Part shown: piece by piece, positions 1-64,000 of the stretch
Position numbering within the stretch: the first letter of the stretch is position 1
How the letters are laid out: every line of letters begins with the position of its first letter
DNA from: Micromonospora sp. WMMA1363
GTDB lineage: Bacteria; Actinomycetota; Actinomycetes; Mycobacteriales; Micromonosporaceae
NCBI RefSeq assembly: GCF_030345795.1
Contig: NZ_JAUALB010000001.1
Coordinates: 4,580,001-4,644,000 of the forward strand
Direction of reading: 5' to 3'
Length of the DNA stretch: 64,000 nt
Notes under the pieces: model-generated
Database searches by the model: none
What the model saw: the letters and a program-made list of their open reading frames with translations, nothing else
Told to the model about the DNA's origin: nothing
Position numbers and translations under genes: made by a program

Positions 1-3000
1 CCGGTCCCCAGCACCAGCGGTGGGATCAGTAGGAACAGCGGCGACAGGAGGACGTTGAGCAGCGCGAAGAAGATCAGCATCCGGCGGAACCGAGTGTCGC
101 CCCAGGCGTACCGGAATCCGGTGTTGATCTCGGCCGTCACCGACTTCGCCGGCCCGGCCATGGTGCGCGGGAAACGAAACGCGAGCGTGACGGTGATCGC
201 GACCGCGTAGCTCAACACGACGAGAACGAGGATGCCCCTCAAGCCCACGACGGCCATCAGCCCGACGGCCGCGACCGGCACGAACAGGCGGCTCGTCGTC
301 GCGGCGACCTGGACGACGCCGGTGGCATGACCGAGGTATCGCTTGGGGACGAGCTGCGGCACGGCGGAGTCGGAGGCGAGCAGCTGGAAGGTGAGCGCTA
401 TCGACAGGAGCGCGAGCAGCGGATAGGTGTGCGAGACCTGCAGGCTTCCGGTCCACGCCAGCAAGCCGAGCGTCAGCTGCACCCCGGCCGCGCCGAGGGC
501 GCCGGCAAGCATGACCGTACGACGGTCGCAGCGGTTCACCACCGTGCCGGCCTGCGGCGCTACGAGCAGCCCGGGCACCAGCCCGGCCACGGCGGACAGG
601 GCGAACTGGCCGGGCGAGCCGGTGGTCAGGAGGATCCAGACCGCGATTGCGAACGCGGCCAACGCCGAGCCGCTGACCGAGGCGAGGTGCGCCGCCGCCA
701 CCGCGAGAAAACGGTGCATCGCGGGCCGGGGCCCGTCGGGTGCGTCAGGCGAACACGCGCGCGAGATGTCGAGCAGCCGCCACCCCTCCCCACCGACCGA
801 CTCACCGGCGGAGACCGCCGGATGGGTGGTCGTCACGATCTCGGCGAGCTCCGCAGCGCGGTGCTTCTGGAAGAAGTGACCCGCCTCGTCGAGCAGTACG
901 ACGGCAGTGGTGTCGCTGAGGAAGTGCCACTCGCGAAAGCGCTCCTGGTAGAAGTCGGACGCTGGGTCCTGCTCCCCGGCCACGCTGATGACCGGCGCCC
1001 GCAGCCGCTCCACCGAGCTCTCGAAAAGCCGCGTGAAGTAGTCCTCCGCCGCTTCCGTGTCGCGGCGGGTGTTGTGGACGATGAGCCGGGCCTGCGCGGC
1101 GTCGATGTCGCTCATGTCGAGCCCGAGCCCGGTCAGCCCGTCCGCGTAGGCGCGGTCGCTACGCGACGCGTCCGCATTGGCAAGCCGCCCCAGCTCGCCG
1201 ACCAGGCCCCGGCCCGGCCGGGCGAAGGGGAAGATCGCGCCGATGTAGACCGCCTCCGGGACGCGGCCGGCCGCCTCCAGTTTCCTGGCGATCTCGACGA
1301 TGAGCGCCGAGCCGACGCCGCAGTGCCCGTAGAGCGCGATCGGCCCGGCGATCCTCTCCTGGATCTCCTGCACGCACCGCGCGGCGACATCCTCGAGCGG
1401 TGCGCGCTGCTCGTCGATTCCCGGGTCGTGGCCGGGGATGGCCACCGACCACAGCGCGTGCGTGGCCGGTAGCTCGTCCGCCAGCGACTTGTACACCATC
1501 GCGCTGCCACCGCCGTACGGAACGGCGACGTAGCTGAGCTCGGCCTCGGACGACGGCTTCGGCGTCAGCAGGTGCAGGAGCCTGCGCTCCGCCGACGTCT
1601 TCCCGTCGAGCAGGGCGGCGAGCCGCCGGATCGTCGCGTGGGTGAACAGGTCCATCACGGCGATCGAGGCACCGTCCGCCGTCGCACGCCTCAGCCGCTC
1701 GACCACCCTGATCGCGAGCAGGGAGTGACCACCCACGGCGAAGAAGTTGTCGTCGATTCCGACGTCGGCGCCGTCGAGGACATCCGCCCACACCGCGTGG
1801 ATCATCCGCTCCGATTCGGTGCGTGGCGGCACCCGCCCGGCCTCGCCGGCTACGGGCGCCTCGGGCGCGGGCAACCGCCCGCGGTCCACCTTGCCGTTCG
1901 CGGTCAGCGGCAGCCGGGGCAGCGTGACGAACGAGTTGGGGACCATGTAGGCCGGCAGCGCCGCAGCGAGGTGCGACCGCAGCCGTGCGGGGTCGGGAAC
2001 GGCTCCGGGCTCGGCCACGACGTAGGCCACGAGCTGGGCGGCGTTGCCCGTGCCGTGCGAGTTCACCACGCACTCGGCGACCTCGGGATGGCGGGTCAGA
2101 TGGGCCTCGATCTCGCCGAGTTCGATCCGGTAGCCGCGGATCTTGACCTGGGCGTCGGCCCGGCCGAGGAACTCGATCACACCGTCGGGCCGGTACTGGC
2201 CGAGGTCGCCGGTCCGGTAGAGACGAGCGCCGGTACGCGGGTGGGTGACGAACGCCGCCACCGTCCGCTCCGGGTCCCGCCAGTAGCCGGATGCCACGCC
2301 GACGCCCCCGATGTACAGGTCGCCAGGCACACCGATCGGCACATCGCACATCCCGCGATCGAGGACGTGGAACTGCTGGTTGGTCATCGGGCGGCCGTAC
2401 GGGATCGAGGACCACGACGGGTCGACGTCGTCGATCGGGTAGCAAATCGACCAGATCGACCCCTCGGTCGCTCCGCCGAGGCTGATGATCTCGGCGTTCG
2501 GGGCGAGCGCGCGAATGCGGTCGGGCAGTGTCGGCGGGATCCAGTCGCCGGACATCATCACCAGCCGCAGCGAACTGATGTCGGTCCCTTCCTGCTCGGC
2601 GTGCTCGACCAGCAGTTCCATCAGCGCGGGCACCGAGTTCCACACGGTGACTCGCTGCTCCGTGACGATCCGCGCCCACGCGGCCGGGTCCTTGTCCTCC
2701 TCGGGCCGTCCCATGACCAGCGTGCCGCCGGCGGCCAGCGTGCCGTAGACGTCGTAGACCGACAGGTCGAAGCTCAGGGCGGACAGCGCGAAGACCCGGT
2801 CGTCGGGCCCCACCCGGAACCGCGCGGTGACGTCGCGGACGGTGTTCAGCGCAGCCCTGTGCTCGATCATCACGCCCTTCGGCGTGCCGGTCGAGCCCGA
2901 CGTGAAGATCACGTAGGCGAGGTCGCCGGGCTCGGCGGGACAGGCCGGCGCCGATCCACCCGACTCCTCGGTGACGGGCAGCACCACCAGTCCGTCCGGC

Positions 3001-4724
3001 CAGTCCAGCCGGGAACGCAGCGCCGCCTGGGTGAGTGCCACGTCGCAGCCGCCGCGCGCGATGAGTTCGTTGCGGCGGCGCTCGGGCAGATCTGCGTCGA
3101 CGGGCAGGTAGGCGGCGCCGGCCTTGTTGATCGCCAGCACCGCGACGACCTGCTCCCACCCCCGTGCCATCACGACGGCCACCAGGTCGCCCCTCGTCAC
3201 CCCGGAGGCAGTCAGCCGCATCGCGAGGTGATCGGCCCTCCGGTCGATTTCGGCGTGCGAGAGCCAACCACCTGGGTGGACCACCGCCGGGTGGTCGGGC
3301 GTGCTGCGCGCCTGCGCTGCGACCGGGTCGTGCAGGAGCTGGTCCGCGCCGAGGTCGGCGCTCGTGTCGTTCCAGCGTGTGCGCTGCGCGCGCTCGTCGG
3401 CCGTGAGCAGCTCGTAGCTCGAGATCGGGACGTGCGGATCGGCGGCGATGCCCTCCAGAAGGACGCGGAAGTGCGCACCCAGGCGCTCGATCGAGTCCGC
3501 GCTGAACAACGCGGTGTTGTAGGTCATCAGGAAGTCGCCGGCGCCGGCGGTGTGCAGCTCGAGGTCGAACCGGGTCACGCAGTACGAGATGTCGACGTCT
3601 TCGGTGACCGTGATCGACGGGTTGCTCCGCTCGGCCTCCTCGTAGCTCTGCATGGAGAAGACCACCTGGAACAGCGGCGAACGTGACACCTCCCGCGGCA
3701 CGTTCAACTCGGTAACCAGACGCTCGAACGGCAGTTCCTGGTGGGCGAAGGCGTGCACGGCCGTCGCGCGGACCCGATCGAGCAGCTCGACGAACGTCGG
3801 GTCGCCCGAGGAGTCGACCCGCATCGTCACCATGTTGACGAAGCAGCCGACGAGGTCGTCGAGCTCGGGTACCGGCCGGCCGGCCGTCGGCGACCCGATC
3901 GTGACGTCGTCCTGCTGCGCCCGGCGGCCCAGCAGGATCGCGAACGCCGCGAGCAGCACCATGTACGGCGTGGCCCGCTGCTTGCGTCCGAGCCGGAACA
4001 ACTCGTCGAGCGCACTCGGCGCGACCGAGAACTCGTGCGCGGCGCCGGCGTAGGTCGGTACCGGTGGCCGCTGCCGGTCGGTCGGCAGCTCGAGCGGCGC
4101 GACGCCGGCGAGTTGCCCGCGCCAGTACGCCACATCCTGCTCGGTGTCGGGCAGAGCGCGTTGCCACGCGGCGAAGTCGCGGTAGCGGACCGGCAGGTCC
4201 GGCAGCGGGTCGCCGGCCAGGCAGGCCAGCACCTCGCCGAGGATGAGCTCGGTTGACCATCCGTCGGCGGCGATGTGGTGTGCCGCGAGCGCGAACACGT
4301 GCTCGTCGGGGGCGATCGTGATCAGCATCGCCCGCGCCACGGGGCCGGCGGCGAGGTCGAACGGTTCGGCCATGAAGGCGTCGACGAGCGCGCTCACGGC
4401 GTCGTCGGACACGGCCGCCGCGGTGGCGAGCGGGATCGCGCCGACATCGTCGACGAGCACGACGGGTCGGCCGTCCACGGTGGCGGGAAAGCGGGTCCGC
4501 AACGGCTCGTGCCGGGCCGCGACCCGGTTCAGCGCCCCGGCGAGCGCCTCCGGATCGATCGGGCCGCGCAGTCGCCAGGCCTCCGGGATCGTGTACGCCG
4601 TCGTGCCGGGCGCGTACGCGTCCATGAACCAGAGGCGTTCCTGGGCGAAGGACATCACCGGCTCCCCGTCGGGCAGGACGGGGATCGTCGTCGGCGTCGG
4701 AGGCAGTTCTTTCAGGCCACTCAT
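1..4724 (-). CDS. Non-ribosomal peptide synthetase module (C-A-T-TE) fused to an MFS transporter; runs off the left edge
   Basis: One uninterrupted minus-strand frame from an ATG at 4724 to the window edge, about 1574 codons with no stop. A GGGGGA ribosome-binding site lies just upstream of the ATG. Domains in order: condensation (HHIAADG near residue 149), adenylation (FTSGSTGTPKG near 606, GGATEGS near 747, NGKVDR), carrier (GGHSL, Ser1001), thioesterase (GHCGVG with Cys1135, GEQD, His1283), then from about residue 1336 an MFS-type membrane domain with at least six hydrophobic segments before the edge. The adenylation pocket reads D-L-Y-N-M-S-L-I-W-K, which I recall as a cysteine code. It probably joins an upstream acyl or aminoacyl group to cysteine, releases the product through the TE and exports it through the fused transporter. 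The TE nucleophile is Cys instead of Ser. The 3' end is outside the window, so total length and final transmembrane count are unknown. Confidence 0.93.
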   Translation of the reverse strand, partial: MSGLKELPPTPTTIPVLPDGEPVMSFAQERLWFMDAYAPGTTAYTIPEAWRLRGPIDPEALAGALNRVAARHEPLRTRFPATVDGRPVVLVDDVGAIPLATAAAVSDDAVSALVDAFMAEPFDLAAGPVARAMLITIAPDEHVFALAAHHIAADGWSTELILGEVLACLAGDPLPDLPVRYRDFAAWQRALPDTEQDVAYWRGQLAGVAPLELPTDRQRPPVPTYAGAAHEFSVAPSALDELFRLGRKQRATPYMVLLAAFAILLGRRAQQDDVTIGSPTAGRPVPELDDLVGCFVNMVTMRVDSSGDPTFVELLDRVRATAVHAFAHQELPFERLVTELNVPREVSRSPLFQVVFSMQSYEEAERSNPSITVTEDVDISYCVTRFDLELHTAGAGDFLMTYNTALFSADSIERLGAHFRVLLEGIAADPHVPISSYELLTADERAQRTRWNDTSADLGADQLLHDPVAAQARSTPDHPAVVHPGGWLSHAEIDRRADHLAMRLTASGVTRGDLVAVVMARGWEQVVAVLAINKAGAAYLPVDADLPERRRNELIARGGCDVALTQAALRSRLDWPDGLVVLPVTEESGGSAPACPAEPGDLAYVIFTSGSTGTPKGVMIEHRAALNTVRDVTARFRVGPDDRVFALSALSFDLSVYDVYGTLAAGGTLVMGRPEEDKDPAAWARIVTEQRVTVWNSVPALMELLVEHAEQEGTDISSLRLVMMSGDWIPPTLPDRIRALAPNAEIISLGGATEGSIWSICYPIDDVDPSWSSIPYGRPMTNQQFHVLDRGMCDVPIGVPGDLYIGGVGVASGYWRDPERTVAAFVTHPRTGARLYRTGDLGQYRPDGVIEFLGRADAQVKIRGYRIELGEIEAHLTRHPEVAECVVNSHGTGNAAQLVAYVVAEPGAVPDPARLRSHLAAALPAYMVPNSFVTLPRLPLTANGKVDRGRLPAPEAPVAGEAGRVPPRTESERMIHAVWADVLDGADVGIDDNFFAVGGHSLLAIRVVERLRRATADGASIAVMDLFTHATIRRLAALLDGKTSAERRLLHLLTPKPSSEAELSYVAVPYGGGSAMVYKSLADELPATHALWSVAIPGHDPGIDEQRAPLEDVAARCVQEIQERIAGPIALYGHCGVGSALIVEIARKLEAAGRVPEAVYIGAIFPFARPGRGLVGELGRLANADASRSDRAYADGLTGLGLDMSDIDAAQARLIVHNTRRDTEAAEDYFTRLFESSVERLRAPVISVAGEQDPASDFYQERFREWHFLSDTTAVVLLDEAGHFFQKHRAAELAEIVTTTHPAVSAGESVGGEGWRLLDISRACSPDAPDGPRPAMHRFLAVAAAHLASVSGSALAAFAIAVWILLTTGSPGQFALSAVAGLVPGLLVAPQAGTVVNRCDRRTVMLAGALGAAGVQLTLGLLAWTGSLQVSHTYPLLALLSIALTFQLLASDSAVPQLVPKRYLGHATGVVQVAATTSRLFVPVAAVGLMAVVGLRGILVLVVLSYAVAITVTLAFRFPRTMAGPAKSVTAEINTGFRYAWGDTRFRRMLIFFALLNVLLSPLFLLIPPLVLGT

Positions 4725-4800
4725 AGGACGTCCCCCGGAGGTCACTAGTGCACCCTCTTCCGTGCGGGCCCTTGGACAGGGCTTGTGGTAGGAACTAGGC

Positions 4801-4870
4801 GGAAGCCGGGGTGACGGCCTTTTGCGGTCGCCCCTCGTGGGCCTCGATGACACTGCCGCCCCCGGCTTCC
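4801..4870 (-). other. Possible structured leader upstream of the NRPS gene
   Basis: An 11-base stretch at 4801-4811 (GGAAGCCGGGG) pairs perfectly with 4860-4870, enclosing a 48-base loop that can fold further. It lies 77-146 bases upstream of the NRPS start and between that start and the insertion sequence. It could be a leader RNA element on the minus strand or the relic of a terminator for a gene displaced by the insertion. The loop is too long for an ordinary intrinsic terminator. I do not recognise a riboswitch class. The rest of 4725-4920 shows no gene and no convincing promoter. Confidence 0.35.
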
Positions 4871-4920
4871 CCGGAACCGCTGATCGATGACAGAAGGACG
4901 CGCCGTAGAGCGCCGGTTAG

Positions 4921-4939
4921 TACTGCAACGGCGGGTCGT
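4921..4939 (+). repeat. Left terminal inverted repeat of the IS701-type element
   Basis: TACTGCAACGGCGGGTCGT, the exact reverse complement of 6282-6300. Counting the flanking bases TTAG and CTAA the complementarity extends to 23 bp. Confidence 0.9.
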
Positions 4940-4942
4940 GAC

Positions 4943-5120
4943 TTATGGCGGTTTGAGTCGTTTGCGGTAGTGGGCGGCTCGGGCTTGTTCCTGGCGGCGA
5001 CGGCGGAAGTCGGACCAGCGCAGGATGTGGTCGGCTCGACGGCGGGTGGTCAGGACGAGGTGGGCGAACAGGCGGCGGATTTCGTTGCTGCTCAGCGGGA
5101 TCTGGCTGCGCTCGTTTGCG
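4943..5120 (-). pseudogene. Out-of-frame C-terminal part of the IS701 transposase
   Basis: In the frame shifted by one base from the main transposase frame, this stretch encodes IPLSSNEIRRLFAHLVL and HILRWSDFRRRRQEQ, ending at TAA 4943-4945. That matches the basic, helical C-terminal end I recall for IS701 transposases. It has no start or ribosome-binding site of its own. It would be translated only by frameshifting at the G run near 5127-5131 or after that run is repaired to six G. Confidence 0.7.
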
Positions 5121-6273
5121 GTGGTGCCCCCTTTGCGGCTTCGAGGGCGCGGGTGACGACGAGGAACGCGGCGGCGGCCATCGCGAGGGTGATGTGGGCG
5201 TACCAGGCGTCGTAGCGGCGGACCTGGTACTGGTCCAGGCCGACCTCGTTCTTCGCGGTCTGGAACGATTCCTCCACCGACCAACGGCTACCGGCGACCC
5301 GCACCAGGTCGCGTAGTCGGGTGCCGCGGGGGCCGAAGCAGACGTAGTAGGCGATGTCGCCGGGATCCGTGATCGAGCGTCGGGCCAGGACCCAGCCGCG
5401 GCGGCCGTGGGCAAAGGTGCGGCGGATCGGCAGCCGAGCCCAGTCGTAGCGGCGCGGCCCGTGCGCGCCGTCACCACACGACAGTCGTTGCCACGCGCCC
5501 GCACGCACCCTGCCGATCAGCTCGTCGACACCGGTGGTGGTGTGCAGCCCGGAGGGCACCCGATCGTCGCGTCGGGTGGCCATCACGTACGCGATGTCCC
5601 GATCCTCCAACCAGCCCCGCAGGCCAGGGTTCTGCCCGTAGGCCTCATCGGCCGTGAACCACGAAAACGGCACCCCCGCGGTGACCGCCCGCTCCAGCAT
5701 GGCCTGCGCCTGCTGCGGCTTGGTCGCGAACCCGACGGCGTCCGGGATCGCCGAGCGCCGGCACCGGTCCCGATCACCGGTCCACGACTTCGGCAGGTAC
5801 AACTCCCGATCGATCAACGCCCGACCCCGCGGCGTGGCGTAGCACAGGAACGTGCCGATCTGGCAGTTCTCGGTCTTGCCCGCCGTACCCGAATACTGCC
5901 GTTGGACCCCCGCCGACGCACGGCCCTTCTTGACGAACCCCGTCTCGTCAGCGATGAGCACCCCGGCCGCATCGCCGATCTGGTCCACCACGTAATCGCG
6001 CACGTCATCGCGGACCGCGTCCCGGTCCCACGCCGCGCTGCACAGCATGCCCTGCAACCCGTCCGGCGACACATGCCCAGCCTGCTCCGCGAGGGTCCAG
6101 CCGTTACGCCGCTCCAACGGTGCCAGTAGCCCCCGCACATACGCCCATGCCCGCCGCCGCGGCTCCACCCGCTCAAACCGATGCGCGAACCGGAAGAACA
6201 ACTCCTCCAACCCGGCATCCCACGACCCGACCACCCGCGCATCCACCACAACCAACCAACGAATGATCAGCAC
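5092..6273 (-). CDS. IS701-family transposase, main frame (C-terminus lost to a frameshift)
   Basis: This 393-residue DDE transposase cuts and pastes the surrounding element. Family-typical segments are an N-terminal RVEPRRRAWAYVRGLLAPLE, the first acidic block LIADETGFVKKG with YSGTAGKTENCQIG, a second acidic block FTADEAYG, and a late Glu block SRWSVEESFQTAKNEVGLDQ. The frame ends prematurely with an unrelated tail (APPQTSAARSR). The usual basic C-terminus is present in the next frame (4943 to about 5120). The switch point is a run of five C at 5127-5131 (AAAGGGGG on the coding strand). The catalytic core is complete, so the truncated protein might be partly active. A -1 ribosomal frameshift at A-AAG-GGG could restore the full length, but a single-base deletion is the simpler explanation. 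Confidence 0.85.
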   Translation of the reverse strand: MLIIRWLVVVDARVVGSWDAGLEELFFRFAHRFERVEPRRRAWAYVRGLLAPLERRNGWTLAEQAGHVSPDGLQGMLCSAAWDRDAVRDDVRDYVVDQIGDAAGVLIADETGFVKKGRASAGVQRQYSGTAGKTENCQIGTFLCYATPRGRALIDRELYLPKSWTGDRDRCRRSAIPDAVGFATKPQQAQAMLERAVTAGVPFSWFTADEAYGQNPGLRGWLEDRDIAYVMATRRDDRVPSGLHTTTGVDELIGRVRAGAWQRLSCGDGAHGPRRYDWARLPIRRTFAHGRRGWVLARRSITDPGDIAYYVCFGPRGTRLRDLVRVAGSRWSVEESFQTAKNEVGLDQYQVRRYDAWYAHITLAMAAAAFLVVTRALEAAKGAPPQTSAARSR

Positions 6274-6281
6274 CCGAAGCT

Positions 6282-6300
6282 ACGACCCGCCGTTGCAGTA
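6282..6300 (-). repeat. Right terminal inverted repeat of the IS701-type element
   Basis: This is the exact reverse complement of the left repeat. It lies 8 bases upstream of the transposase start, so the transposase promoter must lie in the repeat or outside the element. Confidence 0.9.
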
Positions 6301-6331
6301 CTAAGGAAGTCGATTCGTCCGGCGGGCCCGA

Positions 6332-7522
6332 TCAGAAGTCGGCGAAGAGGTACGGCAGCCGGCGCGGGAAGAGGCGGCGCAGCTCCGCCCCCGCGTCGGC
6401 GGGAACGTCACCCAGCCCGCGTAGGTGCACCTCCACCGGATCCAGTACCCCGTACGCGAGCCCGGAGAGCCCGGCGGCGGTCAGCGTGGCGGATGGGGCG
6501 CCGCCCGCGCCGGCGCGGGCCAGTTCCAGCGCTCCGGTCGTGCCGTCGAGCAGATAGACCCCGGCGAGCCAGCGATCCCCGGTCAGCTCCACCCGGACCC
6601 GGGCCGGGCCGACGGGCAGTCCGGTGAGCGCGTCCACCGCGAGCAGCCGGGCCATCGGCGCCGAGGAACCCGGCCGGGCCACCCGCGCCTGCACATGCAC
6701 CTCGAGGTCGGTGAGCCACAGCTCGGGCACCTCGTCGGCGGGAACGTCGAAGCGGACCGTCGCCACCTGGTCGATGTGCCGGGCGAAGAACTGCAACAGC
6801 AGCGACCGGGCGTACGGGTCGGTGGCGAGCAGGTCGTCGGCGGCCAACGTGCCCCCGTGCTCGTCGATCCGGTAGGTCGCCGCCCCGGTCACCGTCCCGC
6901 CGACCCGGGCGGTCACCAGCCACCGTTCGTTCCGGTCGCGCAGCGCCACCGCCCGGTAGTCGGGGAAGAGCGCGAACCCGTGCCGCTCGCGGAGGCAGCG
7001 TTCGGTGAATTCGTGCCACGCCGGGTAACCGGCGCCGATCCGCTCCCAACCCACCTCGCCGGGCAAATCGGCGCGTAGCAGCGGGGCCAGGTCGGCCACC
7101 GGCAGCGAGACGGTGCGCCGCAGCGGCAGCCCGACGTAGCCGAACCGCCCGTAGAACGACGGCCGGAACGGCCAGAGCGCCGTCAGCTGGTGCCCCTCGT
7201 CGCGCATCTCGTCCAGCAACTGGTGCAGCAGGGTGCGCACGTGCCCCTGCCAGCGGGCCAGCGGGTGGGTGACCACGCCGGCGACGCCGGCCATCGGCAA
7301 CACCCGGCCGCGCAGGTTCTCCCGCATCGGGATGGCCGAGACCGCCGCGCGCGTCTCGCCCGCCTCCTCGACGACCAGCGTCCGGTTGCCCTCGTTGTAG
7401 GGCAGGTACTCGCGGAACTCCTTGGCCCGCTCGACGCTCCGGGGCGAGCCCTCGAAGGCGTACGCCTGGAGGGGGAAGCTGGTGGTGAGGCGTTCCTCGG
7501 AACCAACCCTGCGGACGGTCAT
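6332..7522 (-). CDS. Eis-like GNAT N-acetyltransferase
   Basis: This 396-residue protein has the Eis-family layout: an N-terminal GNAT fold with acetyl-CoA region LPMAGVAGVVTHPLARWQGH, a second degenerate GNAT fold, and an SCP2-like C-terminal domain ending in a terminal Phe carboxylate (LPYLFADF), which in Eis enzymes reaches into the active site. FYGRFGYVGLPLRR is also typical. Family members acetylate aminoglycosides or other amines, and mycobacterial Eis gives kanamycin resistance. The natural substrate here cannot be read from sequence. It begins at ATG 7522 and ends 28 bases from the inserted IS element. The 233-base stretch upstream (7523-7755) shows no gene. Confidence 0.85.
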   Translation of the reverse strand: MTVRRVGSEERLTTSFPLQAYAFEGSPRSVERAKEFREYLPYNEGNRTLVVEEAGETRAAVSAIPMRENLRGRVLPMAGVAGVVTHPLARWQGHVRTLLHQLLDEMRDEGHQLTALWPFRPSFYGRFGYVGLPLRRTVSLPVADLAPLLRADLPGEVGWERIGAGYPAWHEFTERCLRERHGFALFPDYRAVALRDRNERWLVTARVGGTVTGAATYRIDEHGGTLAADDLLATDPYARSLLLQFFARHIDQVATVRFDVPADEVPELWLTDLEVHVQARVARPGSSAPMARLLAVDALTGLPVGPARVRVELTGDRWLAGVYLLDGTTGALELARAGAGGAPSATLTAAGLSGLAYGVLDPVEVHLRGLGDVPADAGAELRRLFPRRLPYLFADF

Positions 7523-7755
7523 CGGCTCATCCCATCCCGGCCGGGCCGCCCGCGCAACCGAGATTGCGCCTACCCCGGTCGGCAGGTGTCGCAGGTGCCG
7601 GCGACGGCGCGGCCGGACACCGCGGCCACCCGTCGGCGTTCACCGGTCGGCCCTCGCGATGATCGCGCTCACCGGGGCGACGAACGCGAGCCGCCTCCGC
7701 CCTGGCGGTGCCCAGCTCGGCGCACCTACCTGTGCGGAGCGGGTGGTGGACGGGC

Positions 7756-8475
7756 TCAGAGCGCCGTGACGTCGGAGACCACGACGGTGACGTTGTCCGG
7801 CGCCCCGGCCTGGTGGGCGAGCTTGACCAGTTGCTCCCCGCAGAGTTGGCGGTCGCCGTAGCGGGTCAGCGCGGCGGCGACCGCGTCGTGCTCGACGTAG
7901 TCGGAGAGCCCGTCGCTGCACAGCAGCAGCCGGTCGCCGGGCGCGACGGTGAGCGTTCCGATCGCGGGCGGGGTGTCCGAGCCCTGGACCGCGCGGGTCA
8001 CCAGGGACCGCTGGGGGTGGTGCCGGGCCTGCTCGGGGGAGAGCGCGCCCTGGTCCACCAGCGCCTGCACGAACGTGTCGTCCCGGGTGAGCTGGGTCAG
8101 CGCCCCGTCCCGGAGCAGGTAGCAGCGGGAGTCGCCGACCTGGGCCAGCACCAGTGTGTCACCGGCGAGCAGCGCGGCTGTCAATGTCGTACCCATGCCC
8201 TCACGGGCGGGATCGACGGTGATGGCGGCGTGGATGCGCTGGTTGGCGGTGCTGACCACGGCGCGCAGCGCGTCGGTGGCCTCGTCGGGGGTGGGTGGCG
8301 GGGTCAGCTCGTCCAGGATCCGGATCACGATCTCGCTCGCCACCTCGCCCGCGGGCAGGCCGCCCATCCCGTCCGCGACCGCGACGAGGCGCTCGCCCGC
8401 GAGGGCGGAATCCTCGTTGTTGGTCCGGACCAGGCCGACGTCGTTGAGGATGGCCGAGCGGAGGATCAGCGTCAT
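7756..8475 (-). CDS. PP2C-family serine/threonine protein phosphatase
   Basis: This 239-residue stand-alone PP2C domain dephosphorylates Ser/Thr phosphoproteins with two metal ions. The expected motifs are present: GLVRTNNEDS (Asp of motif 1), VADGMGG, GMGTTLTAALL, QVGDSRCYLL, LTRDD, LLLCSDGLSDYV and the terminal PDNVTVVV with metal-binding Asp. There is no membrane segment, so it resembles a cytosolic PstP-like or regulatory enzyme rather than membrane PstP. It is monocistronic, with short gaps on both sides. Confidence 0.9.
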   Translation of the reverse strand: MTLILRSAILNDVGLVRTNNEDSALAGERLVAVADGMGGLPAGEVASEIVIRILDELTPPPTPDEATDALRAVVSTANQRIHAAITVDPAREGMGTTLTAALLAGDTLVLAQVGDSRCYLLRDGALTQLTRDDTFVQALVDQGALSPEQARHHPQRSLVTRAVQGSDTPPAIGTLTVAPGDRLLLCSDGLSDYVEHDAVAAALTRYGDRQLCGEQLVKLAHQAGAPDNVTVVVSDVTAL

Positions 8476-8552
8476 GGGATCAAGCTTGCCAAGAACACCC
8501 TCCGTTCGTCTCTACGCACTGGTGGGCGGTTTGGAAAGTTGTCGTCGACGGA

Positions 8553-8906
8553 TCACTCCTCGGCGGGCAGATCCGTCAGCGGGACGTCGAGGCGGACCGC
8601 GTCGGTGACGGCGGCGATCTGGTCGGCGAGCACGTAGACCGCGCCGGTGCTGACCTGGTCGGTGGAGACCTTCAAGTAGCCCGCGTGCCGCAGTCGGGCC
8701 GCCAGGTCGGCCGGGACGTCCGGCTCCTCGGTGGCGGTGGACTCGATCAGTTCGTCCAGGCTGCTGCCCGGGTCGGCGGTCGGCGCCTGCACGGTCACCG
8801 CGTTCGGGTCACCGCGCTGGACCAGGTCCACGGTGCCGATATTGGTACCGGCGGCGTCGAGTACCCGCATGCCGGTGGTGACCCGGGAGAGGACCGGTTG
8901 ACTCAT
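8553..8906 (-). CDS. PRC-barrel-like small conserved protein
   Basis: A 117-residue protein starting at ATG 8906 (SQPVLSRVTTGMRVLDAAG). The opening resembles a PRC-barrel or DUF2171-type fold (VLDAAGTNIGTVDLVQ), and the C-terminal half has a second similar strand pattern (YLKVSTDQVSTGAVYVLADQ). PRC-barrel proteins often bind RNA or photosynthetic and stress complexes, but the role here is unknown. The frame stays open further upstream without a better start; the arginine-rich extension up to 9161 does not look like real protein. It overlaps no neighbour. Confidence 0.7.
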   Translation of the reverse strand: MSQPVLSRVTTGMRVLDAAGTNIGTVDLVQRGDPNAVTVQAPTADPGSSLDELIESTATEEPDVPADLAARLRHAGYLKVSTDQVSTGAVYVLADQIAAVTDAVRLDVPLTDLPAEE

Positions 8907-8935
8907 ACCAGCGCGGTTCCCGGCCGTTCCGCGCG

Positions 8936-9181
8936 CTAAACGCCGCCCCAGCCGCCCGGCGGGCGGGGGGACAGTTCGCGCCACGTGTCGGTGCCGTGGA
9001 GCAGGGCCCGGACCGTCTCCTCGGCCTCGTCGGCGCTGCCGTACTCGTAGAACCGCGAGACCCCCTCCGACCCGCCGGCGCGCTGCTCGACGTACCACCG
9101 GTCGGCGTCGACCCGGAGGAAGACGTCCCGCCGGGCCAGGCGGCCCCATTTCCCGTTCCACCAGTGCTTTCGCTGCTCCAT
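8936..9181 (-). CDS. Small conserved actinobacterial protein of unknown function
   Basis: An 81-residue protein from ATG 9181 (MEQRKHWWNGKWGRLARRD), or 88 residues if the in-frame ATG at 9202 is used. Neither start has a clear ribosome-binding site. It is rich in Trp and charged residues (RVDADRWYVEQRAGG, YGSADEAEETVRALL), has no signal or membrane segment, and looks like a compact globular domain. It lies directly upstream of the PRC-barrel-like gene on the same strand, 29 bases away, so they may be co-transcribed. No function can be assigned. Confidence 0.6.
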   Translation of the reverse strand: MEQRKHWWNGKWGRLARRDVFLRVDADRWYVEQRAGGSEGVSRFYEYGSADEAEETVRALLHGTDTWRELSPRPPGGWGGV

Positions 9182-9217
9182 GGGGGGAACTCTATCGAAC
9201 ATGCGTACGAAGAAATG

Positions 9218-9246
9218 CGGCCCCCGCGGGATTCCCGCGGGGGCCG
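9218..9246 (-). terminator. Intrinsic terminator downstream of mscL
   Basis: A perfect 13-bp stem (9218-9230 with 9234-9246, CGGCCCCCGCGGG) with a three-base loop. In the minus direction a T-rich stretch follows (CATTTCTT). It lies 16 bases beyond the mscL stop. Confidence 0.85.
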
Positions 9247-9262
9247 GTGGGTGCGTGCCGCG

Positions 9263-9721
9263 TCAGTGCCTGGTGGGCGGTTCCTCCCGCCGGCCAATCG
9301 CGTCGTCGAGGGCGCCGCGTTGCTGGGCGGGGGTGGTGCGGCCGGCCGCGGACAGGGCGTCCCGGATCTCGGTGAGCAGCTTGATCTCCTCGCTCGGCGC
9401 CTTCGGCGGCGGCTCCTCACCGCGCTGCCGGCGCTCGGCCAACGTGTTCATCGGGAACACGACCAGGTAGTACAGGGCCGTGGCGATGAGCAGGAAGGTG
9501 ATGGCCGCGTTGACGAACGCGGCCCACTCGAAGGTCTGACCGCCGATCTTCCACGTGCCGGCGGTCAGCTCGGAACGGCCGTCGATCAGCTTGACCAGTG
9601 GGTTCAGGAACGATTCGGTGAACTGGGTGACCAGGCTGGTGAAGGCGGCGCCGATGACGACGCCGACCGCCAGGTCGACGACGTTCCCTCGCATGACGAA
9701 GTCTTTGAAGCCCTTGAGCAT
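9263..9721 (-). CDS. mscL: Large-conductance mechanosensitive channel MscL
   Basis: A 152-residue channel starting at ATG 9721 (MLKGFKDFVMRGNVVDLAVG). The first transmembrane helix and pore region (LAVGVVIGAAFTSLV, then FTESFLNPLVKL) and the second helix (FVNAAITFLLIATALYYLVVFPMN) are present, followed by a charged cytoplasmic helix. It forms a homopentamer that opens at near-lytic membrane tension. The length is normal. The ATG was preferred over the longer upstream frame because the family starts with MLKGF. A strong terminator follows. Confidence 0.96.
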   Translation of the reverse strand: MLKGFKDFVMRGNVVDLAVGVVIGAAFTSLVTQFTESFLNPLVKLIDGRSELTAGTWKIGGQTFEWAAFVNAAITFLLIATALYYLVVFPMNTLAERRQRGEEPPPKAPSEEIKLLTEIRDALSAAGRTTPAQQRGALDDAIGRREEPPTRH

Positions 9722-9761
9722 CCGTACTCCCGAGGTGTCCGATTCTTCGGTCCGGCACAAC

Positions 9762-10445
9762 CTATGCCTCGGACGGATGCTCCAGAAAGGCGCCGGCTTC
9801 GATGGCTGCCCGGTCCGCGTCGCCGGCCCGGATCGCATCCACCAGTCGGGAATGGTCGACGTAGCGCTCCGGCTCCAGCGTGGCGCCCATCGAATGGGTC
9901 AGGGTGCTGCGCAGCGCGGCGCCGACCGAGGCGTACAGCTCAGCGAGCATGCCGTTGTGTGCGGCGGCGACGACGGCGGCGTGCAGCGCGGCGTCGGCCT
10001 CCACGAACTCGTCGACCCGGCCGCCGCGCCACGCCGCCTCCCGGGCGGCGAGTGCGCCGTCGAGCGCCGCCAGGTCCTCGACGGTACGCCGTAGCGCGGC
10101 CAGTCGGGCGGCTTCCACCTCGAAGGCGCGCCGCACCTCGACCACCTCGACCATCCGGTCGTCGGTGAGCCGGCGGGCCACCACCGGGGCCAACTCGTCG
10201 GTCGACACCACGTACGTCCCCGAGCCCTGCCGGCAGTCCAGCACCCCGGCGTGCACCAGGGCGCGGACCGCCTCGCGCACGGTGTTGCGGCCGACGCCGA
10301 GGGTCGCCACCAGTTGCGGCTCGGTCGGGATCCGGCCGCCCACCGGCCACTCGCCGCCCAGGATCCGCTTTCGGAGCTGCGCGATCGTCTCCTGCACCCG
10401 CCGGCCGCGCGGCGGCGTGGCGGCGGCATCAGCCACGGGTGGCAC
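9762..10445 (-). CDS. GntR-family transcriptional regulator, FadR subfamily
   Basis: A 227-residue regulator with an N-terminal winged helix (IPTEPQLVATLGVGRNTVREAVRAL, then GSGTYVV) and an all-helical FCD effector domain with candidate metal/ligand-binding residues (DAALHAAVVAAAHN, YVDHSRLVDAI). FadR-type proteins usually repress nearby metabolic or transport genes until a small carboxylate binds. The gene is divergent from the MFS gene with only 50 bases between starts, so it probably controls that transporter and itself. The ligand is unknown. Confidence 0.9.
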   Translation of the reverse strand: MPPVADAAATPPRGRRVQETIAQLRKRILGGEWPVGGRIPTEPQLVATLGVGRNTVREAVRALVHAGVLDCRQGSGTYVVSTDELAPVVARRLTDDRMVEVVEVRRAFEVEAARLAALRRTVEDLAALDGALAAREAAWRGGRVDEFVEADAALHAAVVAAAHNGMLAELYASVGAALRSTLTHSMGATLEPERYVDHSRLVDAIRAGDADRAAIEAGAFLEHPSEA

Positions 10446-10495
10446 TGGTTACAACCCCTGCCGAAAATTCATCCCATGATTGTAGGTTCGACCCC
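10446..10495. promoter_or_regulatory. Divergent promoter/operator between the FadR-type regulator and MFS gene
   Basis: This 50-base gap serves two divergent genes. It holds GGTTACAACC (overlapping its left edge) and a second GGTTCGACC near the MFS start, each a short GGT..ACC palindrome, plus TACAA and TTGTA arms 26 bases apart. A FadR-type operator is expected here, but none of these matches a consensus well. No ribosome-binding site is visible before the MFS start. Confidence 0.3.
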
Positions 10496-11833
10496 ATGAC
10501 TCCGCCACCACCCCCCACCGTCACGCCCACCCACCCGCGGAGGGGGCGGAAGCGCGGAAAGCGTGGCTCCGGGAACGCCGAACCGGCCTCTTTCCCGGAA
10601 AGCGCGCGTTCCCCGGAAAGCGCGCGCACGGCGACGGTGGCGGAAAACGGCGTGCTGCGCGGGGGTGCGCTCGTGCTGGTCGGGATGCTGCTGGTCGCGG
10701 TGAACCTGCGGGCCGCCGTCACCAGCCTGGGGGCGTTGCTCGACGAGGTGCGGACCGGGCTGGGGCTCTCCGGGGCGATGGCCGGTCTCGTCACGACCCT
10801 GCCGACGATCGCGTTCGCCGGGCTCGGTGCGCTCACCCCGTGGCTGGTCCGCCGCGTCGCCCCGGCCCGGGTGCTGGTGGTCGCCATGCTCGCGCTCGCC
10901 GCCGGCCAGGTGTTGCGGGTGGTCACCGGCTCGGCGCTGGTCTTCGTGCTCACCAGCGCGTTGGCGCTGGCCGGGATCGCGGTGGCGAACATCCTGCTGC
11001 CGATGCTGGTCAAGCAGCACTTCCCGGGCCGTACCGGGTTGGTCACCGGGGCGTACACGATGGCGCTGACCGTGGGCACGACGGTGGCCTCCGCGTCGGC
11101 GGTGCCGGTCGCGCACGCCTTCGGCTCGTGGCGGGTCGGGCTCGGCATCTGGGCGGGGCTGGCCGCGGTGGCAGTTCTCCCATGGGTGCCGCTGGCACTG
11201 CGGGCCGGCGCGGTCACGTGGCGGGCGGCCCGGACGGCGACCACCACCACACGGGTGCGGCCGGCCCGGACCCGGCTCGGCTGGGCGATGGCGGTGTACT
11301 TCGGCACGCAGTCGCTGAGCGGGTACGCGATCATGGGCTGGTTGGCGCAGCTGTTCCGGGACGCCGGGTACCGGCCGGAGACCGCCGGCCTGCTGCTCGC
11401 CGGGGTGACCGCCCTGGGCGTGCCGATCGCGCTGCTGATGCCGACGCTGGCCGGGCGGATGCGGACGCTGCGACCCCTGGTGCTGTCGCTGACCGCCGCG
11501 TCGACGCTCGCCTACCTGGGGCTGGCGCTGGCGCCGCACGGCGGCGCGATGCTCTGGGTCGCCCTGCTGGCGGTCGGGCAGGGAGCCTTCCCGCTGGTCC
11601 TCACGACCATCGGGCTGCGGGCCCGCACCGCCGAGGGGACGGTGGCGCTGTCGGCGTTCGCGCAGAGCGTCGGCTACGTCATCGCGGCCCTCGGGCCGCT
11701 GCTGGTCGGTGTCCTCTACGAGGCCACCGCCGGTTGGACCGCGCCGATCGGGTTTCTCCTGGCGGCCCTGACGGTGCAGACCGGTGCGGGGCTGGTTATC
11801 GCCCGTCCCCGGTACGTCGAGGACGAGACCTGA
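10496..11833 (+). CDS. MFS transporter, CynX/NimT-like
   Basis: A 445-residue membrane protein from ATG 10496. After a long basic, Pro-rich cytoplasmic N-terminus of about 55 residues come 12 predicted hydrophobic helices. The first, LLVAVNLRAAVTSLGALLDE, and ALAGIAVANILLPMLVKQHF are characteristic of the cyanate/nitroimidazole-transporter-like branch. The substrate is not evident. The FadR-type regulator next door suggests induction by a substrate-related metabolite. It ends 4 bases before the convergent STAS gene, so transcription from the two must collide or share a terminator; no hairpin is visible. Confidence 0.88.
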   Translation: MTPPPPPTVTPTHPRRGRKRGKRGSGNAEPASFPESARSPESARTATVAENGVLRGGALVLVGMLLVAVNLRAAVTSLGALLDEVRTGLGLSGAMAGLVTTLPTIAFAGLGALTPWLVRRVAPARVLVVAMLALAAGQVLRVVTGSALVFVLTSALALAGIAVANILLPMLVKQHFPGRTGLVTGAYTMALTVGTTVASASAVPVAHAFGSWRVGLGIWAGLAAVAVLPWVPLALRAGAVTWRAARTATTTTRVRPARTRLGWAMAVYFGTQSLSGYAIMGWLAQLFRDAGYRPETAGLLLAGVTALGVPIALLMPTLAGRMRTLRPLVLSLTAASTLAYLGLALAPHGGAMLWVALLAVGQGAFPLVLTTIGLRARTAEGTVALSAFAQSVGYVIAALGPLLVGVLYEATAGWTAPIGFLLAALTVQTGAGLVIARPRYVEDET

Positions 11834-11836
11834 CGG

Positions 11837-12193
11837 TCAGGGGGAGGTGGGAGTGGGGTCACCCGCGACGGCCTGCTCGACGGTCCGGTAGGTGTGCAGC
11901 ACCTCGACGAGCCCGCTGACCTCCAGGATGCGCAGCACCCCTCGCTGCGGGGCGGCCAGCCGGACCACACCGCCGGCCTCGTCGCAGCTGTTCTTGGCGC
12001 GGACGAAGACGGACAGCCCGGTGGAGTCGCAGAACGAGAGGTCGCCCAGGTCGAAGACCAGCCGGCTGCGGCCCTTGTCCAGCAGGTCGGTGATCTGGTC
12101 CTGCAACTGCGGTGCGGTCGCCATGTCCAGCTCGCCCGCGACCGACACGACGACGACGTTGCCGCGCTGTTCCGTCTGCACTGTCAAGGACAT
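11837..12193 (-). CDS. STAS-domain anti-sigma factor antagonist
   Basis: A 118-residue single STAS domain (VVVVSVAGELDMATAPQLQD) with the phosphorylation loop FCDSTGLSVFV, whose Ser is the usual target of an anti-sigma kinase. The unphosphorylated form binds the kinase and frees its sigma factor. RBS GGGAGG lies 8 bases before ATG 12193. No cognate anti-sigma gene is adjacent; the SpoIIE/RsbW-like fusion at 20-22 kb could be a partner. Upstream, 12194-12455 has no gene. Confidence 0.9.
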   Translation of the reverse strand: MSLTVQTEQRGNVVVVSVAGELDMATAPQLQDQITDLLDKGRSRLVFDLGDLSFCDSTGLSVFVRAKNSCDEAGGVVRLAAPQRGVLRILEVSGLVEVLHTYRTVEQAVAGDPTPTSP

Positions 12194-12455
12194 TCGCCAG
12201 ACCTCCCGTTATCGGGGAAACGGTATCCCACTGTCGGGCCGGTAGGCAGATCGGGAGCGCTTGCCCGGGGTCGTCGCCGTTCCCTTGCTTCGGGCACGTG
12301 GTTGACGAGCGTGCGGTAGGTCCACCCGGTCAGGCCGGAGGGGTGGTCACGTTTGCGAGTGGGGTGCGGTCCGGTGAGCGGGCGGGCATACGCCGTGGAG
12401 GTTGCGGCCGGTGACCACGCTGAACTCGACCCGCGGCGCCCGCGCTGTGGGTCCC

Positions 12456-12491
12456 TTGACAGCTGCTATTCGCTCAGTGAATAGTAGCGCC
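12456..12491 (+). promoter_or_regulatory. padR operon promoter with overlapping palindromic operator
   Basis: TTGACA at 12456-12461, then after 18 bases AATAGT at 12480-12485, six bases before the GTG start at 12492, so the transcript is probably leaderless. A 19-bp imperfect palindrome, CTATTCGCTCAGTGAATAG (12466-12484), fills the spacer and enters the -10. This is the expected arrangement for PadR autorepression. Confidence 0.7.
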
Positions 12492-13028
12492 GTGTCCACA
12501 CCGCACGTCCTGCTCGGGCTGCTCGTGACCGGCGCCAAGCACGGTTACGAGTTGAAGCGCGCCCACGACGAGCGGCTGCCCCGGGCCCGGCCGTTGGCCT
12601 TCGGGCAGGTCTACGCCACGCTCGGCCGGTTGCAGCGCGACGGCCTCGTCGCCACCGCCGGCCAGGAGCGGGAGGGGGGTCCGGACCGCACCACGTACAC
12701 CCTCACCGACGCGGGTCGGGCCGCGCTGGACGGCTGGCTCGCCGAGGTCGAGCCGCCCATGCCCTACGTCGCCAGCACACTCTTCGCGAAGGTCGCGGTG
12801 GCGCTGCTGGTCGCCGACGTGGACCGGGCCCGCGACTGGCTGGTCGCCCAGCGCCGAGCCCACATCCAGCGGCTGCGTGAGCTGACCGCCGCCAAGTCCG
12901 CCCCGTCGGCCACGCTCGACGACGTCGTCGCCCTCGACTTCGCCATCACCCACCTCGACGCCGACCTGCGGTGGCTGCACACCACCCTGGAACGGGTCGC
13001 CGACTGGCACCGGGAGGTGCACTCGTGA
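12492..13028 (+). CDS. PadR-family transcriptional regulator
   Basis: A 178-residue regulator from GTG 12492 (STPHVLLGLLVTGAKHGYEL), typical of PadR winged-helix proteins, with RAHDERLPRARPLAFGQVYATLGRL as the DNA-binding part and a helical C-terminal dimerisation domain. The start was chosen because it falls where the family begins and directly after a good promoter. It overlaps the next gene at GTGA and so leads a three-gene operon with an ABC exporter. PadR proteins usually repress such exporters until a toxic ligand binds. Confidence 0.92.
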   Translation: MSTPHVLLGLLVTGAKHGYELKRAHDERLPRARPLAFGQVYATLGRLQRDGLVATAGQEREGGPDRTTYTLTDAGRAALDGWLAEVEPPMPYVASTLFAKVAVALLVADVDRARDWLVAQRRAHIQRLRELTAAKSAPSATLDDVVALDFAITHLDADLRWLHTTLERVADWHREVHS

Positions 13029-13726
13029 CGCAACTACAGGCCAGCGGAGTGGTCAAGGCATACGGGCCGACGTCCGCCCTACGCGGGGTCACGCTTGACG
13101 TGGCCGAGGGCGAGATCGTGGCGGTGGTCGGGCCGAGTGGCAGCGGGAAGTCCACGCTGCTGTATTGCCTCGCCGGCATCCTGCGCCCGGACGCGGGCGC
13201 GGTGACGTGGCGCGGCCATCGGCTCGACACCTGGTCCGAGGCGGCGCGCTCGCAGCTGCGACGGACGGAGTTCGGGGTGTTGTTCCAGTTCGGTCAGCTC
13301 GTCGCCGAGCTGACCGCGGCGGAGAACGTCGCCCTGCCGCTGCTGCTCGCCGGCACGGGGCGGCGAGCAGCGCGGACGGCGGCCCTGACCTGCCTGGAGC
13401 GGTTCGGCGTGGCGGAGCTGGCGGATACCCCGCCGGGCAAGATGTCCGGCGGGCAGCAACAGCGTTGCGCCGCCGCCCGCGCGCTGGTCACCGAGCCGCG
13501 GGTGCTGTTCGCGGACGAGCCCACCGGTGCCCTGGACACGCTGACCGGTGAGCAGGTCCTGCGGCAACTTGTCCGGCTCGCCCGCGACCAGGGCACGGCG
13601 GTCATCCTGGTCACCCATGAGCCGCGTATCGCCGCGTACGCCGACCGTGAGGTCGTCCTGCGGGACGGCCTCGTCGACCACGGTGGCCTCGGGCTCGACG
13701 TGCCGCTGCTCGGGGAGCGGCCGTGA
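13025..13726 (+). CDS. ABC transporter ATP-binding protein (LolD/MacB type)
   Basis: A 233-residue ATPase starting at GTG 13025 inside the padR stop. Walker A VVGPSGSGKSTLLYCLAG, Q-loop FQFGQLVAELTAAENV, signature MSGGQQQRCAAARAL, Walker B VLFADEPTGALD and switch His VTHEP are all intact. It pairs with the FtsX-like permease that overlaps its stop. Such pairs usually export peptides, antibiotics or lipoproteins, or act as mechanotransmission devices, rather than import. Confidence 0.95.
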   Translation: MTQLQASGVVKAYGPTSALRGVTLDVAEGEIVAVVGPSGSGKSTLLYCLAGILRPDAGAVTWRGHRLDTWSEAARSQLRRTEFGVLFQFGQLVAELTAAENVALPLLLAGTGRRAARTAALTCLERFGVAELADTPPGKMSGGQQQRCAAARALVTEPRVLFADEPTGALDTLTGEQVLRQLVRLARDQGTAVILVTHEPRIAAYADREVVLRDGLVDHGGLGLDVPLLGERP

Positions 13727-15240
13727 GGCCGTGGGCCGCGCTCCGCCTGGCACTCGTGGGCACTCGCACCGACGCGGCCCGGGTGACGTTGACCGCGCTC
13801 AGCGCGGCGCTGGCCACCCTTGCCGGGCTGGCCGCGCTGACCGTGCTGGCCATCCCGACGCCGCACGGTGCGGCCGGCTATCCCCGCTGGTCCGAGCAGT
13901 ACAGCAATGCCCTGCTCCGGGAGCCCGGGCTCCGCGGCGGAACGGCGTTCGCGTTGCTGTTGCTCACGATCCCGGTCCTGGCGTTGGCCGGTCAGTGCGC
14001 CCGGCTCGGCGCGCCCGCCCGGGACCGCCGGTTGGCCGCGTTCAGGTTGGCCGGCGCCACGCCGGGCCAGGTGACCTGGATCGCTGTGCTGGAGTCCGGG
14101 CTGGCGAGCCTGATCGGCGCGTTCGCCGGATTGGGGGTGTACCTGGGCGGCCGAGAACTGCTGCACCGGCCGGACCACCGGGGGCAACTCGCGTTGCCGA
14201 CCGACGTGCTACCCCCGGCGGCTGCCGTGACCGCGGTCGTCCTCGGACTACCGCTGGTGGCGGCCGTGGCCACCGCGTTCCTGCTGCGCCGGGTCCGCAC
14301 CACGCCGTTCGGCGTGGTGCGCCGGACACGCGTCCGGGGGCCGCGACCGTGGCCAGGCGCGCTGATCGTGCTGGGGCTGGCCATGTTCAGCGTGTACCGG
14401 CCGATCGAGCTCTGGCACGCCCGGCGCGGCAACGAGCCGCCGGAGTGGCTGCTACCGACCCTGCTGATCGCGGGCGGGCTGACCGCCACGGTCGGCGTGG
14501 TGATCGGGACCGGGTGGATCTCGTACGCCGTAGGCCGGCTACTGCACCGGTACGCGCGGCGTCCCGCCGTGCTGCTCGCCGCCCGGCGGCTGACCGTTGA
14601 TCCGTGGGCCGGCAGCCGGACCCTCGCCGCCCTGTTGGCGGCGCTGCTCTTCGGGGCGGGAGCCGCGGGCCTACGGGCCCACTTCGAGGCGGCGAATGCG
14701 CTGTCGGATCGTGGGCTTGGTAGCCTGGCCGGTGGCGACGACTTCTATCTCAACACGATGGACCTGGTCGACCTCGCGGTCTCCGTGGCGATCGCGATCG
14801 CCGCCGGCGGGCTGCTGGTCGCCGTGGTGGAGGGCATCACTGCCCGGCGGCGCACGTACGCGGCGCTGGTCGCCGCCGGGGTGCCCCGGGGCACGCTGGG
14901 CCGGGCGGTCGGGTGGCAGGCGCTCGCCCCAGCCGTTCCCGCGATCGTCGTCGCTCTCACCGTCGGGCTCCTGCTTGCCCGTGGCCTGTTCCGCGCTCCG
15001 TCCGGCGGCGGCTACAAGCAGACGATCTGCGACGCGGGGCCGGTGTGCGAGGACCCGGTCACCCAGGCGGCACACACCCGTACCGAGTGGGTGCCGGAGG
15101 TGACCGTGTCGCCGGCCGTACCCCTGGAACAGTTGGCGGCGCTCGGTGGCGGTGCCGTGGCCGCGGTGCTGGTGACGGTCGCGGCCGGTGTTCTCGTCCT
15201 GCACACCAGCACGGCGGTGGAGGAACTCCGGACCGCCTGA
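13723..15240 (+). CDS. FtsX-like ABC transporter permease
   Basis: A 505-residue membrane protein from GTG 13723, overlapping the ATPase stop. It has two FtsX-type blocks: an N-terminal helix, then three-helix groups around 75-200 and 360-500 (IPVLALAGQCARLGAPARDR, then VSVAIAIAAGGLLVAVVEG and RTYAALVAAGVPRGTLGRAV). An extracellular loop near 430-465 contains two Cys (ICDAGPVCEDP) that could form a disulfide. Together with the upstream ATPase it makes a complete PadR-controlled transporter, probably exporting or sensing a hydrophobic toxic compound. Confidence 0.9.
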   Translation: MRPWAALRLALVGTRTDAARVTLTALSAALATLAGLAALTVLAIPTPHGAAGYPRWSEQYSNALLREPGLRGGTAFALLLLTIPVLALAGQCARLGAPARDRRLAAFRLAGATPGQVTWIAVLESGLASLIGAFAGLGVYLGGRELLHRPDHRGQLALPTDVLPPAAAVTAVVLGLPLVAAVATAFLLRRVRTTPFGVVRRTRVRGPRPWPGALIVLGLAMFSVYRPIELWHARRGNEPPEWLLPTLLIAGGLTATVGVVIGTGWISYAVGRLLHRYARRPAVLLAARRLTVDPWAGSRTLAALLAALLFGAGAAGLRAHFEAANALSDRGLGSLAGGDDFYLNTMDLVDLAVSVAIAIAAGGLLVAVVEGITARRRTYAALVAAGVPRGTLGRAVGWQALAPAVPAIVVALTVGLLLARGLFRAPSGGGYKQTICDAGPVCEDPVTQAAHTRTEWVPEVTVSPAVPLEQLAALGGGAVAAVLVTVAAGVLVLHTSTAVEELRTA

Positions 15241-15256
15241 TCGGGTTGGTCGGCGG

Positions 15257-15451
15257 TCAGTTCGCGCTGAACAGCCCGGCGGAGAGCGCGAGCAGCGAGC
15301 CGGCGGCGGCCGAACAGCAGCAGACGAGCAGGACGGCGACCACCGCGAGGATCGCCCAGACCCGCCGGTCCCGTGCCGCCGCACGCAGGCTCGACCGGGG
15401 TGCGTCCTCCGTTGGCCCGCCCGCTACCGGCCCACCCTCCGCCGTGCTCAC
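15257..15451 (-). CDS. Small single-pass membrane protein
   Basis: A 64-residue protein from GTG 15451 (STAEGGPVAGGPTEDAPRSS). A polar N-terminus and a basic stretch RAAARDRR precede a hydrophobic helix (VWAILAVVAVLLVCCCSAAAG) with three consecutive Cys, ending outside with a short tail. The Cys cluster could be palmitoylated or oxidised, but this is speculation. Long extensions upstream look non-coding. It is convergent with the ABC permease, 16 bases apart. The 231 bases to the dehydratase show no gene. Confidence 0.5.
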   Translation of the reverse strand: MSTAEGGPVAGGPTEDAPRSSLRAAARDRRVWAILAVVAVLLVCCCSAAAGSLLALSAGLFSAN

Positions 15452-15682
15452 CGCTTCGCCCCGATCACGCCGGCAGTCTAGGCGACCTGGAACCCGAGCA
15501 TCCCAATCATGATCGTGCTGCGGCCGGGGAGCATGTACCGGCACCGCCGGGACGGGCAGCCGACCCGGACGTGCGCGTGGCGCCATCCGGGCGAAACGGC
15601 GCCGGGGCCACCGTCTCCGCGAGCACGGTCGTGGCATGGGCGGGGCGGGCAGGCGGATGGTGGCGCCGGGCAGAATGGGGCG

Positions 15683-16620
15683 ATGAAGCTGGTGTCGATC
15701 GAGGACATCCGGCAGGCCGCCTCGGACGTCGCGGGCGCGGTCCTGCGTACCCCCTGATGCGGTCCCCGTGGGACGCGGACCTGTGGCTCAAGCCGGAAAG
15801 CCTGCAACCGGTCGGGTCGTTCAAGCTGCGGGGCGCGATCCACGCGATAGCCCGGCTCACGGCGACGCAGCGGGCGCGCGGGGTGGTCACCCACTCGTCG
15901 GGCAACCACGGGCTGGCCCTGGCGTACGCGGCGCGCGCCGCCGGCGTGCCGTGCCGGATCGTGGTGCCCGAGCGCGCTCCCGCGGTCAAGGTCGACCGGA
16001 TCCGGGCGCTCGGGGTCGAGGTGCTGACGGTGCCGCCGCCACGCCGTGAGTCGGCGGCGGAGCGGCTCGCGGCGGAGACCGGCGCGATGCTGGTGCCGCC
16101 GTTCGACGATCGGCGGATCATCGCCGGGCAGGGCACGATCGGCCTGGAGATCGTCGACGACCTGCCCGACGTCGACGTGGTGCTGGTACCGATCGGCGGT
16201 GGCGGGCTCTCGTCGGGCGTCGCGACGGCGGTGAGGGCGGTGCGACCGGCGGCGGTGGTGATCGGCGTCGAGCCCGAGCTGGCCGCCGACGCCCGGGACT
16301 CGCTGGCGGCGGGGTCGGTGGTGGCTTGGGGTGAGGAGCGCACCTACCGGACTGCGGCCGACGGGCTGCGCATGCCGCCGTCCGAGCTGACTCTCGCCCA
16401 CCTGAGGGAACGCCTCGACCGCATCGTGACCGTCACCGAGGCGGAGATCGGTGCCGCGATGGGCCGGCTGGTCCGCGACGCCCGGCTGGTGGTGGAGCCG
16501 AGTGCCGCCGTGGCTGTGGCCGCGTGTCTGTTTCGACCCGCCGAGCTGCCGAGCGGGCGTACGGTCGCCGTGGTGACCGGCGGCAACGTCGACCCGGCGG
16601 TGCTGGCGTCGGTGCTGTGA
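15683..16620 (+). pseudogene. Serine/threonine dehydratase, interrupted by a frameshift
   Basis: A PLP-dependent threonine/serine dehydratase that would be about 312 residues. It starts at ATG 15683 (MKLVSIEDIRQAASDVAGAV), but the frame stops at TGA 15755-15757 right after VLRTP. The rest (LWLKPESLQPVGSFKLRGA with the PLP Lys, SSGNHG, PIGGGGLSSG) continues in the next frame. The break is a run of five C at 15750-15754. One more C would restore a normal sequence, so it is either a recent single-base deletion or a sequencing error. The body is otherwise undecayed. The enzyme would deaminate Ser or Thr to a 2-oxo acid. Confidence 0.8.
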
Positions 16621-16648
16621 GGCGAGAGGTGCCGGCGGACGCGGTGAG

Positions 16649-16706
16649 GCGGTCAAGAAGGGCCCTTCCTGGCGCGTCCGCCTGGGGAAGGGCCCGTCCT
16701 GACCGC
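16649..16706. terminator. Bidirectional terminator between convergent genes
   Basis: A perfect 10-bp arm GGGCCCTTCC (16660-16669) pairs with 16686-16695, and an outer 7-bp arm GCGGTCA (16649-16655) pairs with 16700-16706. It lies between the dehydratase and the oligopeptidase genes, which converge here. Confidence 0.85.
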
Positions 16707-16709
16707 GGC

Positions 16710-18806
16710 TCAGGTGCGGCTGAACCGGTCGAGAATCCACGCGTTGATGAAGGCCTCCTCGCGCCAGGCGTCGTAGCGGCCGCTCGGGCCGCCGTGCCCG
16801 GCGCCCATCTCGGTCTTGAGCAGGTAGTCGCCCTGTGGCGCGGTCGCCCGCAGCCGCGCGATCCACTTCGCCGGCTCGTGGTAGAGCACGCGCGTGTCGT
16901 TGAGGCTGGTCACGGCGAGGACCGCCGGGTAGTTCACGGGCCGCACGTTCTCGTACGGCGTGTAGGACCTCATGTACGCGTACACCTCGGGGTCGTCGAG
17001 CGGGTTGCCCCACTCCTCCCACTCGGTGACGGTCAGCGGCAGCGACGGGTCGAGGATCGAGGTGAGTGCGTCCACGAACGGCACCTGCGCGACGATCCCG
17101 GTGAACGCGTCCGGGGCGAGGTTGGTCACCGCCCCCATCAGCAGGCCGCCGGCCGAGGCGCCGCGCGCCACCAGCCGGTCGGTGGCCGTCCAACCGGCCT
17201 TGACCAGGTGCCGGGCGCAGGCCACGAAGTCGGTGAAGGTGTTCTTCTTGGCCAGCAGCTTGCCCTGGTCGTACCAGTGTCGACCCAGCTCACCGCCGCC
17301 GCGGACGTGTGCCACGGCGAAGATGACGCCGCGGTCCAGCAGGGACAGTCGGGCCACCGAGAACCAGGGGTCCATGCTGGCCTCGTACGAGCCGTACCCG
17401 TAGATGACGCACGGCGCGGAGCCGTCGCGCGGCGTACCGGCCCGACAGACCAGCGAGATCGGCACCCGGGTGCCGTCGTCGGCGAGGGCCCAGTCGCGAT
17501 GCTGCTCGTACGCCGTCGGGTCGTACGGCCGCCCGTCCGGCCCGGGCAGCACCGGCTTCTGCCGGCGCCGCACCATCGCGTGGGTGACCAGGTCGTAGTC
17601 GTACACCGAGTCCGGGGTGACCAGGGAGGTGTATCGCAGCCGGATCTGCGCGGTGCGGTATTCCGGGTTGCTGTCCAGGCCCACGCTGTACAGCGGCTCC
17701 GGGAAGTCGATGTCGTACGGGTCGCCGTCGCCGATCGGCAGCACCCGCAGCCCGGTGAGCCCGTTGGCGCGCAGCGAGACGACCAGGTGGTGTTCGAACG
17801 CGTCGACCGCTTCCAGACGGGTGCCCGGGGAGTGCTCGATCAGTGGCACCCAGTCGCCCGGGGCGTCCGCCGAGGTGTAGGCGAGCGCGAAGTCCTCGGC
17901 GCCGTCGTTGTGCAGGATCAGGAACCGGTGGCCGTGGTGCTCCACCGTGTATTCCACGCCCTGCCGGCGCGGCGCGACGGAGGCTGGCGCACCGGTCGGG
18001 TTACCGGCGGGGATGACCAGCACCTCGCTGGTCACCTTGCTGTGGACGTCGATGAGGAGGAACTTCTCGGAGCGGGTCAGCTCGACGCCCACCCAGAACC
18101 GCTCGTCGTCCTCCTGGTGGACCACCACGTCCGCGCTCGGCGGGGTGCCCAGCGTGTGTCGCCAGACCCGGTTCGGCCGCCATGCGTCGTCCACCGTGAC
18201 GTAGAACAGCACTGAGGCGTCGGCGGACCAAGCGGTGCCGTAGAAGGTGTCCGGTACCTCGTCGGGTAGCAGTTTCCCGGTGGTCAGGTCCTTGACGCGC
18301 AGGGTGAAACGCTCGTCGCCGGAGAAGTCGGTGGAGTAGGCCAGCCAGCGTCCGTCCGGGCTCACGTCGAACGCCCCGAGCGCGAAGAAGTCGCGCCCTT
18401 CGGCGAGCAGGTTGCCGTCGAGTAGCACCTCCTCGCGGTCGAGCGGCGCGCCGTCCAGGCTCGTCGGGGGGGCGGTCTCGCCGTCGGTGACAGCCCGGCG
18501 GCAGTGCACGCCGTACTGCTGGCCCTCGACGGTGCGCGTGTAATACCAGTATCCGCCCTTGCGGGTCGGCACGGACAGGTCTGTCTCCCGGGTCCGCTGG
18601 CGGGTCTCCTCGAACAGTCGCCCGCGGAGATCTGCCAGGTGGGCCGTCCGGGACTCGGTGTATGTGTTCTCGGCGGTCAGGTATGCGATCGTCTCCGGAT
18701 CGTCCTTGGCGGCGAGCCAGGCGTACTCGTCGACGACCGTGTCGCCGTGGTGGCTGCGTTTCGTCGGCACCCGCTTGGCTACGGGCACGGGAGTCTCGGT
18801 GGTCAC
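16710..18806 (-). CDS. ptrB: Oligopeptidase B (S9 prolyl oligopeptidase family)
   Basis: A 698-residue serine peptidase with an N-terminal beta-propeller (residues about 70-420) and a C-terminal alpha/beta hydrolase domain. The catalytic triad is Ser551 (GASAGG), Asp637 (NDTRV) and His671 (GAGHGGPSGR). YGYGSYE and HVRGGGELGRHWY are typical of oligopeptidase B, which cleaves short peptides after Arg or Lys. No signal peptide, so cytoplasmic. Length is normal. Confidence 0.95.
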   Translation of the reverse strand: MTTETPVPVAKRVPTKRSHHGDTVVDEYAWLAAKDDPETIAYLTAENTYTESRTAHLADLRGRLFEETRQRTRETDLSVPTRKGGYWYYTRTVEGQQYGVHCRRAVTDGETAPPTSLDGAPLDREEVLLDGNLLAEGRDFFALGAFDVSPDGRWLAYSTDFSGDERFTLRVKDLTTGKLLPDEVPDTFYGTAWSADASVLFYVTVDDAWRPNRVWRHTLGTPPSADVVVHQEDDERFWVGVELTRSEKFLLIDVHSKVTSEVLVIPAGNPTGAPASVAPRRQGVEYTVEHHGHRFLILHNDGAEDFALAYTSADAPGDWVPLIEHSPGTRLEAVDAFEHHLVVSLRANGLTGLRVLPIGDGDPYDIDFPEPLYSVGLDSNPEYRTAQIRLRYTSLVTPDSVYDYDLVTHAMVRRRQKPVLPGPDGRPYDPTAYEQHRDWALADDGTRVPISLVCRAGTPRDGSAPCVIYGYGSYEASMDPWFSVARLSLLDRGVIFAVAHVRGGGELGRHWYDQGKLLAKKNTFTDFVACARHLVKAGWTATDRLVARGASAGGLLMGAVTNLAPDAFTGIVAQVPFVDALTSILDPSLPLTVTEWEEWGNPLDDPEVYAYMRSYTPYENVRPVNYPAVLAVTSLNDTRVLYHEPAKWIARLRATAPQGDYLLKTEMGAGHGGPSGRYDAWREEAFINAWILDRFSRT

Positions 18807-18871
18807 GGCGTCACGTTACCGGCCGGCGCCGCGCGGCCGTGGTGTCGCTCGGCGACTCGCCGCCGTGGCCT

Positions 18872-18887
18872 TCGAACATGTGTACGA
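18872..18887 (+). promoter_or_regulatory. LexA (SOS) box-like site before the FAD-oxidase gene
   Basis: TCGAACATGTGTACGA matches the actinobacterial LexA consensus TCGAAC-N4-GTTCGA at 11 of 12 arm positions. It overlaps a plausible -10 (TACGAT, 18883-18888) and ends 8 bases before the ATG at 18896, so a bound repressor would block the start of transcription. The downstream transcript may be leaderless. Confidence 0.6.
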
Positions 18888-18895
18888 TGACCGCC

Positions 18896-20248
18896 ATGGT
18901 GGCAGTGGCGAGTTCCACGGATCGGCCCGGGGCCCTCGGCATCACCCGGCGGCTGGCGGAGATCTGCGGGCCGCCGTTCGCCCGCCTCGCGGGCCCGGCG
19001 GACGAGGTGGCCGGCCGGCCGGCGCGCTGGGTGGCGGTCCCGGGTGCGCCGCACGCCGCCGCCGAGGTGCTCCGGCTGGCGGCCCGGCACGACCTGACCG
19101 TGGCCCCTCGCGGCGCCGGCACGAAGATCGACTGGGGTGCCGCCCCCGACCGGGTCGACATCATGTTGGACACCGGCCGGCTCGCCGGCATCGGGCACGA
19201 GCCGGTCGGCTCCCGGACCGCCGAGGTTGGCGCCGGCACCCCGCTGCGTGCGGTTCAGGCCACCCTGGAGCGCACCGGTCGGCGGCTCGCCCTGGACGCG
19301 CCGTCGCCCGGCGCCACCCTCGGCGGGGTGCTCGCGGCTGCCGAGGCCGGGCCGCTACGGCACCGGCACGGCACGGTGTGCGATCAGCTCGTCGCCCTGC
19401 GATACCTGAACGCCGACGGTGAGCTGGCCGGCGCTGGTGGCGGTGCCGACGGGGTGGAGCTGGCCCGGTTGCTCTGCGGCTCGCAGGGCGCGCTCGGGGT
19501 GCTGATCTCCGCCACCGTCCGGGTGCAGGCCGTGCCGGCGAGCCGGATCTGGGTCACCCGCCCGGTCTGGACGCCGCTGGAGGTGCACGACCTGGTGCGC
19601 ACGGTGCTGGCGGCCCGCCTCGACCCGGCGGCCGTCGAGGTGGACCTCCCGGCCGGCGCGGGACCCCGGCCGCAGCGGGACGGCCGGGCCGAGTCGATGG
19701 CCCGGCACCCGTCGATGACGGGTCGCGCCGCGACCGGCCCGGCCCGTGCCGGCACCCTGGTCGTCCTGCTGGAGGGGGGTCCCGCCGACGTGGCCGAACG
19801 TGCCGACCGGCTGGTGTCGGTCCTCGGTCCGGGCGCGTCCGCCGCACCGTCCGCGCCGTCCTGGTGGCGGCGCTACCCGTTCGGCCCGGGGGACACGGCC
19901 CTGCGCATCGAGGTGCCGCTCACCCACCTGCACGCCGCCGTCTACGCCCTGCGCGACGCGGCCGGTGGTCCGGTCCCGGTGCGCGGCTCCGCAGGTCTCG
20001 GCGTCGTGCACGCCGCGCTGCCGGGGGACGTGACGTCCGCCGACCGGGTCGCCTCGATCCTCGCCGCGGTGCGGAGCGTCCTCCTCGCCCGCCGCGGCCG
20101 GTGCGTGGTGGTGTCCGCGCCCGAACCGGTCCGCCAGGCCGTCGACCTGTGGGGCGAGCTGGCCGGGCTGGCCCGGCTGCGGGCGGCGAAGGAGCACCTC
20201 GACCCGCACCACCGCCTCGCCCCGGGCCGCCTCCCCGGCGGCCTCTAG
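18896..20248 (+). CDS. FAD-binding oxidoreductase, GlcE-like
   Basis: A 450-residue protein from ATG 18896. The PCMH-type FAD-binding domain is seen as VPGAPHAAAEVLRLAARHDL, VAPRGAGTKIDWG, GRLAGIGHEPVG, DAPSPGATLGGVLAAAEAGP and RHRHGTVCDQLVALRYL; the C-terminus ends KEHLDPHHRLAPGRLPGG, typical of glycolate oxidase subunit GlcE and alditol-oxidase relatives. GlcE normally works with GlcD and the iron-sulfur subunit GlcF, which are absent here, so it may act alone or with unlinked partners. A LexA-box-like sequence overlaps its promoter. It converges on the SpoIIE-type gene; 20249-20395 has no gene. Confidence 0.85.
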   Translation: MVAVASSTDRPGALGITRRLAEICGPPFARLAGPADEVAGRPARWVAVPGAPHAAAEVLRLAARHDLTVAPRGAGTKIDWGAAPDRVDIMLDTGRLAGIGHEPVGSRTAEVGAGTPLRAVQATLERTGRRLALDAPSPGATLGGVLAAAEAGPLRHRHGTVCDQLVALRYLNADGELAGAGGGADGVELARLLCGSQGALGVLISATVRVQAVPASRIWVTRPVWTPLEVHDLVRTVLAARLDPAAVEVDLPAGAGPRPQRDGRAESMARHPSMTGRAATGPARAGTLVVLLEGGPADVAERADRLVSVLGPGASAAPSAPSWWRRYPFGPGDTALRIEVPLTHLHAAVYALRDAAGGPVPVRGSAGLGVVHAALPGDVTSADRVASILAAVRSVLLARRGRCVVVSAPEPVRQAVDLWGELAGLARLRAAKEHLDPHHRLAPGRLPGGL

Positions 20249-20395
20249 GGCCGGGCCGCCAGTAGGAAAGAGGACGCCCAGGCGGCAGGGCCGAACCGGC
20301 CGGGTCGGCGCCAGTCGTGACGCGGCCCTGACCGCGGTCCACCGGTGCCTCGGAGGCGCTGGTGGCGCGCAGGGTCTGAGAACCGGTGCCTCGAC

Positions 20396-22486
20396 TCAGG
20401 CGGCGTCGTTGCGGAGGACGAGGATCGCGATGTCGTCGCGGGGGGCCTCCGGTGAGAAGCCGATCGCGGTGGACCGGAGCCGCGCCGCCACCACGTCGGC
20501 CGAGTAGCCGGCCAGCGGTGCGGCGGCCTCGCGGAGGCGGTCGACGCCGAACAGTTCCCGCCCACGCCGCCGTTCGGTGACCCCGTCGGTGTAGAAGATC
20601 AGCGCGTCGCCGGGGTCGAGCGAGATCTCCGTCGACGGTGAGGCGATCGAGTCGAGCAGGCCGAGCGCGGTGCCGCCGGTCCCGACGAACCGGGCCCGGC
20701 CGGCGGACGGCAGCAGCACCGGCCGGTCGTGGCCGGCGAGGTGCAGCGACACGTCGAGTTGCGCGCCGTCGCCGGGCCCGACCGCCGCCAGCGCCAGCGT
20801 GCAGTACCGCCCGCCACCCCGCTCCACCAGCGTCTCGTTGAGCCGGTTCAGCGCCTCCGGCAGCGGCTTGCCGTCCCCGACCAGCGTTCGGATGACGTCC
20901 CGGACCAGCCCGGTGACCGCGGCGGCCTGTACGCCCTTGCCGGAGACGTCGCCGATGACCACCAGCCAACGGCCGTCCGGCAGGGGCAGCACGTCGTAGA
21001 AGTCCCCACCGACCTCGGCTTCGTCGCCGGTCGGGACGTACTCGGCAGCGAAGCCGATGCCCTCGACCACCGGGATCACGGGCGGCAGCAGCGAATGCTG
21101 GAGGGCCTGGGCGACCCGACGGCGCTCGGCGTGGATCCGGGCGTTCTCGATCGCCAGCGCCGCCCGCCGGGCCACGTCCTCCAGGACGGCGACCTCGTCC
21201 GGGTCGTGGCGGTGCCGCTGGTGCCGGCCGACGGCGAGGGTGCCGAGCCGCTGGCCGCGGGCGATCAGCGGGACGGCGAAACCCTCCATCGGCGCGCCGA
21301 GTGGTAGCTGGGCGCCGTTGCGGGACGCCTCGCGTAGGCGAGCCTGGATCGAGTCCGGGCCGGTCTCGCGGAGCACGGCGTGCAGGTGCGGCAGTACCGA
21401 CTCGTCGGCGTGGCTGGCCGCCGCTAGGCGTAGCCGGCCCCATTCGTCGGTGGTGTGCACCGCACACCACTGCCCCAGCCGGGGCACGACGAGCTGTGGG
21501 ACCAGTGCCATGGTCAGCTCGACGTCGAGGGACTGGGCGAGCAGTTCGCTCGCCTCCGCCAGGAACGTCAGCCAGGCCTGACGCCGTACGTCGGCGCGGC
21601 GCAGCCGGTCGTTCTCGAGGTGCAGCGAGAGACGCTCGGCCATCAGCGCCGCCAACGGCCGGGCGTACGCGGACGGCGCCGCGTCCAGCACCAACTCGCC
21701 GGCGTACGGCCGGTGCACGGTCAGCGGAACCTGGAGCAGCTCGGTGCCGGCCCGGGGTTGACGGCCGTAGCGTGCCAGCACCTGCGGGCCCTGCCCGTCG
21801 CCCCGGTCCAGCCGGACCACGCCACCGGCGGCGCCGATCATCTCGCCCACCCGGGTCAGCAGGCTGGTCGCGAAGTCCGGGAGTGGGTCGTCGGCGTACG
21901 GGTCGGGGCTGGTCTGCATCAGCTCGCTCATCCCCGCGGCGCTCGGCGCGGAGCCGTCCCCGGTCGTGCCCGCGGCACCCGGCGTGGTCGGCGCGGTCGA
22001 GGTGCCCCCGGACCGTGCCGTCGCGGCAGTGGCCGCCCGGTCGATCCGGAACCAGACGCCCTTTCCGGTGGGCAGGTACGTGGTTCCCCAGCGGCTGGCG
22101 AAGTGGTCGACCAGAAGCAGACCACGCCCGCGCTCGGAGATCTCGGCGATGTCGCTGCTCTCGTTGCGGACCCCGACGGTCAACTCCTCCACCGGCCCGC
22201 CGGCGAAGTCGGACACGGTGACCGTGAGTCCGAGACGGTCGGCGACGACCTCGACGTCCAGTTCGGTGCGGGCGTGCTCGACGGCGTTGGTGGACAGCTC
22301 GGTGGTCAACAGCAGCGCCTCGTTGATCAGCTCCTCAAGCTGCGCCTCGGCGAGCACGGAGCGGACGAGGGCTCGTGCGGCGGCTGGTGTGCGCCGGTCG
22401 GCGGGGAGCCGGACCCGCCGGACGTGCTCGCTCCGCCCACCGGTTGATGCGGGCCCTGCCTCCGCTGACACCCTCGTATCCTCCAT
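20396..22486 (-). CDS. SpoIIE-type phosphatase fused to an RsbW-like ATPase domain and GAF domains
   Basis: A 696-residue regulator from ATG 22486 with GAGGGG upstream. Residues about 25-145 form an RsbW-like HATPase domain ([34 protein letters not shown]). A GAF-like region follows, with a clear GAF at 300-460 ([39 protein letters not shown]), and a C-terminal PP2C/SpoIIE domain ([46 protein letters not shown]). It thus joins a possible kinase and phosphatase of the partner-switching pathway in one chain. It would act on STAS antagonists such as those at 11.8 and 27.6 kb. Divergent from the HAMP-array kinase. Confidence 0.92.
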
Positions 22487-22676
22487 CGCCGGCCCCTCGG
22501 GTGCCAACCTGCTCCGGGTGGTCGGCGCCACCTCACGTCGGGTGGCTCCCCGCGGGCGTGGTGTCCGATCCGATGGCCGGCGACGGCCGCGCCGACCTGG
22601 CATCTACCGGTTCGCGGGCACAATATGGGGATGGCCGACCCTGTCGGCAGCTGGGCGCCCCCGACGTGAGCGAGGA

Positions 22677-27043
<4,367 letters not shown>

Positions 27044-27047
<4 letters not shown>

Positions 27048-27601
27048 CTCAGGTGGCGAAGGCGCTGCTGGTGGACGACCGCCGAGAGAACCTGATGGCT
27101 CTGGAAGCGATTCTCCAGGGGCTTCCGGTGCAGTCGGTGGCGGTGGAGAGCGGCGAGGCGGCGCTGAAGCAGCTTCTCGTCGACGACTTCGCGGTGATCC
27201 TCCTCGACGCCCAGATGCCGGAGATGGACGGCTTCGAGACGGCCAGTCACATCAAGCGGCGCGAGCGTACGCGGCACGTGCCGATCATCTTTCTCACCGC
27301 GGCCGACCGGGACGCCCAGTTGGCGCTGCGCGGGTACGCGGCCGGGGCGGTGGACTATCTCACCAAGCCGTTCGACCCGTGGGTGCTGCGCGCCAAGGTG
27401 TCGGTGTTCGTGGAGCTGTGGGTGAAGACCCGGCAGCTGGCGGCCCAGTCCGACCTGGTCCGGGAGCGCGAGAAGCAGTGGCGGCTGCTGACCGACGCGG
27501 TCGACGAGGCCACCGCCCTGCTGCGTGCCGAGTCGGACCCGGAGGCGGTGGCTCGCGCCATCGACGTGCTGGAGCAGGCCCGCTGGGGCAACACCGGCTG
27601 A
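27044..27601 (+). CDS. Response regulator with a C-terminal coiled-coil extension
   Basis: A 185-residue protein from GTG 27044, overlapping the kinase stop. The receiver domain (residues 6-120) has [10 protein letters not shown], phospho-acceptor Asp55 ([11 protein letters not shown]), Thr (FLTAADR) and Lys (YLTKPFDPW). The rest is a charged helix ([20 protein letters not shown]) ending without a DNA-binding domain, so it probably acts by protein contact or is a phosphate sink for the hybrid kinase. The coupled start suggests fixed stoichiometry with the kinase. Confidence 0.93.
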
Positions 27602-27644
27602 CCCTCCCGACCCGAACCGCGCCGATCTTGTGCAGCGGGGTGGG

Positions 27645-27980
27645 TCAGGAGGTGGGGGACTCGTTTCGGATCATCAGGGCGCTGCGGAGGCCCGTGATGT
27701 CCAGGACACGGAGCAGGAAGTCGCCCACGTTGGTGAGGATCAACAGGCTCTGGGAGTGGCTGGCCTTGCGGCTGAGCACGACCAGCGTGCCCAGCCCCTG
27801 CGAGTCGCAGAACGTCACGCCGGTCAGGTCGAGGACGATCCGCGGCGGTGGGTCGGCCAGGACCTCGTTGACGACGGTCGAGAGCTGGGCGGCCGTGAGC
27901 ATGTCGATCTCACCGGCCAGGCGGAGGACTACCTCGTCACCTGGCCGGTGCAGTGTGATGGACAGTTCTGCACGATCCAC
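27645..27980 (-). CDS. STAS-domain anti-sigma factor antagonist
   Basis: A 111-residue STAS protein from ATG 27980. LRLAGEIDMLTAAQLSTVV opens the fold, and the phosphorylation loop is TFCDSQGLGTLVVL, with Ser as the expected phospho-site. It converges on the response regulator gene, 43 bases apart. Proximity to the RsbW/SpoIIE fusion and the hybrid kinase suggests that it is a substrate of that phosphatase. Confidence 0.9.
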   Translation of the reverse strand: MDRAELSITLHRPGDEVVLRLAGEIDMLTAAQLSTVVNEVLADPPPRIVLDLTGVTFCDSQGLGTLVVLSRKASHSQSLLILTNVGDFLLRVLDITGLRSALMIRNESPTS

Positions 27981-28001
27981 CGGCTCAGCCTAGCGCGATC
28001 T

Positions 28002-28039
28002 CGCCGGAGCCGGCCCGTCGAGGCGGTGCGGCTCCGGCG
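28002..28039. other. Hairpin between divergent STAS and hemL genes
   Basis: CGCCGGAGCC (28002-28011) pairs perfectly over 10 bases with 28030-28039, loop 18 bases. It lies upstream of both genes, so it is not a simple 3' terminator. A possible hemL -10 (ACACAAT, about 28131-28137) lies further right, close to the GTG start, so the hairpin is probably outside the hemL transcript. Confidence 0.4.
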
Positions 28040-28145
28040 ACCGGGTCGTCGCCGGGTCGGCGGACGGCGCGCCCGGGTGAGGCTGGTAACCCTGCTTCGG
28101 GGTGCCTGCCGATCCGGCCTCCGACGCTGACACAATGGCGGCATC

Positions 28146-29483
28146 GTGACCGACGTGTTTCCCGCCGGATCCGGCCGCTACCCGGCCGACGCGCCGGCCT
28201 CCGAGGCCCTGTTCGACCGCGCCCGCGCCATCGTGCCGGGCGGGGTGAACTCCCCCGTGCGCGCGTTCCGCGCGGTCGGCGGCACCCCGCGCTTCATGGT
28301 CCGGGGGGAGGGGCCCTGGCTGTATGACGCCGACGGGCGGCGTTACGTCGACCTGGTCTGCTCGTGGGGCCCACTGATCCTCGGGCACGCCCACCCGGCC
28401 GTGGTCGAGGCGCTGCGCGAGGCAGCCGCGCTCGGTACCAGCTTCGGCACCCCGACGCCCGGCGAGGTCGCTCTGGCGGAGGAGATCGTCGCCCGGACGC
28501 CCGTCCAGCAGGTACGGCTGGTCAACTCCGGCACCGAGGCCACCATGTCGGCGATTCGCCTGGCCCGAGGCTGGACCGGCCGTGCCAAGATCGTCAAGTT
28601 CGCCGGCTGCTACCACGGACATTCCGATGCCCTGCTCGCCGCCGCCGGCTCCGGTGTCGCCACCCTCGGTCTGCCCGATTCGCCCGGTGTGACCGGCGCG
28701 GCGGCCGGCGACACGATCGTGCTGCCGTACAACGACCTCGCCGCCGTCGAGGCGGCTTTCGCCGCGGAGGGCCCGCACATCGCCGCGGTCATCACCGAGG
28801 CCGCCGCCGGCAACATGGGCGTGGTCGCCCCGCGCGACAACTTCAACCAGCGGCTCGCCGCCATCGCCCACGCGTATGGCGCGCTCCTCATCGTCGACGA
28901 GGTGATGACCGGGTTCCGCGTTTCGCGCGCCGGGTGGCACGGCCTCGATGCCTGCGACGCCGACCTGTGGACGTATGGGAAGGTCATGGGCGGCGGGCTG
29001 CCCGCCGCGGCGTTCGGCGGACGCGCCGAGGTGATGACGCGGCTGGCCCCGGCCGGCCCCGTCTACCAGGCCGGCACCCTGTCCGGGAACCCCCTCGCCT
29101 GCGCCGCCGGCCTGGCCACGCTGCGGCTGGCCGACGACGCGCTCTACCGCAGGCTTGACGAGACGGCCGCCGTCGTGGGCAAGCTCGCCGGCGACGCGCT
29201 GACCGCCGCCGGGGTCCCGCATCGGCTGTCGTACGCCGGCAACATGTTCTCGATCTTTTTCACCGACGCCGACGTGGTCGACTACGACAGCGCGCGCGCC
29301 CAGCAGGTTCCGGCGTTCAGGGCGTTCTTCCACGCGATGCTCGCCGCCGGGGTCTACCTGCCGCCGAGCGCCTTCGAGTCGTGGTTCGTGTCGGCGGCGA
29401 TCGACGACGCCGCGTGTGAACAGATCGCCGCGGCGCTGCCGTCGGCGGCGGCAGCCGCGGCGGCGGCGGGTCACGGGGGGTGA
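28146..29483 (+). CDS. hemL: Glutamate-1-semialdehyde 2,1-aminomutase
   Basis: A 445-residue PLP enzyme that converts glutamate-1-semialdehyde to 5-aminolevulinate, the last step of the C5 route into haem and cobalamin. Clear motifs are [69 protein letters not shown] and the PLP lysine Lys279 in [16 protein letters not shown]. Starts at GTG 28146. It overlaps the next gene at GTGA and leads the cytochrome c biogenesis operon, which fits a shared haem supply. Confidence 0.97.
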
Positions 29484-30136
29484 CGGTGGTGAGCAAGACG
29501 GTGGTCCACGTGCTGCGGCACGGCGAGGTGCACAACCCGGAGGGGATCCTCTACGGTCGGCTGCCTGGTTTCCGCCTCTCCGAGCTGGGTGTGCAGATGG
29601 CCAGGGCCGCCGCGCGGGGGCTGGCCGAGCGGCAGGTCGTGCACGTCGTCGCCAGCCCGCTGGAGCGCGCTCAGCAGACCGCCGAGCCGATCGCCGCGCA
29701 GTTCGGGCTGTCGGTCGGGGTGGACGAGCGGCTGATCGAAAGCGCCAACTGGTTCGAGGGCAAGAAGGTCTCCCCGGGCGACGGGTCGTTCCGCGACCCG
29801 CGCAACTGGTGGGTGCTGCGCGATCCGGTGACGCCGAGTTGGGGCGAGGCGTACCGGGCCATCGCCGAGCGCATGTTCGCCGCCCTGCACGCCGCCCGGG
29901 TGGCGGCTGAAGGGCGGGAGGCGGTGCTCGTCTCCCACCAACTGCCGATCTGGACGCTGCGCCGGTACGTCGAGCGTAAGCGCCTCTGGCACGACCCGCG
30001 CCGACGGCAGTGCGGGCTGGCCAGCCTCACCTCGTTCCACTTCGACGGCGCCAAGGTCGTCGGCATCATGTACTCCGAACCCGCCGCCCACCTGATCGCG
30101 ATGTCGCCGACCGCCCGGACGGCCAAGGGGGCCTGA
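29480..30136 (+). CDS. Histidine phosphatase family protein
   Basis: A 218-residue member of the phosphoglycerate mutase-like superfamily, from GTG 29480 overlapping the hemL stop. The catalytic signature is [12 protein letters not shown] with the phospho-accepting His, [14 protein letters not shown] with a phosphate-binding Arg, and VSHQLPIW with the second His. The substrate is unknown; its fixed place between hemL and the cytochrome c genes in actinobacteria suggests a link to haem or respiration, but the sequence does not reveal it. Confidence 0.9.
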
Positions 30137-30708
30137 TGGACGCCCGGAGGTGGATCGCCGGTCTGCTCGCCACCGTCGGCGCGGCCGCGCTCGCCGCCTG
30201 CTCGCCGACGAGCGCGGAGGAGACCTGCGACACCCGCGACGGGGTCGTCGAGTGCGCCCCGGACCAGCGCTCCGCCGCCCCGCAGCTCGCCGGTGAACTG
30301 CTCGATGGCGGCAGCTACGACGTCGTGCGCGACCGCGGCCAGGTGGTCGTGGTCAACTTCTGGGGCTCGTGGTGCGCCCCGTGCCGCGCCGAGGCCGACG
30401 ACCTGGAGGCCACCTACCAGGCCACGAAGGATGCCGGGGTGACGTTCCTCGGCATCAACATCCAGGATCAGCGGGACAAGGCCAAGGCGTTCGAGGAGGG
30501 TCGGGTGACCTACCCGAGCCTCTTCGACCCGCCGAGCCGGCTGGCACTCGCGTTGGACATCCCGCCGAACACCATCCCGGCGACCGTCGTGCTCGACCGG
30601 GAGGGTCGGATCGCCGTGGTGATCCGCGCCGCCGTCACGCGGGCGAGCCTCCAGCCGATCGTCGAGCGGATCGCCGTGGAGTCGCCCGCGCCGACGGGCC
30701 GACGCTGA
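30136..30708 (+). CDS. TlpA/ResA-like thioredoxin lipoprotein
   Basis: A 190-residue exported protein from ATG 30136 (one-base overlap, TGATG). The lipobox LAAC (Cys22) follows a hydrophobic signal helix. The thioredoxin fold starts near residue 60 (GQVVVVNFWGSWCAPCRAEA), active site WCAPC, cis-Pro region NTIPATVVLD. Anchored outside the membrane, it should keep the haem-binding CXXCH cysteines of apocytochrome c reduced, taking electrons from the CcdA protein encoded next. Two more Cys (TCDTRDGVVECAPD) near the N-terminus may form a disulfide. Confidence 0.92.
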   Translation: MDARRWIAGLLATVGAAALAACSPTSAEETCDTRDGVVECAPDQRSAAPQLAGELLDGGSYDVVRDRGQVVVVNFWGSWCAPCRAEADDLEATYQATKDAGVTFLGINIQDQRDKAKAFEEGRVTYPSLFDPPSRLALALDIPPNTIPATVVLDREGRIAVVIRAAVTRASLQPIVERIAVESPAPTGRR

Positions 30709-31583
30709 TGGGCGACACCTTCCGGGAACTCGCCCAGTCCGGCCCGCTGCTGCTCGCGATCGGCGCGGCGGCCCTGGCCGGTCTGGTGAGCTTCCTGTCC
30801 CCGTGCGTGCTTCCGCTGATGCCGGGCTACCTGTCGTACGTCACCGGCCTGGCCGGCGCCGACCTCGAAGGCCAAGGTGTGCGGAAGGCCTCCCGCCTGA
30901 CGCCGCCGGTAGCGGCAGGGTCCCCTCCTGGCGCGGCTGGCGATGGGCGTGACACCGCTGGCGCTGGGGGAGTGACCGTGCGGGAGCGCCCAGCCGTCGT
31001 CGCCGTGAAGAGCCGGGTACTCGCCGGGACGCTGCTCTTCGTCGCCGGCTTCACCGTGGTCTTCACCGCCACCGCAGTCCTGTTCGCCACCGTCGGCAAG
31101 GTCTTCTTCCAGTACGAGCGCACGCTGGAGATCGTCGTCGGCGCGCTGATCATCGTCCTCGGACTCAGCTACGTCGAGCTGCTGCCGGGGTTGCGGCGCG
31201 AGTTCCGCCTCCGCAAACTGCCGGCAGCAGGGCTGCTCGGCGCGCCCGTCTTCGGCGCGGTCTTCGCGCTCAGCTGGGTTCCCTGCGTCGGCCCGACGCT
31301 CGGTGCCGTGCTCGGGCTGGCGGCGGTCGAGGGGCAGACCGACCGGGCCGTCGTGCTGGCCGTGGCGTACTGCCTCGGTCTGGGGACACCGTTCGTTGCC
31401 TTCGGGCTGGGCTTCCAGCGCCTGCTCGGGGTCTTCCGCGCGGTCCGGCGCAACAGCCGCTGGGTGACCCGGATCGGCGGGGCACTGCTGATCCTGATCG
31501 GCCTCGCGCTGGTGACCGACGGCTGGACCAACGTCGTGATCTGGTTGCAGACCACCGTCGGGGTGGGTGAGGTGAGCATCTGA
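30708..31583 (+). CDS. ccdA: Cytochrome c biogenesis membrane protein CcdA
   Basis: A 291-residue membrane protein from ATG 30708 (one-base overlap). Six transmembrane helices with the reactive Cys pair FLSPCVLPLMPGYLSY and SWVPCVGPTLGAVLG carry reducing power across the membrane to the TlpA-like protein. Between helices one and two is an unusual Gly/Ala/Pro-rich insert (about residues 64-100). Its DNA near 30918-30935 resembles the terminator hairpin arm at 16660-16677, suggesting an interspersed repeat accommodated in frame. Confidence 0.94.
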   Translation: MGDTFRELAQSGPLLLAIGAAALAGLVSFLSPCVLPLMPGYLSYVTGLAGADLEGQGVRKASRLTPPVAAGSPPGAAGDGRDTAGAGGVTVRERPAVVAVKSRVLAGTLLFVAGFTVVFTATAVLFATVGKVFFQYERTLEIVVGALIIVLGLSYVELLPGLRREFRLRKLPAAGLLGAPVFGAVFALSWVPCVGPTLGAVLGLAAVEGQTDRAVVLAVAYCLGLGTPFVAFGLGFQRLLGVFRAVRRNSRWVTRIGGALLILIGLALVTDGWTNVVIWLQTTVGVGEVSI

Positions 31584-33262
31584 TGACCGTCGTGGACCGG
31601 CCGGCCCCACCGGCCGAAGCACCCCGGCGCCGCTCCAACCCGGCCCTGGCTGTGCTGCGCAACTCGTGGCGGCAGCTCACCAGCATGCGTACGGCGTTGG
31701 TGCTGCTGTTTCTCCTCGCGATCGCCGCCGTCCCCGGCTCGGTCCTCCCGCAGCGGGGGGTCAACCCGGAGGACGTACGGGACTACTTCACCGCACACCC
31801 CGACCTGGCTCCGGTGCTGGACCGGCTCGGCGCGTTCGAGGTGTTCGGGTCGGTCTGGTTCGCCGCGATCTACCTGCTGCTGTTCACGTCCCTGATCGGC
31901 TGCATCACGCCCCGGATCCGCGACCACGTCCGAGCCCTGCGGTCGCGGCCACCGGCGGCTCCGAGGCGGCTGGACCGGCTGCCGCAGCACGCGGTGTTCG
32001 CCGGACCGGCGGGGGGTGCCGCCGCGATCGCCGAGTCGCTGCGTCGCCGGCGCTGGCGGGTGGTGGTCCGCGGCGACGAGGTCTCCGCCGAGAAGGGCTA
32101 CCTCAAGGAGACCGGCAACCTGCTGTTCCACACCTCGATGGTGGTGGTGCTGGTCGGCGTGGCGCTCGGCTCGTGGTACGGCTGGAGCGGCAACCGCCTG
32201 CTGGTTGCCGGGGCGGAGAACGCGTTCTGCAACACCCAGCAGCAGTACGCGGAGACCGCGTTCGGTTCCCGCGTGGGCAGCGCCGACCTGCCCGGGTTCT
32301 GCCTGCGGCTGGACGACTTCGACGCGCGGTTCCTGTCGTCCAACGGCCAGCCGGAGTTCTTCAACGCGAAGGTGACGGTCGACGAGGAGGGCGGTGTCCC
32401 GCGCCCGGCCGAGTTCTCGGTCAACTCCCCGCTGCGCCTGGACGGCGCGAACGTCTACCTGCTCGGCCACGCGTACGCCCCGGTGGTCCGCTACACCGAC
32501 CGATTCGGCCGCAGCCAGACCAGCACGACGCCGTTCCTCGCGATGGGCGACGTCGGGATCACCGGCGAGGGCCTGGCCGCTTTCCCCGACGCCAACGTCG
32601 ACCCAGCGACCGGGAGGCGGGACCCCGACCTCCAGCTCGCCTTCACCGGCTTCTACCTGCCGACAGCCCCGCAGCAGGGCCCGTTCGTCCGTTCCGAGTT
32701 CCCGACCGAGCGCAACCCCCTGCTGAACCTCGTGGCGTACCGGGGCAACCTGGGTCTGGATGCCGGCATCCCCGGCTCCGTGTACCGGCTGGACCAGCGG
32801 CAGGTGCGGGCCGGCAAGGTCAAGGAGGTCGGCAACCGGCTGCTCAAGGTCGGCGAGACCTGGACGCTGGACGACGGCACCACGCTCGAGTTCCTGGGGA
32901 CGGAGCCGTACATCGTCCTGTCGGTGCGGCACGACCCCGGCTCGACGCTGCTGCTGGTCAGCTCCGGCACGCTGCTGCTGGGACTGATGGGCTCGCTCTT
33001 CGGTCGGCGGCGGCGGGTGTTCTTCCGTGTGTTGCCGGCGGGCACGGCGGAGGCCCCGGCCCGGGCGGTCGACCCCGGGGAAGGATCTCCGACGAGCGGT
33101 AGTAGCTTGGTCGAGGCCGGTGGGCTGCCGCGTACCGACCATCCCGGCTTCGCCGGCGAGTTCGCGCAGCTCGTCGGCGTGATCAGCGGGGACGGGAAGC
33201 GGGACGAGCGGGCCGGCGCCGGCCCCGACGACCGGCCCGGAGCGCGAGAAGGAGCCGAGTGA
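31583..33262 (+). CDS. resB: Cytochrome c biogenesis protein ResB
   Basis: A 559-residue membrane protein from ATG 31583 (one-base overlap). Transmembrane helices near residues 35-55, 90-110 and 185-205 (LLFHTSMVVVLVGVALGSWYG) precede a large extracytoplasmic domain (about 210-450), and a final helix near 455-475 (LLLVSSGTLLLGLMGSLFG) leads to a cytoplasmic tail. LTSMRTALVLLFLLAIAAV is the ResB signature. With CcsB it forms the System II haem exporter and cytochrome c synthase. Confidence 0.94.
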   Translation: MTVVDRPAPPAEAPRRRSNPALAVLRNSWRQLTSMRTALVLLFLLAIAAVPGSVLPQRGVNPEDVRDYFTAHPDLAPVLDRLGAFEVFGSVWFAAIYLLLFTSLIGCITPRIRDHVRALRSRPPAAPRRLDRLPQHAVFAGPAGGAAAIAESLRRRRWRVVVRGDEVSAEKGYLKETGNLLFHTSMVVVLVGVALGSWYGWSGNRLLVAGAENAFCNTQQQYAETAFGSRVGSADLPGFCLRLDDFDARFLSSNGQPEFFNAKVTVDEEGGVPRPAEFSVNSPLRLDGANVYLLGHAYAPVVRYTDRFGRSQTSTTPFLAMGDVGITGEGLAAFPDANVDPATGRRDPDLQLAFTGFYLPTAPQQGPFVRSEFPTERNPLLNLVAYRGNLGLDAGIPGSVYRLDQRQVRAGKVKEVGNRLLKVGETWTLDDGTTLEFLGTEPYIVLSVRHDPGSTLLLVSSGTLLLGLMGSLFGRRRRVFFRVLPAGTAEAPARAVDPGEGSPTSGSSLVEAGGLPRTDHPGFAGEFAQLVGVISGDGKRDERAGAGPDDRPGAREGAE

Positions 33263-34236
33263 TGTCCGCACTCTCCGACCAGCTGGTGACGTTCGCGACC
33301 CTGGCCTACCTGGTGGCGATGATCAGCCACGCCGTCGAGTACGCCCTCGGTAACGCCCGCACCCGCGCCGCCGCGCCCGCCCGCGAACTGGTCGGCGCCG
33401 GTGCCGGAGCGCCCGGCGGGGTCGTCGGGGAGGCGCCGACGGCCAACGGCACGACAGCGGCCGAGCGGACCGCGGCACGGGCCCGGTCGGCCGGGCGGAT
33501 CGCCGTCGGAGTGAGCGTCGTCGCCGCCCTGCTGCACCTCGGCGCGCTGGTCACCCGCGGCCTCGCCGCCGACCGGATGCCCTGGGGCAACATGTACGAA
33601 TTCGTGCTGACGGTCTCGTTCATCGGGGCCGCCGGCTGGCTCACCGTGCTGTGGCGGCGGCCCACGCTGCGTCGTCTCGGGCTGCTCCTGACGCTGGTCA
33701 TGGTGCTGCTGGTGGCCACCGCCGAGCTGGTGCTCTACACGCCGGTCGTTCCGTTGGTGCCGGCGCTCAACTCGTACTGGTTCGTCATCCACGTCTCGAC
33801 GATCGTGTTCAGCTCCGGCATCTTCCTGCTCGGCGTCGTGCCGGCGGTCGCGTACCTGATGCGGGCCGGGTGGGAGCAGGGCCGGCGAAGCTTCCCGTAC
33901 CCGCTGGCGAAACGGATGCCGACGGCGGCGGCCCTGGAGCGGCTCACCTTCGTGCTACACGCGATCGCGTTTCCGATCTTCACCTTCGCGGTGATCGCCG
34001 GGGCGATCTGGGCCGAGGCGGCGTGGGGCCGGCCGTGGGGCTGGGACCCGAAGGAGACCTGGGCGTTCATCTCGTGGGTGGTGTACGCGGGCTATCTGCA
34101 CGCCCGGGCCACGCCGAGCGTGAAGCGGAACGTCGCCGCCGGGGTCGCCGTGCTCGGTTTCCTGACCGTGCTGATGAACCTGTTCGGCGTGAACATCTTC
34201 TTCGAGGGGCTGCACTCGTACGGCGGCCTCGACTGA
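33262..34236 (+). CDS. ccsB: Cytochrome c synthase subunit CcsB/ResC
   Basis: A 324-residue membrane protein. ATG 33262 is preferred over GTG 33259 because AAGGAG ends 7 bases before it. The WWD-type haem-handling motif WGRPWGWDPKETWAFISW and conserved His residues (HVSTIVFSSG, LHSYGG) mark the CcsA/CcsB family, which binds haem and attaches it to apocytochrome c. It closes a six-gene block joined by overlapping stops and starts. A Gly/Ala-rich loop at residues 38-70 is lineage-specific. Confidence 0.95.
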   Translation: MSALSDQLVTFATLAYLVAMISHAVEYALGNARTRAAAPARELVGAGAGAPGGVVGEAPTANGTTAAERTAARARSAGRIAVGVSVVAALLHLGALVTRGLAADRMPWGNMYEFVLTVSFIGAAGWLTVLWRRPTLRRLGLLLTLVMVLLVATAELVLYTPVVPLVPALNSYWFVIHVSTIVFSSGIFLLGVVPAVAYLMRAGWEQGRRSFPYPLAKRMPTAAALERLTFVLHAIAFPIFTFAVIAGAIWAEAAWGRPWGWDPKETWAFISWVVYAGYLHARATPSVKRNVAAGVAVLGFLTVLMNLFGVNIFFEGLHSYGGLD

Positions 34237-34325
34237 CCCCACGGACGCGCGACCGCTCGGCGCGAGCGAAACCCGCAGCCGGCGTTTAGCGCCCGACACC
34301 AGGGAAAGCCGCGAGAGCGGACGAC

Positions 34326-35777
34326 ATGCCGCTTCCGACGGCGCTCCCGGGGGGTCAGGTGACAGACGACGGCTCACCGCAGGATCCGACCGGACCCACC
34401 GGACGGCTCTGCACCTGGCTGGCGCACACGTCGGCCGACGCGATCCCGGCCGAGGTCAGGGACCGCGCCCGGCACCTGATCCTGGACGGGATCGGTTGCC
34501 TCCTGGTGGGCGCGCACCTACCGTGGTCCCAGGTCGCGGTGCACAGTCTGGCCGCTGCCGATCCCGGCGCGAGCGTGGTCGCCGGCTGGGACCGCAGCAC
34601 GGCGACGTCGACCGCCGTCCTGCTCAACAGCAGTTTCATCCAGGGCTTCGAACTCGACGACGTCTCCTACAACATCCCGTGGCATGCGAACGCGATCCTG
34701 CTCCCCGTGCTCCTGGCAGTGTCGGGGGCACGTGGGGGGATCACCGGGGCGGAGTTCCTCCGGGCCGAGGTGTTGGGCTTCGAAACGGGATGCCGGGTCG
34801 GTCTCGCGCTACACGGGCCGCAGCTGATAGCGCGGGGCTGGCACTCGGGGGTGGTGTTCGGCGGCCCGGGCGCGGCGGCCGCCGCCGGCGTCCTGCACGG
34901 GCTCACCGCGGCGCGGTTCGAGGACGCGCTGGGAATCGCCGCGACGCAGTCGTGCGGACTGATGTCCGCGCAGTACGAATCGATGGTCAAGCGTATGCAG
35001 CACGGCTTCGCGGCCCGCAACGGCCTGGTCGCGGCGATGCTGGCCGCGGGCGGGTACGTGGGCATCAAACGGGTGTTCGAGCGGGGGTACGGCGGATTCC
35101 TCTCCGTTTACGGCGAGGGGCACGATCCCGACCCGTCCCAGGTCGCCGCGGAACTCGGCGGGCGGTGGTATCTGATGGAGCAGACGGTGAAGCCGTACGC
35201 CGCCATGGGGTACACGCACCCGGCGATCGCCGCGGCGCTGGCCCTGCGCAGCGTCGATCGGGTCGAAGCGGAGGACATCACGCACATCGACATCGAGGTA
35301 GCGGAGGCCGTGTTCGGGCACACGGCCTTCACCGTCCAGCGGCCGATCACGAGCGTCGCCGCGCAGATGTCGGTCGTCTACTCGACGGCCGTCACGCTCA
35401 TCGACGGCGCGGCGTCGCTGGCACAGTACCGCCCGGACCGGATCAACGCGGACGACGTGTGGCGACTGATCGAACGGACGTCGGTCTCCTGCGACCCCGC
35501 CGGCGACGCGTCGCACGGCCGGGTCCGCCTCGTCCTGCGGGACGGCACGACGCGCGAGCGCCGGGTCGACGCGCCGCCCGGCTCGCCCAAGCACCCGCTC
35601 GACAATGCGGCGGTGGTGGACAAGTACCGTGAGCTGACCGGTGGGGTCGTCGACCGCCGCCGCCAGCGCAGCATCGAGGACCTCATCCTGCACCTGGACG
35701 AGCGCCCCGACGGCCCTGCCGCGTTGCTCGCGCTGCTGGCGCCCGTCGCCGGGGACGCGTTGGCTGATCGGGGGTGA
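34326..35777 (+). CDS. MmgE/PrpD family protein
   Basis: A 483-residue member of the MmgE/PrpD fold, which includes 2-methylcitrate dehydratase and cis-aconitate decarboxylase. Typical segments are RDRARHLILDGIGCLLVGA, NSSFIQGFELDDVSYN, GWHSGVVFGGPGAAAAAG, MVKRMQHGFAARNGLVAA and VKPYAAMGYTHPAIAAAL. Start uncertain: ATG 34326, or a GTG near 34359 (TDDGSPQDP). No prpB, prpC or acn lies nearby, so a methylcitrate role is not supported. It sits between the cytochrome c operon and the menaquinone genes, in the same direction, 89 bases after ccsB. Substrate unknown. Confidence 0.85.
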   Translation: MPLPTALPGGQVTDDGSPQDPTGPTGRLCTWLAHTSADAIPAEVRDRARHLILDGIGCLLVGAHLPWSQVAVHSLAAADPGASVVAGWDRSTATSTAVLLNSSFIQGFELDDVSYNIPWHANAILLPVLLAVSGARGGITGAEFLRAEVLGFETGCRVGLALHGPQLIARGWHSGVVFGGPGAAAAAGVLHGLTAARFEDALGIAATQSCGLMSAQYESMVKRMQHGFAARNGLVAAMLAAGGYVGIKRVFERGYGGFLSVYGEGHDPDPSQVAAELGGRWYLMEQTVKPYAAMGYTHPAIAAALALRSVDRVEAEDITHIDIEVAEAVFGHTAFTVQRPITSVAAQMSVVYSTAVTLIDGAASLAQYRPDRINADDVWRLIERTSVSCDPAGDASHGRVRLVLRDGTTRERRVDAPPGSPKHPLDNAAVVDKYRELTGGVVDRRRQRSIEDLILHLDERPDGPAALLALLAPVAGDALADRG

Positions 35778-35903
35778 CGGCAGGACGGGCATGACCGCAA
35801 GACGCCTGCCGCGGGCCCAGGTGTCCGCGGCGTACGGAGTAACCCACCTGCTCAACGCACCCCGGCTTGAGTGTCGGCGTGGTCGGTACGGGAGACTGGC
35901 AGC

Positions 35904-37364
35904 ATGGCGGCTCGTGGCTTCCCGTACCCCGACCTGAAGGACTTCCTCGCGGCGCTGGAGCGCGCGGGTGAGCTGCGGCGCGTCAGCGTCCCAGTCGATC
36001 CCGACCTGGAGATCAGCGAGATCGTCACCCGGACGGTCCGCGCGAGCGGCCCCGCGCTGCTCTTCGAGCGCCCCACCCGCGGCGAGATGCCGGTGGCGAT
36101 CAACCTGTTCGGCACCGAGAAGCGGATGGCGATGGCGCTGGGCGTCGAATCCCTGGACGAGATCGGGGAGCGGATCGGCGCGCTGGTGAAGCCGGAACTG
36201 CCGGTCGGCTGGTCCGGCATCCGGGAGGGCCTGGGCAAGGTCATGCAGCTCAGGTCGGCGCCGCCACGCAAGGTGAAGACCGCGCCCTGCCAGCAGGTGG
36301 TCTACCGTGGTGACGACGTCGACCTGAACCGCCTCCCCGGCCTGCAGGTGTGGCCCGGCGACGGCGGAGTCTTCCACAACTACGGACTGACCCACACCAA
36401 GCACCCGGAGACCGGCAAGCGCAACCTCGGCCTGTACCGGCTCCAACAGCACAGCCGGAACACGCTGGGCATGCACTGGCAGATCCACAAGGACTCCACC
36501 GCCCACCACGCCGTCGCCGAGCGGCTGGGTCAGCGGCTGCCGGTCGCCATCGCCATCGGCTGCGACCCGGTGGTGTCGTACGCCGCGAGCGCGCCACTCC
36601 CCGGAGATATCGACGAGTACCTGTTCGCAGGCTTCCTGCGCGGTGAACGCGTCGAGATGGTCGACTGCCTGACCGTGCCGCTCCAGGTGCCGGCACACGC
36701 CCAGGTGGTGCTGGAGGGGCACCTCGAGCCCGGCGAGCGGCTGCCCGAGGGCCCGTTCGGCGACCACACCGGCTTCTACACCCCGGTCGAACCGTTCCCG
36801 GTGCTGCACGTCGAGACCATGACCATGCAGCGCGACCCGGTCTACCACTCGATCGTCACCTCGAAGCCGCCGCAGGAGGACCACGGCCTCGGCAAGGCCA
36901 CCGAGCGGATCTTCCAGCCGCTGCTCAAACTGCTGATCCCGGACATCGTCGACTACGACCTACCGGCCGCCGGGGTGTTCCACAACTGCGCGATCGTGTC
37001 GATCCGCAAGCGCTACCCGAAGCACGCGCAGAAGGTGATGAACGCGATCTGGGGCGCCCACCTGATGTCGCTGACCAAGCTGATCGTGGTCGTCGACTCC
37101 GACTGCGACGTGCACGACTACAACGAGGTGGCCTTCCGCGCCTTCGGCAACGTCGACTACGCCCGTGACCTGCTGCTCACCGAAGGGCCGGTGGACCACC
37201 TGGACCACTCGTCGTACCAGCAGTTCTGGGGTGGCAAGGCCGGCGTCGACGCCACCCGTAAGCTCCCCGAGGAGGGCTACACCCGGGGCTGGCCCGAGGA
37301 GATGAGCATGTCGCCCGAGGTCGTCTCGCTGGTCGACAAGCGGTGGAAGGAGTACGGCATCTGA
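35904..37364 (+). CDS. UbiD-type menaquinone biosynthesis decarboxylase
   Basis: A 486-residue UbiD-family decarboxylase from ATG 35904, with GGGAG nine bases upstream. Family motifs include LKDFLAALERAGELRRV, YRLQQHSRNTLGMHWQIHKD, PLPGDIDEYLFAGFLRGE, EGPFGDHTGFYTP (with the catalytic Glu region) and MNAIWGAHLMSLTKLIVVVD. It would use prenylated FMN made by the UbiX protein encoded 1 kb downstream and decarboxylate the prenylated 6-naphthoate intermediate of the futalosine pathway. Start shared by one base with mqnP. Confidence 0.94.
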   Translation: MAARGFPYPDLKDFLAALERAGELRRVSVPVDPDLEISEIVTRTVRASGPALLFERPTRGEMPVAINLFGTEKRMAMALGVESLDEIGERIGALVKPELPVGWSGIREGLGKVMQLRSAPPRKVKTAPCQQVVYRGDDVDLNRLPGLQVWPGDGGVFHNYGLTHTKHPETGKRNLGLYRLQQHSRNTLGMHWQIHKDSTAHHAVAERLGQRLPVAIAIGCDPVVSYAASAPLPGDIDEYLFAGFLRGERVEMVDCLTVPLQVPAHAQVVLEGHLEPGERLPEGPFGDHTGFYTPVEPFPVLHVETMTMQRDPVYHSIVTSKPPQEDHGLGKATERIFQPLLKLLIPDIVDYDLPAAGVFHNCAIVSIRKRYPKHAQKVMNAIWGAHLMSLTKLIVVVDSDCDVHDYNEVAFRAFGNVDYARDLLLTEGPVDHLDHSSYQQFWGGKAGVDATRKLPEEGYTRGWPEEMSMSPEVVSLVDKRWKEYGI

Positions 37365-38275
37365 TGGCCGTCGTCGACGCGCCGGTCGAGCGGCCGGGCC
37401 GGGTGAGGTCGTTCCTCACGCTGGTGGCGATCGAGCACTCGGTGTTCGCGCTGCCGTTCGCGTACCTGTCGGCGTTGACCGCGATGCAGGTCAACGGTGG
37501 GCGGGTGCGCTGGCTCGACCTGATGCTGATCACGGTGGCGATGGTGGGTGCGCGGACGTTCGCGATGGCCGCCAACCGGATCCTGGACCGGCGGATCGAC
37601 GCGCGGAATCCGCGTACCGCCAACCGGGAGCTGGTGACCGGGGTGGTGAGCGTGCGGACGGCCTGGGCCGGGGCGGCGGTCGCGCTGGTGGTGTTCCTGG
37701 CCGCCGCCGCGTCGCTCAACCCGCTCTGCCTGACGCTTGCACCGCTCGCGGTGGTGCCGCTGGTCGTCTACCCGTACGGCAAGCGGTTCACCAACTGGCC
37801 CCACGCCATTCTGGCGGTGGCGCAGGCGGTCGGCCCGGTCGGCGCCTGGCTCGCGGTGACCGGCACCTTCGCCGGGTCGTGGCCGGCCTGGCTGCTCGGC
37901 GTGGCGGTGGGGTTGTGGATCGGCGGCTTTGATCTGATCTACGCCTGCCAGGACGCGGAGGTGGACCGGCGGATCGGCGTGCACAGCGTGCCGGCCCGCT
38001 ACGGGCTACGCTTCGCGCTGCACGCCTCGACCACCGCGCACGTGGTGACGTTCGCGCTGTTCGTCTGGTTCGGCGCCCTGGTCGGTCTCGGGTGGCTCTG
38101 GTGGATCGGGTTGGCCCTGACCGTGATCGCCTTCGGCTACCAGCACGTGGTGGTGAGTCCGACCGACCTGAGCCGGGTCAACCGGGCGTTCTTCACCGCG
38201 AACGGCTTCGTCGGCGTCGCGCTCTTCGGCTTCGCCCTCCTCGACCTGGTGGTCCGCCTGGGCCTGCGGCCGTGA
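37364..38275 (+). CDS. mqnP: Menaquinone biosynthesis prenyltransferase MqnP (UbiA family)
   Basis: A 303-residue membrane prenyltransferase from ATG 37364 (one-base overlap with the decarboxylase stop). It has about eight transmembrane helices and two Asp-rich motifs that bind Mg-prenyl diphosphate: NRILDRRIDARNP and YACQDAEVDRRIGV. In the futalosine pathway it attaches the polyprenyl tail to 1,4-dihydroxy-6-naphthoate. Neighbours UbiD, UbiX and mqnE support this assignment over protohaem farnesyltransferase. Confidence 0.93.
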   Translation: MAVVDAPVERPGRVRSFLTLVAIEHSVFALPFAYLSALTAMQVNGGRVRWLDLMLITVAMVGARTFAMAANRILDRRIDARNPRTANRELVTGVVSVRTAWAGAAVALVVFLAAAASLNPLCLTLAPLAVVPLVVYPYGKRFTNWPHAILAVAQAVGPVGAWLAVTGTFAGSWPAWLLGVAVGLWIGGFDLIYACQDAEVDRRIGVHSVPARYGLRFALHASTTAHVVTFALFVWFGALVGLGWLWWIGLALTVIAFGYQHVVVSPTDLSRVNRAFFTANGFVGVALFGFALLDLVVRLGLRP

Positions 38276-38339
38276 CGGACGGCCCACCAAACCGGGGGGT
38301 GCCCGCCGCCGTGCCGCGACGACCAGGCACGCTGGTGGC

Positions 38340-38969
38340 ATGCGCGAACCATGGGTGGTCGGGGTCTCCGGGGCATCCGGAACGCCGTACGCCGCGGCCG
38401 TCGTCCGGGCGCTGCTCGACGCCGGGGAGCCGGTGGATCTGATCGTGTCCCGGGCTGCCCGGTTGACCATCCTGGACGAGACCGGTCGGCCGTTCCGGGA
38501 CGGGCACTGGGCCGACGACCTCGCCGCCTGGCTCGGGCGGGACCTCACTGCCGCGGACGTCCGCCACTGGCCGGCGGGTGATCTCGCGGCCGGTCCGAGC
38601 AGCGGTTCCTACCGGGCGCGCGGTATGGCGGTCGTCCCGGCGAGCACGGCCGCCTGCGCCGGCATCGCCATCGGCCTCTCCAAGGATCTGCTGCAACGGG
38701 CGGCCGAGGTCAACCTCAAGGAGCGCCGGCGGGTGGTCGTGGTGCCGCGCGAGACGCCGGTGACCCGGAGCCACCTGGAGCACCTGATCGCCCTGCACGA
38801 CGCGGGTGCGGTGGTGCTACCGGCCAGCCCCGGCTTCTACGGCGCGGGAGCCGCGGCCTCCGCCGTCCAACTGGTGGACTTCGTCGCCGGCAAGGTGCTG
38901 GACGCCCTGGGCGTACCGCACACGCTCCTCCGCCGCTGGTCGGGTGAGCTGGGCGCGGCGCGGAACTGA
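38340..38969 (+). CDS. ubiX: Flavin prenyltransferase UbiX
   Basis: A 209-residue flavoprotein from ATG 38340 (MREPWVVGVSGASGTPYAAA). It shows the FMN site GASGTPYA, a Ser/Thr region VVPASTAACAGIAIGLSKDLLQRA and the loop KERRRVVVVPRETPV, which binds dimethylallyl phosphate. It makes prenylated FMN, the cofactor of the UbiD decarboxylase encoded just upstream. No overlap with mqnP (64 bases apart) but clearly the same functional group. Confidence 0.95.
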   Translation: MREPWVVGVSGASGTPYAAAVVRALLDAGEPVDLIVSRAARLTILDETGRPFRDGHWADDLAAWLGRDLTAADVRHWPAGDLAAGPSSGSYRARGMAVVPASTAACAGIAIGLSKDLLQRAAEVNLKERRRVVVVPRETPVTRSHLEHLIALHDAGAVVLPASPGFYGAGAAASAVQLVDFVAGKVLDALGVPHTLLRRWSGELGAARN

Positions 38970-39027
38970 GCCGGCCGTCGGTGCCGCCGACCGGAGTGAG
39001 GGTCGGCGCCGATCGGCGCGGGCCGGC
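38970..39027. terminator. Possible bidirectional terminator between ubiX and the bldC-like gene
   Basis: GCCGGCC (38970-38976) pairs with GGCCGGC (39021-39027), and smaller stems such as GTCGG/CCGAC lie within. The two genes converge here. There is no T run; the call rests on position and GC-rich pairing. Confidence 0.4.
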
Positions 39028-39061
39028 CGCCAGGCACCGGTCCGCGCGCCGTCGCGCCGCT

Positions 39062-39328
39062 TCAGTACATCCCGGCGTTGGCCGGACCGGACCCGGTCGA
39101 GGCGGTCGGGCCAGCATTGCGCGGCCTGCCCATGTCCTCCGCCTCGTCCAACATGCCCTCTCCTTCGAGTAGCGCTCGTACCTCGGATTCCCGAAACCGG
39201 CGATGCCCGCCTGGAGTCCGGATGCTGCCTATCCGGCCCGCCGCTGCCCACCTCGTCACAGTCTTGGGATCAACCCGAAACAGCGCGGCGACCTCACCCG
39301 GTGTCAGCAGGCGATCTCCAGTGTCCAC
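39062..39328 (-). CDS. bldC: BldC-like MerR-type DNA-binding protein
   Basis: An 88-residue protein from GTG 39328 with a strong RBS (GAGGAGGGG). The winged-helix part LLTPGEVAALFRVDPKTVTR, WAAAGRIGSIRTPGGHRRFR is nearly the same as Streptomyces BldC, which binds direct repeats cooperatively and delays sporulation and antibiotic production. It lacks a ligand domain, as BldC does. The C-terminal tail (about 25 residues) is longer than I recall for Streptomyces. A longer upstream reading to 39418 is rejected because of the strong internal RBS. Confidence 0.92.
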   Translation of the reverse strand: MDTGDRLLTPGEVAALFRVDPKTVTRWAAAGRIGSIRTPGGHRRFRESEVRALLEGEGMLDEAEDMGRPRNAGPTASTGSGPANAGMY

Positions 39329-39593
39329 AGCCCCCTCCTCGCATCGACGAAGCCCCCGGCTGAACACACTGCCCCCGGCTGGTGCGAGCCCAGAGCCGTC
39401 ATGAGGGACGTATGGCAATTACAGCACCAGCGACCTGGCCTGTCCGCCAAACGCGAAAAAAGCACTGAGTGGGAAGTTAGGAATGTTACCCGCAGATGTT
39501 CTTCGTGTGTTGTGGTTGGGGCAATCACCCTCGGTAGGTTTCGCGGAGTCCGTGCACGTGCCGCCCAGCCGGTACGACTAGGGTCTACAGTCC
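39329..39593. promoter_or_regulatory. Divergent promoter region between bldC-like and Lrp-type genes
   Basis: This 265-base non-coding stretch is locally AT-richer than its surroundings (39450-39520). It must hold both the bldC-like promoter and the Lrp promoter. I see no unambiguous -35/-10 pair or palindrome. TAGGGT just before the GTG at 39594 could be a -10 giving a leaderless transcript. Confidence 0.35.
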
Positions 39594-40052
39594 GTGGACA
39601 CGATCGACCTGAGCCTCGTTGAACTGCTGCGCGGCAATGCCCGCCTCTCTTACGCCGAGTTGGCCCGACAGGTGGGCCTCTCCGCCCCGGCCGTGCACGA
39701 GCGGGTCGGCAAGCTGGAGTCGAGCGGTGTGATCCGCGCGTACCGGGCCGAGGTGGAACCGGAGACCATCGGGCTGGGGGTGACCGCGATCATCAGTATC
39801 GTCGAGGACTCCGGCGCGGACACCGACGACGTACTTGAGGCGTTCCGGGCGATACCCGAAATCGAGTCCTGCTACTTCATGGCTGGTGTGGAATCCTTCC
39901 TGCTCAAAGCGCGGGTCGGCACCATTGCCGAGCTCGAGCAGCTCATTGTCCGGTTGAACCGCACCCCGGGGGTGGCCTCGACCCGAACCGGGATCGCCCT
40001 GTCGACCAAGTGGGAGAATCGTCCCCAACCAGTCACCCCACCTCCCGCCTGA
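39594..40052 (+). CDS. Lrp/AsnC-family transcriptional regulator
   Basis: A 152-residue regulator from GTG 39594. The N-terminal helix-turn-helix (DLSLVELLRGNARLSYAELA, then LSAPAVHERVGKLESSGVI) and the C-terminal RAM domain (GLGVTAIISIVED, SCYFMAGVESFLLKARV) are complete. It lies 59 bases upstream of and parallel to the cysteine desulfhydrase gene, so it probably senses an amino acid (cysteine would be logical) and controls that gene. Lrp-type regulators often sense the substrate of the adjacent enzyme. Confidence 0.92.
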   Translation: MDTIDLSLVELLRGNARLSYAELARQVGLSAPAVHERVGKLESSGVIRAYRAEVEPETIGLGVTAIISIVEDSGADTDDVLEAFRAIPEIESCYFMAGVESFLLKARVGTIAELEQLIVRLNRTPGVASTRTGIALSTKWENRPQPVTPPPA

Positions 40053-40111
40053 CCGCCTACACCGCCGGACCGGGGCCGGGTCACACCGACCAGGCTTGCT
40101 AGCTTTCCGAT

Positions 40112-41203
40112 GTGACTCATTTCGATCGGTGTGACGAGGCCAGCCGGCGATGGGTGACCGAGGCGATCGCCGCCGTGGAGGCGGACGCCAACCGGTCGGC
40201 CGACACCCATCTGCTGCCGTTCCCACTGCCCCGCGAGTGGGGAGTCGACCTCTACCTCAAGGACGAGTCGGTGCACCCTACCGGCTCGCTGAAGCACCGG
40301 CTGGCTCGCTCGCTGTTCCTCTACGGGCTCTGCAACGGCTGGATCGGCCCCGGCACGACGATCGTGGAGGCCTCCTCCGGGTCGACGGCGGTCTCCGAGG
40401 CGTACTTCGCCCGGATGCTCGGGTTGCCGTTCATCGCGGTGATGCCGGCCACCACCTCGCCGGAGAAGATCGCGAAGATCGAGTTTCAGGGGGGCCGCTG
40501 TCACCTGGTGGACGACCCGGCCAAGGTGGTCGTCGAGGCGCGGTGGCTGGCCGAGGACTCCGGTGGTCACTTCATGGACCAGTTCACCTACGCCGAGCGG
40601 GCCACCGACTGGCGGGGCAACAACAACATCGCCGAGTCGATCTTTTCGCAGCTTGCCCTGGAGCGGCACCCCGTTCCGGTGTGGGTCGTCGTCGGGGCAG
40701 GTACCGGCGGTACCAGCGCCACCATCGGCCGGTACGCCCGCTACCGACGGCTGCCCACCAAGCTCTGCGTGGTGGATCCGGAGAATTCCGCGTTCTATCC
40801 GGCGTGGCAGGCCGGCGACTGGTCGGTGTGCACCGGGCGCGGGTCCCGGATCGAGGGCATCGGTCGCCCCACGGTGGAGGCGTCCTTCCTGCCCTCGGTG
40901 GTGGACCGGATGGTGCGGGTGCCCGACGCCGCCTCGCTGGCCGCGATGCGGGCCGGTTCGACCGTGCTCGGCCGGCGGCTTGGCGGCTCGACCGGCACCA
41001 ACCTGTGGGGGGCGTTTGGGCTGATCGCCGAGCTGCTCGCGGTGGGGCGGACCGGCTCCGTCGTGACCCTGATCTGCGACGCCGGAGAACGCTACGCGGA
41101 CACCTACTACGCCGACGACTGGGTCGCCGCCCAGGGCCTGGACCTGGCGCCGTACCTGGCGACCATCGAGCGCTTCCTGACCAGCGGGGCGTGGCCCAGC
41201 TGA
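40112..41203 (+). CDS. cds1: PLP-dependent L-cysteine desulfhydrase Cds1
   Basis: A 363-residue fold-type II PLP enzyme from GTG 40112. The closest match I recall is mycobacterial Cds1 (Rv3684): [38 protein letters not shown] (PLP Lys in SLKHR), [20 protein letters not shown] and [18 protein letters not shown]. It degrades cysteine to H2S, ammonia and pyruvate. NCBI-style naming is often cysteine synthase family. Context with the Lrp regulator suggests cysteine-responsive control and protection from excess cysteine or oxidative stress. Confidence 0.9.
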
Positions 41204-41215
41204 CGGCGAACCTCG

Positions 41216-41845
41216 TCAACGCGGTTCGGCTCGCTTCGCCAGACCCGGGTAGCACAGCACGTAGCCCGCGTCGTCCAGGTCAAGCTCGGCGGTGAACGTG
41301 TCGCTGGCGAACCGCACCCGGTCCGGGCCCAGCGCCGTGTAGACCTGCTCGGCGAAGACCACCGACAGGCTCGGCACCAGGACCCAGGCGACGGGGACCC
41401 GGTGCGCGGTGTCGACTGGCGAGCCGGTCAGCCCGAGCCGGCGGACCGGCAGCGTGTTGAAGAGCGGCGACCCGCCCAGATCGACATCGACCGCGTCGAC
41501 CAGCCGGTCCGGGTCGTCGGTGCCGGGCAGGCCGGCGGGTGGGTGGTCGGCGACGGCCAGCGCCGCGTCCAGGTCGCCCTGCTCGGCGGTGGTCACCCGC
41601 CACCGGTCGGCCGCCCGTTCCAGGCGGATGGTGCGCAGCCAGCCCGACCCCTCCGCCTCCACCACGAGTCCGGTGGTCATCCACTCCGGGTCGGTGGTGA
41701 GCTGGTAACGGCAGGTGTACGGGATCGGGTCGACGGCGACCTGGGTGCCGCGCGCCGTGAGCCCCCGCCCGTCATCGACGAGGGCGTGCTCGGCGCCGAC
41801 GGCGTCCGTCCGGGTCCAGAGAAACGACTTCGGCATGGTCGGCAT
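41216..41845 (-). CDS. Putative glycolipid-binding domain protein (DUF1089)
   Basis: A 209-residue protein from ATG 41845 (MPTMPKSFLWTRTDAVGAEH). It resembles the putative glycolipid-binding family with YTCRYQLTTDPEWMTTGLVV, GWLRTIRLERAADRWRVTT, DVDLGGSPLFNTLPVRRLGL and VPVAWVLVPSLSVVF. The fold is a predicted beta-barrel and no enzyme motif is seen. It converges on cds1 (12 bases apart). The role in the cell is unknown. Confidence 0.8.
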   Translation of the reverse strand: MPTMPKSFLWTRTDAVGAEHALVDDGRGLTARGTQVAVDPIPYTCRYQLTTDPEWMTTGLVVEAEGSGWLRTIRLERAADRWRVTTAEQGDLDAALAVADHPPAGLPGTDDPDRLVDAVDVDLGGSPLFNTLPVRRLGLTGSPVDTAHRVPVAWVLVPSLSVVFAEQVYTALGPDRVRFASDTFTAELDLDDAGYVLCYPGLAKRAEPR

Positions 41846-41954
41846 GAACCGACGCTACGTGACCGGCTGCGGGCTGGCAGCGCAGTCGGCTGGGGCGCCG
41901 CCCTGGCCCGGACCAGTCCCACCCCCGAGCCGCCGTGCGGAATGCCGCTCCGGC

Positions 41955-43430
41955 TCAGTAGCTGCCGGCGGGCCGGCCGCCGACGAACCGGTCACCCGAA
42001 CGCCGCTCCGAGCGGCCGTCCGCCGGCCTCGGCCCGTTGCGGCGTTCGCCGTGCCGTCCGCGTTCGCCGCGTTCGCCGTGCCGTCCGCGTTCGCCGCGTT
42101 CGCCGCGTTCGCCGTGCCGTCCGCGTTCGCCGCGTCCCGGCCGGCGGTCGCTGAACCGCTGCGGGCGGTCCGGCCGGTCGCCGCGTCGGCGCGGCGTGGG
42201 CTCGTCGCGGACCGGGACTCCGCTCGGCTCCCGGGCCCCGGTCAGCTCGGCCAGGACCGGGTCGCCGGCCCGGACCCGGGTCTGCGCCGGCTCCACGCCC
42301 GCCTTCTCGAGCATCGCCAGGGTGCTGCGGCGCTGTTTCGGCAGGACCAGGGTGGCCACCGCGCCGGACTCACCCGCCCGCGCGGTGCGCCCCGCCCGGT
42401 GCAGGTAGTCCTTCGGGTCCTTTGGCGGGTCGATGTGCAGCACCAGCGAGACGCCGTCGACGTGGATCCCCCGGGCCGCGACGTCCGTGGCGACCAGGAC
42501 GTCCATCCGGCCTTCCCGGAACTCGGCGAGGGTGCGGGTGCGCATCCGCTGGGTCTTGCCGCCGTGCAGGCCCCCGGCCCGGACGCCGACCGAGGCCAGC
42601 TGCTGCACGAGCCGGTCGACGCCGAGCTGGGTCCGGGCGAAGAGCATGGTCCGCCCGTCCCGTGCCGCGATGGACGCGGCGACCGGAAACTTGTCGTGCG
42701 GTGGGATCAGCAGGAGGTGATGGTCCATGGTGGACACAGCAGCTGTCGGTGGGGCGGTCGAGTGGGTGACCGGGTCGGTCATGAACCGCTTGACCAGCGT
42801 GTCCACGTCACCGTCCAGGGTGGCCGAGAAGAGTAGCCGTTGGGCGTCGACCGAGGTCTTCGTCAGTAGCTCGGTCACCTCGGGCAGGAAGCCCATGTCG
42901 GCCATCTGGTCCGCCTCGTCCAGCACGGTGACCTCGACATCGTCAAGGCGGCAGACGCCCCGGTCGATGAGGTCGCCGAGCCGGCCCGGGGTTGCCACCA
43001 CGACCTCCACCCCACGGCGCAGGGCATCGATCTGCCGGTCGTACGGCACACCGCCGACCGCGGTCTTGAGGAACACGCCGGTCGCCCTGCCGAGCGGTAG
43101 CAGGGCGTCGTTGACCTGCATGGCGAGTTCCCGGGTCGGCACCAGGACCAGGGCCCGGGGGCGCCGGGGCCGGGCCCGCTCCCCGTCGGCGACCCGGGCC
43201 AGCAGGGGCAGGCCGAAGGCGAGGGTCTTGCCGGAGCCGGTCTGACCACGCCCGAGGACGTCCCGGCCGGCGAGCGCGTCCGGGATGGTGGCACGCTGGA
43301 TCTCGAACGGCGTGCTGATGCCCTGCCTTGACAGGGCCCGCACCAGCGGCTGGGGCAGCCCGAGGGCGGCGAAGTCGACGGTGGTTTCGGGGGCGGACGA
43401 GGACGTGCCGGGGTCGAGCGAGGTGGTCAA
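41955..43430 (-). CDS. DEAD-box ATP-dependent RNA helicase
   Basis: About 491 residues from a TTG start at 43430 (LTTSLDPGTSSSAPETTVDF). The frame stays open to an ATG at 43604, but the extra part looks like leader. Q motif ISTPFEIQ, motif I GRGQTGSGKT, Ia PTRELAMQ, motif II LDEADQM (DEAD), motif III SATL, and motifs V-VI ATDVAARGIHVDGV and HRAGRTARAGE are intact. The C-terminal 90 residues are a low-complexity Arg/Gly/Glu/His tail that probably binds RNA. Such helicases unwind RNA during cold stress and ribosome assembly. Confidence 0.92.
   Translation of the reverse strand: MTTSLDPGTSSSAPETTVDFAALGLPQPLVRALSRQGISTPFEIQRATIPDALAGRDVLGRGQTGSGKTLAFGLPLLARVADGERARPRRPRALVLVPTRELAMQVNDALLPLGRATGVFLKTAVGGVPYDRQIDALRRGVEVVVATPGRLGDLIDRGVCRLDDVEVTVLDEADQMADMGFLPEVTELLTKTSVDAQRLLFSATLDGDVDTLVKRFMTDPVTHSTAPPTAAVSTMDHHLLLIPPHDKFPVAASIAARDGRTMLFARTQLGVDRLVQQLASVGVRAGGLHGGKTQRMRTRTLAEFREGRMDVLVATDVAARGIHVDGVSLVLHIDPPKDPKDYLHRAGRTARAGESGAVATLVLPKQRRSTLAMLEKAGVEPAQTRVRAGDPVLAELTGAREPSGVPVRDEPTPRRRGDRPDRPQRFSDRRPGRGERGRHGERGERGERGRHGERGERGRHGERRNGPRPADGRSERRSGDRFVGGRPAGSY
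42036..42135 (-). repeat. Tandem repeats in the helicase tail
   Basis: Short repeats of about 9-18 bases (variants of CGTTCGCCGTGCCGTCCG) encode ERGRHGERGERG. They are in frame and part of the RGG/RGE-like tail, and could vary in number between strains. Confidence 0.8.
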
Positions 43431-43545
43431 GAAAGGCCTTTCGAGCGGGGCGCGTCTTCGCGATCCCCGCCACGGCTGCACGCCGCCGGATCGCCCGCAA
43501 GACCGCCCATGGGCGCACGCGGGCGCCGGGTCAGTGATCTCCACC

Positions 43546-43551
43546 AGTGTA
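43546..43551 (-). promoter_or_regulatory. Possible -10 of the DEAD-box helicase gene
   Basis: TACACT on the minus strand is a fair -10 match, giving a transcript start near 43540 and a GC-rich 5' leader of about 110 bases before the TTG start. Long leaders are common for cold-regulated helicase genes. No good -35 is seen. Confidence 0.3.
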
Positions 43552-43611
43552 CTGCCGTCCACCCGACCCGCCACGCCGTCGCCGACCGTAGTGGGCCGGC
43601 TCACCCGGCGC

Positions 43612-44958
43612 TCACCCGCTGAGAACGTTGCCCATCAGCCCGTCCATCAGGTCGCTGGCCAGCAGGACGACCAGCACGCCGATCGCGACCAGCAGACCCA
43701 GCGACGCGGCGAGGACGACCGCCACCCGGGCGGTGCTGGAGCGCTCGTCGGCCGGCGTCTCCGTCCAGCCCTGGGCAAGGATGTGCCCGGTCAGGGAACC
43801 CGACGTCTCCAACGTGTTGGCCGGGAAGGCCACGGTGGCGATGCCCGGTGCCTCCGTGCCGCCGCTGTAGATCGAATTCAGGTCGCCCTCGTACCGTTCC
43901 CCGTGGCCGGCCTCCACACGGTTTCGGGTATCCGCCGAGCCGACCAAGGCGCTCCCGGCGGAGGTGGTCACCGCTGGTGCCCCGGTGTCCCGGCGGCTGG
44001 CCGGGCCGCTTCGCGGTGGCCAGGTCGGCAGTGCCGGTGCGGACACGACGGGTGGTGCGGACACCGGCCTTGAAAGCGGAACGGGCGGCGGCACGGTGGC
44101 GCGGCCGGTGGGCGGCCCGGACGAAACCGACACCGGTGCCCCGGGCGGAGTGGGCGGCCCAGCGACCGGCACGGGCAGGGTGGTGGCGCGCGGGCCGGGC
44201 ACCGCCGGCGGGGCGGACACCGGTACGGCTGCCCGGCCGGTGAGCCGGATCGGTTGTCCGGCCGGCTCGGCGGGCGGCGACGTGGCGGGCGGTGGCGGGA
44301 ACGGTGGCGCCGGCATCGGGCCGGGCGGTGGCGGCGGGGCGGGTACCGGCGGGCCGGGTGGCGGCGTCGGTGGACCAGGCGCGGGCGGAGCCGGTCGAGG
44401 CGGGGTCGGGCCGGGCGGGTACGGGGGGCCGGGGATTGGTGGCGTCGGTTCCGGCACCGGCGGGTTCGGCGACGGCGGGTTCGGCCCGGGGACGGGCGGC
44501 GTGGGGGTGGGCTCTGGCTCCGGCACCGGGGGCGTGGGCGGTTGCGCCGGTGCGGGAGGCTCCGGGCTGGCCGGCCCCGGTGGCTGCGCTGGCTCGGGAG
44601 GCTCCGGGTTGACCGGCCCCGCCCGGTAGAGCCGTGCCTCGCCGGTGGCCGATCGGATGGCGGCCGCCTCGGCGGCGGAGACCGGGCTCGCCCCGGGCAC
44701 CGCGACGTTGGCCCGAGCCGTATCGGCGGCGGAGGGGACCTGTCGGTGCGGCGGGGGTGCGACGGCGCAGGCGGCACTCACCTGTCCCCGACCGGTCGCG
44801 GCTGTGGCGGACCGTTGGCTGGCCCCGTCGTCGTCGGCTGCCAGGTCGCTCTCGTCGGTCGGGCCGGGCGTCGTCGTGGGCGCATCGCCGTGCCGCCGAT
44901 CGGTCGTGCCGGTGAGGTCGATGACGGACGGGTCCACCGGGTGATGCTGCTCGGCCAT
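43612..44958 (-). CDS. Proline-rich, tail-anchored membrane protein of unknown function
   Basis: A 448-residue protein from ATG 44958 (MAEQHHPVDPSVIDLTGTTD). About residues 115-310 are extremely Pro-rich (PEPPEPAQPPGP, PTPPVPEPEPTPTPPVPG). Near the C-terminus a single helix (VAVVLAASLGLLVAIGVLVVLLA) is followed by only about 13 residues, so the bulk should lie in the cytoplasm with a C-terminal anchor. No catalytic domain is recognised. It could be a scaffold at the cell pole or envelope. It starts 285 bases from the NlpC/P60 gene (44959-45243, no gene seen) and ends 8 bases from the longest helicase reading. Confidence 0.7.
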   Translation of the reverse strand: MAEQHHPVDPSVIDLTGTTDRRHGDAPTTTPGPTDESDLAADDDGASQRSATAATGRGQVSAACAVAPPPHRQVPSAADTARANVAVPGASPVSAAEAAAIRSATGEARLYRAGPVNPEPPEPAQPPGPASPEPPAPAQPPTPPVPEPEPTPTPPVPGPNPPSPNPPVPEPTPPIPGPPYPPGPTPPRPAPPAPGPPTPPPGPPVPAPPPPPGPMPAPPFPPPPATSPPAEPAGQPIRLTGRAAVPVSAPPAVPGPRATTLPVPVAGPPTPPGAPVSVSSGPPTGRATVPPPVPLSRPVSAPPVVSAPALPTWPPRSGPASRRDTGAPAVTTSAGSALVGSADTRNRVEAGHGERYEGDLNSIYSGGTEAPGIATVAFPANTLETSGSLTGHILAQGWTETPADERSSTARVAVVLAASLGLLVAIGVLVVLLASDLMDGLMGNVLSG

Positions 44959-45243
44959 GCTCGCCCTCCGCGCCACGCTCGCACCCGGATCCGTGCCGGC
45001 GGACCGGGCGTGCCTGGGTCTCACCGTGCCATATTCTGCCTCGGCCGCACAGCCGGAGTCGGTTGCGGGCGATGATCCGGAGCATCGGCTGCCGGTGCTC
45101 GCAGCGGCGCTGGCCGACAGTGTCGCGCTGCTCGCCGCCGTGGCTGGGACGGCGCGGCTGGCCGTTGTGTTCGGCGATGGCGACGAGGGCCGGCCGAGGA
45201 AACCGGTGGGCGCTCGCCGGTCTCCGCTGGTCTCCGGGGCGGG

Positions 45244-46797
45244 TTAGCTGTCGGTCGGGGTCGGGGTCGGCGAGGCCGTCCCGGTCCGCGTCGTCGACGG
45301 GGATGTGGTGGCGGATGGGGATGTGGTGCGTGACGGGGAGGTCGTGGGGCTGGCCGACGGGGACGTGGTGGCCGAGGGGGATGTGGTGGCCGAGGGGGAC
45401 GTGGTGGCCGAGGGGGATGTGGTGCGTGACGGGGAGGTCGTGGGGCTGGCCGACGGGGAGGTGGTGGCCGAGGGGGACGTCGTGCGTGACGGGGAGGTCG
45501 TGGGGCTGGCCGACGGGGACGTGGTGGCCGACGGGGATGTGGTGGGGGTGGCCGACGGCCTCGGCGGAGCCGGCTTGGTCGGCGCGTTGACCGCCCCGAC
45601 GACCCTGGTGGCGGCGTAGAGCCGGGACCAGCGCACCGCCGAGATCTTGACGACGTCGCCGGTGCTCGGGGCGTGGATCATCTTGCCGCCGCCCACGTAC
45701 ATGCCGATGTGGTGGATGGTCGTCCAGCTCGACCCGGAGGCGAAGAAGAGCAGGTCACCGGGGAGCAGGGCGGTCCGGGGGACGGTGCGGCGCCGGGTCG
45801 CGTAGTACTGGTCGCGAGCGACCCGGGGGAGGTCGTAGTAGCCGGCGGAGCGGTAGGCGGCCCAGATCAGCCCTGAGCAGTCGAACCGGTCGGGCCCCTC
45901 GGCCGCCCACAGGTAGGGGTCGCCGAGCTGTGCCTTCGCGTACGCGACCGCCTTCAACGCCGTGGGGTGCGCGGCCAGCCCGTTCGCCGTCTCGTTGGCG
46001 ACGTACCCGGCGCCGAGTCGCTGCTCGGCGGCCTCCTGCTGGCGTTCCAACTCGACGAGCTGTGCCGTGTTGTCTTGGCGTAGCTTGGCGAGCTTCGTCT
46101 CCTCCGCCCGCAACGCCTGCTCGCTGGCGGTGTACCCGGCGCTGGCGGTCTGCAACCGGTCTTGCGCGGCCAGCAGGGCTTGCTGGGCGGCCTGCTCACC
46201 GGTACGGGCCTGGTTGAGCTTGCGGGTCGCGGCCGTGGTGTCCCCGCCCTCGACCTTCTCGCCCCGGGAGATCCGGGAGATCCGGCTCAGGTCGTGCAGG
46301 TCGGTGGCGAACGGGCCGGGTGGCAGCGCCGCAGCGGCCTTGATCGCGTCGCTGACGGCGACATCGGCCCGCTCCTGCGCCCAGGCCAGCGCTTTTCGGG
46401 CGACGGCCAGCTCGCGCTCGGCGACGGCGAGCTGGCCCTCCGCCTCCGTGCGTTGCTGTCGAAGCAGGAGCAGCTCGTCGCCGAGCTGGCCGATCCGTGC
46501 CTCTGCGGCGTAGATCTGCGCGGCGAGTGGGCCGTTGACCAGGTTGGGTGCCGGCGTGACGCCGGTGCCCGGCGTCCCGGTGAGCGGGGCGCCGCCGGGC
46601 AGGCTCAGCGGGCTGGAAATGACCGGGCGGGCGCCGGAGTCGGGCACGGTGGTGGGCAACGGGGGGTCGGCGTACGCCGGCGCGCTCAGCACGGTGGCGG
46701 CGACGGCGCCGAGCAGGGCCGACCAGAGCTTCGGATGGAGCATCGGTGAGATCACCGGGCGCCGCCGGCCTCGTCGTCCGTATCCGCTGTCGACCAT
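45244..46797 (-). CDS. Secreted NlpC/P60 peptidoglycan hydrolase
   Basis: A 517-residue exported protein from ATG 46797 with GGGGAG upstream. A basic N-terminus and signal helix (LWSALLGAVAATVLSAPAYA) are followed by a coiled coil (residues about 80-275, AARIGQLGDELLLLRQQR) and an NlpC/P60 domain (about 290-400) with Cys in FDCSGLIWAAYRSAG and His in HHIGMYVGGGKMIHAP. The C-terminal 115 residues are Ser/Thr/Pro repeats, probably O-glycosylated wall-spanning sequence. It should cleave peptide stems of peptidoglycan; the coiled coil recalls RipA-type autoinhibition. Confidence 0.92.
   Translation of the reverse strand: MVDSGYGRRGRRRPVISPMLHPKLWSALLGAVAATVLSAPAYADPPLPTTVPDSGARPVISSPLSLPGGAPLTGTPGTGVTPAPNLVNGPLAAQIYAAEARIGQLGDELLLLRQQRTEAEGQLAVAERELAVARKALAWAQERADVAVSDAIKAAAALPPGPFATDLHDLSRISRISRGEKVEGGDTTAATRKLNQARTGEQAAQQALLAAQDRLQTASAGYTASEQALRAEETKLAKLRQDNTAQLVELERQQEAAEQRLGAGYVANETANGLAAHPTALKAVAYAKAQLGDPYLWAAEGPDRFDCSGLIWAAYRSAGYYDLPRVARDQYYATRRRTVPRTALLPGDLLFFASGSSWTTIHHIGMYVGGGKMIHAPSTGDVVKISAVRWSRLYAATRVVGAVNAPTKPAPPRPSATPTTSPSATTSPSASPTTSPSRTTSPSATTSPSASPTTSPSRTTSPSATTSPSATTSPSATTSPSASPTTSPSRTTSPSATTSPSTTRTGTASPTPTPTDS
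45300..45560 (-). repeat. Tandem repeats encoding the Ser/Thr/Pro tail of the NlpC/P60 protein
   Basis: Units of 18 and 30-42 bases, variants encoding TSPSATTSPSA and PTTSPSRTTSPSA, occur many times. They are in frame, so the length of the tail can change by slippage without loss of function. Confidence 0.85.
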
Positions 46798-46830
46798 TCC
46801 GCTCCCCGTTCGGCGTGGTGTCACCGCATC

Positions 46831-46959
46831 GTGTGCGCGCGATCTTGCACACACGGCGTCAGCACGCTACCAGTGATACGCGTCGTGCCCCATCCTGTCT
46901 TACCGCAGACTGGCAAGGATGTCGATGTCTGGCCGGGTTACGGGTGGCTGAGAACCCGG
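46831..46959. other. Divergent intergenic region with hairpins between nlpC/P60 and mqnE genes
   Basis: The 46798-47052 gap holds two hairpin candidates: GTGTGCGC near 46831 with GCACACAC at about 46847, and CCGGGTT (46933-46939) with AACCCGG (46953-46959). I checked for a c-di-AMP riboswitch, often found before such hydrolase genes, and do not see its conserved core. No clear promoters are assigned. Confidence 0.3.
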
Positions 46960-47052
46960 TGAAGTACGTCGCTGCCCGCCTACCGCGCTGATCGCCGGTC
47001 GGCCGCTCGACGTAGGCTCGACCGGGACCGCAGGTGAAGGGACGGGCTGGAG

Positions 47053-48225
47053 ATGGACGCCGGACTCAAGCGTGAGCTGGAAGCGAAGGTGTACGCCGGC
47101 GAGCGGCTGACCCGCGAAGACGGGATCGCGCTCTACGAGAGCGACGACCTCGCCTGGCTGGGTCGGCTGGCGCACCACCGTCGTGCCGAGCGCAACGGCG
47201 ACCGGGTGATGTTCAACGTGAACCGGCACCTGAACCTGACCAACGTGTGTAGCGCGAGCTGCGCGTACTGCTCGTTCCAGCGCAAGCCGGGGGAGAAGGA
47301 CGCGTACACGATGCGCATCGACGAGGCGGTCCGCAAGGCCAAGGAGATGGAGGACGAGCAGCTCACGGAGCTGCACATCGTCAACGGCCTGCACCCGACG
47401 CTGCCCTGGCGGTACTACCCGAAGGTGCTGCGGGAGCTGAAGGCGGCGCTGCCGAGGGTCAAGCTGAAGTGCTTCACCGCCACGGAGGTGCAGTGGTTCG
47501 AGAAGATCAGCGGCCGGAGCGCCGACGAGATCCTCGACGAGCTGATGGACGCCGGCCTGGAGTCGCTGACCGGCGGTGGCGCGGAGATCTTCGACTGGGA
47601 GGTCCGGCAGCACATCGTCGACCACGCCTGCCACTGGGAGGACTGGTCGCGGATCCACCGGCTGGCCCACAGCAAGGGCATGAAGACCCCGTCGACCATG
47701 CTGTACGGCCACATCGAGGAGCCCCGGCACCGGGTCGACCACGTGCTACGACTGCGCGAGCTGCAGGACGAGACCGGCGGCTTCGCGGTCTTCATCCCGC
47801 TGCGTTACCAGCACGACTTCGTTGACTCGGCGGACGGCAAGATCCGTAACCGGATCCAGGCCCGCACCACGATGGCCTCCCCAGCCGAGTCGCTGAAGAC
47901 GTTCGCCGTGTCCCGGCTGCTCTTCGACAACGTGCCACACGTGAAGTGTTTCTGGGTGATGCACGGCCTCTCGGTCGCCCAGCTTTCGCTGAACTTCGGG
48001 GTGGACGACCTGGACGGCTCCGTCGTCGAATACAAGATCACCCACGATGCCGACGAGTACGGTACGCCGAACACGATGCACCGCGAGGACCTGCTGCACC
48101 TGATCTGGGACGCTGGCTTCCGTCCGGTCGAGCGCAACACCCGGTACGAGGTGGTGCGCGAATACGACGCCGCGCCGACGCTGGCGCAGCGCCGCGCCGA
48201 GCCGCAGCAGGTCTGGGCCAGCTGA
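47053..48225 (+). CDS. mqnE: Aminofutalosine synthase MqnE (radical SAM)
   Basis: A 390-residue radical SAM enzyme from ATG 47053. The cluster-binding CSASCAYC motif sits in VNRHLNLTNVCSASCAYCSF, which distinguishes MqnE from MqnC. Further segments are LTELHIVNGLHPTLPWRYYP, GGGAEIFDWEVRQHIVDHAC and FVIPLRYQ-like FAVFIPLRYQHDF. It adds an adenosyl radical to 3-[(1-carboxyvinyl)oxy]benzoate, forming aminofutalosine, an early step of futalosine menaquinone synthesis. Together with UbiD, MqnP and UbiX 9 kb to the left it shows that the organism uses this route. Confidence 0.95.
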   Translation: MDAGLKRELEAKVYAGERLTREDGIALYESDDLAWLGRLAHHRRAERNGDRVMFNVNRHLNLTNVCSASCAYCSFQRKPGEKDAYTMRIDEAVRKAKEMEDEQLTELHIVNGLHPTLPWRYYPKVLRELKAALPRVKLKCFTATEVQWFEKISGRSADEILDELMDAGLESLTGGGAEIFDWEVRQHIVDHACHWEDWSRIHRLAHSKGMKTPSTMLYGHIEEPRHRVDHVLRLRELQDETGGFAVFIPLRYQHDFVDSADGKIRNRIQARTTMASPAESLKTFAVSRLLFDNVPHVKCFWVMHGLSVAQLSLNFGVDDLDGSVVEYKITHDADEYGTPNTMHREDLLHLIWDAGFRPVERNTRYEVVREYDAAPTLAQRRAEPQQVWAS

Positions 48226-48510
48226 GTCCGTCGGGTGGATCGGGGCGTGGCCCGGGTGCCGGTGCCACCACCTCGGCACCTGCCCGACCGGCTTCGGGTG
48301 CGACGCACAGCTGCCGGGCCGGTCCACCCGGCGGGCCGTACCGCAACCTCGCTTGGCCGCTCCGGTACTCGCTGTTCACATAGTCCACGTCTGGCGTGCG
48401 CGGATGGCTGCGCAACGGGTTACCGGTACTCCCGACGCTGTGCTACGGAACGTGGTCCTGGGGAAGGCCAGCCAGCGGGCGTGGGCACGCTGGAGGAGGA
48501 AGGGATCAGG

Positions 48511-49044
48511 GTGCAGCGTTCACGCTTCGTGTTCCTTGCCGCGCCGATGCCCGAGCCGTACCAGGGGCAGGCCGCCGATGGCATCGTCTGGATGCTCGTG
48601 TCACCGAACAACCGCCCGCTCGGTCGTGGCCCGGTCTACCACGAGGCCTACGCGCAGTGCCGGGAGGCGGTCCTCGACCTACAGGCCAACGTGGACCGGG
48701 TGGTGCCGTTGGAGGGCACGGTCCCAGCCAGCGGTCAGTGGACCTGGCGGATCGAGCTGGACGACGCGCTGGTCGCCCTGTCCAGCCGGTCGTACCTGCG
48801 GGCCCGCGAGTGCAGCTACAACCTGGAGCGCTTCCTGGAGGCGCTGCCCCAGGCCGAGGTGGTCCTGGGGGTCCGGAGCGTACGCCGGGACCGCCGACGG
48901 GTGGCCGAACCGCTCCCGCCGGCCGGCGGCGTCCCTGGCGGCCCGCCGTACCGCCCGTCGCACTCGCCGTACCAGGGGCAGCCGCGGCGGGAGCTACGCC
49001 ACCGGGACGGCGGGGCCGTCGACCGCCGTCGTCACCGGCCCTGA
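48511..49044 (+). CDS. Conserved protein of unknown function
   Basis: A 177-residue protein from GTG 48511 with a good RBS (GGAGGAGGAAGG region). Ordered part: VQRSRFVFLAAPMPEPYQGQ, WMLVSPNNRPLGRGPVYHEA, YAQCREAVLDLQ, WRIELDDALVALSSRSYLRA, ECSYNLERFLEALPQAEVV. The last 60 residues are basic and Pro-rich. The fold looks small, alpha/beta, with DUF1508/YegP-like strand-helix repeats possible. No membrane segment. The gap before it (48226-48510, 285 bases) shows no gene. Function unknown. Confidence 0.65.
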   Translation: MQRSRFVFLAAPMPEPYQGQAADGIVWMLVSPNNRPLGRGPVYHEAYAQCREAVLDLQANVDRVVPLEGTVPASGQWTWRIELDDALVALSSRSYLRARECSYNLERFLEALPQAEVVLGVRSVRRDRRRVAEPLPPAGGVPGGPPYRPSHSPYQGQPRRELRHRDGGAVDRRRHRP

Positions 49045-49204
49045 CGCGCCGACGGGCCGCCGAAAGGCTGCGGCGCCTTGCCAGGTGCGGCAGCGGTTCG
49101 ACATGCCGTTCCAGGTGGCGGTGCCGGCCGCCGCGGACCAGCCCGGCGACTGAGCCGGCCCGGGCGGGGCCTGCGGCAGGCGGCTCGCGTACCCTCGTAG
49201 GGCC

Positions 49205-49627
49205 ATGACCGAGCAGCACAGCGGCTTTCCCCGGCGCGACGCCGAGGGGCGTATCCGGACCCTCGGCGACCTGCTTGGGGTGAGTCTGGCTGGCCTGGTC
49301 ATCGGGGTGTTGGCGGTGGTGCTCTTCGACTTCGCCTTCGCTTCGTTCGGTGCCGGGGAGTTCGGCCAGGCCAACGGCTGGCTGGCCGTGATCCTGCCGG
49401 CGTGGCTCTACTGGGAGGACTTCCGCGCCTGGGAGTTCGGGGCGGCTCGGGTGGTGGCCGCGTTGGCCGCCGGGGCGGCGGGCGTGACGGCGGGCCTGGT
49501 GGCGGCCGGGCTGGCGGCCGGGCTGCCGCCGCTGCTCTCCGGTGGGCTGGGCGCGGCGGGCTTCACCCTGGCGTACGCGGTGGTGTGGTTTCCCGGTGTG
49601 CGGTGGCTGGCCCGCCGGACGGGCTGA
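49205..49627 (+). CDS. Small integral membrane protein of unknown function
   Basis: A 140-residue protein from ATG 49205. Four predicted membrane segments: GVSLAGLVIGVLAVVLFDFA, NGWLAVILPAWLYWEDF, ARVVAALAAGAAGVTAGLV and the LPPLLSGGLGAAGFTLAYAV stretch. No family motif recognised. It is followed after 39 bases by a DUF4229-type gene in the same direction, and the two probably form an operon behind the menaquinone gene mqnE. Confidence 0.7.
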   Translation: MTEQHSGFPRRDAEGRIRTLGDLLGVSLAGLVIGVLAVVLFDFAFASFGAGEFGQANGWLAVILPAWLYWEDFRAWEFGAARVVAALAAGAAGVTAGLVAAGLAAGLPPLLSGGLGAAGFTLAYAVVWFPGVRWLARRTG

Positions 49628-49666
49628 CGCCGCCGTCGGACCGGCGGCGGAGAACGGAGTACGAAA

Positions 49667-49930
49667 ATGAGCGCGGCGGTCAAGTACACCCTGGGCCGGA
49701 TCGGGCTGTTCGTCATCGTGCTGGCGGCCCTCTGGCTCGTCGAGATGAACCTCTTTCTCAAGCTGATGCTGGCCCTGGTCTTCTCGGCGGCCGCCTCGTT
49801 CTTCCTGCTTCGGGGCTGGCGGGAGGAGATGGCCGAGGAGATGGCCGCCGCCGCCGAGCGGCGCCGGGCCGAGAAGGAGCGCCTCCGCTCGGCGCTGGCC
49901 GGCGACGACGACGAGCCCAAGACCTCCTGA
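49667..49930 (+). CDS. DUF4229-type small membrane protein
   Basis: An 87-residue protein from ATG 49667. Two helices (IGLFVIVLAALWLVEMN and FLKLMLALVFSAAASFFLL) are followed by a charged helix (REEMAEEMAAAAERRRAEKE). This matches the actinobacterial DUF4229 family, often found near menaquinone genes. It may be involved in respiratory membrane organisation, but no function is known. Confidence 0.75.
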   Translation: MSAAVKYTLGRIGLFVIVLAALWLVEMNLFLKLMLALVFSAAASFFLLRGWREEMAEEMAAAAERRRAEKERLRSALAGDDDEPKTS

Positions 49931-50087
49931 TCGGAGGTCGCGCGGGTGCCGGGCCCCGCCCGATCGGATCGGATCACCGGTTGGCTCCGGTCGGTGTCTC
50001 GCCCGCAGGGAACTTGCGCCAAGCATCGATAGATCGAAGATTATTTCCAATGTGACGATCAGGCTGGCATGGAACGTAAAGATGGAT

Positions 50088-50110
50088 GGATATTGATATG
50101 ACCATGTGAC
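50088..50110 (+). promoter_or_regulatory. AT-rich palindromic motif in the promoter of the M14 carboxypeptidase gene
   Basis: In an unusually AT-rich stretch (50025-50110) lies GATATGACCATGTG (50095-50108), a degenerate version of the palindrome GACATG-AC-CATGTC that I recall upstream of actinobacterial secreted hydrolase genes. The region also holds CGATAGATCG (about 50027-50036). It may combine promoter and operator. The rest of the 240-base gap shows no gene. Confidence 0.4.
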
Positions 50111-50170
50111 AGGTGGTGGAGTGTCCACCACCAAGCGGGAGAGTCCTCCCGCGCCTCCAGGAGGTTGTCC

Positions 50171-52048
50171 ATGGCCTTCCGCACCCCCGCCCTCCGCCGC
50201 CGCCTCGCGCTCGCCATCGCCGTGGGGCTCGGCCTGCTCACCCTCGCCGCACCACCGGTCTCCGCAGACCCGGCCCCGGACCGTTCCGGTGAGCCGGCCG
50301 CCGTGCCGTACCGGGTGCTCGGTCCGCGTACGCTGGCCGACCGTGCCGCGGTCGCCCGCACGGGCGCCGCGATCGACTACTCCGAGCACGGCGTCCTGCA
50401 CGTCTCCGCCACCCGGGCCGAGGCCGCCGCCATCACCCGGCTGGGCTTCCGGTTGGAGGCGGTCGCGGCGCTGCCCACCGACCGGGGGGCCGCCGACGGG
50501 GAGATCGGCACTCGCGACTTTCCCCCCGCCGACTCCGACTACCACAACTATGCCGAGCTGACGGCCGCGGTGAACAAGGTGGTAGCCGACCACCCCACCA
50601 TCGCTCAGAAGATCAGCATCGGAACCTCGTACGAGGGCCGCGACCTGATGGCGGTGAAGATCTCCGACAACGTCGGCACCGACGAGGACGAGCCGGAGAT
50701 CCTCTTCAACTCCCAGCAGCACGCCCGCGAGCACCTGACCGTGGAGATGGCGATCTACCTGCTCGACCTCTTCACCGACAACTACGGCACCGACTCCCGG
50801 GTCACCAACGTCGTCAACAGTCGGGAGCTGTGGATCGTCCCGACGGTGAACCCGGACGGCAGCGAGTACGACGTCGCCACCGGCTCGTACCGCTTCTGGC
50901 GGAAGAACCGGCAGCCGAACAGCGGCTCGTCGTACGTCGGCACCGACCTCAACCGCAACTGGTCCTACCAGTGGGGCTGCTGCGGCGGTTCCTCCGGCTC
51001 CACGTCGTCGGACACCTACCGGGGCTCGTCGCCGTTCTCGGCCCCCGAGACGAACGCGCTGCGCAACTTCGTCAACAGCCGGGTCGTCGGCGGCACGCAG
51101 CAGATCAAGGCCAACATCGACTTCCACACCTACTCCGAGCTGATCCTGTGGCCGTTCGGCTACACCTACAGCGACACCGCGCCCGGGATGAGCACCGACC
51201 AGCACAACACCTTCGCCACCATCGGCCGGCAGATGGCCGCCACCAACGGCTACTCCCCCGAACAGGCCAGCGACCTCTACATCGCCGACGGCGTCAGCAT
51301 CGACTGGATGTGGGGGCAGCACGGCATCTGGGCGTACACCTTCGAGATGTACCCCGGATCGGCCGGCGGCGGCGGCTTCTACCCGCCCGACGAGGTCATC
51401 CCGGCGCAGACCTCGCGCAACCGGGAGGCGGTGTTGATCCTGGCCGAGTACGCCGACTGCCCGTACCGCGCGATCGGCAAGCAGGAGCAGTACTGCGGCG
51501 GCGGCGGTGGAACCACGGTCTGGTCGGACACCTTCGAGACCGCGACCGGCTGGACCACCAACCCGAACGGCACCGACACCGCGACCACCGGTCAGTGGGA
51601 GCGGGCGGCCGCGCAGCCGACCAGCTACAACGGGGCCAAGCAGCTCACCCCGTACGCCGGCAGCAACGACCTGGTCACCGGCGCGGCGGCCGGCAGCGGG
51701 CCGGGTAGCTACGACATCGACAGCGGCGTCACCAGCGCCCGCTCCCCGGCGGTGACCCTGCCCTCGAGCGGCACGCTGACCCTGTCGCTGGCGTGGTACC
51801 TGGCGCACGCCTCGAACTCGTCCTCGGCGGACTACTTCCGGGTCAGCGTCGTGCACAACGGCGGCACCACCACCCTGCTCAACCAGGCCGGCGCGGCGAC
51901 CGACCGGGACGGCGCCTGGGCGATCGCCAACCTGAATCTGACCCCGTACGCCGGGCAGTCCGTCCGCATCCAGGTCGAGGCGGCGGACGCGTCCGGGGCC
52001 AGCCTCGTCGAGGCGGCCGTGGACAACGTCACCATCACCGCGTCCTGA
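50171..52048 (+). CDS. Secreted M14 zinc carboxypeptidase with C-terminal beta-domain
   Basis: A 625-residue exported peptidase from ATG 50171 (AGGAGG seven bases before it). Tat/Sec-like signal ([20 protein letters not shown]), a propeptide to about residue 115, then the M14 domain: zinc ligands His184 and Glu187 ([13 protein letters not shown]) and His319 ([15 protein letters not shown]), catalytic Glu392 (YTFEMYP), substrate Arg region [13 protein letters not shown]. Residues about 450-625 form a beta-sandwich ([35 protein letters not shown]), probably substrate or wall binding. Confidence 0.95.
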
Positions 52049-52077
52049 ACCCGGGCCGGTCGGCCCGTCGCACCCAC

Positions 52078-52108
52078 CCGCCCCCGCCGCGACCAGCGGC
52101 GGGGGCGG
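52078..52108 (+). terminator. Terminator of the M14 carboxypeptidase gene
   Basis: A perfect 13-bp GC stem (52078-52090 with 52096-52108, CCGCCCCCGCCGC) with a five-base loop, starting 30 bases after the stop codon. No T run, as is common in actinobacteria. Confidence 0.85.
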
Positions 52109-52117
52109 TCCGCGCGT

Positions 52118-52250
52118 GCGCTACGGTCTTACCGACCACCCCGCAGCGAAGCCGGTGCGAAACCGGCGCTGTCCCGCAACTGTGATGCCCCGAAGAGCCG
52201 GGGACGAGCCAGGTCGCCTGCGGCTGGTCGCGATTCGCGCTCTCGAGGAA
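52118..52250 (+). promoter_or_regulatory. Cobalamin riboswitch controlling btuFCD
   Basis: The conserved core is visible: GAAGCCGGTGCGAAACCGGC (from 52148), the B12-box-like CTGTCCCGCAACTGTGATG (52169-52187) and GAGCCAGGTCGCCTGC (52206-52221). It stands upstream of a B12 uptake operon. GGGCGCC (52251-52257) and GGCGCCC (52269-52275) can form a hairpin just before the coding region and may be the expression platform. B12 binding should reduce transporter synthesis. Confidence 0.9.
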
Positions 52251-52323
52251 GGGCGCCTCGCGGGCACGGGCGCCCCGGCTCCCGGTCGGCGAGGACCACG
52301 CTCCTCGACCGACAGGAGGACCG

Positions 52324-53262
52324 ATGTCCAGACGTGCCCCCCGGCTCTTCGCCGCGACCCTCGCGGTGGCCGCACTCGCCCTCGGTGCCTGCGCCGAGAA
52401 GACCACCGACACTCCCGCGGCCGGCGGCAGCCCGTCGACCGCCGCCACCTACCCGGTGACCGTCGGCGCGCTGACCCTCGAACAGCGACCGGAGAAGATC
52501 GTCTCGCTGTCTCCGACGGCCACCGAGATGCTCTTCGCCATCGGCGCGGGCACCCAGGTAACCGCCGTCGACGACAACTCGAACTACCCGGCTGAGGCGC
52601 CGAAGTCCGACCTGTCCGGCTTTCAGCCGAACGCCGAGGCGATCGCCGCCAAGGCCCCCGACCTGGTGGTGCTCGCCAACGACACCAACAAGATCGTCGA
52701 CCAGCTCACCACGCTGAAGATCCCGGTCCTGCTCAACCCGTCCGCGACCACACTCGACGACACCTACCGGCAGATCACCGACCTGGGCGCGCTGACCGGA
52801 CACCCGACCGAGGCGGCCGACGTGGTCACCCGAATGAAGGACGACATCACCAAGCTGGTCAAGGACCTGCCGCAGCGGTCGGCGAAGCTGACCTACTTCC
52901 ACGAGTTGGGTCCCGAGCTGTACACCGCCACCAGCAAGACCTTCATCGGCTCGATCTACGCCCTGGCCGGGCTGGAGAACATCGCCGACGCGGCCGACGC
53001 GGACGGAAAGAGCGGCGGTTACCCGCAGCTCTCCCAGGAGGTCATCGTCAAGGCGAACCCCGACTTCGTCTTCCTCGCCGACACCAAGTGCTGCCAGCAG
53101 AGCGCGGAGACGGTCAGGGCCCGCGCCGGCTGGGCCGAGATCACCGCGGTGAAGGACAACCAGGTCGTGGCGCTCGACGACGACATCGCCTCGCGGTGGG
53201 GGCCGCGCGTGGTCGACCTGCTGCGCGCCGTCGTCGACGCGACGGCCAAGGTGCCCGCGTGA
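52324..53262 (+). CDS. btuF: Cobalamin ABC transporter substrate-binding lipoprotein
   Basis: A 312-residue lipoprotein from ATG 52324 with an AGGAGG-like RBS. Signal and lipobox LALGAC (Cys23). The cluster A-type periplasmic-binding fold shows RPEKIVSLSPTATEMLFAIG, NAEAIAAKAPDLVVLAND and IASRWGPRVVDLLRAV. It delivers cobalamin to the permease encoded next. The family also binds haem and siderophores, but the cobalamin riboswitch upstream decides for B12. Confidence 0.92.
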   Translation: MSRRAPRLFAATLAVAALALGACAEKTTDTPAAGGSPSTAATYPVTVGALTLEQRPEKIVSLSPTATEMLFAIGAGTQVTAVDDNSNYPAEAPKSDLSGFQPNAEAIAAKAPDLVVLANDTNKIVDQLTTLKIPVLLNPSATTLDDTYRQITDLGALTGHPTEAADVVTRMKDDITKLVKDLPQRSAKLTYFHELGPELYTATSKTFIGSIYALAGLENIADAADADGKSGGYPQLSQEVIVKANPDFVFLADTKCCQQSAETVRARAGWAEITAVKDNQVVALDDDIASRWGPRVVDLLRAVVDATAKVPA

Positions 53263-53275
53263 CGCTCGCCCCACA

Positions 53276-54367
53276 ATGACGACGGCACCCGCCATCCGGC
53301 CGGCCGGGACACCACCGGTGTCCCGGCCGGCCGGGCTGCGGCCCCGCTGGCTCGTCGCCGGGTTGGCCGCCGTGCTGGTCGCCGTGGTCGCCGGCGTGTC
53401 CCTCGGCCCGGTCAGCCTCCCGCCGGGCAGCGTCGCGGTCGAGCTGCTCAACCTCCTCCCGGGGGTACGTCTCGACAGCGGGCTGACCGAGCGGGAGATC
53501 GCCATCGTCACCGAGCTGCGGCTGCCCCGGGTCGTGCTCGGTTTGCTGGTCGGCGGGCTACTCGCCCTGGCCGGCGCTGCCTACCAGGGCGTGTTCCGCA
53601 ACCCGTTGGCCGATCCGTATCTGCTCGGCGTCGCGGCCGGGGCCGGGCTGGCCGTCACCGTGCTGATCACCGCCGGGGTCGGCGCCGGCGGTGCGATCAC
53701 CGGGCTGCCGGTCACCGTCCCGCTGGCCGCGTTCGTCGGCTCGATCGGGGCGGTCGTCATGACGTACCTGCTCGGGGCATCCGGCGGCCGGAGCCGCTCC
53801 CCGGCCACCCTGATCCTGGCCGGGGTGGCGGTCTCCGCGTTCCTCTCCGCCGGGCAGACGTACCTGCTGCAACGCAACTCGGACAGCATCCAGCAGGTGT
53901 ACTCGTGGCTGCTCGGGCGGCTCGCCACCGCCGGCTGGCACGACGTGCGACTGGTTCTGCCGTACTTCCTGCTCACCGCCGTGGTGGTGCTGCTGCACCG
54001 GCGCGAGCTGGACGTGCTCTCCGTCGGCGACGACGAGGCGGCCAGCCTTGGGCTGCATCCGCAACGGTCGCGCTACCTGCTGATCGCCGCCGCTTCGCTC
54101 GGCACCGCCGCCGCGGTCTCGGCGTCCGGGCTGATCGGCTTCGTCGGGATCATCGTGCCGCACGCCGTTCGGCTGCTCGCCGGGACCAGCTACCGGGTGA
54201 TCCTGCCGCTGTCGCTGCTCTTCGGCGGGGCGTTCCTGGCGCTCACCGACGTGGTGGCCCGCACCGCGGCCGCCCCGGAGGAGATTCCGATCGGCGTCGT
54301 CACCGCCCTGCTCGGCGGCCCGTTCTTCGTCCTCGTGCTGCGCACCACCCGGCGGGCGCTCGGATGA
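53276..54367 (+). CDS. btuC: Cobalamin ABC transporter permease (FecCD family)
   Basis: A 363-residue permease from ATG 53276, 13 bases after btuF. About ten transmembrane helices with the FecCD signatures LRLPRVVLGLLVGGLLALAG, GVFRNPLADPYLLGVAAGAG, GLIGFVGIIVPHAVRLLAG and the ATPase-coupling loop before it. It forms a homodimer with two ATPase subunits. Overlaps the next gene at ATGA. Confidence 0.94.
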   Translation: MTTAPAIRPAGTPPVSRPAGLRPRWLVAGLAAVLVAVVAGVSLGPVSLPPGSVAVELLNLLPGVRLDSGLTEREIAIVTELRLPRVVLGLLVGGLLALAGAAYQGVFRNPLADPYLLGVAAGAGLAVTVLITAGVGAGGAITGLPVTVPLAAFVGSIGAVVMTYLLGASGGRSRSPATLILAGVAVSAFLSAGQTYLLQRNSDSIQQVYSWLLGRLATAGWHDVRLVLPYFLLTAVVVLLHRRELDVLSVGDDEAASLGLHPQRSRYLLIAAASLGTAAAVSASGLIGFVGIIVPHAVRLLAGTSYRVILPLSLLFGGAFLALTDVVARTAAAPEEIPIGVVTALLGGPFFVLVLRTTRRALG

Positions 54368-55182
54368 GCGGCTCGGCTCCCGACTCCGGCGCGCCCGCGG
54401 GTCCGGCTGACGTCCCGGCAGTCGACGTGCGTGACCTGCACGTGCGGCTGGACGACGTGCCGATCCTCGCCGGTGTGGACCTGAGGGTCGCGGCCGGTGA
54501 GTGGGTCACCGTGATCGGCCCGAACGGCGCCGGCAAGTCGACCCTGCTGCGCGCCGTCGGCGGCCTGCTGCCCGTCCCGGGCGCGGTTTCGCTCTTCGGT
54601 GCGCCGCTGGCGACGCTGCGCCGCCGCGAACGGGCCCGGGTGGTGGCCACGGTGGCGCAGTCCCCGGTGGTACCGCCCGGCATGTCGGTGCTGGACTACG
54701 TGCTGCTGGGACGTACCCCGTACATCCCGCCGCTCGGCCGGGAGTCCGTCGCCGATGTGGCCGCCGCGCACGACGTCCTCGACCGGCTGGACCTGGCCGG
54801 CTTTCACGCCCGGGAGCTGGTCACCCTCTCCGGCGGTGAGCGGCAGCGCGTCTTCCTGGCCCGGGCGCTGGCCCAGGGCGCCACCCTGCTGCTGCTGGAC
54901 GAGCCGACCAGCGCCCTGGACATCGGCCATCAGCAGGAGGTCCTCGAACTGGTCGACCAACTCCGGCGGGTGCACGGCCTGACTGTGCTCGCCACCATGC
55001 ACGACCTCTCCATCGCCGGCGAGTACGCCGACCGGATGGTGCTGCTCGCCGACGGCCGGGTGGCCGCCACCGGAACACCGCGCGTGGTCCTCACGGAGGA
55101 GCTGCTCTCCCACCACTACCGCGCCTCGGTGAAGGTCATCCAGGGCGACCACGGCCCCCTGGTCGTCCCCGTCCGTCCCTGA
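54364..55182 (+). CDS. btuD: Cobalamin ABC transporter ATP-binding protein
   Basis: A 272-residue ATPase from ATG 54364, overlapping the permease stop. Walker A VIGPNGAGKSTLLRAVGG, Q-loop VAQSPVVPPGMSVLDYVLLG, signature TLSGGERQRVFLARAL, Walker B LLLLDEPTSALDIGHQ and switch His MHDLS are complete. It powers B12 uptake with BtuC and BtuF. A weak long-loop repeat downstream (55187-55257) does not make a convincing terminator. Confidence 0.94.
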   Translation: MSGSAPDSGAPAGPADVPAVDVRDLHVRLDDVPILAGVDLRVAAGEWVTVIGPNGAGKSTLLRAVGGLLPVPGAVSLFGAPLATLRRRERARVVATVAQSPVVPPGMSVLDYVLLGRTPYIPPLGRESVADVAAAHDVLDRLDLAGFHARELVTLSGGERQRVFLARALAQGATLLLLDEPTSALDIGHQQEVLELVDQLRRVHGLTVLATMHDLSIAGEYADRMVLLADGRVAATGTPRVVLTEELLSHHYRASVKVIQGDHGPLVVPVRP

Positions 55183-55306
55183 CCAACTCCCTCCCTCCGC
55201 ACGGTCGCACGTCCGCGATCCTGCCCATCGTGTCCGGACAAGGCGGCCTGGAGGGAGCATTCAGCGGACCGGAAGTGCATGATCACGGAAGGTGGCGCCG
55301 GGTGGG

Positions 55307-56080
55307 TCAGGGCGTGCGAGCGGGGCGGGTTATCGCGTTGAAGAGGGCGCCCTGGGGGTCGCGGAGGGCGGTGTAGCGGCCGGCTGGGATGTCGCGTGGG
55401 GGGACCAGTATCGTGCCGCCCAGCGTGGCGACGCGGGCCGCCGTGTCGTCGACGTCGGCCGACCCGAAGTAGACCGACCAGTAGGCGGAAGCGTCGGTTG
55501 GGAAAGCGTCGCCGAGCGGCGTGGTCATCCCGGCCACGATCCGGCTGCCGAGTCGCCAACCGGTGTGGCCGGCCCCGCCTGCCGGCTGGTCGTCGGGCTG
55601 CCAGCCGAAGACCAACTCGTAGAAGGCCTTCGCGCCCCCCGGGTCCGGGGTGACCAACTCCGTCCAGCTCAGCGCGCCCGGGACGTCGAAGACCTCGCCA
55701 CCCGGCATCGCCATCGGCTGCCACACGCTGAAGGCCGCGCCCGCCGGGTCGCTGAAGACCGCCATCCGCCCCCGGTCGAACACCTCGAACGGCGGCACGA
55801 CGACCTGCCCACCGGCCCGCTCGACCCGCCCCGCCACCAGGTCGGCGTCGTCGGTGGCGACGTACACCGACCAGATGGGCACCTGGTCGGGGATGGCCGG
55901 CGGCCCGACCCCGGCCACCGCCTGGCCGTGGAGGAGGAAGACGGTGTAACCGCCCGCCTCGGGCTCGGGCATGACCCGGCCGGTCCAACCGAACAGTTCC
56001 GGATAGAAGCGGCGGGCGTCGGTGAGGCCCGGCGTGGCCAGGTCGGTCCAGCAGGGCGTACCCGGCGGCACGGTGCTCAC
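55307..56080 (-). CDS. VOC-family (glyoxalase/bleomycin-resistance fold) protein with two domains
   Basis: A 257-residue protein from GTG 56080 (STVPPGTPCWTDLATPGLTD) with GGAGGGGG upstream. Two tandem VOC domains: DARRFYPELFGWTG with FSDPAGAAFSVWQP, then GAKAFYELVFGWQPDDQ with LRDPQGALFNAITRP. This layout is common among actinobacterial proteins similar to the 27-kDa antigen CFP30B. Metal-binding residues are not obvious, and the activity (hydroxylase-like, isomerase or resistance) cannot be told. Confidence 0.85.
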   Translation of the reverse strand: MSTVPPGTPCWTDLATPGLTDARRFYPELFGWTGRVMPEPEAGGYTVFLLHGQAVAGVGPPAIPDQVPIWSVYVATDDADLVAGRVERAGGQVVVPPFEVFDRGRMAVFSDPAGAAFSVWQPMAMPGGEVFDVPGALSWTELVTPDPGGAKAFYELVFGWQPDDQPAGGAGHTGWRLGSRIVAGMTTPLGDAFPTDASAYWSVYFGSADVDDTAARVATLGGTILVPPRDIPAGRYTALRDPQGALFNAITRPARTP

Positions 56081-56406
56081 GTCGACCCCCTCCGCCCCGG
56101 GGCGGGCCACCGGCGGCACGCCCTGCCGGCATCGTGGCACCGCCGGTGGCCGGTCCGGCGGGCGAACCCGGGAACGTCAACTGAACCGGCGACCTCGTCC
56201 CGCCTGGTACGCCCAGCCGGGTTCCGCGGGGTGCGCCCCGCCGGCCAGGGCCGCCAGCGGCACGATCCAGACCCTGGCGGTACCACCGGGACAGGGCTCA
56301 ACGGGTAGTCGCCGACCGTGGTCCAGTTCAGGTCGACCGCGCGCCGCCCGGGTGGGCGTTCACCGAGCCGCTCGGTGAGTCTGCCCGGCCGTTGCGGGAG
56401 GTCGCC
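56081..56406. other. 326-base stretch without a gene; hairpin near the helD stop
   Basis: I see no convincing gene here. TCACCGAG (56360-56367) pairs perfectly over eight bases with CTCGGTGA (56371-56378), loop CCG. This lies 29 bases beyond the helD stop on the minus strand and is probably its terminator. The rest is GC-rich and may include the VOC gene promoter. Confidence 0.5.
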
Positions 56407-58470
56407 TCAGCACTGTCCGGCTGAGTCATCGATCAGCGGCGCGGGCAGCGGCGCGGCGTGCAGCACCGTCAGCCGGGAGACCGCCCGGGTGAGCACCACG
56501 TAGAGCCGGTGCAGGCCGCGCGGCTCCGCCGCCACGATCGTCGCCGGCTCGACGACGATCACGTGGTCGTACTCGAGGCCCTTGACCAGGGTCGCGGGCA
56601 CCACCGTGACGCGCGCCGTGGCCGGCGGGTCGTCGGTCGTCGTGGTCTCGATCCCGGCGTCGGCCAGCGCCGCCCGCAGCCCGTCGACCGCGTCGTCCGC
56701 CGCGATCACCGCTACCGACCCGTCGTGTGCCAGCGCCGCCCGTGCCTCGGCCACCGTCGCTGCCGGCAGGTCCGGGACGGTCCGCGTGTCCAGTGTGCCG
56801 TCGTGGCGCAGCGACTCGGCCGGTGGCACGTCCACCTCGAGCGACGGCAGCAGCCGGTTGGCGAACGCGACCACCGTGGCGGGCACCCGGAAGCCGACCG
56901 TCAGCGGCACCACCGCCACGTCCGGCTTGCCCAGGTGCCGCAGTGTCTCCCGCCAGTCCCGGGCGGCCCACGGCGCGGTGCCCTGTGCGAGGTCGCCGAG
57001 CAGGGTGATCGAGCCGTGTTCGCTGCGCCGCGCGATCGCCCGGCACTGCATCGGGGAGAGGTCCTGCGCCTCGTCCACGACCACGTGTCCGTAGCCGGCC
57101 GGCCGCTCGATCAGCCCGGCGGCCTCGTCGACGAGGACCGTGTCCGCAGCGGTCCAGCGCGTTGCTTTCGACGTGCGCCCCGGCCTGGTGCCGCTTCCAG
57201 GGGTGGTGAGCAGTGCCTGTTCCTCGGTGGTGAGCAGGCCGTCGGCGACGGCGGCCAGTCGTCGCGGGTCGGCGAGGAGCGAGTGGAGCAGCCCGTCCGG
57301 GGTGAGCGCCGGCCAGACCGCGTCCAGGAAGGCGGTCACCGGCTTGGACTTCGCCATCCGGCGCAGCCAGGCGTCGCTCGGCGACTCGGCCCGCCGGGCC
57401 TCCACCTGCCGTTGCAGCAGCCCGACGACCCGGGCGCGGACCCGCTCCCGGCCGACGGAGTAGGGCAGCCCCGCCCGGCGGGTCTCCTCGACCACCCGGT
57501 GCAGCGCCTCCAGCCTGATCCGCCAGCGGAACGACCCGTCCGAGACCACGATCGGCTCGGTCGGCTCCCCGATGTGCGTGTCGACGGCCCGCCGGAGCAG
57601 GTCGGCCATCCGCGCGTCGTGCTTGACGGTCGCCACCGCGGGGTCGTCGACCGCGCGCACCGGCACCCCGGCGACCAGATCTTCCACCGTGGCCTGCTCG
57701 ACCTCCACCTCGCCGAGCGCCGGCAGGACCGCGGCGATGTACGACAGGAAGGCCCGGTTGGGGCCTACCACCAGCACCCCGGAGCGCCGCAGCCGTTCTC
57801 GGTGCAGGTAGAGCAGGTACGCGGCGCGGTGTAGGCCGACCGCGGTCTTGCCGGTGCCCGGTGCCCCCTGAACGCAGATGGAGTCGGCCAGGTCGGCGCG
57901 GACCAGTTCGTCCTGCTCGGGTTGGATGGTGGCAACGATGTCCCGCATCGGCCCGACGCGGGGTCGCTCGATTTCCGCAGTGAGGATCCGGCTGGCCCGA
58001 CCGAGTTCCTCCCCCCGGTCCAGGTGTTCGTCCTCGAAACTGGTCAGCACGCCGTTGTTGAACCCGAAGCGCCGGCGCACCGCGACCCCCTGCGGGTCGC
58101 GGGCGCTGGCCCGGTAGAACGACCGGGACACCGGCGCGCGCCAGTCCAGCACCAGCGGTTCGCCGAGGTCATCGGTCACGTGGCGGCGCCCGACGTGGTA
58201 TCGCCGCCCCGCGTGGTCGCGGTCCGCGTCGCCGAAGTCCAGCCGTCCGAAGAAGAGCGGCGTGGTCGGATCGTCGGCGAGTTCGGCCACCCGGCGGGCC
58301 AGGTGCCGGCCGAGCTGCTCGGCGGTGTACGCGTCGCCGGCGACCGTGTCGCCGGTGGCGAACAGCGCCTCGGCGCGCTCGCGCATCCGCCGCAACGCGG
58401 CGCGGGAGCGGCTCAGGTGCTCGCGTTCCGCCGCGAGGTCGTGGTCGAGAGTGAGGTCGGCTGCGGTCAC
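56407..58470 (-). CDS. helD: HelD-family RNA polymerase-associated ATPase (HelD/HelR)
   Basis: A 687-residue UvrD/Rep-like superfamily 1 protein from ATG 58470. N-terminal coiled coil (EREHLSRSRAALRRMRERAE) that enters the RNA polymerase secondary channel in HelD, Walker A CVQGAPGTGKTAVGLHRAAY, motif II VVVDEAQDLSPMQ, motif III LLGDLAQGTAP, motifs V-VI KGLEYDHVIVVEP and LYVVLTRAVSRL. Actinobacterial members dissociate stalled polymerase, and HelR gives rifamycin tolerance. The family subtype is not decided. A fragment of a second helD lies on the other strand at 60.6-61.0 kb. Confidence 0.9.
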   Translation of the reverse strand: MTAADLTLDHDLAAEREHLSRSRAALRRMRERAEALFATGDTVAGDAYTAEQLGRHLARRVAELADDPTTPLFFGRLDFGDADRDHAGRRYHVGRRHVTDDLGEPLVLDWRAPVSRSFYRASARDPQGVAVRRRFGFNNGVLTSFEDEHLDRGEELGRASRILTAEIERPRVGPMRDIVATIQPEQDELVRADLADSICVQGAPGTGKTAVGLHRAAYLLYLHRERLRRSGVLVVGPNRAFLSYIAAVLPALGEVEVEQATVEDLVAGVPVRAVDDPAVATVKHDARMADLLRRAVDTHIGEPTEPIVVSDGSFRWRIRLEALHRVVEETRRAGLPYSVGRERVRARVVGLLQRQVEARRAESPSDAWLRRMAKSKPVTAFLDAVWPALTPDGLLHSLLADPRRLAAVADGLLTTEEQALLTTPGSGTRPGRTSKATRWTAADTVLVDEAAGLIERPAGYGHVVVDEAQDLSPMQCRAIARRSEHGSITLLGDLAQGTAPWAARDWRETLRHLGKPDVAVVPLTVGFRVPATVVAFANRLLPSLEVDVPPAESLRHDGTLDTRTVPDLPAATVAEARAALAHDGSVAVIAADDAVDGLRAALADAGIETTTTDDPPATARVTVVPATLVKGLEYDHVIVVEPATIVAAEPRGLHRLYVVLTRAVSRLTVLHAAPLPAPLIDDSAGQC

Positions 58471-58746
58471 GATGACTTCCCCTCGATGTCATCAGCTGAT
58501 CGCTCGCGTGTCCGGGGGCGGATGGCTGGCGCCCGGCGCGGGGACGTCCGGTGCGGTGCGAAGCTCACCCCGGCCGTCAAGCGGGCTGCAAGCCTACGCC
58601 CACCGCTGTGCGCTCCTCCACCGGTTTTCCGTCGGCCCCCGGCTGGGCCAGAGCGGAGCTGACCGGGCGCCGCGAGATCCGTGCCGTGCTCCGCGTTTCG
58701 CCGAGGTGGCTGGTCGGGCTGGCCGGGACGGCGGGATCATGTCGGG

Positions 58747-59328
58747 ATGACGGAAGCGCATCCCGAGCAGCGCCGGATGACGATCAGCGATCCGCAGGTG
58801 ATGCGGGCCCTGGCGCACCCGGCCCGGATATCGATCATGGAGTATCTGAGCACCCGGGCAGACGGCGCGACGGCTACGGAGTCCGCCGAGATCGTCGGAT
58901 TGTCGCCGAGTGCGACCAGCTACCACCTACGGGCGCTCGCGAAGTTCGGCCTGGTCGAGCCGGCGCCGAACCGGGGGGACGCGCGGGAGCGGGTCTGGCG
59001 GACGGTCGGCAGCGGCTGGCTGGTCGACGCCGACCGGGCCGCCGGGCCCGAGACGCGGGCCGCCGAGCGGACGCTGGTGGAGGCGCACATGGCTCGCGAC
59101 CTGGAGCGCACGCGGGACTGGTTGCGACGGGTCGTGGACGAGCCGGACGAGTGGTACGACGCGGCGCTGCTCAGCGACAGTCTGCTGCTGCTCACCGCCG
59201 AGGAGTTGGTCGAGCTGAACCGGGCCGTGCTCAGCCTGTTCGAGCCGTTCCGGCAGCGGAGTCGACCATCCCCGCCGGCCGGGGCGAGGTCGGTGTCGGT
59301 GCAGTACAGGTCGGTGCCCCTGGCATGA
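58747..59328 (+). CDS. ArsR-type winged-helix regulator
   Basis: A 193-residue regulator from ATG 58747. DPQVMRALAHPARISIMEYL, ESAEIVGLSPSATSYHLRAL and KFGLVEPAPNRGDARERVWR form the ArsR/HTH_20 winged helix; the C-terminal 100 residues are helical, without a Cys metal site. It precedes an MFS gene by 40 bases and probably controls it, as in many actinobacterial regulator-exporter pairs. The 276 bases between it and helD contain both promoters, and no operator is recognised. Confidence 0.9.
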   Translation: MTEAHPEQRRMTISDPQVMRALAHPARISIMEYLSTRADGATATESAEIVGLSPSATSYHLRALAKFGLVEPAPNRGDARERVWRTVGSGWLVDADRAAGPETRAAERTLVEAHMARDLERTRDWLRRVVDEPDEWYDAALLSDSLLLLTAEELVELNRAVLSLFEPFRQRSRPSPPAGARSVSVQYRSVPLA

Positions 59329-59349
59329 CGGGTTGTGCCGACCAGTTCT

Positions 59350-59370
59350 GAAGCATTATTTTCGAAGCAT
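59350..59370 (+). promoter_or_regulatory. Direct repeats before the MFS start
   Basis: GAAGCAT occurs at 59350-59356 and 59364-59370, 14 bases apart, with CATTAT (59354-59359) between, a possible -10. The spacing places the second copy over the ATG at 59369. It may be a site for the ArsR-type protein, although ArsR operators are usually inverted repeats. Confidence 0.3.
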
Positions 59371-60784
59371 GTCCTTCATAACTGGCTCCTCGCGTTGGAG
59401 TGACGTCTGGCTGGCGGCCACCGCTCGCGGCACCACGATCTGCGGAGAGTTCCTCGCCGCCACCGCTTTGGCGCTGGCCCTCCAGGCCCGCGGGGCGGGC
59501 GGCCTGGCCGTCTCCGCGCTGCTCCTCGCGGCCACCCTTCCGCTGGTTGCGCTGGCACCGCTGACCGGCCGGCTGGCCGATCGCGTCGACAGTCGGGTCC
59601 TACTGGTCACCGTCGGTACGGCGCAGTGCCTGGTGTGCCTGGTGCTCGCCCACGCCGAGCACCCGTTCGTGGTGGTCGCGTTGGTCGGCCTGCTCGCCTG
59701 CGGGCTCGCGATGACGCAGCCCTGTCTGGCGGCGCTGCTCCCGGCCATGGTGCGCCGGGAGGACCTGCCCCGGGCCAGCGCGATCCAACAGACCGCCGTC
59801 TCCGTGGGCGCGCTCGGCGGCCCGGTGCTCGCCGGGCTCCTGGTGGGGCAGTTCGGCACGCGCGTTCCACTGCTGTTGAACGCGGTGTGCTATCTCGCCC
59901 TGGTCGCCGCGGGGCTGCTGGTGCGCACCCGGCGGGGTGGCCAGCGCCCGAGGGCCGCATCCGGCACGCCCGCTGCGGCGGAGCAGTGGCGGCTGCGGCG
60001 GGATCCGCTGATGGTGACGATGGTGGTGACCACCGCAGCGGTCATCACCGCGATCGGCGGCATCAACGTGGTCGAGGTGTTCTTCATCCGGGAGACCCTG
60101 GACGCCTCGACCACCATGTACGGCCTGGTCGGCGCTGCCTGGATGGCCGGCATGCTGCCGGGGAGCTGGCTCGCGGCCCGGCTGGCCCGGCGAATCACCG
60201 ATGACGGTGTCCTGGTCCGCGGGGTGCTCCTGACCCTTGGAGGCTGCTCGCTGGTGGTGATGCTCGCCGCTTGCGTCCCGGCGGCGGCGCTGCTGATCCC
60301 GCTGTGGCTCGTCGGCGGTGCGGCCAACGGCGGCGACAACGTCTTCGTCAACGTGCTCACCGCGCGGCGGGTGCCGGACTCGTCCCGCGCCCGGGCGTAC
60401 GCGGTCAACGGCGCCGCCGTGCAGGGTGGCTCGATGGTCGGCTATCTGGTCGGCGGCGCCCTCCTGGCGGTGGTGCCGCCACGCCCGCTGATCGTCGGCC
60501 TCGGGTTGGCGGGTCTGCTGGTCGTTGCGGTGTTCGTGCCGGTCGTCGCTCGCGCGGCCCGGCGGCTCCCAGCGGATGGCGATCCCGTGCCGGCCACTCC
60601 CACCCCGCCCGTGCTGCGCGACGAGGCCGCCGGGCTACTCGACCGCGAGCCCAGCCTCAGTCACGTGATCATCGACGAAGCGCAGGCCTCTCGCTCGCTG
60701 CCCGGGTCGGTCGGGGTCATCGCCACCGACCGGCACCTCGACGGACTGCGGGGTGCTCGCCGCAGTCGGAGAGCACCCCGGTGA
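59369..60784 (+). CDS. MFS exporter with a C-terminus read into helD-like remnant
   Basis: A 471-residue protein from ATG 59369. Residues 1-410 form a 12-helix MFS transporter of the drug-export type (LVALAPLTGRLADRVDSRVL, RREDLPRASAIQQTAVSVGA, MPP-like loop at 180-205, GGINVVEVFFIRETLDASTTM). The last 55-60 residues, starting VLRDEAAGLLDREPSLSHVI, are not MFS sequence but match the motif II region of HelD (DEAAG, IIDEAQ). The original stop was probably lost and the frame now reads into a decayed helD. The transporter part looks functional. Confidence 0.85.
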   Translation: MSFITGSSRWSDVWLAATARGTTICGEFLAATALALALQARGAGGLAVSALLLAATLPLVALAPLTGRLADRVDSRVLLVTVGTAQCLVCLVLAHAEHPFVVVALVGLLACGLAMTQPCLAALLPAMVRREDLPRASAIQQTAVSVGALGGPVLAGLLVGQFGTRVPLLLNAVCYLALVAAGLLVRTRRGGQRPRAASGTPAAAEQWRLRRDPLMVTMVVTTAAVITAIGGINVVEVFFIRETLDASTTMYGLVGAAWMAGMLPGSWLAARLARRITDDGVLVRGVLLTLGGCSLVVMLAACVPAAALLIPLWLVGGAANGGDNVFVNVLTARRVPDSSRARAYAVNGAAVQGGSMVGYLVGGALLAVVPPRPLIVGLGLAGLLVVAVFVPVVARAARRLPADGDPVPATPTPPVLRDEAAGLLDREPSLSHVIIDEAQASRSLPGSVGVIATDRHLDGLRGARRSRRAPR

Positions 60785-60998
60785 CCTCGATGACGCAGAG
60801 AACAGCCGCGTCACCGCGGTCCCGGCCGGACCGGCCAAGGGGCTGGAGTACGACCACGTCATCGTCGTCGAACCGGCCGACATCGCGGACGCGGAACCGC
60901 GCGGGCTGCACCGGCTCCACGTCGCGCTCACCCGCGCCGTGACGCGGCTGACGGTGCTGCCCGCGCGCTCCCCGAAGCCCGCCGCCGATCAGGGCTGA
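60611..60998 (+). pseudogene. Remnant of a second helD-like gene
   Basis: Two pieces match the intact HelD encoded at 56407-58470. From 60611, in the MFS frame, are DEAAGLLDREPSLSHVIIDE and SVGVIATDRHLDGL. After a frameshift near 60750, the last 80 codons (60753-60998) read VPAGPAKGLEYDHVIVVEP and EPRGLHRLHVALTRAVTRLT, which is the HelD C-terminus. About 120 residues between motifs II and V are missing and there is no start. It is the tail of a deleted paralogue on the strand opposite the intact gene. Confidence 0.8.
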
Positions 60999-61054
60999 TC
61001 CCAGTCGCGTCAGGTCGTCAGGTGAGGCTTCTCACCGACAGGCGGTCACCTCGC

Positions 61055-62446
61055 TCAGGCGGGCACCCTCGAGAGTGCACTCACGATGTCGTCGACGCGG
61101 ATCTTGGCGTCGCCGAAGAGCATCTGGGAGTTCTCCCGGAAGAAGAGCGGATTCTGCACGCCGGCGTAGCCCACAGCCATCGACCGTTTGAACACCACCA
61201 CGTTCTTGGCCTCCCACACCCGCAGCACCGGCATCCCGGCGATCGGTGAGCCCGGGTCCTCGGCTGCCGCCGGGTTGACCGTGTCGTTGGCGCCGATGAC
61301 GAGCACGACGTCGGTATCGGCCAGACTGTCGTTGATCTCGTCCATCTCCAGGACGATGTCGTACGGCACCTTCGCCTCGGCCAGAAGCACGTTCATGTGA
61401 CCGGGCAGCCGGCCAGCGACCGGGTGGATGCCGAAGCGCACGTCAACACCCTTCTCGCGCAGCAGCCGGGTCAGCTCCGCAACCGGGTACTGCGCCTGCG
61501 CCACCGCCATGCCGTAGCCGGGGGTGATCACGACGGACGAAGCCGACAGGAGCAGCTCGGCAGTGTCGTCCGCGGAGATCTCGCGGTTCTCGCCGTAGTC
61601 CTGGTCGCCCGACGGCGTGGCCTCGATCCCGAAGCCACCAGCGATCACCGAGACGAAGGAGCGGTTCATCGCCTTGCACATGAGGTAGGAAAGGTAGGCG
61701 CCGGAGGAGCCGACCAGTGCACCAGTGACGATCAGCAGGTCGTTTTCCAGCAGGAACCCCGAGGCGGCGGCTGCCCAGCCGGAGTAGCTGTTGAGCATCG
61801 AGACGACCACGGGCATGTCACCGCCGCCGATGGAGGCGACCAGGTGCCAGCCGAGCGCCAGTGCCAGCGCCGTGACTGCGATCAGCAGACCCAGCGTGGG
61901 AGTGATGACGTACCGCACCGTGAGCATCACGATGACGAGCAGTGCACCGACGTTGATGACGTGCTTGCCCGGGAGCAGCAGTGGAGCGGACTTCATCCGC
62001 GCCGAGAGCTTGAGGAAGGCGACGAGCGAGCCGGTGCAGGTGACCGCGCCGATGAAGACGCCGATGAAGACCTCGGCACGATGGATGCCGCCTGCGTGCG
62101 TGCCCCCCTCGAGGTGACCGTTCCAGCCGATCAGCACCGCGGCGAGACCGACGAAGGAATGCAGCAGCGCGATCAGCTCGGGCATGCCGGTCATCTCCAC
62201 GGCCGTCGCGCGCCACAGCCCGATGACCGCGCCGACCGCGACGGCGGACCCGAGGACGATGACGGAGGTGACCGAGCCGGCGTCGGTGACCTGCAGGATC
62301 GTGGCGACGAGGGCGAGCAGCATGCCCACGACGCCGTAGAGCCACCCCTGGGAGGCGGTTTCGTGCTTGGAGAGCCCAGCGAGTGACAGGACGAAGAGGA
62401 GGGCGGCTACCAGGTACGCCGCACTGGAGATCGAGAGGATGTCCAT
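61055..62446 (-). CDS. pntB: NAD(P) transhydrogenase beta subunit
   Basis: A 463-residue membrane protein from ATG 62446. Nine predicted helices ([40 protein letters not shown]) form the proton channel, and the C-terminal NADP-binding domain III shows [40 protein letters not shown] and [12 protein letters not shown]. It drives NADPH formation from NADH with the proton gradient and needs PntA. It is intact although its partner gene upstream is broken. Confidence 0.96.
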
Positions 62447-62452
62447 TTCAGA

Positions 62453-63967
62453 TCACGCCTTCTGGAACATTGCGAGCATCCGGCGAGTGACTGCGAAGCC
62501 TCCGAAGATGGTGATCGAGGTGACTGTCGTGGCGACACCGGCGAGCACCAGTACCACGTTGTCGGCCACCGTCAACTGGAGCAGCGCACCCACCACGACG
62601 ATCCCCGAGATTGCGTTGGTGACCGACATCAGCGGCGTGTGCAGCGCATGGTGCACGTGCCCGATCACATAGAAGCCGACCACGACTGCCAGCGTCAGCA
62701 CGGTGAATTGCTGGGTGATCTCCCCAGGCGCGAAGGCGTTGAGCAGGAAGATCGCCAGCGATCCGGTGGCGACGAGTGCCAGCTTCGCGGTCGGGGAGAG
62801 CTTCTTCTCCACCTTTCTCGCCGGCAACTCCGGCGGCGCGGCCGCAGCGGGGACCGCCGAGACCTGTACCGGTGGCGGCGGCCAGAGCACCTCACCGTGG
62901 TGGACCACGGTCGTCCGCAAGGTCCAGTGCGACCTGCCCGTTCCTCGCCGGCGTGAGCAGCTTCATCAGGTTGACCAGGTTGGTGCCGTACAGCTGCGAT
63001 GACTGCGCCGGGAGGCGCGCGGGCAGGTCGGTGTAGCCGATGATCGTCACGCCGTTGTCGGTCGTGATGACCTCGTCTTTGACCGAGCCCTCGACGTTTC
63101 CACCCTGGGCGGCAGCCATGTCGACGACGACGCTCCCCGGCTTCATGGATGCGACATCGGCGGCCGTGATCAACCGCGGTGCCGGCCGTCCCGGGATCAG
63201 TGCGGTGGTGACGATGATGTCCACCTCCGCGGCCTGCTCGGAGTAGATCTCCGCAGCCCGCGTGTCGTACGCCTCGGAGGTGTCCTTCGCGTAGCCGTCG
63301 GCCGACTGCTCAACCTCGACGTCCACGGGCAGGTACTCACCACCGAGCGACTTCACACCTGGTCGGCGACTTCGGGCCGTGGATCAGTGGCACGGACGAT
63401 CGCCCCCAGGGAGGCGGCCGTGCCGATCGCGGCCAGGCCCGCCACACCGGCACCGGCGACGAGCACCTTGGCCGGCGGTACCTTGCCCGCCGCGGTCACC
63501 TGCCCGGTGAAGAACCGGCCGAAATGGTGTGCCGCCTCGATCACCGCACGGTAGCCCGCGATGTTGGCCTGGCTGGAGAGAACGTCCAGCGACTGGGCCC
63601 GGGAGATGCGCGGAACCGCGTCCATCGCGAAGGCGTCAATCTTGCGCGCGGCCAGCGCCATGAGTAGATCGCCGCTGGCCGCCGGGGCGAGCGGGGCGAC
63701 CAGCGTCGCGCCATCCTTGAGCCGCTCCACTTCGGGGAGCTCAGGCGCGTTCACCCGGAAGACCAGGTCAGCTCCCCACGCCTCCTCCGCCGTGCCGATC
63801 GCGGCACCGGCCTGGGCGTACGCCTCGTCGGTGATGCTCGAACCCGCACCCGCCCCGGCCTCGATCACCACCTCGTAGCCCAACCCGACCAACTGTTCGA
63901 CAGTTGCGGGCGTGGCCGCGACCCGGGTCTCACCCGGCTTGGTCTCTCGGGTAACTCCGATGTGCAT
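62453..63967 (-). pseudogene. pntA: NAD(P) transhydrogenase alpha subunit, broken by two compensating frameshifts
   Basis: Starts at ATG 63967 (MHIGVTRETKPGETRVAATP). The first frame ends at TGA 63353-63355 after DPRPEVADQV inside the NAD-binding domain. The middle part (YAKDTSEAYDTRAAEIYSEQ to LLTPARNGQVALDLADD, 63356-62892) is in another frame. The last part (VVHHGEVLWPPPPVQVSAVP and the three-helix PntAB region, to 62453) is back in the first frame. The breaks fit two extra bases in CACAC at 63354-63358 and one extra base near 62909, together three. Either the gene is decaying or the sequence has errors; a GTGA overlap could also let two or three chains be made. Confidence 0.8.
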
Positions 63968-64000
63968 CCTGGACTCTTCCGTCTAGTCGTTCACAAACGA

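Follow-up and report, generated by a model that had tools for sequence, protein, structure and literature searches.

The question raised by this locus is whether a single-module NRPS fused to an MFS exporter can make and secrete a product by itself or belongs to something larger. The window analysed here is a stretch of 64,000 nucleotides (G000:C1:4580001-4644000); negative positions lie to its left, in an extension (L009, G000:C1:4566001-4586000) whose last 6,000 bases are identical to window positions 1-6000. Read past the window edge, the gene is an uninterrupted open reading frame (ORF) of 1789 amino acids on the minus strand, running from the ATG at 4724 to -645 (G000:C1:4579356-4584724). 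Its parts are as follows.

1..4724, minus strand: the part of the NRPS-MFS gene inside the window; the ORF continues outside to -645
3384..4655, minus strand: condensation domain, residues 24-447, with the active-site motif HHIAADG at residue 149
1890..3320, minus strand: adenylation domain, residues 469-945, with code residues DLYNMSLIW and Lys945
1608..1802, minus strand: carrier domain, residues 975-1039, with Ser1001 at 1722-1724
834..1547, minus strand: thioesterase, approximately residues 1060-1297, with Cys1135 (1320-1322), Asp1253 (966-968), and His1283 (876-878)
1..710, minus strand: the window part of the MFS domain, which starts at residue 1339; the remainder (-555..0) is outside

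The preliminary description had claimed an in-frame fusion, and every codon that it named is found at its place in a single frame: the ATG at 4724, Ser1001, Cys1135, residue 1336 (717-719), and residue 1522 (159-161). It had put the MFS part about 50 residues past the thioesterase histidine, and the distance from His1283 to codon 717-719 is 53 residues. It had also asked for the sequence to be extended leftwards and had named a stop or frame change between the thioesterase and MFS parts as evidence against a fusion; the extension contains no stop up to -645 and completes the MFS domain, the assembled frame is unbroken between the two parts, and the fusion is kept in 79 of 80 loci (the best 80 of 248 stretches confirmed in a search of genome contigs). 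Six Pfam profiles match the protein, each above its curated cut-off (Condensation 24-447, AMP-binding 469-815, AMP-binding_C 871-945, PP-binding 975-1039, Thioesterase 1067-1166, and MFS_1 1345-1679); MFS_3 is below the Pfam cut-off. Condensation, adenylation, carrier, thioesterase, and MFS domains all lie within one ORF, the arrangement of the NRPS/MFS transporter family. Because the MFS match shares its ORF with adenylation and carrier motifs in 79 of the 80 named loci, a fusion produced by chance or by sequencing error is excluded, and we conclude that the fusion gene is real and complete.

The hydropathy profile has 12 hydrophobic segments between residues 1347 and 1740, enough helices for a transporter, which bears out the earlier assignment of an MFS exporter domain; that the fused domain exports the product is what its family membership suggests. 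We used AlphaFold2 (28 sequences) to model the thioesterase-MFS part of the Pseudonocardia xinjiangensis ortholog (L023), which stands in here for the window's own protein (mean pLDDT 85.1, pTM 0.83). The top PDB matches of this ortholog model are ObiF1 and SulM for the thioesterase and MdfA, SPNS2, and VMAT for the MFS part. In an alignment of 120 proteins, the distance from the thioesterase histidine to the start of the MFS part ranges from 45 to 189 residues (median 84), and because its length varies so widely, the stretch looks like a loose tether.

The alignment of the 120 best-listed proteins leaves the carrier Ser, the thioesterase Asp and His, and the second condensation His unchanged (each 120/120); as thioesterase nucleophile, 116 proteins have Cys and the other 4 have Ser. 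Their adenylation codes (n=120) are DLYN(M/L)SLIW in 36, DLWN in 1, DFTK-type in 73, DVWH-type in 6, and DTED-type in 4. By the usual specificity-code tables, DLYN(M/L)SLIW, which includes the window's copy, would denote cysteine; the DFTK-type is presumably Asp-like and the DVWH-type presumably Ser-like. Cysteine is thus probably the substrate of the window's adenylation domain. Across the 120 listed proteins, the code switches (Cys-, Asp-, and Ser-like), and the Cys thioesterase and MFS part stay constant. The window's own triad, Cys1135-Asp1253-His1283, occupies RifR-like positions in the sequence alignment, and by this measure the thioesterase is of the ObiF-like Cys-Asp-His type. According to the ObiF report, the thioesterase Cys of ObiF is required for β-lactone formation and the Asp is located on strand 6, as in RifR (PMC6668435).

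The preliminary description had stated that NRPS-MFS fusions exist in actinobacteria, and this proved to be so: the architecture itself is already known as a large database family. When the MFS part was used as the query, 877 of the 7989 proteins scored matched at E <= 1e-5. The best 120 of the 877, the window's own included, each have Condensation, AMP-binding, PP-binding, Thioesterase, and MFS_1, and many of these are already named “non-ribosomal peptide synthetase/MFS transporter” by NCBI. The single exception among the 80 loci, L091, has a related MFS domain in an ORF of 1526 residues with no condensation, adenylation, or carrier motifs and is a different fusion. A tree of 31 MFS domains has one branch (support 100/95) that splits 24 fused from 7 free-standing rows; 13 of the 24 were assigned to the fused group from ORF length only, an internal stop interrupts one free-standing row, two free-standing rows sit on long branches, and the root is placed at the midpoint. 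The tree fits a single old fusion event, and one event suffices because one branch separates the fused from the free-standing rows. Our literature search found no paper that treats the NRPS-MFS fusion by title or abstract; the interest of the family, in which 116 of the 120 aligned proteins have a Cys thioesterase, is that it would couple product release to export across a large actinobacterial group.

Close copies of the gene are patchily distributed. Among 61 relatives' genomes, 26 have a match at E <= 1e-30, some through free-standing transporters; within the genus, 11 of 160 genomes reach E <= 1e-120, where the top match besides the window's own is at 55%; and at E <= 1e-140, three of 354 genomes of the family match, these being the present genome, G336 (88%), and G245 (65%). 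Presence at the closeness of the window's own copy is therefore confined to one of the 160 genus genomes, and at 88% or more to two of the 354 family genomes, own included.

The closest relatives have the fusion gene inside a PKS-NRPS cluster, as one of its modules. A PKS-type gene precedes the fusion gene in Spongiactinospora (L022), Pseudonocardia (L023), Nonomuraea candida (L057), and Kibdelosporangium (L065), and past it come an NRPS-type gene, an MFS gene on the opposite strand, and another PKS-type gene (domains confirmed for L022 and L023). More widely, 74 of the best 80 of 248 loci have a further NRPS/PKS-class gene in the flanking DNA covered. These neighbourhoods leave the earlier proposal, that a single module both makes its product and secretes it in one step, unsupported. 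In two Acrocarpospora loci (L059 and L067), the NRPS-MFS ORF has no NRPS/PKS-class partner within the 5.4-5.5 kb before it or the 9.4 kb after it; these copies are possibly further orphans or stand-alone versions. G336, a genome of 8.28 Mb from the same family, carries the full cluster from 4982348 to 4957110, with the fusion gene last. Four of its proteins exceed the NCBIfam cut-offs (in brackets) for AmcC at 780 bits (600), AmcE at 257 (140), AmcF at 556 (325), and AmcH at 632 (370); a 4HBT-type thioesterase gene stands where AmcD could be, and AmcB and AmcG were not identified in this cluster. AmcC also exceeds its cut-off in L023, L057, and L041 (a Nonomuraea). The genes amcB-H make up the cispentacin-type clusters in the report on them (PMC10698177). 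The relatives' intact clusters are the systems in which the idea of a tethered exporter can be tested directly.

None of these partners was found in the present genome at the DNA level. Identity to G336 is 93.6% at the DNA level from -586 to 4744, that is, over the gene alone; the flanks (-13999..-587 and 4745..64000) gave no match to 60 kb of G336, and the remaining matches all fall inside the window's gene as cross-matches of the adenylation domain. Homology to L022, L023, L057, and L065 likewise ends at 4744; there, 21 bp before the ATG, lies a further start codon in the same frame, one that overlaps the PKS stop in the relatives. DNA-level searches of all 20 contigs found no other cluster gene, either with 19 kb of L023 (40 of 1156 candidate places scored) or with 13.8 kb of the G336 cluster (40 of 985 scored); matches longer than 300 bp outside the fusion gene were at 64-70% identity in both. 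In the latter search, the AmcC-AmcH stretch gave three matches only, of 25-92 bp, in the whole genome, and amcB-H were accordingly not found at the window's locus at the DNA level. At the DNA level, the fusion gene shares 88% identity with its Pseudonocardia counterpart; the neighbouring amine oxidase gene (-5884..-4394) is 85-91% identical to those of three congeners. Because 88% to another genus falls within the range of the congeners (for this one neighbouring gene), and because presence is patchy, we suggest that the gene has spread horizontally. Within this genome no cognate partner of the gene can be seen, and it probably lies idle or acts only in trans.

The DNA immediately upstream of the gene bears on how this state arose.

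4745..4916, no strand: a 172-bp stretch between the end of parent-cluster homology (4744) and the insertion element
4917..6304, minus strand: IS701-family element (about 4921-6300; transposase 5092-6273), with mismatched flanks, TTAG on the left and CTAA on the right

The element starts 193 bp upstream of the ATG. With 40 of 264 candidate places scored, at least 26 in the genome, its own included, match it at a rounded 100% identity. Three nearby IS701 copies (118 kb examined) have matching 4-bp flanks (CTAG, TTAG, and CTAA). The flanks of the upstream copy do not match and therefore come from different insertions, so that the element marks a rearrangement junction; TTAG and CTAA are reverse complements of each other, and the pattern could be that left by inversion between opposite IS701 copies. 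To the right of the element, the DNA is common to congeners from about 6322-6332 on, and to its left, it differs from that of five congeners. When the 20-40 kb on the left side of the gene at 6332 in each of those five congeners was compared with the 60 kb on the left in the present genome, no match exceeded 200 bp; the 14.4-kb left flank of one congener is represented elsewhere in the genome by one 855-bp piece at 89% and by short matches. An ancestral site without the fusion gene was not recovered from the congener flanks. Scanning 4600-5300 for promoters and terminators gave no hit, an outcome that is uninformative for such DNA. Since the element ends 172 bp short of the point where homology stops, IS701 alone does not account for the loss, and it may be that this genome never had the complete cluster.

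The reading frame has remained under constraint and is not a drifting relic. With changes polarised by three agreeing outgroups, we counted 47 nonsynonymous against 77 synonymous changes on the window's branch and 58 against 50 on the G336 branch, where the neutral expectation is 2.25-2.7 to 1; the two differ (p 0.018), the window's copy being the more constrained, and much of its branch may predate the loss of the cluster. The MFS part has a higher dN/dS than the condensation and adenylation domains in seven of seven pairs (0.46, 0.31, and 0.31 between the window's gene and G336), and the carrier and linker exceed the MFS part in some pairs.

Several features of the surroundings are recorded here in their own right. 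The last codons of the fusion gene contain a sequence resembling a tRNA T-arm, GGTTCGAGTCCC (window -635..-614; L009:13365-13386, minus strand), which made the end of the gene a candidate tRNA attachment site. ARAGORN found no tRNA in L009 or the window, the 22-base pattern occurs once in the genome with up to two mismatches allowed, and Rfam scores it as tRNA-Sec at 18.3 bits (cut-off 47). Convergent with the fusion gene, and overlapping its 3′ end slightly, is a BTAD/NB-ARC (SARP-type) regulator gene (L009:11306-13360, plus strand). Near another IS701 copy, a 631-residue protein (L009:5110-7005, plus strand) matches only the middle of DUF5682 (profile 263-542 of 727). At 21966-27601 on the plus strand of the window lies a hybrid histidine kinase of 1693 residues with seven HAMP stretches and GAF and receiver domains; the gene after it encodes a response regulator.

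The likely explanation, we suggest, is that a hybrid PKS-NRPS pathway of cispentacin type has spread horizontally and that this gene, which carries its own exporter, is its terminal module, orphaned by loss of the cluster or never accompanied by it. In the complete cluster, the condensation domain would accept a chain from an upstream carrier, the adenylation domain would load (probably) cysteine, the thioesterase would move the chain onto its own Cys and then release it by a putative chemistry, and the fused MFS part would export the product; in the present genome, the rest would have been lost or never brought along. We count in favour the intact ORF and domains, the clusters of the relatives, the absence of partners at the DNA level, the unmatched IS flanks, the constraint, and the patchiness. 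Against it, a dead remnant would not be expected to stay for long more constrained than the G336 copy, and the element does not by itself explain the loss. Also against it stand L059 and L067, likewise without a visible partner, the nature of the absence tests, which are DNA-level and cover 40 of 1156 and 40 of 985 places, and the provisional assignment of cysteine to the adenylation domain. The same two loci, with no visible partner in their flanks, would suit a stand-alone synthetase-exporter that takes a common acyl-CoA or acyl-ACP donor, frees N-acyl cysteine or a derivative through its thioesterase, and exports it through the MFS part, as would the intact catalytic motifs and the constraint on the window's branch. 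We regard this as unlikely, however, given that 74 of the 80 loci have another NRPS/PKS-class gene nearby, that the closest relatives all have an upstream PKS and a second NRPS, and that the constraint may be older than the loss. It is distinctly unlikely, in our judgement, that the family forms a distinct type of end to an assembly line, its Cys thioesterase making a reactive product and passing it directly to the covalently attached exporter, and that the orphan does so alone as its smallest version; by analogy with ObiF, the reactive product of the Cys-loading members would conceivably be a β-thiolactone.

An orphan could also serve as a distant terminal module for another NRPS/PKS line of the genome, of which there are several (C1:0.69, 1.90, 1.97-2.00, 5.48, and 5.69-5.73 Mb), but those regions are related to the parent cluster by generic domains only (more than 300 bp at 64-70%), and we think such service very improbable. 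An assembly error, with the cluster present in the strain and cut off by a misjoin at a repeated IS, would draw on the at least 26 places at a rounded 100% identity to the element and on the fact that the unmatched flanks occur exactly at the copy beside the fusion gene. We give it hardly any credence: at the DNA level and among the places scored, the missing genes were found in none of the 20 contigs, completeness is stated as 99.98%, homology ends 172 bp before the element, and contig C1 (6.04 Mb) spans many IS copies.

The orphaned terminal module that we favour can be set beside several known systems. MdfA, SPNS2, and VMAT are free-standing transporters. The MFS part of the ortholog resembles this class in fold (6euq, Foldseek E 2.0e-7) at an identity of just 12-17%. 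ObiF1, the obafluorin synthetase (6n8e; PMC6668435), is the nearest solved thioesterase by sequence (E 3.6e-24, with Cys, Asp, and His aligned) and, judged from the ortholog model, also by fold; ObiF1 has no MFS part, and β-lactone release, a trait of ObiF, is putative for the fusion family. With the cispentacin-type clusters (PMC10698177), the G336 cluster shares AmcC, AmcE, AmcF, and AmcH and differs in its additional type I PKS, NRPS, and NRPS-MFS gene; the present genome, in contrast, has no amc genes at the DNA level. The proteins named NRPS/MFS transporter by NCBI have the identical domain order, and the closest full-length relatives listed are 71-88% identical in the MFS part. The window's gene equals them in architecture and differs in standing without the cluster of its closest relatives, a cluster down to one still-constrained gene, which cautions against predicting a product from the fusion gene alone.
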